DNA of 42,277 nt from a virus: the IMG/VR virus record IMGVR_UViG_3300027659_000070, positions 1 through 42,277 of that record; one strand, 5' to 3'. The notes beneath the pieces were generated by a model. It was not told the origin of the DNA, searched no databases, and was given only the letters and a program-made list of their open reading frames with translations. Below are positions 1-42,277 of this stretch, piece after piece (positions within the stretch are counted from its first letter, which is position 1; every line of letters begins with the position of its first letter). A program made the translations under genes and the position numbers.

Positions 1-58
1 CCTTCGCTTGCAGTGAGAGCAATTTAACTATACCCCCCTTGGGATCCAACAAACGGCT

Positions 59-108
59 AATAAAGAACGCCGGATGTGCTAGTATAATCCGTGAGTTAGG
101 AGGAATAC
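59..108 (+). promoter_or_regulatory. Candidate late promoter and strong RBS
   Basis: A perfect TATAAT -10 box lies at 83-88, but no TTGACA-like hexamer is found 16-18 bases upstream (that position reads roughly AATAAA). The start codon at 109 is preceded by TTAGGAGGA, a near-ideal Shine-Dalgarno. A good -10 without a -35 in front of a rightward block that runs to 27 kb suggests an activator-dependent late promoter; the activation is inference. Confidence 0.45.
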
Positions 109-834
109 ATGGCACAGTTTGAAGCATTCGGGACTAACCCGAACGAGATGCGCGCCAAGGGTTCGACGGCGGCGTTTAAGCGTCGGCAATCGTCCGCTGT
201 CCGGTGCCTGGGTAGCGCGACTGATGCGCTTTCCGGGTTTGATCGTGGCGCCCATGTTTTCGGCCTGACTAAAGGCCAATTTTCAATGATCGACATTGCG
301 TCGGCGGTGCTGGCAAAGACCGGGCCGGCTGATGTCTCCGTGTGGACCTGGTGCATTGCGGAATACGAGGTCCAGGCGATCACGGCATTCATGACCAACG
401 GCGCGGTGTCCGGCTTCCGGCTGGTTATGGACTGGGCTGGCGCACAGCGGGACATGCCGATCGTGGCGGACTTACAGGCGCAGTTTGGTGACGACTGCGT
501 GCGGGTGACGAAAAGCCACGCTAAGATCGTGACGATTTCGACGAAATGTGGATGGCGGGTGGTGATCCGTGGGTCGATGAACCTGAACGCCAATCCGCGC
601 TTTGAGCAATCCGATGTGTCCGACGATCCCGCAATCTACGCGGTGGTCGACGACATGATGGCGGAGATGTGGGCGCGCGGGCGGCCGCTCCCGGTCCGGC
701 GCATGGTCCATGCGGACGCGGTAAACCTGCTGGCCGCATCGGACGTGAAAGACGCGCCCGCGACATGGATGCCGGCTGCTGCTGGCGATTGGTGGGGTAA
801 TGCGAGGCAAAAAGCCGGCCGCGCCGGTCGATAA
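109..834 (+). CDS. PLD-like (HKD-type) protein ahead of terminase
   Basis: 241 residues, first gene of the late block. A single phospholipase-D/Nuc-like signature is visible near residues 140-165: a SHAKIV stretch (HxK) followed by GSMNLN (GSxxN). In the usual HxK-x4-D-x6-GSxxN pattern the Asp position here holds Ser, so the site is degenerate. Single-HKD proteins of this superfamily act as dimers, often as nucleases; some phage members sit next to terminase genes. Start chosen from the strong RBS at 97-105. The 3' end overlaps TerS by 35 bases. Role in packaging or DNA-end processing is inference; it may have lost catalysis and only bind DNA. Confidence 0.7.
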   Translation: MAQFEAFGTNPNEMRAKGSTAAFKRRQSSAVRCLGSATDALSGFDRGAHVFGLTKGQFSMIDIASAVLAKTGPADVSVWTWCIAEYEVQAITAFMTNGAVSGFRLVMDWAGAQRDMPIVADLQAQFGDDCVRVTKSHAKIVTISTKCGWRVVIRGSMNLNANPRFEQSDVSDDPAIYAVVDDMMAEMWARGRPLPVRRMVHADAVNLLAASDVKDAPATWMPAAAGDWWGNARQKAGRAGR

Positions 835-1270
835 CGTCGTTGCCGGGGTTTTCGCCTCGGCGGCGGTATCGGAACCGGACTGGCTGACGGAATACCCCGG
901 CGAAAGCTGGGGGGAGCGAGCGGCAGAGATTGCCAGCCAGAAATGGAATGCGGCCGTTGCGGATATGACCCGTATGCGGACGCTCGGGCCGGAGAACGCA
1001 ACCGCGCTGGAAATGCTGGCGGTGAGCTATGCGCGGTGGCGACTGGCCGAGGCGCATATAACGAAACACGGTCCGGTGGTCCCTGCGCCACGAACCGGGA
1101 CCCCGATGCAAAACCCGTATCTCTCGATTGCGAATGGTGCCGCTGAGCGTTGCATGAAGATCGAGGCTGAGTTGGGCCTGCCGCCATCAATGCGCGGGCG
1201 GGTCGGTAAAACTGCTGCGGTGAAGAAGGCTACGAATGCGGCAGACAGGTTCCTTGCCACGAAAGCGTAA
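800..1270 (+). CDS. terS: Terminase small subunit (P27-like)
   Basis: 156 residues. Position directly before TerL, size, and a helical central part followed by a C-terminal segment with PYLSIANGAAERCMKIEAEL, typical of P27-type small terminases (the N-P-x-L/x-x-A pattern then a helix ending LGLPPSMRGRV). TerS recognises the packaging site and loads the large subunit. The start at 800 lies inside the end of the PLD-like gene and follows GGTGGGGTA. The 3' end overlaps the TerL start by 35 bases, so the three genes are translationally linked. The DNA-binding N-terminal part is not obvious by eye. Confidence 0.8.
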   Translation: MRGKKPAAPVDNVVAGVFASAAVSEPDWLTEYPGESWGERAAEIASQKWNAAVADMTRMRTLGPENATALEMLAVSYARWRLAEAHITKHGPVVPAPRTGTPMQNPYLSIANGAAERCMKIEAELGLPPSMRGRVGKTAAVKKATNAADRFLATKA

Positions 1271-3047
1271 ATACCACCCCGACACAGACCCCGCCTCGGC
1301 ATGGGCCGAGGATGTCGTGAACGGCGATGTGGTGTCCGGCCACTTCATGCGGCTGGCCTGTGAGCGGCACCTACGCGACCTGAAGGACGGACCCAAGCGC
1401 GGGCTGCATTGGCGAACGGAACAGGCCGAGCGGGCGCAGGCGTTCTTCCCGGCGGTGTTGTCGGTCACTGCGGGCGCGAAGGTCGGCGAACCGTTCAACT
1501 TGCCGAGCTACACGACATTCGTCGTCGGTTCGCTGTTTGGTTGGATGAGGGCAGACGGCCGGCGGCGCTTCCGCCATGCGTGGTTGGAATTGGGCAAGGG
1601 GCAGATCAAAAGCCCGCTGATGGCGGCCCTCGGCCTGTATGTCATGGGATGGTGCGGGGTTGCACGTTCTGAGGTTTACGCGATCGCGAAGGACCGAAAC
1701 CAAGCGAACGTTTTGTTCCAGGACGCGGCGGCGATGTGCCAGGCGCCGATCCCCGGCCGGGATGGCGAGACGCTGGAAAGCCTCGGAGAAGTGCTGATCC
1801 GGGGCAACGGGCAAATGTCCTGGATGATTGAACACCCGGCCACGCGGTCTGTGTTCCGTGCGCTGGCAGGTGACGAACGAGTGAACGGCCCGCGCCCATC
1901 GCTGGTGCTGGGTGATGAAATCCACGAATGGCGGACGGGCGGCGCCATCGAGACGTGGCAGGCGGCAATCGCGAAGATGCCGGGCGATAGCCTGATGCTG
2001 CTGGGCACGAATACCCCGGCGGCGGACCAGTTGGTGGGAACTGAGTATTCCGAGGTCTACCAGTCGATCTTGCGCGGCGAAGCTGATGACGACGCGGCGT
2101 TCTCGCTGATCGCCCGGACTGATCCCGGTGACGACCCGATGAACGATGAAAGCGTGTGGCGGAAGTCCCTGCCGTGCCTGGGGTTGACGTTCCCGATTGA
2201 GAATGTGCGAGGCGAGGTCCAGAGCGCGAAGGGGCGAATGGCCAAGGCTCTGGCGACCAAGCGCCTGTATTTCGGCATTCCGGTCGGCACGGCCGAATAT
2301 TGGATCGACTTGGACGCCTGGGAAGGCGCGCAAGGCCGGGTGGACATGGACGCATTCGCCGGCCGGTCATGCTGGCTGTCATTGGACCTGAGCCGCAAGA
2401 ACGACCTGACCGCGCTCGGGATCGGGTGCCGGGACGACGAAGGCAGGTTGGTTGCCGCGGTGCGATATTGGAAGCCGGCGGATGGGCTGGCCGAGGCGGC
2501 GCGGGCTGATCGGGCGTCCTATGTCGAATGGGCGCAGGGACCGAACCCGATCTTGAACGCCGTTCCGGGCCGGACGATCGACTACACGTTCGTGGCCATG
2601 GAAGTGCAGCGGCTTTGTGCTGAATACGACGTGGAAATGATGGCCGTCGATCCGGCCTTCATGAGCGACTTCCGGGTCGCGTGCGACGCAATCGGGCTGG
2701 ATACCTGGGTCTGGTCCCCCGACGAAGAATACGGGTCCGGCCTGAAAATGGTCATCCACGGGCAAGGGGCGCAGGGCATGACCAGCGACAAAATGCTGTG
2801 GATGCCTCGGTCTCTTGGCGTTCTGGAAGACATGATCCTGAACGGTGAGATCGTGATTGACGAAAGCCCGATCACGAAATGGTGTGCGGGCAACGCGGCG
2901 ATCAAGGCGGATGCGCGCGGCAATCGGTATCTAGTGAAGGCGCAGCAGCGCGGGCGCATTGACGGGCTTGTGGTCCTGGCGATGCTGGCCGGGGCGGCCG
3001 AGGCGCGCGGGATGGCCGAGGAAGTGTCGTTTTGGGAAGCCGCATAG
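1236..3047 (+). CDS. terL: Terminase large subunit
   Basis: 603 residues, normal for the Terminase_1 family. N-terminal ATPase: a Walker-A-like loop at about 118-128 (LELGKGQIKSP, a deviant form of the usual RGNGKS), and Walker B SLVLGDEIH at 222-230 with D227/E228. C-terminal RNase-H-like nuclease: LSLDLSRKND at 381-390 (D384), MAVDPAF around D472, and RIDGLVVLAML with D576 give the three expected acidic positions. The protein pumps DNA into proheads and cuts concatemers. Start at 1236 overlaps TerS. The lambda-like packaging order (HNH, TerS, TerL, portal, protease, capsid) is complete if the window end joins its start. Confidence 0.95.
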   Translation: MRQTGSLPRKRKYHPDTDPASAWAEDVVNGDVVSGHFMRLACERHLRDLKDGPKRGLHWRTEQAERAQAFFPAVLSVTAGAKVGEPFNLPSYTTFVVGSLFGWMRADGRRRFRHAWLELGKGQIKSPLMAALGLYVMGWCGVARSEVYAIAKDRNQANVLFQDAAAMCQAPIPGRDGETLESLGEVLIRGNGQMSWMIEHPATRSVFRALAGDERVNGPRPSLVLGDEIHEWRTGGAIETWQAAIAKMPGDSLMLLGTNTPAADQLVGTEYSEVYQSILRGEADDDAAFSLIARTDPGDDPMNDESVWRKSLPCLGLTFPIENVRGEVQSAKGRMAKALATKRLYFGIPVGTAEYWIDLDAWEGAQGRVDMDAFAGRSCWLSLDLSRKNDLTALGIGCRDDEGRLVAAVRYWKPADGLAEAARADRASYVEWAQGPNPILNAVPGRTIDYTFVAMEVQRLCAEYDVEMMAVDPAFMSDFRVACDAIGLDTWVWSPDEEYGSGLKMVIHGQGAQGMTSDKMLWMPRSLGVLEDMILNGEIVIDESPITKWCAGNAAIKADARGNRYLVKAQQRGRIDGLVVLAMLAGAAEARGMAEEVSFWEAA

Positions 3048-3051
3048 CCTG

Positions 3052-4281
3052 ATGGGCATCCTCCACCGCATCATCGGATTTGCTGCAAAGATGACTTCGC
3101 TCGAATTGTTTCGCGAGGTTTACGGCGGCGGTAGGGAAAGCACGGCCGGCGTCACGATTAACACGCAGGCGGCGCTTGAGACGGCAACCGCGCTGGCGTG
3201 CGGCCGTGTGATTTCGGAGGGGTGCGCGCAAACCCCGTGGCATCTGATGCAAGAGCGGGACGGGCGCAAGCAGGTCGCTGACGATCCGCTAGATTACGTG
3301 CTTTATCGTCGGCCGAACCCCTGGCAGACTAGCTTTGAATACCGCGAGACCGTGCTGTTGCACGCGATATTCTGCGGAAACGCCTACAGTTTTATGAACC
3401 GGGTTGGCGTCGCGCGTGAAATCCGCGAACTGATCCCGATCGAGCCGGGCCGGGTCACGGTCAAGCAACTCCCGAACATGTCGCTGCAATATCGGGTGAC
3501 GGCGGACACGGGAGAGGCCAAGGACTTCGGCCAAGACGCCATCTGGCACCTTCGCGGCCCGTCCTGGAACTCGTGGATGGGCCTGGATGCGGTCAAGATG
3601 GCCCGAAATGCCCTTGGCCTGGCCATTTCGCTGGAGCAGGGGCAGGCCGAGTTTCAGAAAAACGGCGCCAAGGTAACGGGCGCGGTTTCGGTTGATGGCC
3701 GGCTGGACAAGGCGCAGTTTGAGCAAATGGCAGCATGGCTTGACCGCCACCAGATCGGCGGCGACAGGTCACATAAGCCGCTGATCGCGGACCGAAACGC
3801 AAAATTCCTCCCGATGACCATGACCGGCGTCGATCAGCAGCTAATCGAGACCCGGCGCCACCAGATCGAGGAAATCTGCCGGCACTTCCGCGTCATGCCG
3901 ATCATGGTCGGGCATTACGACAAGTCATCGACTTATGCGAGCGCGGAGCAAATGTTTCTTGCTCACGTCGTCCACACTTTGATGCCCTGGTATCAGCGGA
4001 TCGAGCAATCGGCGGACGTGAACCTGCTGAGCGAAGAACAGCGCCGGGCGGGCCTCTACACCAAGATCAACCCGAATGCCCTGATGCGCGGCGCGGCGAA
4101 GGACCGGGCCGAGTATTACGCCAGGGGCCTGGGCTCTGGCGGCGGCAAGGGGTGGCTCACCCAAAACGATGTGCGGGGCTTTGAGGACATGGACCGCAGC
4201 GACGATCCCGAGGCCGATGAACTTGCGCAACCCGCAACCGCTCAACCTTCAGCCAGCCCGCCGGCTGATCCCGGCGCGTAA
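3052..4281 (+). CDS. Portal protein, HK97 family
   Basis: 409 residues from the ATG at 3052, four bases after the TerL stop; an in-frame ATG at 2959 would read 31 residues of TerL antisense-quality sequence (Arg/Trp/Pro rich) and is rejected. The protein opens MGILHRIIGF and contains blocks usual in Phage_portal proteins: TALACGRVISEGCAQTPWHL near 47-66, the RRPNPWQTSFEYRE stretch, HLRGPSWNSWMGLDAV, and EEICRHFRVMPIMVGHYDKSS. The C-terminus is a disordered Pro/Ala tail. The dodecameric portal forms the DNA channel at the head vertex and docks the terminase. Confidence 0.93.
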   Translation: MGILHRIIGFAAKMTSLELFREVYGGGRESTAGVTINTQAALETATALACGRVISEGCAQTPWHLMQERDGRKQVADDPLDYVLYRRPNPWQTSFEYRETVLLHAIFCGNAYSFMNRVGVAREIRELIPIEPGRVTVKQLPNMSLQYRVTADTGEAKDFGQDAIWHLRGPSWNSWMGLDAVKMARNALGLAISLEQGQAEFQKNGAKVTGAVSVDGRLDKAQFEQMAAWLDRHQIGGDRSHKPLIADRNAKFLPMTMTGVDQQLIETRRHQIEEICRHFRVMPIMVGHYDKSSTYASAEQMFLAHVVHTLMPWYQRIEQSADVNLLSEEQRRAGLYTKINPNALMRGAAKDRAEYYARGLGSGGGKGWLTQNDVRGFEDMDRSDDPEADELAQPATAQPSASPPADPGA

Positions 4282-4293
4282 GGGATACCCCGA

Positions 4294-4941
4294 ATGGACA
4301 GGCTTGATTTCGCCCTCGAAGTGAAGGGTCTGACGGATGCTGGCCATTTTGAGGGCTACGCGTCGACGTTCGGTGAGCGCGACCTTGGCGGCGATATCGT
4401 GGTTGCCGGCGCGTTCAAGAAGTCCATCAAGGCCAGCGGCGCCAAGGGCGTCAAGATGTTCGCGGACCACAATTCGACCAAGCGGATCGGGGTGTGGACG
4501 GACATCGCCGAGGACGAAAAGGGCCTGTTCGTCAAAGGCCGCCTGTTGCTGGAAAAGCAGGATGGCAAGGATGCCTATATCGACCTCAAGGAGGGCGTCA
4601 TCGACGCCATGTCGATCGGGTATCGTGCGGTTGATCATTCCTACGATGGGCGGCGCAAGGCGCGGCTGTTGAAGGAAGTCCGTCTGTTTGAAATCAGCCT
4701 GCTCCCGTTCGGAATGAACGAAAGCGCCCGCGTGACGGGCTTCAAGGCGGCTGAGGAAATCCAGACCATTCGAGAGTTTGAGGAAGCGCTGATCAACGGG
4801 ACGTTGCCGGCGCTGTCCGCGAAGGAAGCCAAGGGCCTTCTGGCCGGTGGCTTTCGTGCAATCCGATCCGAGCGGGATGCCGGTGGGGTGAGCGAAGAAC
4901 TGGCGGAACTCGTCCGCCGAAACACCCAACTTCTCCGTTAA
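4294..4941 (+). CDS. Prohead maturation protease, HK97 family
   Basis: 215 residues, typical of the U35/S78 Ser protease family. Visible motifs: GYASTFGERDLGGDIVVAGA near 21-40, catalytic-type His59 in VKMFADHN, Ser107 in DAMSIGY, and LFEISLLPFGMNESARV at 131-147 with E133. The enzyme digests the capsid delta domain during prohead maturation. An AAGGGA sits ahead of the ATG. Gene order portal-protease-capsid supports the call. The C-terminal 60 residues are a charged helical tail, probably the scaffold-binding part removed by self-cleavage (inference). Confidence 0.92.
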   Translation: MDRLDFALEVKGLTDAGHFEGYASTFGERDLGGDIVVAGAFKKSIKASGAKGVKMFADHNSTKRIGVWTDIAEDEKGLFVKGRLLLEKQDGKDAYIDLKEGVIDAMSIGYRAVDHSYDGRRKARLLKEVRLFEISLLPFGMNESARVTGFKAAEEIQTIREFEEALINGTLPALSAKEAKGLLAGGFRAIRSERDAGGVSEELAELVRRNTQLLR

Positions 4942-4955
4942 GGAACCCTACTACA

Positions 4956-6278
4956 ATGGATATGACCGAGTTCAAGAGCCTGCTGGACAAGCAGGGCGAA
5001 GCCTTCGAGGCGTTCAAGGCGACGCATGACGATCTGAAAAAGGCCGATGTCGTGACGGCTGAGAAGCTGATGCGCATCGAAAAGTCGCTGGATCAGGCCG
5101 TCGAGGCCAAGGCCGCGATCGAGGCCGCGATCAAGGCCGAAAAGGCGGAACGCGAGGCGCTGGAACTCAAGATCAACCGGTCCGGCCTGCGCGGCACCGA
5201 AACCGAGGTCAAGCGGGCGCTGGAACTCAAGGAGTTTAACGTCCAGATCGGCGGGATCATGGCCGAGAAGCGCCAGGCGTTCACGCCGCTGGAGGATGCC
5301 GGATATGACGCCTACAAGGTCGCGCTGGATGTCTACACCCGGAAGGGCCGCGACGCCCTGAACTCCGACGAGTTCAAGGTTCTGGCGGTCGGTTCCGACC
5401 CGGATGGCGGCTACTTCGTGACTCCGGACACGGGCGGGCGCATCGTCCGCAAGGTCTATGAAACCTCCCCGATGCGGCAGATCGTGTCGGCTCAGACCAT
5501 CTCCACCGACGCGCTGGAAGGCATCGAGGACCTGGGAGAAGCCGGCGCCGGCTACGCGGGCGAACGGTCGCAGGGCAGCGACACCACGACGCCGCAGGTC
5601 GGCAAGTGGCGCATCCCGGTATTCTGGATCGACACCGAACCCAAGACCACGCAGCAACTTCTCGACGACGCCTCGGTTGACATCGAGGGCTGGCTGTCAG
5701 GCAAGGTGGCGGACAAGTTCGGCCGTTTCGAGAGTGCCGAGTTCGTGACGGGCGCGGCGAACAAAATCCGCGGGATCACTAGCTACACCATGGCGGCCGA
5801 CAGCGGATCGGGCGTCACCTGGGGTTCGGTCGGCTATGTGGCAACAGGCACCTCGGCAGCGTTCCCGTCGTCCAACCCCGCCGACAAGCTGTATGACCTG
5901 ACGGGCACGCTCAAGTCGGCGTATCTCGCCAACTCGAGGTGGTTGACGCGCCGCTCGGTCGTCACTGCTATCCGCAAGTTCAAGGACGGCATGGGCAACT
6001 ACCTGTGGCAGCCTTCTTTCGTGGCGAACGTCCCGGAGACGATCATGGGCTATCCCGTGACGCGTGCCGAGGATATGCCGGCGATCGGCGCGGACAGCCT
6101 CTCCCTCGCGTTCGGTGACTTCGCGCAGTTCTACCAGATCGTCGACCGGCAAGGCATCCGCGTGCTTCGCGACAACCTGACCAGCAAGCCTTACGTCAAG
6201 TTCTACACAACCAAGCGGGTCGGCGGGGGCGTGGTCAATTACGAGGCCGTGAAGTTCATGAAGTTCGGCACGTCGTAA
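4956..6278 (+). CDS. Major capsid protein, HK97 fold with delta domain
   Basis: 440 residues. Residues 1 to about 100 are a long charged coiled coil (repeated ...VEAKAAIEAAIKAEKAERE...), the expected scaffolding delta domain. The HK97 fold begins near 130 with LNSDEFKVLAVGSDPDGGYF and VTPDTGGRIVRKVYETSPMR, followed by IPVFWIDTEPKTTQQLLDDA and a C-terminal strand RVGGGVVNYEAVKFMKFGTS. This is the main shell protein. AAGGA lies upstream of the ATG. Protease cleavage near residues 100-130 is expected from family knowledge; the exact site cannot be read. Confidence 0.95.
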   Translation: MDMTEFKSLLDKQGEAFEAFKATHDDLKKADVVTAEKLMRIEKSLDQAVEAKAAIEAAIKAEKAEREALELKINRSGLRGTETEVKRALELKEFNVQIGGIMAEKRQAFTPLEDAGYDAYKVALDVYTRKGRDALNSDEFKVLAVGSDPDGGYFVTPDTGGRIVRKVYETSPMRQIVSAQTISTDALEGIEDLGEAGAGYAGERSQGSDTTTPQVGKWRIPVFWIDTEPKTTQQLLDDASVDIEGWLSGKVADKFGRFESAEFVTGAANKIRGITSYTMAADSGSGVTWGSVGYVATGTSAAFPSSNPADKLYDLTGTLKSAYLANSRWLTRRSVVTAIRKFKDGMGNYLWQPSFVANVPETIMGYPVTRAEDMPAIGADSLSLAFGDFAQFYQIVDRQGIRVLRDNLTSKPYVKFYTTKRVGGGVVNYEAVKFMKFGTS

Positions 6279-6302
6279 CTAGCGGAGACAGGAAGAACCA
6301 CC

Positions 6303-6755
6303 ATGAACATCCACAACCTCCTCAACAATACCAAGATCACGCGGGTTTCGGCGGACGGCGCTGGCGCCGCTTCCGCCACGCCGACCAAGGCCACCATCAT
6401 CGACATGGACGGCTTTGACAGCGTGTGTTTCATCGCGGCGATGGGCAACGTCTTGGATACGTCGGTGCTGACGCTGAAAGCGGCGGGGGCAACGACCAAT
6501 TCCACGGGCGCGATGGCTCTGCTGACCGGCAGCGCGACCTTCACGGCCGGCGCGTCGGACGCGGACGACAAGTTGATCATCCTGGACGTGGTGCGCCCTC
6601 CCTACCGCTACATCGAGGCGCAGCTGTTCCACGTGACCGCGAACGGGCCGTTCGATGGCATCTTTGCCATCCAATACAACGCGTCCCGCGTCCCGACCAC
6701 GCAGGGATCGACCGTGATCGCCTCCGCGACGACCGATAGCCCGGTTCTGGCGTAA
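6303..6755 (+). CDS. Probable head decoration-type protein, unknown family
   Basis: 150 residues, preceded by AGGAAGA. The sequence is Ala/Thr/Gly rich with predicted beta structure (DMDGFDSVCFIAAMG, DDKLIILDVVRPPYRYIEAQLF) and no membrane segment. It lies straight after the capsid gene and is followed by a factor-independent terminator, so it shares a high-level transcript with the capsid. Position and composition suggest a capsid-associated protein, but I do not recognise a named family; inference only. Confidence 0.75.
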   Translation: MNIHNLLNNTKITRVSADGAGAASATPTKATIIDMDGFDSVCFIAAMGNVLDTSVLTLKAAGATTNSTGAMALLTGSATFTAGASDADDKLIILDVVRPPYRYIEAQLFHVTANGPFDGIFAIQYNASRVPTTQGSTVIASATTDSPVLA

Positions 6756-6760
6756 CCAGC

Positions 6761-6784
6761 GGCGGGCTTCGGCCCGCCCTTTTT
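6761..6784 (+). terminator. Rho-independent terminator behind capsid genes
   Basis: A perfect 7-bp stem GGCGGGC / GCCCGCC (6761-6767 and 6772-6778) closed by a TTCG tetraloop, then C and five T (6780-6784). It lies between the 150-residue head protein and the next gene. Since all genes to 27 kb read the same way, it probably attenuates rather than ends late transcription, or is overcome by an antitermination system. Confidence 0.85.
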
Positions 6785-6800
6785 CTGACGGAGACCGGCC

Positions 6801-7217
6801 ATGGCCGCAGCTTTTCGGCAGGGCGACCAAGCCCTGATGATCGACGGGACGGAGGTCACGGCCTCCGCTACCGAAGTCAATACCTACGTCGTGGGCCTGG
6901 ATATCGCGGATGGGTCGGCCGAGGGCGTCTACTACGTGGTCTGCCCTCACGCCGGCACCATCTCGAAAATCTGGACGGTGATCGACGGCGCGGTATCGAC
7001 CGCCGATATCACCGTCACGGCGGCGATCGGTGCAACGGGCGTGACGAACGGCGTTGTGACGATCGCCACGGCGGCGTCGGGCGCCGGCGACATCGACAGC
7101 GCGACCCCAACCGCGGCGAACACAGTGACGGCCGGGCAGGCGGTGAATTTCACCGTCACGGGCGGCGGGTCGGGCGGGTCGCCGCGCGTCCACCTGGCCA
7201 TGGAAATCAGCCGGTAA
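6801..7217 (+). CDS. Hypothetical virion protein
   Basis: 138 residues; GGAGA six bases ahead of the ATG. It opens MAAAFRQGDQALMIDGTEV and has a beta-rich core with HAGTISKIWTVIDGAV STADITVTAAI (about residues 51-76) and a Gly-rich SGGSP loop near the end. Proteins with this AGTI...V-DGAV..ADITVT pattern are common between capsid and connector genes in siphoviruses, where they are usually unassigned or head-fibre/decoration candidates. No catalytic motif or signal is visible. Confidence 0.75.
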   Translation: MAAAFRQGDQALMIDGTEVTASATEVNTYVVGLDIADGSAEGVYYVVCPHAGTISKIWTVIDGAVSTADITVTAAIGATGVTNGVVTIATAASGAGDIDSATPTAANTVTAGQAVNFTVTGGGSGGSPRVHLAMEISR

Positions 7218-7230
7218 TCTGGGGGCACGA

Positions 7231-7596
7231 ATGCACGTCCAGACCTTCCCCGTGGCGGTGACGACGGACGCGAGCGGCGACGCCACGGCCTATTCCGATC
7301 CGGTCAACGGCCTGCTTTCGCAGGTCCGATACGTCAAGACGGACTTCGCCAACGGCGTCGACTTCACGATCACGTCGGACGCCACGGGCGAAACCCTGTG
7401 GACCGAGAGCGACGTGAACGCCAGCGCCACCCGCGCGCCCCGCCAGGCGACGCACTCCACCGCCGGGGCCGCGTCCCTCTATGCGGCGACCGGACAGCCG
7501 GTGAACGACATGATCGCCGTATCCGGCCGGATCAAGATCGTGGTCGCGGCCGGCGGCGACACGAAAACCGGGACCTTCTATTTCGTGACGGTGTGA
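7231..7596 (+). CDS. Hypothetical virion protein
   Basis: 121 residues, beta-rich, opening MHVQTFPVAVTTDASGDATA and ending GDTKTGTFYFVTV. The pattern VRYVKTDFANGVDFTITSDATGETLW resembles small beta-sandwich proteins found between capsid and connector genes. Its stop overlaps the next start by one base (TGATG at 7594-7598), so it is translationally coupled to the head-tail connector. Function unknown; a head-associated structural role is inferred from position only. Confidence 0.75.
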   Translation: MHVQTFPVAVTTDASGDATAYSDPVNGLLSQVRYVKTDFANGVDFTITSDATGETLWTESDVNASATRAPRQATHSTAGAASLYAATGQPVNDMIAVSGRIKIVVAAGGDTKTGTFYFVTV

Positions 7597-8228
7597 TGCT
7601 GACGATCGTCACGGCTGCGTCCGACCGCTCGCTGTTGACGACGGCGCAGATGCGCGCGGCGATCGGCCTCGATCCGAGTGACGCATCGCAGGACGCGGCC
7701 CTAGTTGGGTTCGGCGCTATGGTCGCGGATGCGATGGCGCGGGATTGCCTCCAACTCTCCGTTGCGCCGGCCACGCCGCCTACGTTTCGCCAGGAGACGC
7801 TTTCCGAGGTGTTCCGGCCCTTCCGTGCGGAACCATCCTTGAAGCTGTCCAGGCGCCCCGCAACGTCCGTCTTGTCGGTGGTATCCGATGGAGTGACGCT
7901 GGACACGGACGAATACGAACTGGACGCGTCGAGCAACCTGCTGTTCGCCCTGTCCGACGATGCCAGGATGAAATGGGCCGGCAAGAAGATCACGGTTGGC
8001 TATGTCGCCGGCTATGCGACGGTTCCCGATGCCCTGGCCATGGGCGCGTCTAAGCTGCTCCGCATGGTCTGGTCCGAGGATGGGCCGGGCGCGAGGTCTG
8101 ACCCAAACCTGAAAAGCGTCGACATCGAAGGCGTCGGCCGGCGGGAATGGTGGGTCGGCGGCGCATCGGACCCGCTCATGTCCGAGGAAATCCGGGAACT
8201 GCTTTTCCCCTTTCGGGAGCTTCGCTGA
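7596..8228 (+). CDS. Head-tail connector (HK97 gp6-like adaptor)
   Basis: 210 residues from the ATG at 7596, which overlaps the previous stop. A longer frame back to 7398 is mostly Arg-rich shadow sequence and is rejected. N-terminal SLLTTAQMRAAIGLDPSDASQDAALVGFGAMVADAM is the helical start usual in gp6-like adaptors (a short helix, then AAT..IE-type helix); the middle has a beta domain (DTDEYELDASSNLL, ITVGYVAGYATVP) and a C-terminal helix ending EEIRELLFPFRELR. Such proteins form the ring below the portal. Stop overlaps the next ATG (TGATG). Confidence 0.82.
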   Translation: MLTIVTAASDRSLLTTAQMRAAIGLDPSDASQDAALVGFGAMVADAMARDCLQLSVAPATPPTFRQETLSEVFRPFRAEPSLKLSRRPATSVLSVVSDGVTLDTDEYELDASSNLLFALSDDARMKWAGKKITVGYVAGYATVPDALAMGASKLLRMVWSEDGPGARSDPNLKSVDIEGVGRREWWVGGASDPLMSEEIRELLFPFRELR

Positions 8229-8617
8229 TGGCCATCCCCGGTCTTTACACCCTGGTATCCGAAACCGTCACCACGGCAGTGACGGCACAGGCACAAACCG
8301 CGATCGACAACCTGGACGGCATGACCCGCGCCACGTTCGAGGCGACGTTCTCAGGCACGGGCGGATCGACGGCGGTTGCGCTGATCCAGTCCCGCATGGG
8401 TTCCGCTGGGGCCTGGCGGGAGATTGCGAGCATCGATTTTGCGGCGGCCGGCTCGAAGTCATGCACGGTCGTATCTACAGCAGCCACACCCGCCGCATTC
8501 GCCACGCTGTCCGCTAACTCGGTCCTGAATTGGCTTGGAACGGAATTGCGGGCAGTTATTACGTCAACAGGCACATGGGCAAGCGGGGCGCTGGCGGTTC
8601 GGGTCCATGTGACGTGA
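8228..8617 (+). CDS. Hypothetical head-tail region protein
   Basis: 129 residues from the ATG at 8228, coupled to the previous stop. It is Ala/Thr/Ser rich and probably all-beta (ATFEATFSGTGGSTAVALIQ, KSCTVVSTAATPAAFATL, LRAVITSTGTWASGALAVRV). It sits between the adaptor and the stopper, where phages often carry a small accessory structural protein. I do not recognise a family. Its stop overlaps the GTG start of the next gene (GTGA). Confidence 0.72.
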   Translation: MAIPGLYTLVSETVTTAVTAQAQTAIDNLDGMTRATFEATFSGTGGSTAVALIQSRMGSAGAWREIASIDFAAAGSKSCTVVSTAATPAAFATLSANSVLNWLGTELRAVITSTGTWASGALAVRVHVT

Positions 8618-8991
8618 CCTTCCAATCCGACCTAGACGCCATGCTCGCCTCATTCGGCCAGGACGTAATCCTACGCCGCATCACCGGCACAACGAACCAA
8701 GTCTCCGTAGACTGCCCCTGCCGCGCTCTTGTCCGAGGCTACCAGCCCAAGGAACTGGCCGGCGGGATCATCCAAGGCGATACCCACGTTATCATCTCCG
8801 CGACCGATATCAACCGCGCGCAATGGCCGGGTGGCGAGCCTGTAACGAACCCGCCGGCTGTCAATGATCCTCGGGTGCCGCGTGCTGGCGACCGCATTAT
8901 CATTGAGGGCCGGTCCCGTGGGGTTGTCTTTGCCGATCCGATCTACATCAACGGGGAACTGCACCGGATCAATGTGCAGGTGCGCGGCTAG
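8614..8991 (+). CDS. Head closure / stopper protein
   Basis: 125 residues if started at GTG 8614, which makes a GTGA overlap with the previous stop; an upstream ATG at 8530 or 8575 and an internal ATG at 8641 are alternatives, and no strong RBS decides. The core LASFGQDVILRRITG and the end GVVFADPIYINGELHRINVQ are typical for head-closure proteins of SPP1 gp16 / HK97 gp7-like type, which plug the portal channel and offer the tail docking surface. Synteny (connector, stopper, gp10-like, terminator) agrees. Confidence 0.72.
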   Translation: MTFQSDLDAMLASFGQDVILRRITGTTNQVSVDCPCRALVRGYQPKELAGGIIQGDTHVIISATDINRAQWPGGEPVTNPPAVNDPRVPRAGDRIIIEGRSRGVVFADPIYINGELHRINVQVRG

Positions 8992-9623
8992 TGGCATCGC
9001 CGTTTGACACGTATATCCGCCTCCGCGTAGACCAGATGGCGGGACCGGAAGCGGTCAAAGCGTTTCACATCCAAACTGCCAAGACGGCGTTGTCGCAGTT
9101 CATGGCGCGGCAGTCCGTCCGCCCGATGGTGGACATCGAGGTTGATACCCGGCCCGCGCGGTCCGAAAGCGAGGTCAAGCCGTTCGGGCTGATCGTCTAC
9201 CGCTTTGGCCGAATGCGGGAAGTTGTCAGCTTCGCGCTCAGGGAATTGGAGAGACTTTCCCCGGTTCGCAGCGGCGCCTATCGCAAGGCGTGGCGGATCA
9301 TATCGCTGGCCGTGGCGTCGCGTGTCGGAAGGCCCGGCACCATGGCAAACGGCAACATCGGCCTGGACCAACTCGACGGCGCAACCACCGTGACGATTGT
9401 CAATCCCCTGCCCTACGCGCGCAAGGTTCATACCGGCGCCAAGGGCTTCGAGGTTCCGGCCGGCATTCTCGAAAAGGTCCGGCAACTGGTCCTCAAAAGG
9501 TATCGCCGCATCGTCTACGTCGGCATCCAGTTCATTTCGCTTTCGCCCGGATATCGCCTCAAGAAACCGCCCCGCTCCGGTCAACCGCTCACCTACCCCG
9601 CACTGGTCATCGAGGCGCTGTAA
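8991..9623 (+). CDS. Neck / tail completion protein (HK97 gp10-like)
   Basis: 210 residues starting with GTG at 8991, overlapping the previous TAG (TAGTG). Features: an N-terminal helix, then RELERLSPVRSGAYRKAWRI near 85-104, the usual S-P-V-D/R-S/T-G-x-Y/L-R motif of gp10/Gp64-like neck proteins, and VNPLPYARKVHTGAKGFEVP, matching the N-x-x-x-YA-x-x-x-E/H-G pattern. Longer than typical (about 120-170) because of about 60 additional N-terminal residues. Stop overlaps the next ATG (TAATG). Confidence 0.75.
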   Translation: MASPFDTYIRLRVDQMAGPEAVKAFHIQTAKTALSQFMARQSVRPMVDIEVDTRPARSESEVKPFGLIVYRFGRMREVVSFALRELERLSPVRSGAYRKAWRIISLAVASRVGRPGTMANGNIGLDQLDGATTVTIVNPLPYARKVHTGAKGFEVPAGILEKVRQLVLKRYRRIVYVGIQFISLSPGYRLKKPPRSGQPLTYPALVIEAL

Positions 9624-10075
9624 TGCTCTGGGCTGCCGTAGAGACCGCCTTGCGCTCGCACATTGAGACGCAATGGGCAGCCGGCGCCTATGCGTCAACG
9701 CAACTGGTCTGGGAAAACGAGAGATACCAGCCGGACGGCCTGGAAACGGCATTCGTCTACGTCTCGATTGAAGGGACCTACGCCGACAAGGGCATCTTCG
9801 GATCGACCGGCAAGCGTTCGTCGGTTGAAGGCGGGATCGTCTACTTCTCCGCGTTCGTGCCGCTCGGATCGGGCCGCACAACCGCAACCGGCCTTGTCCA
9901 TACGATGACGGCGGCGCTGGAACTGCAACTCGTATCCACGTCCATCTATCTCGAAGGCGGCAACCCACCTTCCCCGGCCGAGGCAGCCGACGTGAACATC
10001 CCCGGCGCGCAACCCGGCGGCGTCTACTACCGGGTTTCCGGTAGCGTTCCTTTCATCGTGACTGGCGCAAGGTAA
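9623..10075 (+). CDS. Tail terminator protein
   Basis: 150 residues from the ATG at 9623 (TAATG overlap). It starts with a helix MLWAAVETALRSHIETQW, then beta strands ETAFVYVSIEGTYADKGIFG and GGIVYFSAFVPLGSG, a layout usual for tail terminators (lambda U / HK97 gp10 neighbours), which cap the growing tail tube. Placed immediately before the tail-tube genes, as expected. An in-frame upstream ATG at 9290 yields only shadow sequence and is rejected. Confidence 0.75.
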   Translation: MLWAAVETALRSHIETQWAAGAYASTQLVWENERYQPDGLETAFVYVSIEGTYADKGIFGSTGKRSSVEGGIVYFSAFVPLGSGRTTATGLVHTMTAALELQLVSTSIYLEGGNPPSPAEAADVNIPGAQPGGVYYRVSGSVPFIVTGAR

Positions 10076-10081
10076 ATCGAC

Positions 10082-11206
10082 ATGGCATCCCCTCAAGGCG
10101 TGCTTGGCACGCGGCTGTTCATTTCGGATGCGGCGATCGCGTCCACCATTGACACGGAGCGCGAATTTTCGGCGCAGAGTTGGACCGAGGTGGGTCTAAT
10201 CACGCAGTTCGGCGAATATGGCCGGGTCTATGATCTGGTCACCTTCCAGCAGGTCTACGATGGCCGCACGTTCAAGCTGAAGGGCGGCCACAACGACGGC
10301 CAGATGACGCTCACGGTCGGGCAAGACCTGTCCGACGATGGCCAGGAATTGCTCTACAACGCCGCGAACGCCGCGACGCAGGACAATTGGGGCTTTCGCA
10401 TCGAGTTCAACGACGCGCCATCCTCGGTCGGCGGCCCCTCGACGGTCTTCTTCCGCGCCCTGCCCATGTCGTTCCGCTCCACCCTTGGCGCGGTCAATGC
10501 CGTGTTCTCGGCAACGTCCATGCTGGAAATCAACAGCCCGATCGTGACGGTGGACCCGGCCGAACTGTATGACACGTTCGATACCGGCGCCTCGCTGACG
10601 CATTACGAACTGTTCTCCGGTTCGGATGACCTGGCAGTCGATCCGGTCATTTCCTCGAACACCCTGGTCATGGTGACAGGCGACGCCGGCACCGGCTTTG
10701 CGGCGGACGGAACGCAGGCGATCGGCGACACGGGCTACACGCTCGCGGCCGGCGCGAAGGTGCTTGAGGCGCGGTTGAAACTGTCCGCTATCACCACCGT
10801 TTCAATGTTCTTCGGCTGGACGGACCAGAAAGCCGCGCTGGAAATCCCGATTGAAAGCGCGGCATCGGCGGACACGATCACGACCAACGCCACGGACGCC
10901 ATCGGGTTCATGTTCGATACGAGCATGGCCACCGACAACATCTGGCTGACCGGCGTCAACAACAATTCGGACGAAACCGCGCAGAACAGCGCCATTGCGC
11001 CGGTTGCCAACACATACATCACCCTCCGCATCGAAACGAACACCAGCGGGGATGCTACGTTCTACATCAACGGCGTGATTGCCGGTTCGCAGATGACGAC
11101 GGCGGCGGCAACCGGGGTGACGCTTTACCCCACGCTGGCGGCATCGGCTCGCACCACGTCGAGCCGGACGATGACGGTTGATTACCTCTACCTCCGTCAA
11201 GACTAA
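10082..11206 (+). CDS. Tail tube protein with C-terminal lectin-like domain
   Basis: 374 residues. Residues 1-155 are clearly paralogous to the next gene: both share GVLG(T/S)RL, EYGRVYD, DGRT(F/Y)KL, NDGQ, GQDL, and MSFR(S/T)TLGAVN and LEIN(S/T)PI. This is a tail-tube domain. Residues about 160-374 are an added beta-rich domain (YDTFDTGASLTHYELFSG, ATFYINGVIAGS, TMTVDYLYLRQD) with the look of a ConA/LamG-type jelly roll, plausibly projecting from the tube surface. Phages are known to decorate tails with such domains, usually Ig-like. Whether this or the short paralogue is the main tube subunit is not readable. Confidence 0.8.
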   Translation: MASPQGVLGTRLFISDAAIASTIDTEREFSAQSWTEVGLITQFGEYGRVYDLVTFQQVYDGRTFKLKGGHNDGQMTLTVGQDLSDDGQELLYNAANAATQDNWGFRIEFNDAPSSVGGPSTVFFRALPMSFRSTLGAVNAVFSATSMLEINSPIVTVDPAELYDTFDTGASLTHYELFSGSDDLAVDPVISSNTLVMVTGDAGTGFAADGTQAIGDTGYTLAAGAKVLEARLKLSAITTVSMFFGWTDQKAALEIPIESAASADTITTNATDAIGFMFDTSMATDNIWLTGVNNNSDETAQNSAIAPVANTYITLRIETNTSGDATFYINGVIAGSQMTTAAATGVTLYPTLAASARTTSSRTMTVDYLYLRQD

Positions 11207-11230
11207 CCCTCACACTGAAGGATCACTGCC

Positions 11231-11707
11231 ATGGCTGTAACCGGCGTATTGGGTTCCCGACTTTATACGTCGGCTACCGCTTTAACCAACATCGAGGCCG
11301 CTGCCGATGCGATCGGCGACTTCCAAGGTCTGACCATCGCAACCGAAATCGGCCTGATCGAAAGCATGGGCGAATACGGCCGGGTCTACGATACGGTCCC
11401 GTTTCAGCCCGTGGTGGATGGCCGGACCTACAAGCTGCGCGGCGGCAACAACGACGGCCAGTTCCAGATCACCATCGGCCAGGACCTGACCGACACAGGG
11501 CAAGCTCTGCTCAAGTCCTACGTGGCGGGCAATCAGGACACCTACCCCTTCAAGATCACAATCTTGGGCGCTGATGCCTCCTACGATACGGTCTACTTCG
11601 GCGCGAAGGTCATGTCGTTTCGGACCACGCTCGGGGCCGTCAATCAGGTGATCCGCGCAACGATCATCCTGGAAATCAACACGCCGATCTTTACCGGCGC
11701 CTCGTAG
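11231..11707 (+). CDS. Tail tube protein (short paralogue)
   Basis: 158 residues, preceded by AAGGA. It matches the N-terminal 155 residues of the upstream gene along its length but has no C-terminal extension, ending at LEINTPIFTGAS. It is the normal length for a minimal siphovirus tube subunit and is followed by strong RNA hairpins before the low-abundance chaperone gene, consistent with it being the abundant major tail protein (inference). Confidence 0.85.
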   Translation: MAVTGVLGSRLYTSATALTNIEAAADAIGDFQGLTIATEIGLIESMGEYGRVYDTVPFQPVVDGRTYKLRGGNNDGQFQITIGQDLTDTGQALLKSYVAGNQDTYPFKITILGADASYDTVYFGAKVMSFRTTLGAVNQVIRATIILEINTPIFTGAS

Positions 11708-11756
11708 TCCGGCCGGACTGCAAGGCGAGGCGGCGCTGTCGGGGCGCCGTCTCGCC
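11706..11756 (+). other. Strong RNA hairpins after the major tail gene
   Basis: A perfect palindrome AGTCCGGCCGGACT spans 11706-11719. It is followed by a 13-bp stem, 11724-11736 (GGCGAGGCGGCGC) with 11744-11756 (GCGCCGTCTCGCC), one G-U pair, loop TGTCGGG. No T-run follows, so this is not an ordinary intrinsic terminator; it could stabilise the upstream mRNA 3' end or reduce read-through into the chaperone gene. Confidence 0.6.
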
Positions 11757-11789
11757 ACCTCCCGACACCCCGACACAAGGAACCCCGAC

Positions 11790-12143
11790 ATGGCAAACCT
11801 GAACGATGGCGAAGTCGTCATCACGCTTGGCGACGATGCCTACACCCTGCGCCCGACTCTGAACGCCATCCGCACGCTGTCCCGCCTCCATGGTGGGCTT
11901 CGAAACACGTTCCAGAAGGTAATCAATCAGGACTTCGACGGCATCGCGGAAATCATCAAGGTAGGCGCGTCCATTCCCGACAAGGACAACAACGCGCTGT
12001 CCGCCAAGCTGTTCCGCGCCGGCCTGAACGATACGACCCTGATGCCCGTTCTCGACTACATCCGGTGCCTCATGAACGGCGGCAAGATGCCCCCGGAAAC
12101 CCCCGATGAACCGGCGGCTGAGGCCAGCGAGGGAAACGCCTAA
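11790..12143 (+). CDS. Tail assembly chaperone, short form (GTA gp10-like)
   Basis: 117 residues, AAGGA upstream. MANLNDGEVVITLGDDAYTL RPTLNAIRTLSRLHGGL is the pattern of GTA-gp10-like tail chaperones (a beta N-terminus, then L-R-P-T/S-x-x-A-I/L), which coat the tape measure before tube polymerisation. The last codons contain a -1 slippery heptamer, and the frame -1 continues for 88 further codons, so a minority product of about 204 residues is expected, equivalent to the lambda G/GT pair. Confidence 0.85.
   Translation: MANLNDGEVVITLGDDAYTLRPTLNAIRTLSRLHGGLRNTFQKVINQDFDGIAEIIKVGASIPDKDNNALSAKLFRAGLNDTTLMPVLDYIRCLMNGGKMPPETPDEPAAEASEGNA
12131..12137 (+). promoter_or_regulatory. Programmed -1 frameshift slippery site
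   Basis: The heptamer GGGAAAC is in the exact phase G GGA AAC relative to the 11790 reading frame, two codons before its TAA (12141-12143). A -1 slip gives ...EGN then RLTLDEW... and enters the open frame to 12403. The X XXY YYZ form is close to lambda's GGGAAAG. Downstream GC-rich sequence could fold, but I cannot define a pseudoknot. Confidence 0.88.
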
Positions 12144-12403
12144 CGCTGGATGAATGGGCGGCCGAGTTGGCGCAGACGGCAATGGGGTGGCTCGGTTGGC
12201 CCCCCGATGTCGTCCTGAATGCGAACCTTGGCCATCTGCATCTGGCGATTGCCGGCAAGATTGATTTCGTAAAGAAGACGAACCCGTGGGGTTCAGATGA
12301 CAAGGATGAGCCTCCTCCGGCAAATCCTGAACAGGCCGCGCGCGACATCATGCGCTGGGCCAATCGTGAAACGTCAAAGCGCGGGAAGGGCAGGAAGCGG
12401 TGA
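12137..12403 (+). CDS. Tail assembly chaperone, -1 frameshift extension
   Basis: 88 codons that are read only after the -1 slip, fused to residues 1-116 of the upstream gene. The extension begins RLTLDEWAAELAQTAMGWLG then WPPDVVLNANLGHLHLAIAG, with the LGW-x-P-D-x-x-x-x-A-x-x-x-x-L-x-x-A pattern of the rcc01693/TAC family of small chaperones. There is no ATG in this frame before 12182, which would cut the family region; a TTG at 12167 has no convincing RBS. Ends in a basic, Pro-containing tail. Its stop overlaps the tape measure GTG (GTGA). Independent translation is the less likely alternative. Confidence 0.82.
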   Translation, partial: RLTLDEWAAELAQTAMGWLGWPPDVVLNANLGHLHLAIAGKIDFVKKTNPWGSDDKDEPPPANPEQAARDIMRWANRETSKRGKGRKR

Positions 12404-15400
12404 GCGATAGCCAATCCCTCGCACTGTCGATTGACGCTCGGAAGGCGCAACAAGGCGCTGACGAGTTCCGCCGGGCCGCTGATAAGGTCATCGGCGACAG
12501 CGGCAAGATCGAAGCCGCCACCCTCAAGCAAGTCGAGAGCATGGGCCGCCAGGCGCGGTCTCTGGATGCTCTGTCGCGCCGTTACGACCCGCTGTCGCAG
12601 GCGGTCCGTGACGCAACGCGGGACTATGACCGCCTCAATACGATCGTGCAGCGCGGCGGTGAGAATGCCGCACGGGCCGCAACCCTCATGGCGGCGGCAC
12701 AAGCTCGCATCACCGCAGCGCAGGCCGCACAGACCGCCGGTATGCGGCAGGCCGAGACGGCATCCCGTTCGCTTGCCACACAGACCGCCGAAACCGGCGG
12801 CGTGTTCCAAAGCCTGGGCGGGCGCCTCGCTGGCGTAAATCCGCTTGTCGTTGCTGGTGCTGCGGCCGCAACCGGCATGGCCGTCGCCATGAAGGCGATT
12901 GCCACAACAGGCGACGCTGCCAACGCGGCCATTGCCCGCCTGTCCGCAACGGTCGGCAGTTCCGAACAGGGCGCCTCGATTTTCGAGGCACTGACCGCAT
13001 CATCCCGCCAAACCGGCATCGCGGCGACAGACAGCGCGGGCGCATTCCAGCGGTTCTCGATTGCCGCGAAGGATGTAGGCGCCACCAACGATCAGGTCTT
13101 AAAGCTGGTCGATGGCTTACAGAAATTCGCCATTGTTTCCGGCGCGTCGATGCAGGAAACCGCTGCGACGACGCAACAGCTAGGCCAAGCCCTGGCATCT
13201 GGCGTCCTGCAAGGCGACGAACTCCGATCCATCCTTGAAAATATGCCGATGTTCGCCCAAGCGCTGGCGAAGGAACTCGGCACGTCGGTCGGCGCCCTCC
13301 GTGCCATGGGTTCGGAAGGCAAGCTGACGGCGGATACGATCTTCCCCGCCATGATGCGCGCGGCGCAGGGCGTGGATGACGTATTCGCGAACATGCCCGT
13401 CACAATGGCGCGGGCACAGCAACAGTTTGATGTTGCGACAACCTCCTTCCTGACGCATCTCGACCATGCCCTTGGGTTTAGCCATAAGCTCGCAGAGGCG
13501 TTGAAGGTTGCGGCCAATCTCGTGGACCGCATCCGCCGGTTTACGGGCGGCTCTACGGGCGCCGAACGGCAAGCGGAACTGATCGCGGGCGTTGAACAGC
13601 AGGCAGCGACAGTCGATGCCTACAATCAGGCGATCAACGACGCGCGCGCGGCCGGTGGCGACCCGCAAGCCGTGGCGATGCTGGAACGGACGCGGGATGA
13701 TGCGGCGGCGGAACTGCGGAAATTCCGCGCCGAACTGGCGCAGATCAACCAGCAAGCCACACTGACGGACGAAGCCGAACAGGCGAAGGCATCTGAAAGC
13801 CGGCTCGCTGCGGAAGCCGTCTCACACCGCAAATCCGTCGAGGAACTACAAAAGAAATACGACAAAGACTTCACGATCCGAAAGGAATACGACGAAGGCG
13901 TTAAGAAGCTAGAAGCCGCCAGAAATTCCGGCGCCGTCACCGAGGCCGATTACCTCAAGATCAGCACGGCGATGCTGAAAGAGCGTGATGAGGCTTTGGC
14001 CAAACTCACGAAGACCGAAGACACCCACAAGGCCGGCGTGAAGACCACCACGAAGGCGATCGAGGAACAGGTCAGCGCCTACCAGAAGGGCATGGACAGC
14101 CTCAATAAGACGATCGAGGAAACCGACCAAGCCACGCAAGCGCAAATCCGCATCACCGCCGCCTACGACGGCACGCAAGGCTCGCTAGATCGGGTCCAAG
14201 CGCAAGAGAAGGCGCACGCCGCCGCGCTCAAGGCGGGCATCACGCCAGCCATGGAAGACTATGAGGCGACGGTATCGCGCCTGTCCGAAAGCTACCTCCG
14301 CTCCACCGATGCCGCCCGCGAGTTCCAGCACGCGCAATCCTCCGTCACCGCGCTATTTGACACGATCGGCAACGCGGCGGACCGGCTAGGCCAAGGTCTG
14401 GTCGACGCATTCCTTTCCGGGTCCGGCGCTGCGGTCAACTTTGGCAACATCGCCAAGTCCGCGCTTGCGTCCGTGGCGACCGATATCGTCAAGATGGGGT
14501 TCATCAACCCCGCGCGGAATGCGTTGCTTGGTTCGTCGGCGCCGACGCTTTCGGCTGCGTTGGGTGCGACGGGATCGGGTGGCGGTGGGCTGAGCAGCAT
14601 ATTCGGCGGGCTGTCGAATGCGTCTACCCTGACGGGCATCACAGACGCGTTCGGTCTGACAAATATCGGCGGCCAGCTTTCCGCGTTCGGCGACACCCTC
14701 GGCCTCACAGGGTCAGGCGGCCTGTTCAATGGGATCGGCGGCGGCATATCCAGCATCCTAAACACGTCGCTGTGGAGCGGCCCTGCCGGCTCTCTGGCGA
14801 CCACGGCGGGCGCGGAGTTTGGCGGGGCGGCTGGCCTAGCGGCCGGGTCTCCCGTTACCCTTGGCGGCCTCCTAGGCGGCGTTGGCCTAGGCTTCGGCGC
14901 TGGGTCCCTTGCAGGCGGGTTCCTGCAATCATCGCTCAACAAGACAGGTCCCGGCCCGACCATTGGAGCGGGCGCCGGGTCCGTTGCGGGCGCGGCTATT
15001 GGCTCCATTATCCCCGGTATCGGCACTTTGATCGGCGGCTTGTTGGGTGGCGTCCTAGGCGGCGCTGGCGGCGGCCTGATCGGTCCCCGCCCCGCAACCC
15101 CGTTCTCCGCCACCGGCCTGACAGCCGACAACGGTATGCTGTCGGTTGGCCGGACGTTCTCCCAGATCGTTGACACCACGGCCGAGGTCAACGCGCTCCA
15201 ACAGCAGGTATCGGCACTCAACAGCCTGCTCGCATCAACCGGCGCTCGCATCGCAAACGGCGTATCGTCGGACAACTACGGGCAAGCGCGCCTGATCGGT
15301 GGAAACTCTGGCCAGTGGTTAAACTTCGGCCAAGGCGATGGACGGCCCGGCGACCTGAATGCGGCGTTCGGGGAACTGCGGTTCACCAGCGACAATCCGA

Positions 15401-16440
15401 TGCTGCAAAAAGGCCTGGCCGGGCAATCCTTCGGCACGGCCGAGGCTTTGCAGGCGGCGGCAACGGAAATCCTGCAATTCGTGGACGTGACCGCGCCGGC
15501 ACTCAAGGCGCTGTCCATGACCGAGGCTTCCTACGGCATCGGTTCGCTCGCCACGTCCATCGAGGCGCTGCGGACACAATTCGACGCGGCGAAGGTCACT
15601 GCGGACAAGCTGGGATATGCCGAGTTCGATCTGATTGAGGCGCGTGATCGGGCCATCAAAGCCGCGAACGACAACGCCACCCGTGAACTGACGAACATCG
15701 ACCGCAGTCTGACCGCCAGGCTTTATGCCGCGCGCGGGGCAACGTCTGGCAACGTCCAGATGCAGCTAGACGCGCAACTGCTGCTTTTCGATGCCGAGAC
15801 GGAAGCCCAGCGCGATACGTTCAGCAAGCAACTGCGTTCGATCTATGGCGAGGCGTTCAAGGAGACGCAGGCATACGGCGAACAGATGGCGCTTCTCGAA
15901 GAAACCCGAGGCGCCGAACGTCTGGCCACGGCGAAATCCTATCTCGACGCCATCAACACGGTGCAGGTGCAATCGACCGTGCAAGCGGACCGCGCGGCCA
16001 GCACGGCGGCGGGCATCGTCCGCAATATCACGGACTACGTGCAAGGCATCAAATTCGGTGGGGAAAGCCCGCTGTCCAGTGGCGAACGCTACATGGCGGC
16101 CAGCGAGCAATTCAACCGCACGGTGAGTGCCGCCCGATCTGGCGACGGCAATGCCCTGTCATCCCTGACCCGCGTTGCCGAAACATTCCGCACCGCGTCC
16201 CGGGCGCAATTCGGGTCCGGCGCACAGTCGGTGCGGGACTTCGACCGGATCGTGTCGGCGCTGGAAGGTGTGGCGACCATGCCGGCCGAAAGCCTGACGA
16301 GCGCGATCTTCACGACCGAGACCCGCACACAAACACAGACTCTTGTGATGGAGTTGCGCGACCTGAAGGCCGAATTGAGCCGGCTCCGCGATGACGTGCG
16401 CCGCACCGCCTCCGCGCCGTCGTCAGCACGGGCCGCCTAA
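12400..16440 (+). CDS. Tape measure protein
   Basis: 1346 residues, GTG start with AGGA five bases upstream and a GTGA overlap. N-terminal coiled coil (1-140), a hydrophobic stretch VVAGAAAATGMAVAMKAIAT near 148-167, a tape_meas_nterm-type region about 180-350 (ASSRQTGIAATDSAGAFQRF, GVLQGDELRSILENMPMFAQ, GKLTADTIFPAMMRAAQG), long charged coiled coils 400-640, a Gly/Ala-rich hydrophobic section about 705-910, and further helices to the end. It sets tail length; at roughly 0.15 nm per residue the tail would be about 200 nm. The Gly-rich part may help membrane passage (inference). Confidence 0.95.
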   Translation: MSDSQSLALSIDARKAQQGADEFRRAADKVIGDSGKIEAATLKQVESMGRQARSLDALSRRYDPLSQAVRDATRDYDRLNTIVQRGGENAARAATLMAAAQARITAAQAAQTAGMRQAETASRSLATQTAETGGVFQSLGGRLAGVNPLVVAGAAAATGMAVAMKAIATTGDAANAAIARLSATVGSSEQGASIFEALTASSRQTGIAATDSAGAFQRFSIAAKDVGATNDQVLKLVDGLQKFAIVSGASMQETAATTQQLGQALASGVLQGDELRSILENMPMFAQALAKELGTSVGALRAMGSEGKLTADTIFPAMMRAAQGVDDVFANMPVTMARAQQQFDVATTSFLTHLDHALGFSHKLAEALKVAANLVDRIRRFTGGSTGAERQAELIAGVEQQAATVDAYNQAINDARAAGGDPQAVAMLERTRDDAAAELRKFRAELAQINQQATLTDEAEQAKASESRLAAEAVSHRKSVEELQKKYDKDFTIRKEYDEGVKKLEAARNSGAVTEADYLKISTAMLKERDEALAKLTKTEDTHKAGVKTTTKAIEEQVSAYQKGMDSLNKTIEETDQATQAQIRITAAYDGTQGSLDRVQAQEKAHAAALKAGITPAMEDYEATVSRLSESYLRSTDAAREFQHAQSSVTALFDTIGNAADRLGQGLVDAFLSGSGAAVNFGNIAKSALASVATDIVKMGFINPARNALLGSSAPTLSAALGATGSGGGGLSSIFGGLSNASTLTGITDAFGLTNIGGQLSAFGDTLGLTGSGGLFNGIGGGISSILNTSLWSGPAGSLATTAGAEFGGAAGLAAGSPVTLGGLLGGVGLGFGAGSLAGGFLQSSLNKTGPGPTIGAGAGSVAGAAIGSIIPGIGTLIGGLLGGVLGGAGGGLIGPRPATPFSATGLTADNGMLSVGRTFSQIVDTTAEVNALQQQVSALNSLLASTGARIANGVSSDNYGQARLIGGNSGQWLNFGQGDGRPGDLNAAFGELRFTSDNPMLQKGLAGQSFGTAEALQAAATEILQFVDVTAPALKALSMTEASYGIGSLATSIEALRTQFDAAKVTADKLGYAEFDLIEARDRAIKAANDNATRELTNIDRSLTARLYAARGATSGNVQMQLDAQLLLFDAETEAQRDTFSKQLRSIYGEAFKETQAYGEQMALLEETRGAERLATAKSYLDAINTVQVQSTVQADRAASTAAGIVRNITDYVQGIKFGGESPLSSGERYMAASEQFNRTVSAARSGDGNALSSLTRVAETFRTASRAQFGSGAQSVRDFDRIVSALEGVATMPAESLTSAIFTTETRTQTQTLVMELRDLKAELSRLRDDVRRTASAPSSARAA

Positions 16441-18272
16441 TGCCCACTGCGCCGATTACCGGGCCGGGCGAGGTTACCCTAGGCGACAGCGACGGAACCC
16501 TTGTGGGCGGGCCGTATGAGCCGTTGACGGGGTATGTCGGCGCACCCTCGCCATCCACCGACGTAGCGGACCCGGACGGCTACCTACTGGCGGACCCGTC
16601 CGGCATCATCGTGTCGGAGCTAACGGCGACCGATGCGGCGCTGATTGCTGGCAATGTCCCGTTCATCACGGTCGGCATCGACATATCCCGCCCGGCGGCT
16701 GCGCTGGATTACGCCTACGGCTGGGGGTCGGCGCCATGGGGGGCGGTGTCCCTGTTGGCGGCAGCGGCCGAGGATACCGAAACGCTGCGAGTGTCGGACG
16801 TGGGGTATCGGACTGAGACCCCGGTCCTACCCTACCCGCCCCGGATCAGCGGCGGCTTCACACTGGACGCGCGTATCCCCTTGGCCCCGGCGCAAACCGG
16901 CATCGTCTACGGCTGGGGTTCGCTGTCCATCATCAATGTGGACCACGCCTATGATGGCGTTGTCGGCGCGTGGAACGTCGAGGGGCGGAACGTCTCGGTC
17001 AAGTATGGCGTCAAGACGTGGGATGATACACGCGGCGTGTTCCTTGATCCGATTGCGGACGACCTGACAACCATCTTTACGGGCGTGGCGTCCGGCTGGA
17101 TGTTGGACGAGTTCAAGTTGGAGGTATCGCTACGGGATGCCTCCTATTGGTTGGACCTGCCGTTTCAGCGGAACCTCTATGCCGGGACCGGAACGTATGA
17201 AGGTGACGCGGCGCTGGCGAATGTGCCGAAGCCGAAAACCCGTGGCATCGCCTACAACATCACGCCCGTTCTTGTGGACCGGGACAACCTGATTTACCAA
17301 TACAACGACGGACCCGGAACGATCGCGGCATTGTATGAGGGTGGCGCAACGTCCATCACGTTTCAGGCGGACACGACGGACCTATACACAGGCACCACAT
17401 CCGCCGGGCAATACCGCACCGACAACAGCCGTGGCCTGTTCCAACTCGGCCAGGAACCCGCCGACAACGCGGCCATCACGGTTGACGTGACGGGGCACTT
17501 TCCCACGGCCGGGGCGCAACTGATCGCGGCGAATATCATCCGCTACATGCTGACCGAGGATATGGACATCCCGGCCGATTATGTGGACACGGCCAGCTTC
17601 ACGACGGCGGCTACCGACTATCCCTATCAAGCCGGCTGGTATTTTGGGCCGGATGACCGTGTGAGCGGTGACGAAGCCGTGGGGCGGGCCTTGGCGGCGT
17701 TCGGGGCGCGCATCGTTCCGGCGGTATCGGGTGCCCTGCAATGCTTCATTCTCAAAGCCACCACCGACGCGGATACGTCGGTCGCGTCCTACACCACGGC
17801 GAACATTCTCCGATGTGAACCCCGCACCATCGCGGCCGAGGTCATGCCGGCAACCTATCGTGTGCGATGCGCCTACCAGCATAACAACACGGTCCAGACT
17901 TCCGGCCTGATCGGATCAACGACCGAGGCGCATCGGCAGTTTGTGCAGACGGCGGACCGTTTCGCCGCGTGGCTGGATACGTCGGTCTTGAACGGATACG
18001 CGACCGCAAAGGACCTGCCACCGTTCGGCGGCGGACTGACGACCGAGGCGGACGCGCAAGCCGTGGCGGACCGCATAGGCGCGCTGTTCGGCACGCGGCG
18101 GTGGTCCTTCGACGTTACGCTTCCGATTGTTGAAGCGGTCGATCGCGAGTTCGGGGACACCGTGACCGTGACCTATCCCAACCACATCATGGCCACGGGC
18201 GCGCGCGGCAAGGTGGTTGGTCGATCCTTTGACACAACGGAATTGACCATGACACTCACGGTGCTGGTATGA
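16440..18272 (+). CDS. Tail tip / hub-like protein
   Basis: 610 residues, TAATG overlap with the tape measure. N-terminal Pro/Gly-rich segment, a region with YAYGWGSAPWGAVSLLAAA and FTLDARIPLAPAQTGIVYGW, then a beta-rich body with the elements RNVSVKYGVK and FTGVASGWMLDEFKLEVSLR, which recalls tail-tip adaptor proteins, and a C-terminal part with EFGDTVTVTYPNHIMATGAR and VVGRSFDTTELTMTLTVLV, as at the end of hub proteins that close a beta-barrel ring. First gene behind the tape measure. No peptidase or lysozyme motif seen. The exact assignment (Dit versus hub) is inference. Confidence 0.7.
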   Translation: MPTAPITGPGEVTLGDSDGTLVGGPYEPLTGYVGAPSPSTDVADPDGYLLADPSGIIVSELTATDAALIAGNVPFITVGIDISRPAAALDYAYGWGSAPWGAVSLLAAAAEDTETLRVSDVGYRTETPVLPYPPRISGGFTLDARIPLAPAQTGIVYGWGSLSIINVDHAYDGVVGAWNVEGRNVSVKYGVKTWDDTRGVFLDPIADDLTTIFTGVASGWMLDEFKLEVSLRDASYWLDLPFQRNLYAGTGTYEGDAALANVPKPKTRGIAYNITPVLVDRDNLIYQYNDGPGTIAALYEGGATSITFQADTTDLYTGTTSAGQYRTDNSRGLFQLGQEPADNAAITVDVTGHFPTAGAQLIAANIIRYMLTEDMDIPADYVDTASFTTAATDYPYQAGWYFGPDDRVSGDEAVGRALAAFGARIVPAVSGALQCFILKATTDADTSVASYTTANILRCEPRTIAAEVMPATYRVRCAYQHNNTVQTSGLIGSTTEAHRQFVQTADRFAAWLDTSVLNGYATAKDLPPFGGGLTTEADAQAVADRIGALFGTRRWSFDVTLPIVEAVDREFGDTVTVTYPNHIMATGARGKVVGRSFDTTELTMTLTVLV

Positions 18273-19045
18273 CCACGCAAACCCTGCTCGCGTGGTCCAA
18301 CCTCGCCAAACTAGCGACAATATCGGCCACGTCGTCCGAAGCACTCATGCCGCCGGAAGCGACGGTCAACGACATCGGCGACGCGTCCACCGGCTGGCAG
18401 TCCCTCGCGGGCGTGACCACGGCGACGCTCACGTATACGCTGGCGGTTGCGGGTTCGTCGGTGCTGGTGATTGGGCTTTTCCGAACCAACCTATCGACCA
18501 CGGCGCAAATCACCGCGACGATTACCTATAACAGCGTCGAGACATGGACCGAGACACTAGCCGGCCCGGCAGTAGGACGCGGGCAGGTGGTGTTCGTTCT
18601 CGACGCGGCCGAATACGCGGACAGCATCGCCATTGAGATTGTGGACACGTCCAACCCGGATGGGTTCTTGAACGTCCCGCTGGTGTTCATCGGCAATGGC
18701 TGGCTCCCGACCTACAGCGTCGCGCCTTCCCTCACCAGTGCATGGATGCCGCAGCAAAACAACCAAATCACGCGCGGCGGACAGGAATACACGACGCAGC
18801 TATCCAACGCGCGAACGCTCAATTTCGAGTTTGGCGCGATCGCGTCTGACGAACATTACGCGGGCGCGGAAGAAGCGTCTCGGCTGGCGGGCTTGGGGAT
18901 CAACTTTCTCGTGATCCCAGACGCGAACGGCAACGCAGTCAAATACGACGCGATCTTTGGAAAAATGCAGGCGGGGCCTAGCGGCGCCGTGGCGGGCGCA
19001 TCGCGGATGCGGACATGGCGGGCAACCGTGACTGAGAGGCTTTGA
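18269..19045 (+). CDS. Distal tail / carbohydrate-binding-like protein
   Basis: 258 residues, ATGA overlap with the preceding gene. Residues 1-140 form a beta-sandwich-like domain (TATITYNSVETWTETLAG, QVVFVLDAAEYADSIAIEIV) and the C-terminal part has GWLPTYSVAPSLTSAWMPQQ, SNARTLNFEFGAIASDE and RMRTWRATVTERL, a pattern I associate with small tail-tip proteins that contact the tube end. No enzymatic motif. Acts probably at the tail tip with the 610-residue protein; assignment by position and fold impression only. Confidence 0.6.
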   Translation: MTTQTLLAWSNLAKLATISATSSEALMPPEATVNDIGDASTGWQSLAGVTTATLTYTLAVAGSSVLVIGLFRTNLSTTAQITATITYNSVETWTETLAGPAVGRGQVVFVLDAAEYADSIAIEIVDTSNPDGFLNVPLVFIGNGWLPTYSVAPSLTSAWMPQQNNQITRGGQEYTTQLSNARTLNFEFGAIASDEHYAGAEEASRLAGLGINFLVIPDANGNAVKYDAIFGKMQAGPSGAVAGASRMRTWRATVTERL

Positions 19046-19046
19046 G

Positions 19047-19736
19047 ATGATCGGGAACCTGATCCTAGAGACGTGCGCGTCTCCAAGCAATTCCGCCACG
19101 ATCAACCTAGCCGGCGCGGTGGCAGGCCGCAGCACGTTCCGCAGTCAGTTGGCGAACGGATCGACGGTCGGATACTGCCTGTCCAATTCGACGCAATGGG
19201 AAGTCGGGCTAGGCACCCTGACGCACGCCACGCCGGACACGCTGGCCCGCACGACGGTGTTGTCTAACCACCTCGGCACTACGGATCGGGTGGTGTTTGT
19301 CGGTTCCGCCTACGTCATCAACCACATCCCGGCGGAAAAGGCGGTCTATCTCAATTCGGCCGGGAACCTGGAAATCGCGAACGATGTGGCGGTAACCGGC
19401 AACATCACCGCAGCAGACGGCACGACGGGCGATGAGGTTGTGAATTTCTCCCAGTTTGCGCAGTCCAAAGCCGGCGACGGTTACGTGACCCTGCCCGGGA
19501 ACATCCGGATGCAATGGGGGACTGAAAGCGTAACGCTTTCCGGCAACTCCGCGACGATCAGCTTCCCGTCTACGTTTTCGTCGTTCTACACCCTTGTCGT
19601 TTCAAACGGCTCCGCATCAACGTCCCAAAATGACGTGACGATCACTGGCCAGAACGGAACCGAGTTCATCGTTTACGTTCCCGACCAAGCAACAGGCAGT
19701 TTCGTTGTCAACTGGATCGCGATTGGAGCCGTCTAA
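19047..19736 (+). CDS. Tail fibre protein with gp53-like C-terminus
   Basis: 229 residues, GAGAGG upstream. N-terminal anchor-type sequence includes THATPDTLARTTVLSNHLGT and VVFVGSAYVINHIPAEKA, common at fibre N-termini. The end carries GYVTLPGNIRMQWGTES, FPSTFSSFYTLVVSNGS and FVVNWIAIGAV, the arrangement of the gp53-like tail fibre C-terminal domain (strand, ...FP..F...., then final W-x-A-I-G). This domain is a trimeric receptor-binding head in known fibres. Short for a fibre; it may act as an adaptor fibre. Stop overlaps the next ATG (TAATG). Confidence 0.75.
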   Translation: MIGNLILETCASPSNSATINLAGAVAGRSTFRSQLANGSTVGYCLSNSTQWEVGLGTLTHATPDTLARTTVLSNHLGTTDRVVFVGSAYVINHIPAEKAVYLNSAGNLEIANDVAVTGNITAADGTTGDEVVNFSQFAQSKAGDGYVTLPGNIRMQWGTESVTLSGNSATISFPSTFSSFYTLVVSNGSASTSQNDVTITGQNGTEFIVYVPDQATGSFVVNWIAIGAV

Positions 19737-22700
19737 TGACTGACCTTTCGACCGAGATTGCCCAACTCCCGACCGTCACATCCGTTGCGCCGTCGGACTG
19801 GCTGGTCATCCAGCCCGGCACGGGTGGAACGCCGCTTCGCAAGGCATCCGCCGAACAGGTGATGAACGGGCTGATTGACGCAATCGGCACCGGCACCATC
19901 GTTGCGAATGACGTTATCATCACGGGCGGCACGGCAACGCTGGATGTGGGCAGCATCACCAGCCTGACCGCCGGCACCATCGACATCAAAAGCGGCACTG
20001 GCACGCTCGCCACCGGCTCTATCAACACGCTCACAGTGTCCGGCACGGCAACGGTGGGGCTAGGCGCGTTCACAAAACTGAACGCAGGCACCGTCGATAT
20101 CGACAACGGCGACGCGCTGCTACAGACGGCGACGATCACCAGCCTCAACGCTGGCACGATCGTCGGAACCACGGCGACCCTGACAAGCCTCAATGCCGGG
20201 ACCGTGACGATCACGACCGGCACCGGCACACTGACGGCGCTCACGGTCACGGGCACGCTAGGCGCTGGCACGGCGAACCTGACGACGGCCAATATCGGCA
20301 CGGTCGATATCGACGCGGGCGCGGCGGTGCTGCAATCGCTGCAATCGGACGCGGGGACGATTACCAACCTGACGGCGCCGACGCTGGCAGTGTCGGGCAC
20401 GGCAACGGTGGGGCACGTCTCGGCCACCAGCGTCACAGCGGCAGGCGCCATCATCGGTGCATCCGGCACGATTACCAGCATCAACGCCGGAACGGTCGCG
20501 GTATCGGGCAAGGTCACCGCCGCGACGGGCACGATCACGGACGTGACGGCAACGACACTGGCCGCGACCGGGACGGCCACGATCGGACACGCGGCGGCGA
20601 CAAGCGCGACGGTCGGGACGCTGGTAGCGAGCGCGGGGACTGTCACGCTGGCAAGCGCCACGGTCACGGATGCCGTTGTCAGCAAGGGCACCATCGCGAC
20701 GTTGATTGCGAATGCCGGCACGGTATCGTTGTCGAAAGGCACAATCACCGACCTTGCCTCTACTACGCTTGCGGCGACTGGCGTTGCCACGATCGGCACT
20801 CTGATTGCCAACGCGGGCACCGTGACGCTGGGCAAGGGCACGATCACCGACCTGGCCGCCACCACCCTTTCGGCCAGTGGCACCGCCACCATCGGGCATC
20901 TGGCGGGCACCACCGGCACCATTGCCACAGGAACCATCGGAACCCTAACCGCCAACGCTGGGACGGTCACGTTGGGCAAGGCGACCGTCACAGACGCAGT
21001 CGTGACCACGGGCACGGTCGGCACTTTGGTATCGACGGTGGGCACGATTACCGCCGTCAACGCCGGCACCATCACATCCTCCGGCGCGGTGACCGGAGCA
21101 TCCGGCACGTTCACGACCGGCTCCATCCCGACGCTGGCGGTGTCGGGCACGGCAACGGTGGGGACGGCCATAACCGGCGGCGCGACAGCCGCGACGGCGG
21201 ATGCGCGGTGGGGACTGTTCGGGGCCGTCGATGTGGACAGCACGGGCGCGGCGGTCGGATGGTCAGAAGCGGACGGGACGCATTCATTCGGCCAGGTCAA
21301 AACGCCGGACCTGATCGCGACCAAGAGCACGATCACCACGGCGGTCATGGACAGCGCCACGGCAACCGTAGTGACCGCCGGCACCGTTTCGGTATCGTCC
21401 AACAACACCTATGCCGGCGATCAGCGGTGGGGCCTGTTCGGGGCGCTGGATGTTGACGCCACCAGCCAACCATTCGGCTTCAAAGCGATTGATGGCGTCT
21501 ACGTTTTCGGCTCGGTCCGCACCGGCACCCTGACGCTCAATTCCGAACCAACTGCATCGGACCACGCCGCCACGAAAAAATACGTCGATGAAGCCAGCGG
21601 CGGCACTTCCGGCGCCTACACAGGCATTGAGCTAGAGGCCCGCGACGCGCAAGCTCTGGCGCAATCCATGGCCGTTCGCAGCCAGACGAACCCGACCATT
21701 GCGACGCCATGTTGGACCTATAGCCATATCATCCACTACGGCCAGAGCTTCGCGCTCGGGTTCGGATCGGCGGGCCTAATCAGCACCACGGCCGGCCCGG
21801 ATGGAACGTTCTCGTTCGGCTCGCGGCCGGCAAATACCGTCGCAACGGACGTATTCACGCAGTCCGGTTCCGCCACGATGCTTGATCTAACGATCACGGC
21901 CGGCGCGGAAGTTCCTGCGATCGGCATGGTCAACTACCTGCGCCGGTCGCAGTTGGCGAGGGCCAACCTTGCCTCGGACAGCACGCGGCAACTGGTGGTC
22001 AACGCCGCCGGGAAGGGTGGAACCGCGCTGGCCGATCTGTCCAAGGGCGCGACACCGACCGAGTATTACGGCCAGCTAACGGATCTGATGGCCAAGGCGC
22101 ACACGGCGGCCGGCGGGTCTTCGTATGGCATCGCGGGCTTGTGCCTCCTGCAAGGCGAACAGGACTACGCCGCCGGAACCTCGGAAGCATCCTACAAGGC
22201 AACGCTTGAGACTTTCGCGACCGACTTCGCAACCGATGCGAAAGCGGAGGCCGTCCAAACCCCCGACCCCGGCTTGTTCCTGTGCCAGACTTCATCCGAT
22301 TGGGATAGCGGTTCTGACATATCCGCTATCGGCAATGCTCAGCTTTCGGCGGCGCAGGACAATCCAAATATCTACCTGATTGGTCCGTATTACGCCTACC
22401 CGGACGACGGGACCAAACACCTCACAAGCGACGGATATCGGTGGGTTGGGGAGCAGTTCGCCAAGGTATTTGACCGGGTAGTTTTCGCGGGCGAGGGATG
22501 GCTCCCCTGCCACATCACCGCCGCATGGTTTCGAGGCGACAAGGTGCTGTTGGAATACCACACGCCAGAACCGCCGCTGCAAGTCCAGGCCGCATACCTC
22601 GAAACCACCCCCACCACATTCGCCAATCGCGGCTTTCGGTTGGGTGACGATGCCGGGTCGATCACGATCAGCGCCATCGAAGTCAAGAAATCCTCAATCG

Positions 22701-22900
22701 TCATCACGATGGCGCGCGAAACCAGCACGGCTGCGAACCCGTGGGTTCAATACGCTGGCAACGCGACATACGACGGCGCGGGCAACATTTGTGACTCCGA
22801 CCCGGCCATTTCCTACGCCACCGACAGCGTTTCCGGCGATCCGTATCCTTTGTGGAACTGGGCTGTTGGACAACGCATGACCATCGTTGAGGATGTTTGA
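19736..22900 (+). CDS. Tail spike with repeat stalk and SGNH/SASA-type esterase
   Basis: 1054 residues. An adaptor-like N-terminus (DWLVIQPGTGGTPLRKASAE) is followed by a stalk of degenerate 14-20 residue Thr/Ala/Gly repeats (about 55-485; unit like LIANAGTVTLGKGTITDL). Two RWGLFGA-DVD...DG...FG modules follow near 490 and 563. From about 655 there is an esterase domain: HYGQS with Ser671, LQGEQDY (806-811), and DDGTKHLTSDGY with D890/D891 and H895, matching blocks of sialate-O-acetylesterase/SGNH hydrolases. The C-terminal about 130 residues are beta-rich. Likely removes acyl groups from a surface polysaccharide during adsorption; substrate unknown. Confidence 0.82.
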   Translation: MTDLSTEIAQLPTVTSVAPSDWLVIQPGTGGTPLRKASAEQVMNGLIDAIGTGTIVANDVIITGGTATLDVGSITSLTAGTIDIKSGTGTLATGSINTLTVSGTATVGLGAFTKLNAGTVDIDNGDALLQTATITSLNAGTIVGTTATLTSLNAGTVTITTGTGTLTALTVTGTLGAGTANLTTANIGTVDIDAGAAVLQSLQSDAGTITNLTAPTLAVSGTATVGHVSATSVTAAGAIIGASGTITSINAGTVAVSGKVTAATGTITDVTATTLAATGTATIGHAAATSATVGTLVASAGTVTLASATVTDAVVSKGTIATLIANAGTVSLSKGTITDLASTTLAATGVATIGTLIANAGTVTLGKGTITDLAATTLSASGTATIGHLAGTTGTIATGTIGTLTANAGTVTLGKATVTDAVVTTGTVGTLVSTVGTITAVNAGTITSSGAVTGASGTFTTGSIPTLAVSGTATVGTAITGGATAATADARWGLFGAVDVDSTGAAVGWSEADGTHSFGQVKTPDLIATKSTITTAVMDSATATVVTAGTVSVSSNNTYAGDQRWGLFGALDVDATSQPFGFKAIDGVYVFGSVRTGTLTLNSEPTASDHAATKKYVDEASGGTSGAYTGIELEARDAQALAQSMAVRSQTNPTIATPCWTYSHIIHYGQSFALGFGSAGLISTTAGPDGTFSFGSRPANTVATDVFTQSGSATMLDLTITAGAEVPAIGMVNYLRRSQLARANLASDSTRQLVVNAAGKGGTALADLSKGATPTEYYGQLTDLMAKAHTAAGGSSYGIAGLCLLQGEQDYAAGTSEASYKATLETFATDFATDAKAEAVQTPDPGLFLCQTSSDWDSGSDISAIGNAQLSAAQDNPNIYLIGPYYAYPDDGTKHLTSDGYRWVGEQFAKVFDRVVFAGEGWLPCHITAAWFRGDKVLLEYHTPEPPLQVQAAYLETTPTTFANRGFRLGDDAGSITISAIEVKKSSIVITMARETSTAANPWVQYAGNATYDGAGNICDSDPAISYATDSVSGDPYPLWNWAVGQRMTIVEDV
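19899..21180 (+). repeat. Degenerate coding repeats of the spike stalk
   Basis: Roughly 1.3 kb of diverged repeats rich in GGCAC-GG and ACGGTC words, coding for the Thr/Ala/Gly stalk. A near-identical 24-base block reading GTGTCGGGCACGGCAACGGT plus GGGG occurs three times, at about 20036 (one change), 20389 and 21141. The repeat composition also leaves a 566-codon open frame on the opposite strand. Confidence 0.85.
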
Positions 22901-22902
22901 TT

Positions 22903-23613
22903 ATGGCACTGATCACGCAATACGCAGGCATCACGGCAACGACCGCCACGAAACTATGCGGCCCGCTTCCAAACGTATCCGGCGAAGTGTTCAACGCCTT
23001 TTTCGGTGTCGATGCCGGAACGTCCATCAACCGCGCGCCGGCCGGCTCGGCATGGTCCGCCATCGGCTCGGGTCCAACCTACTCCGCCGGCTACGCGAGG
23101 ATGGAGCCCGACACGAACGCCATCCGAACGGCGGTGCTGAACACCACGACGGCATACACCATCATGGGCGTGTTCCGTCGCGTGACGGGTGGCAGCGGCA
23201 CGGCGGCGCGCGTCATCGCGACGAACCCGACATCTGTGATCCTGTGGTCCCTCAATCCGACAACCGGCGCCATGAGCCTGACAGGTTCGCCGGTCACGGG
23301 CGCGGCAACGCTCACCATTGCCGGCGATCTGGACGAGTTCCGGTTTTGCGTGGCGACCATCGGCGGAAACACCGCGTCGGCACTCTACAACCTGACAGAC
23401 GATACCGCGTCCTCCGATGGCAGTTCCGGCCTTGTCAGTGGGAGCGGCGCCAACACCATCGACCTGACCGGCGGCGCCGCAACGACGAATACGCTCAATG
23501 TCGATTGGGCTTGGTGCGGCATCTTCGAGGGCATCGTCAATGAGGCCGGGCGGGACGCCTACTACGATTGGGTCAAAGGCATCCTGCTGAACCTGCGCGG
23601 GATCAGTTGCTGA
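22903..23613 (+). CDS. LamG-like tail-associated protein
   Basis: 236 residues from the ATG at 22903, just behind the previous stop. All-beta sequence with strands spaced as in a ConA/LamG jelly roll: AYTIMGVFRRVTGG, LWSLNPTTGAMSLTG, DEFRFCVATIGGNTASALYN, TLNVDWAWCGIFEG, ending RDAYYDWVKGILLNLRG. Proteins of this kind occur in tail fibre regions as glycan-binding or spike-attached subunits. No catalytic residues can be assigned. Fold call is by pattern only. Confidence 0.65.
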   Translation: MALITQYAGITATTATKLCGPLPNVSGEVFNAFFGVDAGTSINRAPAGSAWSAIGSGPTYSAGYARMEPDTNAIRTAVLNTTTAYTIMGVFRRVTGGSGTAARVIATNPTSVILWSLNPTTGAMSLTGSPVTGAATLTIAGDLDEFRFCVATIGGNTASALYNLTDDTASSDGSSGLVSGSGANTIDLTGGAATTNTLNVDWAWCGIFEGIVNEAGRDAYYDWVKGILLNLRGISC

Positions 23614-23614
23614 C

Positions 23615-24169
23615 ATGCCCCGCAAACAGATCACGCAGTTCACGGCGGCATCGGCCATTGCCCTGACGGATCGGTTCCTGTTGCAGCAAGGCGCAACCGG
23701 GACCGCGTACACGCATGGCACGGTCACGCAACTGCTGAACGGCGGGCTGGCCAGCACGTATTCATCCGTAACGGTCAACGGCTCCACGGTCCCGGCCAAC
23801 GGCATCTATCTGCCTGCGACCAACACCCTCGGCTTTGCGGTCAACACCACGGCCGAAATGCAGATGACTGGCACGGCATTGTCGCCCGCCACGTCGGACG
23901 GCCTGGCACTCGGCACGACGGCGCTCATGTGGTCCGACGTGTTCCTAGCATCCGGCGCGGTAATCAACTTCAACAGCGGGGACATGACGATCACACACGG
24001 GTCGAATGCCTTGACGATCGCGGGCGGTGAACTAGCAGTTGAAACCCTGCTTCTCACGGCGATAGCGGATGGAGCAAGCTACGATGACGACGCGGCGGCT
24101 GCGGCGGGTGGGATCGGGTTGAAGCGACTATACCGAAACGGCAATTTTCTGATGGTGAGGCTCACATGA
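23615..24169 (+). CDS. Fibre adaptor-like protein
   Basis: 184 residues. The N-terminus ITQFTAASAIALTDRFLLQQ, then GATGTAYTHGTVTQLLNGGL, is similar to that of the 1054-residue spike (IAQLPTVTSVAPSDWLVIQP, GTGGTPLRKASAEQVMNGL), so both probably use the same attachment site on the tail. The C-terminal part (TLGFAVNTTAEMQMTGTALS, GGIGLKRLYRNGNFLMVRL) is a fibre-type beta domain. Probably an adaptor or short side fibre. Stop overlaps the next ATG (ATGA). Confidence 0.65.
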   Translation: MPRKQITQFTAASAIALTDRFLLQQGATGTAYTHGTVTQLLNGGLASTYSSVTVNGSTVPANGIYLPATNTLGFAVNTTAEMQMTGTALSPATSDGLALGTTALMWSDVFLASGAVINFNSGDMTITHGSNALTIAGGELAVETLLLTAIADGASYDDDAAAAAGGIGLKRLYRNGNFLMVRLT

Positions 24170-26442
24170 TCCGTTACATTTTAGCGGCGATGCTGCTTGC
24201 TTCGCCTGCGTTGGCTCAGACGGGCAATCTGTCTGGCGGGACCGTCAAAGCCACTGGTGCGATTAGTCCGCGGTCGCTTGCCGACCGAGCGGCCGAGGTT
24301 GTCAACGTCAAGGACGGATATGGCGCAGTCGCAGGGGCGGTGGGCGATACGGTAGGCGTCTCCGGGTGCTCCATCGCCGCAGCCGGCACGCTGCTCACGT
24401 GCAGCAGCGCCACGTTTACCTCAGCAGACACCGGCAAGCGGTATTACCTCCAAGGCACAGGCACCGCCAACGTGCCGCAGACAGGGACGATCACCTACGT
24501 CAGCGGCACGACTGTCACGCTGTCCAGTGCGGCGGTTGTGGCGTCGCCGCAGAGCGGTATTTACAGTCCGCCAGCATCGCCAGTGACGATCGCGTCGGCC
24601 GGATCGGGCTACACCAACGGCACACAGACGCTGACGATCACGGGCGGGACCTGCACCACACAGCCGCAGGTGAGCGTTACGGTCGCGGGGAACGTCGTGA
24701 CGGCTGTGTTGAGCATGGTCACGCCGGGTGTGTGCAGTGTTGCACCGTCGAGCGCGGCGGCCACTACGGGAGGCGGGGGCACGGGCGCGACGTTCACCAC
24801 TTCCGGGTATCCTGTCGCTGGACGATTTATCTACGGCACTGATGACACAACGGCCGTGACCGCAGCGTTTGCGCGCGCGGTATCAACAGGCAAGACGCTG
24901 TATTTTCCAGCCGGCGGCTACTGGCTCGCTACCGCATCGTCCGCTATTACCCTAAACAACATTGCGGTAGAAGGTGACGGTTCGGTCGGTTACAACTGGC
25001 CGTATATACAAAAAGGAACTTGGCTCCTAATCTCTAATCAGTCGTCCGCGTCATTCTCGGGGATGCAAGGCGTCGACTGGAATGGGGTGTCTGTCTATTA
25101 CCCTGAGCAAGATAGCTCCGCCGCGACGCCTGTTGCATTTCCCGCGTTGTTCACTGGATCGCAGTGGGTCAATACGACCATCCGCAATTCCCGGTTTGTT
25201 AACCCGCGCGACTTTGCAAAGATCACCGACGGCGCAGGCTCCGGCCTTGGTCGTGTCACGCTTGACAACACGCGCGTCTATTGTGTGCGCTACTGTTTTG
25301 ACTACGCGAATGGACAAGCAGACGTGCTGACGATCGGCCCCCAGAATTACTTTGGGCCGGGCGCATATGATAACGACGCGATCTATGGACCGGCGAACCT
25401 TGGCCGCTACACCGCCACCAGCGGAGAGATGATTCACATTGATGTGGGCGCCGGGGTATATCCGCGCATCGACGGTTTGCTGCTGACCGGGTTCATCGCA
25501 CACGGCTACCGATACGGCATTCGTGTCGTATCAGGTGCGGTGTATGTCTCCAACATCGCAAACATTAACTGGGATGCTGTGCAGACTCCATACAGCATCG
25601 AGGGAACATCGGAGTGGAGCACGAACGCCATTACTGGTGGGACCATCTACGCGACGAATATATACGATAGGTCCGCGTCCGGTGCGGTGTTTAACACCCC
25701 ATCATCTGGTCGTGTCGATCTGACCCTGAGCGGCGGGAATGTATCCTACGCGCTAGGTGGTATCGTCTATGATACAGGCACGGGATATCGCCGCCTGACT
25801 GTGGTGGGCATGAGCCTGAATAGCTGGGGCAGGACCAGCACAGCCGGCACATACTACGCCGTGCAGACCGGCAATGGCGGTCCTGGCACGGAGATGACTG
25901 TCTCGGGGAATACGCTGAATTGTAACGACACGGTTTCTGCCACCGTGAGCGGCGCATTGATTACGTCCAACTCCGTATTTTCTGGGTTGATGGCGAATAA
26001 CTTTCTGACCACGTGCGCGAACGGGTTCGTTTTGCAAGGCGGTGCGGGGAATGTATCGCTAAACGGCAATGTGTCGAAAGGCACGACAGGATCGAACGTC
26101 CTGGACAACAGCACGTCGTCTATGTTGCTGTATCTCAATAACAACACGTTTGACGCAGCGGCGGTAACGCTCCGCGCGCCGACGATTAGCAGTTGCGGCA
26201 CGTCGCCCTCGGCGGCGACTGGATCGAGCAACCAGATCGGAAATATCACGATCGGGACGGGCGGCATCACCGCTTGCACTCTCACCTTCACGGGCACGCT
26301 TCCACGCACTCCGAAGTGCTACGCAACAACCAACTCGGCAACCGTCACGGCCGGTGTCACAAGCATCAACACTACCGCCGTGGCGTTTGGGTTTTCCGCC
26401 GACCTTTCCGGCGGCGTGTTGCGGTATCAGTGCAAACTATAG
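24166..26442 (+). CDS. Beta-helix tail spike with N-terminal signal-like sequence
   Basis: 758 residues. Residues 1-18 (MIRYILAAMLLASPALAQ) have the charge, hydrophobic core and AxA site of a Sec signal peptide, unusual for a virion protein. A Gly/Thr-rich beta domain follows (SAGSGYTNGTQTLTITGG near 145-162), then DDTTAVTAAFARAVSTGKTL and YFPAGGYWLATASSAITLNN, the typical opening of pectate-lyase-3-like right-handed beta helices, and many N-x-x-G turns up to about 690. The end KCYATTNSATVTAGVTSINT ... LRYQCKL is a capping domain. Probably a trimeric glycan-degrading or glycan-binding spike. Catalytic residues cannot be placed. Confidence 0.78.
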   Translation: MIRYILAAMLLASPALAQTGNLSGGTVKATGAISPRSLADRAAEVVNVKDGYGAVAGAVGDTVGVSGCSIAAAGTLLTCSSATFTSADTGKRYYLQGTGTANVPQTGTITYVSGTTVTLSSAAVVASPQSGIYSPPASPVTIASAGSGYTNGTQTLTITGGTCTTQPQVSVTVAGNVVTAVLSMVTPGVCSVAPSSAAATTGGGGTGATFTTSGYPVAGRFIYGTDDTTAVTAAFARAVSTGKTLYFPAGGYWLATASSAITLNNIAVEGDGSVGYNWPYIQKGTWLLISNQSSASFSGMQGVDWNGVSVYYPEQDSSAATPVAFPALFTGSQWVNTTIRNSRFVNPRDFAKITDGAGSGLGRVTLDNTRVYCVRYCFDYANGQADVLTIGPQNYFGPGAYDNDAIYGPANLGRYTATSGEMIHIDVGAGVYPRIDGLLLTGFIAHGYRYGIRVVSGAVYVSNIANINWDAVQTPYSIEGTSEWSTNAITGGTIYATNIYDRSASGAVFNTPSSGRVDLTLSGGNVSYALGGIVYDTGTGYRRLTVVGMSLNSWGRTSTAGTYYAVQTGNGGPGTEMTVSGNTLNCNDTVSATVSGALITSNSVFSGLMANNFLTTCANGFVLQGGAGNVSLNGNVSKGTTGSNVLDNSTSSMLLYLNNNTFDAAAVTLRAPTISSCGTSPSAATGSSNQIGNITIGTGGITACTLTFTGTLPRTPKCYATTNSATVTAGVTSINTTAVAFGFSADLSGGVLRYQCKL

Positions 26443-26448
26443 CAGCAA

Positions 26449-26643
26449 ATGATGGACCTAAACGACATCGCCGACCTGTTCGGCTGGGCTGAATATTTCG
26501 CGATCGTGTGCGGCGTCGCTGCGATGCTGGCCGCGTTCGCCCCGCCGGCAACCGAGGCGTCTCCCGCGTGGTGGAAGCATTGCCGCCGGGTGTTGGACCT
26601 GCTCGCGGCGAATTTCGGGAATGCGCGGAACCGGCGGGCATGA
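26449..26643 (+). CDS. Small single-TM protein, holin-like position
   Basis: 64 residues (ATG 26449, or 63 from the ATG at 26452). One hydrophobic segment, about 15-33 (YFAIVCGVAAMLAAFAPP), then KHCRRVLDLLAANFGNARNR, a basic amphipathic tail. The pattern of one TM, a P-rich turn and ...DLLA-N-G-A is common in small phage proteins just before the endolysin, sometimes annotated as class III holins, but function is unproven. Stop overlaps the next ATG (ATGA), coupling it to the muralytic candidate. Confidence 0.65.
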   Translation: MMDLNDIADLFGWAEYFAIVCGVAAMLAAFAPPATEASPAWWKHCRRVLDLLAANFGNARNRRA

Positions 26644-27182
26644 GCGGTGGATTTTTACAAGACTTCTTCCCGTCGCTTTACGCACCCTTACGCGCGGAGG
26701 AGCCGCCGGCAATGATCCAGTCCTTTTTTCCCGCCATCTACAGCCCAGCCGCCGACGCCGCGGCACCCCTGATCGGCATTCCCCGCACCGGGCAGGCGGA
26801 CATCATCATGCTCGCCATTGCGGGGCAGGAAAGCCGGTGGACGCATCGGGCGCAGATCGGCGGACCGGCGCGGGGCTTCTGGCAGTTTGAGAGGGGCGGT
26901 GGCGTGGCAGGCGTCCTGGCACACAGGGCAACGGCAGAACGGGCGCGTGGCCTATGCTCAGCCCTCCGCATCGAGGCGGAAGCGGAGATTGTCTACGAGG
27001 CGCTTCGATGGAATGACACGCTCGCGGTCGGGTTCGCCCGTCTGCTGCTATGGTCCGATCCCAAGGCGGTCCCCACCGAACCCGGTCCCGCGTGGGACTG
27101 CTACATGCGGACGTGGCGGCCGGGAAAGCCGCATCTGGCGACGTGGCAAGCGCGCTGGGAAGCGGCCATGTCCATCGTGTAA
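26640..27182 (+). CDS. Lysozyme-like protein, candidate endolysin
   Basis: 180 residues from the ATG at 26640 (ATGA overlap). The core IIMLAIAGQESRWTHR (E64) followed by IGGPARGFWQFERGGGVAGV resembles a lysozyme/transglycosylase active-site helix with the Glu and a G-x-x-Q-F-like segment. The N-terminus has two similar pieces, FLQDFFPSLYAP (5-16) and MIQSFFPAIYSP (25-36); a second ATG at 26712 has GGAGG upstream, so a 156-residue form is possible. No signal peptide. Cell-wall hydrolysis during lysis is inferred; a virion-associated hydrolase is possible. Confidence 0.6.
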   Translation: MSGGFLQDFFPSLYAPLRAEEPPAMIQSFFPAIYSPAADAAAPLIGIPRTGQADIIMLAIAGQESRWTHRAQIGGPARGFWQFERGGGVAGVLAHRATAERARGLCSALRIEAEAEIVYEALRWNDTLAVGFARLLLWSDPKAVPTEPGPAWDCYMRTWRPGKPHLATWQARWEAAMSIV

Positions 27183-27254
27183 CATACGCCGACCGATAGA
27201 CCGCCCGGCGCCAACCGGGACCGGCCGCCGACCCGACACGAGGAAACCGCCCTC

Positions 27255-27326
27255 ATGACGAAACCCCACGATAGGCACACGCGGCCGATTCCGCCTATGG
27301 CCCCGGTCACAGGCTTTGGCGCGTAA
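27255..27326 (+). CDS. Possible 23-residue peptide
   Basis: The ATG at 27255 follows a GAGGAAA and reads MTKPHDRHTRPIPPMAPVTG then FGA. It overlaps the TTG proposed for the next frame. The stretch 27183-27315 otherwise holds nothing I can name. Very low support. Confidence 0.2.
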   Translation: MTKPHDRHTRPIPPMAPVTGFGA

Positions 27327-27513
27327 GAGTGCCAAACCGTCACAAGAGGTTGCCGATGAAGTGCGCCAAAACCAAAAGCGTGAAAAACCCGTCAATGGGA
27401 TCGGCCTGAAATGGACCACAGAGAAGCTCTTGGAAGGGGCGCTGCCAGTGCTTGGGAAAGCCATTGCCGGCGGCGCGGTGGCGTTGCTAGTGCGCTGGCT
27501 CTGGACGGAATAG
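27316..27513 (+). CDS. Small single-TM protein
   Basis: Up to 65 residues from a TTG at 27316; GTG 27361 (50 residues, AGAGG upstream) is an alternative start, and there is no ATG in frame. The N-terminal half is highly charged (KPSQEVADEVRQNQKREKPV) and the C-terminal half is a membrane segment (ALPVLGKAIAGGAVALLVRW). It sits behind the endolysin candidate at the end of the late block, where holins and spanins are found. Function not determined. Confidence 0.45.
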   Translation: MARKSAKPSQEVADEVRQNQKREKPVNGIGLKWTTEKLLEGALPVLGKAIAGGAVALLVRWLWTE

Positions 27514-27605
27514 CTTGGTGGGAACGGGTTAAGGCGCGACCGTGCATCCTGTGCTGGCAGATCGGGCCGTTTGTAGTGGGGTTTGTGGCGGGGTGGTGGG
27601 TTTAG
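27411..27605 (+). CDS. Possible nested small membrane protein
   Basis: A 64-codon frame (ATG 27411) nested in another phase over the end of the previous gene. Only its last about 30 residues look protein-like: AWWERVKARPCILCWQIGPF then VVGFVAGWWV, a possible TM with a CxxC. It recalls nested lysis genes by arrangement only; there is no lipobox. Between 27606 and the convergent gene end at 27628 I see no clear terminator. Confidence 0.3.
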   Translation: MDHREALGRGAASAWESHCRRRGGVASALALDGIAWWERVKARPCILCWQIGPFVVGFVAGWWV

Positions 27606-27627
27606 GCATGATTGCCGCTCGGGAACC

Positions 27628-27846
27628 CTACTGGCGGGTGGTGCTGCCGTAATCGGCACGAGCCGCCGCCAGAGCCTCCGGGCACCGCTCCCACGCATCG
27701 AGCAGCAGGAACAACCACCGAGGCGTCACCAGCACGCCGCGCACGTAGCGCGACAGGGCGTGGTGGCTGATGCCGGTGATCCTCGCCGCCTCGACCTGTG
27801 TTAGGCCGAGGCGCTTGATGGTGGGGGATATGTCGGTGGGGGTCAT
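27628..27846 (-). CDS. HTH regulator, left cassette copy
   Basis: 72 residues. The helix-turn-helix is LGLTQVEAARITGISHHALS with RY following (residues 14-35), like Cro/XRE-type proteins, then PRWLFLLLDAWERCPEALAA. By hand, the region from TIKRLGL to the AR before the C-terminus matches the + strand protein at 41649-41837 in about 38 of 55 positions. It is the last gene of a leftward unit and starts in an ATGA overlap with the gene above it, the same overlap as in the other copy. Probably binds DNA as a dimer; the target may be the inverted repeat in its own promoter (inference). Confidence 0.8.
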   Translation of the reverse strand: MTPTDISPTIKRLGLTQVEAARITGISHHALSRYVRGVLVTPRWLFLLLDAWERCPEALAAARADYGSTTRQ

Positions 27847-28151
27847 GCGGCGTCCGCTTCGTCGCGCGTCACCGCGACGCCGCCCACCTTGCGCCAGGCC
27901 AGATCACCGCCTTTGCTTTCGACCTCGGCCAGCAACGCGGCGGATGCTGGGTGGACCGTCAGGCCAGACCGGCGTGTCCAGCTTCCCAACTGCTCGGTGC
28001 TGTCGTCGTCGTCGTCCAGCAGCGCCACTCGCGCGGTGCGGAACGCGTATTCTGCATCGGCCCACGCTGCGTCAACGGTCGCGCCAGTTCCGTAGATGAT
28101 GCCTTCGTTGTCGTTGATGATGTAGCCGGCGGCGGTCATGGTGTCGGTCAT
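27843..28151 (-). CDS. Conserved small protein A, left cassette copy
   Basis: 102 residues, AGGAGA upstream. Unknown family. From GYIINDNEGIIYGTG to the end it aligns without gaps with the + strand protein at 41368-41652; 59 of 93 positions are identical by hand. Conserved blocks are TVDAAW, DSTE-LG-WTR-SGL and AWR-VGGVAV. It differs by eight additional N-terminal residues and an Asp run (DDDDD). Cotranscribed with and coupled to the HTH gene in both copies, so it may be a partner or modulator of that regulator (inference). No membrane or enzymatic motif. Confidence 0.8.
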   Translation of the reverse strand: MTDTMTAAGYIINDNEGIIYGTGATVDAAWADAEYAFRTARVALLDDDDDSTEQLGSWTRRSGLTVHPASAALLAEVESKGGDLAWRKVGGVAVTRDEADAA

Positions 28152-28187
28152 TTGCTTGTCTCCTATGCGGGCTTAGTTCCGGGGGGA

Positions 28188-28400
28188 TTAGGCGGCTTCG
28201 ATCTCGCGCGCATAGGCACGAGCGGCGTCGGTGTAGTCCCGTGCGTTCGGTCGGAGCCATTCGCCGGCGCGCTTGCGGGATACCCCGGTCACCAGCGCCG
28301 AGGCGTCTCCGGTTGCAATGTCCTCGTCGGTGGACCCAGGCGCGTGCAGGCTCCAGCCGCCGTCGCCTTGGTCTGAGCGGGTCAGAATGAAGTCGGTCAT
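28188..28400 (-). CDS. Small unknown protein in left cassette
   Basis: 70 residues, MTDFILTRSDQGDGGWSLHA at the start and ...DYTDAARAYAREIEAA at the end. CGGGAG lies upstream, behind a UUCG hairpin. This gene has no counterpart in the right cassette, where the hairpin is followed directly by protein A, so it is an insertion in one copy or a loss from the other. Function unknown. Confidence 0.65.
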   Translation of the reverse strand: MTDFILTRSDQGDGGWSLHAPGSTDEDIATGDASALVTGVSRKRAGEWLRPNARDYTDAARAYAREIEAA

Positions 28401-28421
28401 GGTCAGTGCTCCCGTGCTGGT

Positions 28422-28435
28422 GGGGCCGAAGCCCC
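28422..28435 (-). other. UUCG hairpin of left cassette
   Basis: Read leftward: GGGGC TTCG GCCCC, a very stable cUUCGg tetraloop, followed by CCACCAGCACGGGAG and a start codon. The right cassette has the same hairpin and context at 41334-41347. No T-run follows, so it is more likely an mRNA stability or translation element than a terminator. Confidence 0.65.
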
Positions 28436-28444
28436 CGGTTGTGG

Positions 28445-28777
28445 TCAGTAGTGGTGGCGCGAACCGACGTAGTTGAAATCCTCGGTGGGATCGTCGCGCA
28501 GGCGGTCAAAGTTGATGCTGATCTTCTTCCCATATCCGTAATCGGAACCGGGATCGTCGTATCCGTATGTCCCGATTTCGATCTTGGCGGCGGTAAGAAG
28601 TTGCATGATTTGCGCCTTCAATTCCCGCTGCTCGCCGCTGTTGCGTGGGGCGTATCCGATGGTGATGCTGACCCAGCCGTGACCTGTGCCGCGCGAACCT
28701 TTGACGCTGACCCCGTATCCGGCGAATGCCTTGGAGAGGAGACCCTTGATGGCGCGGTTGCGTTCGGCTGTGGTCAT
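28445..28777 (-). CDS. Unknown protein, first gene of left cassette
   Basis: 110 residues from ATG 28777, with AGGAAGGAA upstream; an upstream in-frame ATG at 28822 lies at the transcription start and is rejected. Sequence: MTTAERNRAIKGLLSKAF, then GHGWVSITIGYAPRNSGEQR and a Gly/Tyr-rich IGTYGYDDPGSDYGYGKKIS. The arrangement (helix, basic strand, G-x-W/V strand) is like small phage proteins related to LPD29-type domains, but I cannot confirm this. It has no similarity to the first gene of the right cassette. Confidence 0.65.
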   Translation of the reverse strand: MTTAERNRAIKGLLSKAFAGYGVSVKGSRGTGHGWVSITIGYAPRNSGEQRELKAQIMQLLTAAKIEIGTYGYDDPGSDYGYGKKISINFDRLRDDPTEDFNYVGSRHHY

Positions 28778-28824
28778 CGTCTGCGTTCCTTCCTGTGGGC
28801 CGGCCATCCCGTCCCGATACACCC

Positions 28825-28853
28825 TTTATATCGCCCCCACGGCGACCCGTCAA
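28825..28853 (-). promoter_or_regulatory. Sigma70-type promoter of left cassette
   Basis: Reading leftward: -35 TTGACG (28853-28848), 17-base spacer, -10 TATAAA (28830-28825), about 48 bases before the ATG at 28777. The spacer is filled by an inverted repeat TCGCC-N5-GGCGA (28831-28845). The leader shares ACGGGATGGCCGG (28800-28812) with the right cassette. An additional perfect palindrome GCGAT TTA ATCGC lies upstream at 28873-28885. Confidence 0.8.
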
Positions 28854-29031
28854 CGATGAAATGGCCTCTACGGCGATTTAATCGCGGGGTGGCGTGAGAC
28901 ACTACGGCGGTTGATGCTATTCGGTGAGATGGAACGGGAAACGGTGTCGCCGCTTTGCTAGGGTGTGGCGCTGTTGCTTTCCAGGCAATGAGCCGGCCGC
29001 CGTCACTGCCACACACGGCGCCGGACAGATA
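28854..29031. other. Intergenic stretch between two leftward units
   Basis: Together with the promoter and hairpin on either side this forms a 370-base gap (28778-29147) without a supported gene. Apart from the 13-base palindrome at 28873-28885 I see no coding signal, no RBS-preceded ORF of interest and no tRNA-like structure in it. Confidence 0.5.
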
Positions 29032-29067
29032 GAACCCCGCGACTGCTGAAAGGCGCTCGCGGGGTTT
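29032..29067. terminator. Strong hairpin, probable terminator of the RecT operon
   Basis: A 10-bp perfect stem: AACCCCGCGA (29033-29042) with TCGCGGGGTT (29057-29066), 14-base loop. It lies 80 bases beyond the last gene of the leftward early operon. Leftward the stem is followed by CTATCTGT, rightward by TCGCTTTT, so the T-tract is weak in both directions; termination direction is uncertain. Confidence 0.6.
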
Positions 29068-29147
29068 CGCTTTTGGGGATATACGGGTCCGCAGCAGTCT
29101 CCCCGTCCCCGTGACCCGCCAGTAACCACCCGGCACCCATTCCGCGA

Positions 29148-29516
29148 TCACATCGGGTCCGCCGCCATCGCCCTCAGCGCCGCTGCGGTGCGGGCGCGGG
29201 GTTCGTCAATGCTATCCGCCGCCGCCTCCCTGCCGTCGACTGACGCGAAAACCTTCCACTTGTCATGAGACTGCACAATCAGCACAGTCCACCCCTCCGG
29301 CATCGTGCCCGCCGCAAATTCGAGGTAATGGCCACCACGGATCAGCCGTCCCATCGCCGCGATCTTGTGCTGCCAGCGTTCATACGGCTCGCCATATCCG
29401 CGTGGAGCCGGAAAAGCCGCCTCCCGTATTTCGATCAGCAACGTCTCGGTTAAATCCTCCCGCTCCACCCTCTCCGCCAGTGCGAGCAGGGCGCGGGCGC
29501 GGAGGTCGGTGGTCAT
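29148..29516 (-). CDS. Small phage protein, unknown function
   Basis: 122 residues, last gene of the leftward early operon. It begins with ALLALAERVEREDLTETLLI and ends with ARTAAALRAMAADP; the middle, GHYLEFAAGTMPEGWTVLIV, has the MPEGW-type motif. This layout (helical LALAERVE start, ...P-E-G-W..., A-R-T-A-A-A-L-R-A end) is common in uncharacterised phage proteins. The start lies in an ATGA overlap with the upstream 55-residue gene. Function unknown. Confidence 0.75.
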   Translation of the reverse strand: MTTDLRARALLALAERVEREDLTETLLIEIREAAFPAPRGYGEPYERWQHKIAAMGRLIRGGHYLEFAAGTMPEGWTVLIVQSHDKWKVFASVDGREAAADSIDEPRARTAAALRAMAADPM

Positions 29517-29680
29517 GGCTCGTCCTCCTCATCGGTGCCATCCCTGACGCACGGGCAGTTCGCCGGGCCGGGGCACGATCCAGGCCAGTCAGGGGTCCCG
29601 CACTGGCACCGATGGGCGTTGCGTTCCTGGCGGGCGTAGTATGCCTCGGCCTTGATGTCGTCGTCGGTCATGCTCATCAT
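29513..29680 (-). CDS. Cys-rich 55-residue protein
   Basis: Small gene set by overlaps at both ends: its ATG (29678-29680) overlaps the upstream stop as TGATG and its TGA overlaps the next ATG as ATGA. It reads MMSMTDDDIKAEAYYARQER, then a Cys cluster CQCGTPDWPGSCPGPANCPC, and an acidic tail DEEDEP. Five Cys in 20 residues suggest a metal-binding knot. No known function. Confidence 0.65.
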   Translation of the reverse strand: MMSMTDDDIKAEAYYARQERNAHRCQCGTPDWPGSCPGPANCPCVRDGTDEEDEP

Positions 29681-29871
29681 CACGTCCCCTTGTCTCTCCC
29701 ACCCCGCGTCACCGCCGGCTGGGCGGGGTCAACCGCCTTCACCATCTCCATCGCCTCCCACCATGCGTGGCGGTTCCCCAAATACCAGTTGGCCAGCAGC
29801 GGCGCGCGTTCGTCCGCTGCGCCACGGCCGGCGGCTTCCCATTTGGCGCGCATCTGTTCGATGATCGTCAT
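29680..29871 (-). CDS. Small unknown early protein
   Basis: 63 residues from ATG 29871 (ATGA overlap with the upstream stop at 29868); a longer frame to 29922 is rejected. MTIIEQMRAKWEAAGRGAAD, then NWYLGNRHAWWEAMEMVKAV: mostly helical, Trp-rich. No family recognised. Part of the coupled leftward operon. Confidence 0.65.
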   Translation of the reverse strand: MTIIEQMRAKWEAAGRGAADERAPLLANWYLGNRHAWWEAMEMVKAVDPAQPAVTRGGRDKGT

Positions 29872-30500
29872 ATCAGCCCCCTCACCCCAACATCCGCCAC
29901 GCCGCTCCGTGCTTGGCTGCACTGCGCCACCTTCGCCGCGATCATCTCCGCGTGGTTCGGCGGTTTGCCTGACATGATGCGGTACCGCTGATTGACCGCG
30001 CGCGGCCCAAAGTCCGGGTGGTCGCGATACACGATCCCAGCAGCGCGGATTGCGTCCCCAAACGGGTCCGTTGAAACCGGCGGCGGCTCAGGGATAACCG
30101 GCTTGGGAGGGTCCGGCTTTACGGGTTCGGGCCGGCGCGGCCCCCGGCGCAACCCGATATACGTGGCGAAGTTCTCCATGGCCTTGATCGGCCCTTGCGT
30201 CCCGGGCAGCGCCAACCATAGCGCGTATATTTCTCGACGCGTCTTTGGACCGGGCCACTCGACGCGGAGCAGTGCCTCGCGTGCTTCCGTGTTTGTGTCC
30301 CAATCCCGGCCCTTGTGGGTGCGGCGAACGTCGAGCCGGTTCGCATACCGGCCGAGTTGGTCTTTCGTGAGCGGCTCCCCGGGTAGCGCGTTTACCTTGG
30401 CGAGAATGAGCGTCTCCGACACAGAAGAAGGCCAGAGGCTGATTACCAGTGCCTTGCGGGCGTCGGTGTATTTCTCCGGGTTGCGTGTGTGGCGGGTCAT
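29868..30500 (-). CDS. Putative DNA-binding protein with internal duplication
   Basis: 210 residues from ATG 30500 (ATGA overlap with the recT stop). Two similar modules of about 50 residues: TDARKALVISLWPSSVSETL...LGRYANRLDVRRTHKG (13-65) and EAREALLRVEWPGPKTRREI...FATYIGLRRG (72-122), each with R-x-A-L, W-P, a helix pair and a final L-x-x-R-R. They look like HTH-type units. A Pro-rich linker (PEPVKPDPPKPVIPEPPP) and a C-terminal domain with GIVYRDHPDFGPRAVNQRYR follow. DNA binding is inferred from the pattern. Confidence 0.6.
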   Translation of the reverse strand: MTRHTRNPEKYTDARKALVISLWPSSVSETLILAKVNALPGEPLTKDQLGRYANRLDVRRTHKGRDWDTNTEAREALLRVEWPGPKTRREIYALWLALPGTQGPIKAMENFATYIGLRRGPRRPEPVKPDPPKPVIPEPPPVSTDPFGDAIRAAGIVYRDHPDFGPRAVNQRYRIMSGKPPNHAEMIAAKVAQCSQARSGVADVGVRGLI

Positions 30501-31390
30501 GCCCCAACCTCCGGACCGGGCCACCCGTCGCCTGCGTCCGTCGTCGCGGCCTGGTCCTCAGTAGGCGGCGGGGCGGTGCGGGCAAGCGCGGACTGGATCA
30601 GGGTTGTGAGCCGTTCCTTGGCGCCGTTCAGGAACCGATCCTGCGCCGATTGGATGCGCTGGTGGGCAAGGATCGCGTCCACGTCATCGGCCGTCTGCGC
30701 TGCGGCCAGCATCGGCTCGAGCGTGTCCAGAAACGCGCGCGGGTTCGGGGCCGTGTCGAGGGTGTGGGCAACGGCTTCAACCGGCTCAGGCGCACGCTCT
30801 GTGACCGGCTCGGCCGTGCTGTCGATCGTGGTCCCCTTGTAGACCGGCGGCGGCGTGTCCAACGCCTCATGTTCGGACAGCAGGCCCCGCAAAGCATCGG
30901 GGAAGGCGTCGCGGAGCGCAAAGCCCCGCGCCCGCATCTGCATCATCCGATCGGGGTATTGCGTCCACGGGCCGGACTTGCCCCATAGGCTGGCTTGCTT
31001 GGCTTCGGTGTAGCCAAACTCGCGGACAACGGGAGGCTCACCATTGCGGATCACGACGCATCGGGCTTTGCGCGTCTCCCCCGTGCCGGTCATGGTCTCC
31101 TCGATCGATACCCACGCGGGGTGCATCTTGCAGAGACCGAGCTGCGCGTCCCCCCACAGAGCCGGGCGGCCGTTGATGGTGGCGACGTTCTGAAGTGCCT
31201 GCATCGGGGCGAGGCCGACTTCGCTGCCCATCTGGACCGCGAGCATGATGTCTTCGGGTTTTCCTCGGTAGGCTTGCGGCACCATGGACGACCGCGCAGC
31301 CATGGCGGCAAACTGGGCAAGCTGCTCGAACGTCTGGGGGCGTAGGACCTGGGTCGCGCCGGTTGGGCGCGTTGTGATTGCGTTGCTCAT
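30497..31390 (-). CDS. recT: RecT-family single-strand annealing protein
   Basis: 297 residues. The N-terminal half has the RecT signature: AARSSMVPQAYRGKPEDIML then AVQMGSEVGLAPMQALQNVA and TINGRPALWGDAQLGLC, followed by WGKSGPWTQYPDRMMQMRAR and GFALRDAFPDAL. The C-terminal about 120 residues are a Pro/Ala/Glu-rich tail. RecT-type annealases pair complementary strands during phage recombination and usually work with an exonuclease; none is evident beside it, though the VRR-NUC gene at 37.5 kb could be relevant. The start overlaps the upstream stop (ATGA). Confidence 0.88.
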   Translation of the reverse strand: MSNAITTRPTGATQVLRPQTFEQLAQFAAMAARSSMVPQAYRGKPEDIMLAVQMGSEVGLAPMQALQNVATINGRPALWGDAQLGLCKMHPAWVSIEETMTGTGETRKARCVVIRNGEPPVVREFGYTEAKQASLWGKSGPWTQYPDRMMQMRARGFALRDAFPDALRGLLSEHEALDTPPPVYKGTTIDSTAEPVTERAPEPVEAVAHTLDTAPNPRAFLDTLEPMLAAAQTADDVDAILAHQRIQSAQDRFLNGAKERLTTLIQSALARTAPPPTEDQAATTDAGDGWPGPEVGA

Positions 31391-31908
31391 TTCGTCCTCA
31401 CTTGAAGCGATGGGATCGCGTTGGTGGTCTCGACGCCGGGGATCACGACGCCTTGCTTGATCGCGTCGTTGATCGCCGTCTTGTCCACCGCGCGCGTGGT
31501 CCGCCAGTAATCGTCGGGCAGTGCGGCCTCGTCCGTCACGATCGCCACGGGCTTGCCGCGCGCGATCGAGGCCGTCAGGTCGGGCAGTTCCAGTCGGGAC
31601 AAGCCGAGAGCGTCCATTGCTGCAAAGGCGGTGCCCCGCAGCGTCTCCGCGCGGCGCTTGTAGCGGTCCCTGCGGGCCGTCAGGTCCTTAACCCGCACAT
31701 CCGCCGCCTCGGCCATTGAGCGGGCTTCTACGGACGCCAGAAGGACACGTCGTAGCAGGGCGTAAACGTCCTCCGTCTCGGCTTTGAGGGTGTCGGAAAG
31801 CGCGGCTTCGTCGGCTGCAAGGTCCGGGTCGTTGGCCAGCAGCGCGGCCCGGCCGGACATGAGTGCCGACATGGCCTGTTCCATGGCCCATGCGGAAGGG
31901 GCGGTCAT
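31387..31908 (-). CDS. Gp157-like protein
   Basis: 173 residues. A coiled-coil N-terminal half (EAALSDTLKAETEDVYALLR, then ARSMAEAADVRVKDLTARRD) and a C-terminal part ending LPDDYWRTTRAVDKTAINDA ... IPGVETTNAIPSLQVRTK fit the siphovirus Gp157 family, often found beside recT/erf-type genes; one member is linked to phage resistance in Streptococcus. Molecular role not established. ATGA overlaps at both ends. Confidence 0.85.
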   Translation of the reverse strand: MTAPSAWAMEQAMSALMSGRAALLANDPDLAADEAALSDTLKAETEDVYALLRRVLLASVEARSMAEAADVRVKDLTARRDRYKRRAETLRGTAFAAMDALGLSRLELPDLTASIARGKPVAIVTDEAALPDDYWRTTRAVDKTAINDAIKQGVVIPGVETTNAIPSLQVRTK

Positions 31909-32327
31909 CGTCCATCCCCCTCATGCCGCGCCTCAATCACCAACAACCGGCCCAGCGCCCTTTCCAGCAGCATGATCCGTTCAACCGGCTCCATCTCCAG
32001 CCGCCTTGCAGCCGTCCCGATCCATACGTCGCGTAGCTCGGTGAGGGTCGCGGCGTCGCGGGTGGCCGCGATTTCGTTGCGCGAAGGGGTCGCGGCGTCT
32101 CGGATTTCGGCGGCGATTTCGCGGAGTGCGAGCGCATCCTGAAAGAGCCGGTTCGTTGCGGTTGAATAGCCGCGCTGATCCCGCAATACGGTGGTGAATA
32201 CCGCGATCGACTCAGCGATCTTGAGCACCCGCACATCCAGCGCGTCGCTTTTGCTTGCGGTGATGCAGTCGGCGCCTCGGACCTTGGTCTTGTCGTGGCC
32301 GGGGAGGGATGTGTAATTGTGGATCAT
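31905..32327 (-). CDS. Unknown early protein
   Basis: 140 residues from ATG 32327 (ATGA overlap with the upstream stop at 32324); the upstream extension to 32417 is an Arg/His-rich shadow. Helical: KSDALDVRVLKIAESIAVFT, LFQDALALREIAAEIRDAAT, RRLEMEPVERIMLLERALGR. No family recognised. Immediately upstream of the Gp157-like gene. Confidence 0.65.
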   Translation of the reverse strand: MIHNYTSLPGHDKTKVRGADCITASKSDALDVRVLKIAESIAVFTTVLRDQRGYSTATNRLFQDALALREIAAEIRDAATPSRNEIAATRDAATLTELRDVWIGTAARRLEMEPVERIMLLERALGRLLVIEARHEGDGR

Positions 32328-32521
32328 GTCTTGTCTCCGGTGACGACTTTTGCCGCGTCCGTGACAGCGGCTATGATTTTGGCGGATGCTTCGATTGAGA
32401 GGCTGAGACAGACGCAATCCCCGGTCAGTCCGCCGACATAGAGACTGACAGCCCCTTCAAACGGCGTGACTTCAATTGAGTTGCCATCAGCGTCCTCAAT
32501 CACCCGTGGCCAGCCGCTCAC
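32324..32521 (-). CDS. Small unknown early protein
   Basis: 65 residues. MSGWPRVIEDADGNSIEVTP, then strands AVSLYVGGLTGDCVCLSLSI and a helix EASAKIIAAVTDAAKVV: a small alpha/beta protein. Coupled on both sides by ATGA overlaps. Function unknown. Confidence 0.65.
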   Translation of the reverse strand: MSGWPRVIEDADGNSIEVTPFEGAVSLYVGGLTGDCVCLSLSIEASAKIIAAVTDAAKVVTGDKT

Positions 32522-32823
32522 GTCCGATCCCCCAGCATCTTCTGCCCAAGCTCCACCAGCCGGCGCAGGCCGTCGCGGGAGAGCATGACTTCCAGGTTGT
32601 CATCAGCCCGCCGGCCCATCTTCCGCTCGCACACGTCCAAGAAAAACGCGCCGTAAGCGTCGTCCCACACAAGCCCGACCGTGGTCTGCGTGTCGTCGGC
32701 GGGCGTGTCCGTGATGCACTCCCAGCCGATCGGGGCGCGGATGACCGGCGGCGCGGGTTCGTCCGACGTGCCATAGCGGGCGTCGAAGGCAGGGCCGTCG
32801 AACCCATCTGGATACGGGGGCAT
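32518..32823 (-). CDS. Small unknown early protein
   Basis: 101 residues. A disordered Pro-rich N-terminus, then TTVGLVWDDAYGAFFLDVCE and DNLEVMLSRDGLRRLVELGQ KML. The final helix resembles that of small phage proteins ending ...L...AA/LA.L. Coupled to the upstream 54-residue gene (TGATG) and the downstream gene (ATGA). Function unknown. Confidence 0.65.
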   Translation of the reverse strand: MPPYPDGFDGPAFDARYGTSDEPAPPVIRAPIGWECITDTPADDTQTTVGLVWDDAYGAFFLDVCERKMGRRADDNLEVMLSRDGLRRLVELGQKMLGDRT

Positions 32824-32987
32824 CAGGAAACCTCCACAATCCAGCCCGGCATGTCGGCCAGCGCCACGAACTCCACCAGCGGCGGCTCAGGCACGGCGGG
32901 ACCGGACAGCGCGCGGATCAGGTCCATCGGCGGGTGCGTGTCGTTCGGGTGGTCGGTGGGGAGGATATCGGCGGGGGTCCAGGTCAT
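32823..32987 (-). CDS. 54-residue first gene of the leftward operon
   Basis: Starts ATG 32987, about 20 bases downstream of the predicted transcription start, and stops in a TGATG overlap. Reads MTWTPADILPTDHPNDTHPP, MDLIRALSGPAVPEPPLVEF, VALADMPGWIVEVS. Pro-rich start, no recognised family. Too short to be listed by most ORF cut-offs, but its coupling and place right behind the promoter support it. Confidence 0.55.
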   Translation of the reverse strand: MTWTPADILPTDHPNDTHPPMDLIRALSGPAVPEPPLVEFVALADMPGWIVEVS

Positions 32988-33018
32988 GTCGGCGGTTCCC
33001 ATCGGTTTCGATGGGGGG

Positions 33019-33046
33019 ATTATGCACGCCGCGCATTGCCACGCAA
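33019..33046 (-). promoter_or_regulatory. Leftward early promoter
   Basis: Read leftward: -35 TTGCGT (33046-33041), 16-base spacer, -10 CATAAT (33024-33019), ahead of the 54-residue gene at 32987. The spacer contains the first ATGC-N7-GCAT box, so a bound regulator would block polymerase. Confidence 0.65.
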
Positions 33047-33071
33047 GTCACACATCATGCGCCGATTGCAT
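33022..33071. promoter_or_regulatory. Two ATGC-N7-GCAT operator boxes
   Basis: Box 1 ATGCACGCCGCGCAT at 33022-33036; box 2 ATGCGCCGATTGCAT at 33057-33071; centre spacing 35 bases. Both are 15-base inverted repeats with identical outer halves. Box 1 lies between -35 and -10 of the leftward promoter; box 2 covers the spacer and -10 edge of a candidate rightward promoter. Likely binding sites of the HTH protein encoded just downstream at 33117. Confidence 0.65.
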
Positions 33072-33076
33072 ATTTA
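33047..33076 (+). promoter_or_regulatory. Candidate rightward early promoter
   Basis: GTCACA (33047-33052) as a weak -35 and CATATT/ATATTT (33069-33075) as -10 with 16-17 base spacing, about 40 bases before the HTH ATG. AT-rich patch in otherwise GC-rich DNA. Weaker than the leftward promoter and overlapped by operator box 2. Confidence 0.4.
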
Positions 33077-33116
33077 TCCATTGACCGAATTCGCCGCCGC
33101 GTGGCACGTTCCCGGC

Positions 33117-33329
33117 ATGAACATCGCCGCATACCGAGACAGCCGAGGGATCACGCAAGCCGACCTGGCTGCTGAGCTATCCGTCACGCAATCGACCGTG
33201 GCGCGGTGGGAGGCTGGATCAATGCCGGCGCGGGATATGCTGGCGCGGATCGCGGAAATTACAGGGGGGCAGGTTATGCCGAATGACTGGATTGATATAC
33301 CCGCCGTCGCCAGCCAGGACGCCGCCTGA
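33117..33329 (+). CDS. Cro/CI-like HTH repressor
   Basis: 70 residues from ATG 33117; upstream in-frame starts lie in or before the operator region and are rejected. MNIAAYRDSRGITQADLAAE followed by LSVTQSTVARWEAGSMPARD: a clear XRE-type HTH (helices about 13-38), then DMLARIAEITGGQVMPNDWI. There is no C-terminal protease/dimer domain, so it is Cro-sized. There is hardly any SD in front. First gene of the rightward operon and adjacent to two operator-like boxes, so it probably controls both early promoters. A full lysogeny module (integrase) is absent from the window. Confidence 0.82.
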   Translation: MNIAAYRDSRGITQADLAAELSVTQSTVARWEAGSMPARDMLARIAEITGGQVMPNDWIDIPAVASQDAA

Positions 33330-33406
33330 TGCTGTTCCCCTCCCTCACGGCCGGCATTGTCTCGGCCGGCATCGGCGCGCTGCTGATCGTGTGGCTGGCG
33401 CTGTGA
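33329..33406 (+). CDS. 25-residue membrane micropeptide
   Basis: ATG 33329 overlaps the repressor stop (TGATG) and its TGA overlaps the next GTG (GTGA). Sequence MLFPSLTAGIVSAGIGALLI then VWLAL, almost entirely one hydrophobic helix. The double coupling argues that it is translated. Function unknown; superinfection or membrane-linked roles are only speculation. Confidence 0.55.
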   Translation: MLFPSLTAGIVSAGIGALLIVWLAL

Positions 33407-33585
33407 TCACCGTCAGCGCCCTCTACTGGCCGCGCGTCCGCACTGTGTCCCAGCGGACCCGCGTAGCCCGGATGCGCGCCGCCGGCATGACCTACGCCGC
33501 CATTTCCAAAGAGACCGGCATTCCGGTTTCGACGCTGCATGAGTGGTGCACTTCCGCGCAGGCCACAAAGGGGCGCGCGGCATGA
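33403..33585 (+). CDS. Small HTH protein
   Basis: 60 residues from GTG 33403 (GTGA overlap with the micropeptide). VITVSALYWPRVRTVSQRTR, then VARMRAAGMTYAAISKETGI and PVSTLHEWCTSAQATKGRAA: an HTH of the resolvase/transposase-like type (R-M-R-A-x-G-x-T-x-x-x-I-A...G...ST...W). Probably a DNA-binding early regulator. Stop overlaps the next ATG (ATGA). Confidence 0.65.
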   Translation: MITVSALYWPRVRTVSQRTRVARMRAAGMTYAAISKETGIPVSTLHEWCTSAQATKGRAA

Positions 33586-33935
33586 ATAGCCGGGATGCCG
33601 CAAACACCGTGTTCCAGGCTTCGGCACTGGACGCCCGTTGTGAGCAGGCTCGGGACCCGGCTACGGCCGGCGTGCGCGTCATGGTGGCGGTGCGTCGGTC
33701 GATCGTTCCCGCTGGCAGACCGGGGGCCGTAGAGTCGGTCAGTCTGCTGGACGTTTCTCCCTCCCTAAACTGCGCCGGCTGGGTAACACCAGCCGGCGGC
33801 TTTTTCCCGCCATCGCGAGAGGACCGGCCTTCCGATCCTGCCGTGATGCCGCGATCCGGGGTTGCCGCCCCGTTCGTCAAAATGCGTGTGCCTGACTTCA
33901 AGTGTGCCTCCTTCGGAAAGGAAGGAAGCACATGA
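33582..33935 (+). CDS. Doubtful ORF over a regulatory leader
   Basis: 117 codons from ATG 33582 (ATGA overlap). MNSRDAANTVFQASALDARC is plausible protein, but the frame runs through a complete intrinsic terminator (33773-33805; read as CAGWVTPAGGFF) and an SD-masking hairpin (33904-33931), and ends four bases inside the next gene. Either it is a real protein whose 3' half doubles as an RNA switch, or translation across it acts as a leader. Composition in the second half (PPSREDRPSDPAVMPRSG) is not convincing. I cannot name a family. Confidence 0.4.
   Translation: MNSRDAANTVFQASALDARCEQARDPATAGVRVMVAVRRSIVPAGRPGAVESVSLLDVSPSLNCAGWVTPAGGFFPPSREDRPSDPAVMPRSGVAAPFVKMRVPDFKCASFGKEGST
33773..33805 (+). 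terminator. Intrinsic terminator inside the rightward early operon
   Basis: CGCCGGCTGG (33773-33782), loop GTAACA, CCAGCCGGCG (33789-33798), then GC and TTTTT (33801-33805). Perfect 10-bp stem. It precedes the helicase, nuclease and replication genes, so they need read-through, antitermination or another promoter. Confidence 0.85.
33904..33931 (+). promoter_or_regulatory. SD-sequestering hairpin
   Basis: GTGCCTCCTT (33904-33913) pairs with AAGGAAGCAC (33922-33931), 9 of 10 pairs plus a closing C-G, loop about GGAAAG. The 3' arm contains the AAGGAAG Shine-Dalgarno of the gene starting at 33932, and the stem ends right at the ATG, so the folded form should block initiation. Confidence 0.65.
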
Positions 33936-34375
33936 CGCAGGCAAACGCTTGGAGTGATTTTTCCGACGAAGCCTATCCGCTGATTGCTACGGCCGTCAGG
34001 ACAGCCCGTCAGGACGGGCACAAGATCGGGGACGCCATCACCGCCACCAGCGAGCGGCTTGGACTGCCGGCGCGCATGGTGCGGTCAATCCTCTACAGCG
34101 AGCCGGTTCGTCTATCTCGGGAACGGTATGACGCGCTCTTGGCCCGCTGGTGGTCCGACATGGACCGGCAGGCCGAGGCGTTGCGGCGTCGGGCCGAGGA
34201 ATTGGAAACGCAGGCCGCCGCCGTTCGGGTCGCGGATGCACAACTCACACTTCCATTGGAGGCGCCATGCGTCGAGCGATCACCGCACAAGCATGGCTCG
34301 TCCTGTCGCGCATCGCCTACCGGATCGGCTGCATCCGGGCGGGCAACAGGTTCACCAAATACTATTGGACGATAA
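33932..34375 (+). CDS. Unknown early protein, helical
   Basis: 147 residues from ATG 33932, with a good SD (AAGGAAG) locked in the hairpin just upstream. MTQANAWSDFSDEAYPLIAT, AVRTARQDGHKIGDAITATS, ERLGLPARMVRSILYSEPVR: an HTH-like N-terminal half, then a coiled coil WWSDMDRQAEALRRRAEELE and TQAAAVRVADAQLTLPLEAP. The last 35 residues (SPHKHGSSCRASPTGSAASG...) are low-complexity and overlap the next gene by 109 bases. Probably nucleic-acid-binding; unknown family. Confidence 0.65.
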   Translation: MTQANAWSDFSDEAYPLIATAVRTARQDGHKIGDAITATSERLGLPARMVRSILYSEPVRLSRERYDALLARWWSDMDRQAEALRRRAEELETQAAAVRVADAQLTLPLEAPCVERSPHKHGSSCRASPTGSAASGRATGSPNTIGR

Positions 34376-34389
34376 GGAAAAACCAGTGA
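34267..34389 (+). CDS. 40-residue basic peptide
   Basis: ATG 34267 with TTGGAGG seven bases upstream, a stronger RBS than most here. MRRAITAQAWLVLSRIAYRI then GCIRAGNRFTKYYWTIRKNQ: basic, amphipathic. It overlaps the end of the previous gene in another frame and its TGA overlaps the GTG of the helicase-methyltransferase (GTGA). Function unknown; it may serve coupling. Confidence 0.5.
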   Translation: MRRAITAQAWLVLSRIAYRIGCIRAGNRFTKYYWTIRKNQ

Positions 34390-36896
34390 CATACACTGAG
34401 ACCATCGACCATTCGGCTTATCTTGACTTCCTGCAATCCAAGTTCCGCTTTTCAGCGGATTGTGGCGTGTCGATCGGCCGCGATCAGATCAATCCACTTC
34501 TCAAACCGCATCAGTCGGATATCGTCCAGTGGGCATGTCGGAAGGGTCGCGCCGCGATATTCGCCGCGTTCGGCCTGGGCAAGTCCATGATGCAGCTTGA
34601 ATGCGTCCGGCTGATCCTTGGCGCGGAAGGCGGACGCGGGCTCATCGTTCTCCCGCTTGGCGTTCGGCAAGAGTTCCGCCGCGATGCGGAAAAGCTCGGC
34701 CTGTCCGTCACGTTCGTCCGCCGGTCCGACGAAGTTGCAGGCGACGGTATCTACCTCACGAATTACGAGAGCGTTCGGGACGGCAAGCTGGATCCGACCC
34801 TGTTCACGGTCGCCTCACTGGATGAAGCGAGCGTTCTGCGGTCCTACGGCTCCCTCACTTATCAATCCTTCCTGACGTTGTTTGCATCGGTCAGGTATCG
34901 GTTCGTGGCCACCGCGACGCCATCACCCAACCGCTACAAGGAGCTGATCCACTACGCCGGCTTTCTTGGCGTGATGGACACCGGGCAGGCCCTGACGCGC
35001 TTTTTCCAGAGGGACAGCACGAAGGCGAACAACCTCACGATCTATCCGCACATGGAGCGCGAGTTCTACTTGTGGCTCCATTCCTGGGCCGCGTTTGTGC
35101 AGCGCCCCTCCGACCTCGGCCATGATGACGCCGGCTACGACATGCCGGGAATGGTCATCAATGTGCATGAGGTCCGCGCGCTGGATATCTCAGGCGGAAC
35201 CGACCGCGACGGCCAGGCGATCATGTTCAAGGATGCCGCGCTGGGGCTGAAAGAAGCCGCATCCGAGAAGCGGGAGAGCATCGCGCCGCGTATCGACAAG
35301 GCTCTTGAGATCATCAACGCCGCGCCGGACGATCACTTCATCATCTGGCACCACCTGGAAGCCGAACGGCACGCGATCAAAAAGGCGATACCCGAGGCGG
35401 CTGAAATCTACGGCAGCCTCGATCTGGACGAACGCGAGCGCCGCACCCTGGCCTTTGCCGACGGGGAAATCCGCATCGTCGCCAGCAAGCCGGAAGTCTC
35501 CGGTTCCGGCACGAACTGGCAGCGCCATTGCCACCGGGCGATCTTCCTGGGGATCAACTACCAGTTCAACGACGTGATCCAGGCCGTCCACCGCATCCGC
35601 CGGTATCTGCAAGATAAGCCCGTCATCATCGACTTCATCGTTGCGGAAACCGAACGCGAAGTTTGGCGCACGCTGCAAGCGAAATGGCAGGAACACGAGA
35701 CGCTCACGGAACAAATGTCCGCGCTCATTCGCGAGCATGGCCTTTCAACCCTCGGCCTGGAGGCTGAATTGACCCGCACCATCGGCGTGACACGATCCGA
35801 AAAGAAGTCCGACCTGTATCATGTGGCGCACAACGATACGGTCATGGAATGCGATCTGATGGCCGAGAACTCGGTGGACCAGATCATCACGTCCATTCCG
35901 TTCGGGAACCACTACGAATACAGCGCGTCCTACAACGACTTCGGCCACAATGACGACAACGCCCGCTTTTTTAAGCAGATGGACTTCTTGACGCCGAACC
36001 TTCTCCGGATCCTGCGGCCCGGCCGGGTGGCGTGCATTCATGTGAAGGACCGCATTAACTTCGGCAACGTCACCGGATACGGGATGCCATCGGTTGAGCC
36101 GTTCCATGCGGATTGCATCGCGCACTACCGCAAGCACGGGTTCGTTTATTTCGGCATGATCACCATCGTCACCGACGTGGTGCGGGAGAATAACCAGACA
36201 TACCGCCTCGGGTGGTCCGAGAATGCCAAAGACGGGACCAAGATGGGCGTCGGATCGCCCGAGTATGTGTTGTTGTTCCGCAAGCTGCCGACTGACACGA
36301 GCCGGGGCTATGCCGATGTTCCCGTCGCGAAGTCCAAGGAGGATTACACGCGGGCGCGGTGGCAGGTGGATGCCCACGCGTTCTGGCGATCCGGCGGGAA
36401 CCGGCTGCTCACGGCGGAAGAACTGGCCGGATATGGGCCGGACAAGCTGGCCAAGATGTTTCCGAATTGGACGCTACAGCAGGTCTACGACTTCGCCGAA
36501 CACGTCGCGATCGGCGACGGTCTGGCCAGCACTGGCCGCCTCCCCGCGACCTTCATGGCTATCGCCCCCGGGTCGCACCATCCCGACGTGTGGACCGACG
36601 TGAACCGGATGCGAACCCTGAATGGCGATCAGGCGAACCGGAACCTTCAGATGCACGTTTGCCCTCTGCAATTCGACATCGTTGACCGACTGATTGAACG
36701 CTACAGCGGCAAGGGTGAAACGATTTTCGATCCGTTCGGCGGTCTGTTTACGGTCCCGGTCCGCGCCATGCGGCTTGGCCGGAAAGGGCGCGCGGTCGAA
36801 TTGAACGCGGAATACTTCCGCGACGGGTGCCGGTATCTGGCCGAGACGGAGCGGGAAATGTCGGTGCCCGATCTGTTCGCGTTGGAGGCCGCATGA
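34386..36896 (+). CDS. SNF2/DEAD-like helicase fused to DNA methyltransferase
   Basis: 836 residues from GTG 34386 (AAGGA seven bases ahead, GTGA overlap). N-terminal helicase: Walker A AAFGLGKSMMQ (60-70), motif II SLDEAS (144-149), motif III TATPSPNR (176-183), later a QAVHRIRR motif VI near 400. C-terminal methyltransferase: catalytic motif at 503-506 is SIPF, within SIPFGNHYEYS, in the position of the usual (D/N/S)PP(Y/F/W), and a SAM-binding motif FDPFGGLFTVP near 781-791. Order (catalytic before SAM motif) fits a beta-class amino-methyltransferase. Adenine or N4-cytosine modification of phage DNA coupled to ATP-driven movement is inferred. Fused helicase-methylases occur in other phages. 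Confidence 0.88.
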   Translation: MTYTETIDHSAYLDFLQSKFRFSADCGVSIGRDQINPLLKPHQSDIVQWACRKGRAAIFAAFGLGKSMMQLECVRLILGAEGGRGLIVLPLGVRQEFRRDAEKLGLSVTFVRRSDEVAGDGIYLTNYESVRDGKLDPTLFTVASLDEASVLRSYGSLTYQSFLTLFASVRYRFVATATPSPNRYKELIHYAGFLGVMDTGQALTRFFQRDSTKANNLTIYPHMEREFYLWLHSWAAFVQRPSDLGHDDAGYDMPGMVINVHEVRALDISGGTDRDGQAIMFKDAALGLKEAASEKRESIAPRIDKALEIINAAPDDHFIIWHHLEAERHAIKKAIPEAAEIYGSLDLDERERRTLAFADGEIRIVASKPEVSGSGTNWQRHCHRAIFLGINYQFNDVIQAVHRIRRYLQDKPVIIDFIVAETEREVWRTLQAKWQEHETLTEQMSALIREHGLSTLGLEAELTRTIGVTRSEKKSDLYHVAHNDTVMECDLMAENSVDQIITSIPFGNHYEYSASYNDFGHNDDNARFFKQMDFLTPNLLRILRPGRVACIHVKDRINFGNVTGYGMPSVEPFHADCIAHYRKHGFVYFGMITIVTDVVRENNQTYRLGWSENAKDGTKMGVGSPEYVLLFRKLPTDTSRGYADVPVAKSKEDYTRARWQVDAHAFWRSGGNRLLTAEELAGYGPDKLAKMFPNWTLQQVYDFAEHVAIGDGLASTGRLPATFMAIAPGSHHPDVWTDVNRMRTLNGDQANRNLQMHVCPLQFDIVDRLIERYSGKGETIFDPFGGLFTVPVRAMRLGRKGRAVELNAEYFRDGCRYLAETEREMSVPDLFALEAA

Positions 36897-37231
36897 CGCG
36901 ACTCCAACGCCGCACCCTCGAATATCTGGCGACGGTGGACACCGCGACGCCGGAGGATGTTGCCCATGCGCGGAGGTTCCTGTGCCCGAAAGCAGCCCGC
37001 GAACTCATGGCCCGCCTCATCGTCGCCGGCCACGCGCGCAACGTCTCTGTCAGCCGCCGCTGCGTCTACAGGATCACGCTGCAAGGCCGCCAGGCCATCG
37101 CGCCGCCGTTGGTGTGTGTGGCGTGGAAGGACGGCCGTAGCGCGGCGTTGAAGCCTGGCACGGCTGAGGCTTTGCGGGTGCGGTTGGAGGCGGAGATGGG
37201 TCCGGGATCGCATTGGGTTGACCGGGCCTAA
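36893..37231 (+). CDS. Winged-helix-like small protein
   Basis: 112 residues, ATGA overlap with the methyltransferase stop. TRLQRRTLEYLATVDTATPE, ARRFLCPKAARELMARLIVA, GHARNVSVSRRCVYRITLQG reads like a MarR/ArsR-style winged helix (three helices then a beta wing ...YRIT..G). C-terminal LRVRLEAEMGPGSHW. DNA-binding role is inferred from the pattern. Confidence 0.65.
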   Translation: MTRLQRRTLEYLATVDTATPEDVAHARRFLCPKAARELMARLIVAGHARNVSVSRRCVYRITLQGRQAIAPPLVCVAWKDGRSAALKPGTAEALRVRLEAEMGPGSHWVDRA

Positions 37232-37233
37232 CC

Positions 37234-37527
37234 ATGCCCCGCGCCCCCTGGATAACCCCCACCCTCGCGGCCTTTGTCCAAGCCAACGAAGGCACGTCAT
37301 GGGAACGCATCCTGGAAAAATGGCGCACCGAGCATCCCGACAAGCCGGCTCCCGGAAATCACGAGCAACTGCGCCGGCATTTCCGGGAGGGTGAGAAGAA
37401 ATACCTCTCCAAGCCGATGGCGGTGAAGCGGCCGACCACGCCGCGTCGGTGTCTGTGTTGTCGGGAGGTTTTCGACTCCGAGGGGATTTGGAACCGGATG
37501 TGTGATCTGTGCAAGGAGAAGGCCTAA
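37234..37527 (+). CDS. Zinc-ribbon-type small protein
   Basis: 97 residues. N-terminal helical segment with WERILEKWRTEHPDKPAPGN, then a C-terminal Cys pair arrangement RCLCCREVFDSEG and NRMCDLCKEKA, i.e. CxxC-x14-CxxC, a zinc ribbon. Such endings (..CL-CG...F.SEG..NR.C..C) occur in small alphaproteobacterial proteins. Stop overlaps the next ATG (TAATG). Confidence 0.7.
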   Translation: MPRAPWITPTLAAFVQANEGTSWERILEKWRTEHPDKPAPGNHEQLRRHFREGEKKYLSKPMAVKRPTTPRRCLCCREVFDSEGIWNRMCDLCKEKA

Positions 37528-38051
37528 TGCCGAGGCAAATCAACCGCGAACACATCCTACAAGTGGCGCTGGTCCGTTTCGTGCGCGAGGCTGTGTCTGC
37601 GCCGCACGAGTTTATGTCCTTCGACCGTGGCAAGGCGGCCGGGCAATGGTCGCATATGCGGGAGAAGGCGCGGGGCGTGAAGGCGGGCACGCCGGATGTG
37701 CTGTTGCTGGTGGAAGGCAAGGCTCCGATCTGGTGTGAGCTTAAGGCGCTGGGCAACAAACCCACCGAACAGCAGATCGACATGGGTAACCGGCTAATGG
37801 CCGTGGGTTGTTGGTGGTCGTGGGTTACGTCTGTCTCGACGTTTCACGAGTGGATTAGGTCCATCGGCGTTGAACTGCGCGCGAATGCCGAGTTTCTGGC
37901 GATGCACGCGGATGCGGGCGTGCTGTCCAAGATTGCTACGGCTGAAACGAAGGCCGGGAAAACTCCCCGCTCCTACAAGGCCCCCGTAGCCAAGCCCTCT
38001 GCCGCGCGGCTGCGGAAGGTGAACGCCGTTCGCGAGCGGGTGCGGTTCTGA
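37527..38051 (+). CDS. VRR-NUC-type nuclease
   Basis: 174 residues from ATG 37527. GVKAGTPDVLLLVEGKAPIW followed by CELKALGNKPTEQQIDMGNR: the PD-(D/E)xK core with D57 in GTPD, E71 and K73 in W-C-E-L-K, and Q82/Q83, as in VRR-NUC domains of phage proteins linked to replication and recombination. The last 40 residues are a basic tail. Likely a structure-specific DNA nuclease acting with the neighbouring helicases (inference). Confidence 0.88.
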   Translation: MPRQINREHILQVALVRFVREAVSAPHEFMSFDRGKAAGQWSHMREKARGVKAGTPDVLLLVEGKAPIWCELKALGNKPTEQQIDMGNRLMAVGCWWSWVTSVSTFHEWIRSIGVELRANAEFLAMHADAGVLSKIATAETKAGKTPRSYKAPVAKPSAARLRKVNAVRERVRF

Positions 38052-38356
38052 TGCAGCCCGTAACCCTCGGCCCAAAGGTCAACGGCGCGCGGCACGGCAT
38101 GTGCGACGCGGGGCCGATTGTCATGGATGACGCGGAGCGCAATCCAGCCAAGACGGCATGGGCACGCCTCACCATCAACGGCCAGGAGTTCAAGGCGTTT
38201 TACGGATCGCTTGAGGGGGAAGAATACGGCTGGGAATGGTTCTCCTGGATTGAACTCGACGGTCGGCAATGGCTGGTCACGATCGACGCGGATACGTGGG
38301 TGGTGCGGTTCATGGATTGTGTGCAGCGGCATCCGTTTCGGTTGGAGGACGCATGA
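38051..38356 (+). CDS. Unknown early protein
   Basis: 101 residues, TGATG overlap with the nuclease. ARLTINGQEFKAFYGSLEGE, EYGWEWFSWIELDGRQWLVT, then DADTWVVRFMDCVQRHPFRL: aromatic beta-rich. No family recognised. Coupled on both sides. Confidence 0.65.
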   Translation: MQPVTLGPKVNGARHGMCDAGPIVMDDAERNPAKTAWARLTINGQEFKAFYGSLEGEEYGWEWFSWIELDGRQWLVTIDADTWVVRFMDCVQRHPFRLEDA

Positions 38357-38736
38357 CCGCGTTCCCCGAAGCGTTCAAGACGCATGTCGTGCCCCGGATG
38401 CGGGCCATGATCCGGTGGCAAGCATTCCTTGTCGATCGGGGTGACACGAGCTTCACCGCCGCCGCCTCGGCCGTCATGCACCGCGCCCATCATGTCGGCG
38501 CTGGCCGGCTGCCGGACCGCATCCGTGACGACCTGGACCAGTGGGTGACCGAAACGCTCTACCGCGACGTAGGGCGGTGGGAAGAACTCGGCTGGAAGAT
38601 GCTCGCGGAATGCGAGGCGAGCGGCCCGAAAGACTGGTCATGGCTGACCGAAGCCGATGAAGAAACCAAGGCCATGAACACGGCACTATCGCCGCTGTTC
38701 CGCGCCGTGCTGATGAGGGACGCCGGGTATGGCTAA
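38353..38736 (+). CDS. Unknown helical protein before the RepA-like helicase
   Basis: 127 residues from ATG 38353 (ATGA overlap); an upstream ATG at 38269 is a shadow. Mainly helical, TAFPEAFKTHVVPRMRAMIR and DDLDQWVTETLYRDVGRWEE, Trp-rich. It overlaps the helicase start by eight bases. Could be a helicase loader or accessory factor by position; no direct evidence. Confidence 0.65.
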   Translation: MTAFPEAFKTHVVPRMRAMIRWQAFLVDRGDTSFTAAASAVMHRAHHVGAGRLPDRIRDDLDQWVTETLYRDVGRWEELGWKMLAECEASGPKDWSWLTEADEETKAMNTALSPLFRAVLMRDAGYG

Positions 38737-40015
38737 TTTCTTCGATCCCTCCCTTCCGGGCACCGCCGACCCATGGGGCGATGAACCGCCTCCGCCGGCT
38801 GGGGAAGACACCTATGGCAACGTCGTTTCCTTGACCGGGAAGCCCGTAGAAACGAAAGAGGTCGTTCCCGCCCTGTGGCAGTCTGCCGGCGGTTGGGCAG
38901 AGGTGGATATCCCCAAGCGTCCCTGGATCGTGCCGGGCTACATCATGCGCGGCTCCGTCACCGTCCTGGCCGGGGCTGGCAGCGCGGGAAAATCCTCGCT
39001 CGTCAAAGGCTGGATGATCGCCGCCGCGTTCGGTCTCACCTACGGCCGGTTCCGCATCCCCGTGCCGCTCAAGGTCCTGTCCTACAACACGGAAGACGAC
39101 CTGGACGAAGAACGCCGCCGCATCAGTGCCACATGCCGGCAGTTCGACCGCAGCCCGACCGAGATACCCGAGACAATGCAGATCATCGGTCCCGACCAGA
39201 TCGGGACCCTCATCACCCGTGATCCCGTGTCCGGATACTGTGTGCCCACCCGCGCCATGGTCGAATTAGAGGCCATGCTTGACGAGTTTCGGCCGGATAT
39301 ACTGATCCTCGATCCGCTCGTGGAGCTGCACAACACAGAGGAAAACGACAACACCGGCCTGCGTGCCGTCGTGGCCTATTTCCGGTCCCTGGCCCAACGC
39401 TATCAGATGGGCGTGGTGATCCTGCACCACACGCGCAAGGGTGCCACTGCTCCCGGTGACCCCGACGCCGTGCGCGGCGCCTCGGCCGTCGTTGGCGCGG
39501 CCCGCGTGGTGTTCACCGTCTGCCCCATGTCGGAAGACGAGGCGAACAAGTGCGGCGTCGATATCCGCCAGCGCCGGCTCTATTTCCGCCTGGACGGCGC
39601 CAAGCAGAACTACGCCCCGCTCGACGGGGCCGAGTGGTTCAAGCGCGTGCCCTACGTCCTAGACAACGGCGAGGAAGTGGCCGCAGCGGAACCGTGGATA
39701 CCGCCCAGCCCGTGGGACGGGGTGACCTGGCCGGTGATCGATGAGATCATGGCTCAGATCGAGCGCGGACCATCCCCAGGCGAGTTCTATGCCGCCGCCA
39801 AGCAGTCCAAGCGGTGGGCCGGGACCGTCATCATGGACATCGCCTGCCGCTCCGACGCCCAGGCCGGGACCATCCTGAAGGCATGGATTGACGGCGGCGT
39901 CCTGGTCCCAAGCACCTATCCAAGCCCCTCGGTCAACCACAGAATGGCGGCATGTCTTCACGTCGATGCAACGAAATTATCAGAAATGAGACGAGAGGCT
40001 GCGGACCATGGATAG
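38729..40015 (+). CDS. RepA-like replicative helicase (AAA/RecA-fold ATPase)
   Basis: 428 residues. RPWIVPGYIMRGSVTVLAGA, then GAGSAGKS at 82-89 (Walker A), SYNTEDDLDEERRR (118-131), DILILDPLVELHN (190-202, Walker B D195), and VVILHHTRKG (229-238), the HH-x-x-K/R-G motif of RepA/RSF1010-type hexameric helicases and RecA-like ATPases. The C-terminal 130 residues are a separate domain. It lies immediately 5' of an iteron array, the arrangement of a self-contained replication region. Likely the phage replicative helicase. Confidence 0.85.
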   Translation: MANFFDPSLPGTADPWGDEPPPPAGEDTYGNVVSLTGKPVETKEVVPALWQSAGGWAEVDIPKRPWIVPGYIMRGSVTVLAGAGSAGKSSLVKGWMIAAAFGLTYGRFRIPVPLKVLSYNTEDDLDEERRRISATCRQFDRSPTEIPETMQIIGPDQIGTLITRDPVSGYCVPTRAMVELEAMLDEFRPDILILDPLVELHNTEENDNTGLRAVVAYFRSLAQRYQMGVVILHHTRKGATAPGDPDAVRGASAVVGAARVVFTVCPMSEDEANKCGVDIRQRRLYFRLDGAKQNYAPLDGAEWFKRVPYVLDNGEEVAAAEPWIPPSPWDGVTWPVIDEIMAQIERGPSPGEFYAAAKQSKRWAGTVIMDIACRSDAQAGTILKAWIDGGVLVPSTYPSPSVNHRMAACLHVDATKLSEMRREAADHG

Positions 40016-40280
40016 GGCAAAAGAAGTGCGGGTAGAAGTGCGGGAAAGTGCGAAAACGACCCGCACTTCTTCTTCCGGGCCTATAGTGAAGTGCGGAAGT
40101 GCGGGTGCCCTGCAAGCTCCGCTCAGAAGTGCGGAGACTTGCGGGCACACCGCTTCCGCCCCTCACAACCGGCCCGGTCTGGCCCGGCGAGAAGTGCGGA
40201 GTTTTAATTATTGGACGGCGGGAAGCGAGGCCGCAGCGACACGGGCCGCGATGATCCGGCGGGGGATTGGGAGGGCGTGA
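40008..40280 (+). CDS. Possible protein overlapping the iteron array
   Basis: 90 codons; the ATG overlaps the helicase end by eight bases and the stop makes a TGATG with the next gene, which supports translation. But the sequence (MDRAKEVRVEVRESAKTTRT..., KCGSAGALQAPLRSAETCGH) is shaped by the DNA repeats and looks like no known protein. In lambda the origin iterons lie within the O initiator gene, so a coding origin is possible here too. Uncertain. Confidence 0.4.
   Translation: MDRAKEVRVEVRESAKTTRTSSSGPIVKCGSAGALQAPLRSAETCGHTASAPHNRPGLARREVRSFNYWTAGSEAAATRAAMIRRGIGRA
40022..40213. repeat. Iteron array with AT-rich element: candidate replication origin
   Basis: The 9-mer GAAGTGCGG occurs at 40023-40031, 40035-40043, 40088-40096, 40096-40104, 40126-40134 and 40191-40199 (direct), inverted at 40061-40069, plus a degenerate copy AAAGTGCGA at 40045-40053. 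Most direct copies are preceded by A. Right after the last copy lies GTTTTAATTATT (40201-40212), a rare AT-rich stretch in this genome. Iterons plus an AT-rich unwinding element next to a replicative helicase gene is the classical origin layout. Confidence 0.75.
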
Positions 40281-40492
40281 TGCCACCAGCTTACGCCAAG
40301 GCCCCGGACCCATCCGACTACGCCACCCCGCGCACCATCCGCCCCTACTCCCTCGGCCAGAACGCCGAATGGGATGCCGTGTCGCGGATGCTCGCGGCTG
40401 GGTTGGTGACCGTGGAGCCTGATCCGATGGCGCGCGGGTTTGTGCGTGTCTCCGCCGTGCCTATCCGTCAACGCAAGGAACCCCGCCCATGA
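40280..40492 (+). CDS. Small unknown protein after origin
   Basis: 70 residues from ATG 40280 (TGATG overlap). MPPAYAKAPDPSDYATPRTI, RPYSLGQNAEWDAVSRMLAA, GLVTVEPDPMARGFVRVSAV. Pro-rich start and an alpha/beta C-terminal half. Stop overlaps the next ATG (ATGA). Unknown function. Confidence 0.65.
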   Translation: MPPAYAKAPDPSDYATPRTIRPYSLGQNAEWDAVSRMLAAGLVTVEPDPMARGFVRVSAVPIRQRKEPRP

Positions 40493-41034
40493 AGCCCCGC
40501 AAGCAGCCCAAGCCAGCCCCCGCGCCAGCGCCCCGGACAGCAGCAGCCGTGGTCCTCGCCCATCATGGCGTGATGAAAGCCGCCTGGGCGGATCCCGACG
40601 ACATGGACCCGCTACGGCGTGAGGCGCGGCTGATCCTGGGAGAGCGGCGATACGACCCGCTGCTCATGCTCCACCGGCAGACGCCGGAGCGGTGGAGCAA
40701 CGCCATGGTGGGCGCTGGCGAGCGGTATCGGCGGGACTATGAGGTCGGTGTGCTTGGCGCCTCGTCAGCCGGTGGTCGTGGCGCAATCGACCTGCCATGC
40801 CCACACGTCAAAGCCTGGGGCAAAGCCGCGGCGTTGACGCGGCACCATGCCGCACGGGATGCGCTCGGTCCGACGCTGCACGCGTTCGCGTCCGACCTGC
40901 TGGTGTCGCGGTTGTCATTGGCGGCGATCACCAGCGCCCGCGGCTTGCCTCGTGATCGGACTGCGGCGATGGTCGAGGCTGCCATGTTGCGGTTGCTGGA
41001 CCACTATGACGGGACGAAGCCCAAACGCGAATAA
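40489..41034 (+). CDS. DUF6456-like protein, possible late regulator
   Basis: 181 residues. After a Pro/Ala-rich N-terminus: AGERYRRDYEVGVLGASSAG, ALTRHHAARDALGPTLHAFA, SDLLVSRLSLAAITSARGLP, RDRTAAMVEAAMLRLLDHYD. The pattern (AG-x-R/Y...D-x-E..., ARR...AL-x-x-L-G-P, ...E-x-x-x-G-W/L-P-x-R-x-A-x-x-x-x-x-A-L-x-x-L-A-x-x-Y) is that of the DUF6456 C-terminal region of alphaproteobacterial regulators. Last gene before the right cassette promoter, so control of late genes is conceivable. Confidence 0.55.
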   Translation: MKPRKQPKPAPAPAPRTAAAVVLAHHGVMKAAWADPDDMDPLRREARLILGERRYDPLLMLHRQTPERWSNAMVGAGERYRRDYEVGVLGASSAGGRGAIDLPCPHVKAWGKAAALTRHHAARDALGPTLHAFASDLLVSRLSLAAITSARGLPRDRTAAMVEAAMLRLLDHYDGTKPKRE

Positions 41035-41057
41035 TCGCCTGTCGGTCCACTATCTTG

Positions 41058-41086
41058 TTGACGGTCCGCCCGTGGGGCGATATGGT
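41058..41086 (+). promoter_or_regulatory. Sigma70-type promoter of right cassette
   Basis: -35 TTGACG (41058-41063), 17-base spacer, -10 TATGGT (41081-41086). The spacer carries CCGCC-N5-GGCGA (41066-41080) in the same register as the inverted repeat in the left promoter. The leader shares ACGGGATGGCCGG (41099-41111) with it. About 48 bases from -10 to the ATG at 41134, also as in the left copy. Confidence 0.8.
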
Positions 41087-41133
41087 GTGGTCATGGGAAC
41101 GGGATGGCCGGACCCGAGAAAAGGACGCAGGAC

Positions 41134-41325
41134 ATGCACATTCAGGAAGCCACCTACACCGTGATCGTGACGCCTGCCCACATGCGCGTTTTCGAGGCGT
41201 TCAAGGCGCCGATCGCAATCCTCCACGACGACCCGTTGTTCGAATTCCCCGCCGAGCTGCGGATGACGGCAAACGAGGCCCGCGCCCTGGCCGCGCACCT
41301 GATCCGGCTGGCGGACGCCGCCTAA
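41134..41325 (+). CDS. Small unknown protein, first gene of right cassette
   Basis: 63 residues from ATG 41134, with AAAAGGACGCAGGA upstream; the earlier ATG 41104 lies only about 10 bases from the predicted transcription start and is rejected. MHIQEATYTVIVTPAHMRVF, then ELRMTANEARALAAHLIRLA, the latter being a helix as in many small phage proteins. Unrelated to the 110-residue gene in the same place of the left cassette. Confidence 0.65.
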   Translation: MHIQEATYTVIVTPAHMRVFEAFKAPIAILHDDPLFEFPAELRMTANEARALAAHLIRLADAA

Positions 41326-41333
41326 CACAACCC

Positions 41334-41347
41334 GGGGCTTCGGCCCC
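41334..41347 (+). other. UUCG hairpin of right cassette
   Basis: GGGGC TTCG GCCCC followed by ACCAACGGGAG and the start of protein A. It matches the left-cassette hairpin (28422-28435) including flanks CC...CACCA and CGGGAG, so this noncoding element has been kept in both copies. Confidence 0.65.
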
Positions 41348-41367
41348 ACCAACGGGAGACACAGACC

Positions 41368-41652
41368 ATGGCCTACATCATCACCGACAACGACGGCATC
41401 ATCCAGGGCACAGGCGACACGGTAGACGCAGCATGGGACGACGCCCGCGCCACACTGGCGGCCGCGCAGGTCGAGCTTATTGGCGACGACGTAGATAGCA
41501 CCGAGTGCCTGGGCAATTGGACGCGTGAAAGTGGGTTGCGGTGCCTGCCTGCGTCGGATGCGGTGATCGCTGCTGTGATGGACGAGGGCGGCGACATCGC
41601 CTGGCGGACGGTCGGCGGCGTCGCTGTTACGACGGCCGAAGCCGACGCATGA
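41368..41652 (+). CDS. Conserved small protein A, right cassette copy
   Basis: 94 residues; CGGGAG upstream. AYIITDNDGIIQGTGDTVDA, DSTECLGNWTRESGL and AWRTVGGVAVTTAEADA are the shared blocks with the left copy (59 of 93 identical by hand). No known family. Ends in an ATGA overlap with the HTH gene, as in the left copy. Confidence 0.8.
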   Translation: MAYIITDNDGIIQGTGDTVDAAWDDARATLAAAQVELIGDDVDSTECLGNWTRESGLRCLPASDAVIAAVMDEGGDIAWRTVGGVAVTTAEADA

Positions 41653-41837
41653 TTAACGCCACTCTCAAGCGCCTCGGTCTGACCCAGACCGAGGCCGCTG
41701 CAATTCTCGGCATCAGCCACCACACGCTATCCCGCTACGCCCGCAACGCCCTTCCCGCGCCTCGCTGGCTGCTGCTGATCCTGGCTACATGGGAAGCGCA
41801 CCCCGAGGCATTGGCCAAGGCACGCGAAAATGTTTGA
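41649..41837 (+). CDS. HTH regulator, right cassette copy
   Basis: 62 residues from ATG 41649. MINATLKRLGLTQTEAAAIL, then GISHHTLSRYARNALPAPRW and LLLILATWEAHPEALAKARE: HTH followed by a hydrophobic, Trp-containing helix, paralogous to the 27628-27846 protein. An additional residue block at each end of the left copy is missing here. Likely autoregulator of the cassette promoters and possibly of late genes, since on a circular map it points into the HNH and terminase genes. Confidence 0.8.
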   Translation: MINATLKRLGLTQTEAAAILGISHHTLSRYARNALPAPRWLLLILATWEAHPEALAKARENV

Positions 41838-41860
41838 CACACTCCGGCAATGTGTGCCAA
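41834..41860. promoter_or_regulatory. Inverted repeat after the right HTH gene
   Basis: TTGACACAC (41834-41842) and GTGTGCCAA (41852-41860), 8 of 9 positions complementary, 9-base centre. It begins on the HTH stop codon and lies 65 bases before the HNH gene. No T-run follows, so an operator is as likely as a weak terminator. Confidence 0.4.
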
Positions 41861-41925
41861 TGGGTTGATACCCTGGCGGTTATAGCGGCTGCTTTTCCCG
41901 ATAATCCGAACCAAGGGTTGCCATC

Positions 41926-42277
41926 ATGCCTAGCAACCCGTTCTACCGTTCGCAAGCCTGGCGCAAAGCGCGGGCCGCATTCCTCGCAACTCACCCCATC
42001 TGTAGCGTTCCTGGCTGCGACGCCCGAGCAACCGACGTGGACCACGTGCGAACCATCCGATCAGGTGGCGACGCGCTAGACCCGGCTGGCTTCCGAGCCT
42101 ACTGCCACCAGCATCATTCCCAGAAGACGGCCAGACGCGACAGAGGCGCCTACAGACGCAGCGACAAGCCGGTCGTGGCCCATGGATGCACCGCCGATGG
42201 CGTGCCTCTCGATCCGGGGCACCCTTGGCGCAAGGGGGCGGGGGGGATCGAATCCCTAGGCCGAATGGGGCTGGAAC
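41926..42277 (+). CDS. HNH endonuclease, open at the window end
   Basis: 117 complete codons from ATG 41926 (AAGGG upstream), no stop before the window ends. MPSNPFYRSQAWRKARAAFL, then ICSVPGCDARATDVDHVRTI and DPAGFRAYCHQHHSQKTARR: Cys pairs, DH and H-x-x-H form the HNH/zinc-finger motif. HNH proteins of this size beside terminase genes are known parts of cos-type packaging. If the sequence is joined end to start the frame would remain open to a TGA at 120-122; the usual end of such proteins (...GGIESLG...) has already been passed, so the true stop may be close or a few bases are missing. Confidence 0.85.
   Translation, partial: MPSNPFYRSQAWRKARAAFLATHPICSVPGCDARATDVDHVRTIRSGGDALDPAGFRAYCHQHHSQKTARRDRGAYRRSDKPVVAHGCTADGVPLDPGHPWRKGAGGIESLGRMGLE

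Follow-up and report, generated by a model that had tools for sequence, protein, structure and literature searches.

A putative autorepressed, Aca-like accessory operon present twice in a viral genome, with one operator and a shared 5′ leader

Anti-defence genes usually sit in self-repressed accessory operons. In the Aca families, one or two inverted repeats (IRs) lie inside the core promoter, this promoter is repressed, and the HTH gene is the last of the operon (PMC9410906). Aca3, a protein of 70 residues, has MqsA 3FMY as its best structural template (PMC9410906), and Aca10 operons follow the same plan (PMC9410881). The two loci described here are like acr-aca operons (Aca1-Aca10, most closely Aca3, Aca1 and Aca10) in having a near-consensus sigma-70 promoter with an IR in the core promoter, small variable genes and a small HTH gene at the end, and their HTH protein has the same best template as Aca3. 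However, the operator is different, the sequence similarity is weak, and there are two copies on one operator with a conserved 5′ leader; since no validated anti-CRISPR gene is a neighbour, the comparison is one of "works like" and not of "is". The loci also resemble the MqsRA and HigBA systems, in which an HTH protein of the MqsA/HigA fold is encoded by the last gene of an autoregulated operon, but they lack the zinc-binding N-terminal domain of MqsA and a toxin homologue, and the upstream partner changes. An earlier note on this DNA knew of no described system with this layout; this was too strong, since autorepressed acr-aca operons are built in the same way (PMC9410906).

On purely computational evidence, we consider it likely that the window (the whole stretch of 42,277 nucleotides that was analysed) carries two copies of an accessory operon that is autorepressed and Aca-like. 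Its sigma-70-like promoter, with a near-consensus -35 element, would be read by the host polymerase early after entry, and the transcript would code for small, exchangeable cargo proteins, one to three per operon. An HTH protein of 62-72 residues, encoded last, would bind YCGCC-N5-GGCGA as a dimer and switch the promoter off. The two operons would lie at the far ends of the leftward and rightward early regions, and both repressors would probably act on both promoters, making up one two-promoter regulon.

Layout and history of the two cassettes

The left unit (28853-27628, minus strand) extends from the -35 element at 28853 to the stop codon of the HTH gene at 27628. Its promoter and leader are followed by cargo gene 1, the UUCG hairpin and cargo gene 2, and the genes of protein A and HTH come last. 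On the plus strand, the right unit (41058-41837) has its parts in the same order, with a different cargo gene 1 and no cargo gene 2 (Table 1). Comparison of the left unit (reverse complement) with the right unit by blastn gave three collinear matches: one over protein A and HTH (467 bp, 66%, E 1e-27, with E calculated against the whole window), one over the hairpin (58 bp, 86%, E 3e-10), and one over the promoter and leader (78 bp, 73%, E 7e-5). The hairpin GGGGCTTCGGCCCC and the word ACGGGATGGCCGG are each exact in both units, with two occurrences in the window and no others. Protein A is 63-64% identical and HTH 65% identical between left and right, and the two genes overlap by ATGA in both units. 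The homology reaches outside the two proteins, into the promoter/leader and the hairpin, and the units are diverged copies of one cassette, as the earlier note had described them, with promoter, leader, hairpin, protein A, HTH and ATGA overlap all paralogous. It had also been right that the first genes differ, with no similarity in the alignment of the two units, and that the left copy has one additional gene. Apart from the cassettes, strong repeats within the window are confined to two tail-type genes and the fibre repeats; the tail-type genes are adjacent (10211-10543 and 11369-11689), share 67% DNA identity and represent a second duplication.

Table 1 Features of the two cassettes (window coordinates).
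Feature	Position	Strand	Remarks
Left promoter	28825..28853	-	-35 TTGACG (28853-28848), N17, -10 TATAAA (28830-28825)
Left operator TCGCC-GTGGG-GGCGA (putative)	28831..28845	-	in -35/-10 spacer; 5/5 pairs at +16
Left leader ATCGGGACGGGATGGCCGGCCC	28797..28818	-	predicted mRNA +1 to +22; foldable hairpin
Left cargo gene 1, 110 aa, pI 9.2	28445..28777	-	weak LPD29-like match below cut-off
Left intercistronic UUCG hairpin	28421..28436	-	3′ of cargo gene 1
Left cargo gene 2, 70 aa	28188..28400	-	ORF; absent in right copy; conserved in G001 and G002
Left protein A, 102 aa, pI 4.2	27843..28151	-	family not recognised
Left HTH, 72 aa	27628..27846	-	MqsA C-terminal-domain type; ATGA overlap with protein A
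Right promoter	41058..41086	+	-35 TTGACG (41058-41063), N17, -10 TATGGT (41081-41086)
Right operator CCGCC-CGTGG-GGCGA (putative)	41066..41080	+	4/5 pairs; 5/5 in G001
Right leader ATGGGAACGGGATGGCCGGACC	41093..41114	+	predicted +1 to +22
Right cargo gene 1, 63 aa	41134..41325	+	ORF; unrelated to left gene 1; without family matches
Right intercistronic UUCG hairpin	41334..41347	+	sequence
Right protein A, 94 aa, pI 4.1	41368..41652	+	ORF, homology to left protein A
Right HTH, 62 aa	41649..41837	+	ATGA overlap with protein A; AF2 pLDDT 96.5

Two related contigs, G001 (IMGVR 3300046005_001312; L003, L007) and G002 (IMGVR 3300034105_002823; L009, L004), have both units in matching positions, which excludes an assembly artefact. 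The ends of the window are contiguous in the relative L005 (bases 115-2114 match window 40279-42277, and bases 2126-8994 match window 3-6875), and it is therefore reasonable to place the two units on a circular map, as had been done before. For protein A, orthologues are 94-100% identical, whereas paralogues are 63% identical; because the orthologues are much closer than the paralogues, the duplication is older than these phages. The dN/dS values of orthologues are 0.10-0.15 for the right protein A (window versus G002 and G001), 0.11-0.14 for the right HTH and 0.06 for the left HTH, and those between paralogues are 0.21-0.23, with dS near 1.2-1.3. Both copies are under purifying selection, and the earlier suggestion that selection keeps both of them is supported by the orthologue values (0.06-0.15).

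Gene conversion between the two HTH genes has taken place inside the G002 genome: over the first 60 nt that were compared, its left HTH gene agrees with its own right gene at 59/60 positions and with the left genes of the window and G001 at 44-45/60, and the remainder is left-type. The left cassette of G002 has lost protein A, gained a small gene and kept the HTH gene; in that of G001, another gene takes the place of gene 1 and the hairpin sequence differs. We note that the left protein A gene of the window (27843-28151) has 0 differences over 309 nt from L003 10001-10309 and that its flanks differ by several percent, suggesting a recent exchange between phages.

The HTH protein and its putative operator

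The HTH proteins match Pfam MqsA_antitoxin (E 1e-7 for the left, 2e-6 for the right) and PDB 3fmy (E 2e-4). The right AF2 model is confident (pLDDT 96.5), and its fold matches HigA2, MqsA, Aca1, Aca2 and Aca10 with TM of about 0.6-0.8, with Foldseek E-values that are weak owing to the shortness of the protein. The HTH is an MqsA/HigA/Aca-fold protein of 62-72 residues. The MqsA profile is matched only at positions 70-130 of 131, and the likeness to Aca proteins is at the structure level only (E 0.9 for Aca1 in phmmer). The recognition helix, SHHxLSRYxR, is common to the left and right proteins. Members of the HTH family are found in operons of small variable ORFs with the HTH gene last, often with an ATGA overlap, and in the wider family the upstream gene changes from locus to locus, with other neighbours in other phages. 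Cellular matches are mostly distant or are full-length MqsA. Because HTH relatives were found in a Bradyrhizobium phage and an Acetobacteraceae MAG, and the best terminase match is that of Azospirillum phage Cd (47.5%), we infer an alphaproteobacterial host.

The putative operator, YCGCC-N5-GGCGA, is an inverted repeat between the -35 and -10 elements of each cassette promoter. Across the three phages, all six promoters keep CGCC, GGCG and the following ATAT and vary in the spacer bases; the right operator is without one arm pair in 2/3 phages. The only exact occurrences of the operator with its -10 element (YCGCCN5GGCGATAT) in the whole window are those at the two cassette promoters, of which the left is the best promoter of its region and is kept in G001 and G002. 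Distant HTH relatives have an arm5-N5-arm5 repeat centred +16 to +18 from the -35 start, with half-sites such as AGGGC/GCCCT or AGGCA/TGCCT. At least 4/5 pairs were formed in 11/12 non-redundant promoters (shuffled spacers: mean 0.58, maximum 5 in 20,000 trials). These 12 promoters were picked by hand, leaving out L031, L035 and L040-L042, which have no TTG-type promoter or no repeat at the expected place; L044 fails the position-fixed repeat test. Because of this choice by hand, a blind automated test was run on 20 further HTH homologues from a new scan. A promoter was called in 15, and the repeat was found in 13/15 (11/13 after duplicate removal), compared with 5% of dinucleotide shuffles, and in 0/8 on the reverse strand. 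The position-fixed test and the blind set replaced a free palindrome test (arm 6, all gaps), which was too noisy by itself.

From these observations, the most likely target of repression by each HTH protein is its own operon, and since the half-sites and the recognition helix are shared, each probably represses both promoters. Of the two regulators with diverged or cross-acting specificity that the earlier note had envisaged, the cross-action is thus what we predict, and the shared half-sites and helix argue against the divergence. Several points count against an autorepressed, Aca-like operon: the promoter and IR geometry is missing in the six loci named above and in 5/20 loci of the blind set, the right operator is short of an arm pair in most of the three phages, the cargo genes match no known anti-defence protein, and TA antitoxins have the same fold and layout.

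Further half-sites and promoters were observed. Each of the six cassette promoters has a second TCGCC half-site (AATCGCC), which lies about 31 bp further upstream than the first (within 28857-28880 and 41034-41056 in the window) and may be part of a second operator (IR2). Upstream of position 1601 in L089, two promoters precede one HTH gene, with arm5-N5-arm5 repeats of different sequence (AGTAT/ATCCT and ACGCA/TGCGT).

The shared 5′ leader

The new part of the finding is the shared 5′ leader, for which we found no published description in the literature. The leader AUCGGGACGGGAUGGCCGGACC, of 22 nt, is common to both cassettes. A leader word had been noted before as shared by the pair; it is indeed exact in both units, but it is not diagnostic of them, as it also marks cassettes of other phages. 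When IMG/VR was scanned for GGRACGGGATGGCCGRMCC, 18 contigs were found. The sites in L108, L114 and L115 are within apparent genes and have no promoter, which fits the rough chance expectation of a few. A -35 element (TTG[AC][CG]) lies 37-39 nt upstream in 14/14 distinct promoter-associated leader sites (control, 2%). Because of this fixed distance, the leader is placed at the predicted transcription start, and both mRNAs are predicted to begin with the same 22 letters. AT at -3/-2 before the leader, outside the search pattern, is also conserved.

The operators upstream of the leader differ among contigs (CCCAACCT-N14-AGGTTGGG in L100 and GAGCGTAT-N23-ATACGCTC in L105), and so do the first genes downstream. 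In L105, L107 and L111, which are long enough, the last gene of the operon is an HTH gene of the same broad kind, and none was seen in L109 and L116, whose stretches are short. L107 (375-908) has two tandem leader promoters, 515 bp apart and both with GTGCA/TGCAC, ahead of a single terminal HTH gene; such a one-repressor, two-promoter cassette was also observed in L113 and L117. The leader is absent from the plasmids and named phages searched and was not found behind TTGAC in 385 alphaproteobacterial genomes. The leader-bearing phages are probably an alphaproteobacterial group.

At the 5′ end, the leader RNA folds as CGG-GA-CGG-GAUGG-CCG-GA-CCG into a short hairpin. The leader AUG is not kept in frame (G001L, G001R, L107b, L109), so an N-terminal peptide was rejected and the conservation is of nucleic acid. 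Tentatively, the leader may be a 5′-terminal RNA (or +1 DNA) element read by one common factor, such as the polymerase, a host RNA-binding protein or a phage protein, which would put unrelated cassettes with private repressors under one expression control. We regard it as unlikely that the leader is the functional core of these loci, with the HTH genes secondary and the 5′ RNA hairpin recognised by a common host or phage factor, acting on RNA polymerase in put-like antitermination, or protecting the mRNA. This reading is favoured by the same 18-19 nt at a constant distance from -35 in all 14 sites, with differing operators, cargo and HTH genes, by the lack of a peptide, and by the common fold, whose closing pair is C-G in six sequences and G-C in three; this probably reflects two independent double changes and supports the fold weakly. 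However, the search used an exact pattern, so the invariance of the core is partly by construction; the covariation comes from one pair (30/500 shuffles), some sequences fold hardly better than their shuffles, and roles at the DNA level are also possible. Aca2 reportedly binds stem-loops of its own mRNA, and the RNA hairpins are therefore worth testing.

Two described elements are comparable with the leader. The SAS/ESAS of cluster K mycobacteriophages are likewise short conserved sequences near the starts of unrelated small genes (PMC3203893), but the SAS, GGGATAGGAGCCC, lies 3-7 nt before start codons with many copies per genome (PMC3203893), whereas the leader is a different word at promoter +1 with two copies in the window. 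The put RNA of HK022 is also an RNA element of early phage transcripts, and it suppresses pausing and termination by direct polymerase contact (PMC9378689). Both elements are the nearest precedents in kind, and neither is a match.

Cargo genes, genome position and meaning

Left cargo gene 1 is 95% identical in G002 and has homologues (47-97%) in other contigs, which precede different HTH genes in L111, L102 and L103, and the left gene 1 of G001 has homologues in a Pseudomonas phage and a Xanthomonas phage. The cargo genes are short, of unrecognised families and swapped between phages, as expected of acr-aca loci. Among annotated families, they had no match to an anti-CRISPR or other anti-defence protein. 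An assignment of left cargo gene 1 to LPD29 was rejected (E 0.11, below the cut-off), and a genome-wide LPD29 search gave no matches anywhere, controls included. The cargo probably serves counter-defence or host take-over; we infer only that an anti-defence function is plausible, and a system acting on the host, which the earlier note had also considered, is possible via the cargo.

Protein A is strongly acidic (pI 4.1-4.2) and is the usual direct upstream partner of the HTH gene in these phages. Its AF2 model was unusable (pLDDT 49), and no homologues were found in 385 alphaproteobacterial genomes, INPHARED phages or GTDB contigs. The UUCG hairpin was rejected as an intrinsic terminator as it has no U-run, and no Rfam families were found within the window.

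The cassettes lie at module boundaries, the usual place of accessory genes. The earlier note had suggested that the bracketing regulators may limit late transcription. We consider it improbable that the HTH proteins bind at or near late promoters and limit or switch structural transcription. The right cassette does have a DUF6456 (GafA-type) gene on one side and the terminase gene on the other, and a palindrome after the right HTH gene (41834-41860) is conserved in all three phages. However, operator and -10 are exact only at the cassette promoters, the palindrome is without the cassette half-sites, HTH relatives in other phages have different neighbours, and a better candidate for a late regulator is the DUF6456 protein (GafA, PMC9638019). 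Its gene (40489-41034) is directly upstream of the right cassette and is of the GafA C-terminal type (Pfam match 1.5e-9; DUF6456 is the family that GafA matches, PMC9638019), and bears on the origin of GTA control. The near-palindrome, TTGACACAC-N9-GTGTGCCAA, is followed by a conserved TACCYTGGCGGTYATAGCG before the HNH/terminase genes, possibly an activator-dependent late promoter.

A type II TA system of MqsRA/HigBA layout, in which protein A would be the toxin and the HTH protein the antitoxin and autorepressor, is equally doubtful. The MqsA/HigA fold, the gene order, the overlap and the usual position of protein A directly upstream of HTH are as expected for such a pair, but the left cassette of G002 has HTH without protein A, the upstream gene in the wider HTH family varies by locus, the upstream genes had no match to MqsR and no similarity to HigB, and protein A is very acidic. 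A selfish module, with leader and hairpin as homology anchors for cassette swapping and a duplicate without separate function, agrees with the cargo exchange at these boundaries and the gene conversion between copies but has little probability, as the exact spacing of leader to -35 and the purifying selection on both copies of protein A and HTH point to a function in place.

The autorepressed, Aca-like operon supplies a search rule for self-repressed accessory operons in uncultured phages, namely an arm5-N5-arm5 repeat centred 16-18 nt after the -35 start and an HTH gene of 60-70 residues in last place. Cargo gene 1 and protein A, both of small families, become anti-defence candidates, and the leader is a regulatory element directly testable by reporter. 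The twin copies, together with the gene conversion, suggest that one phage keeps two operons on one operator.
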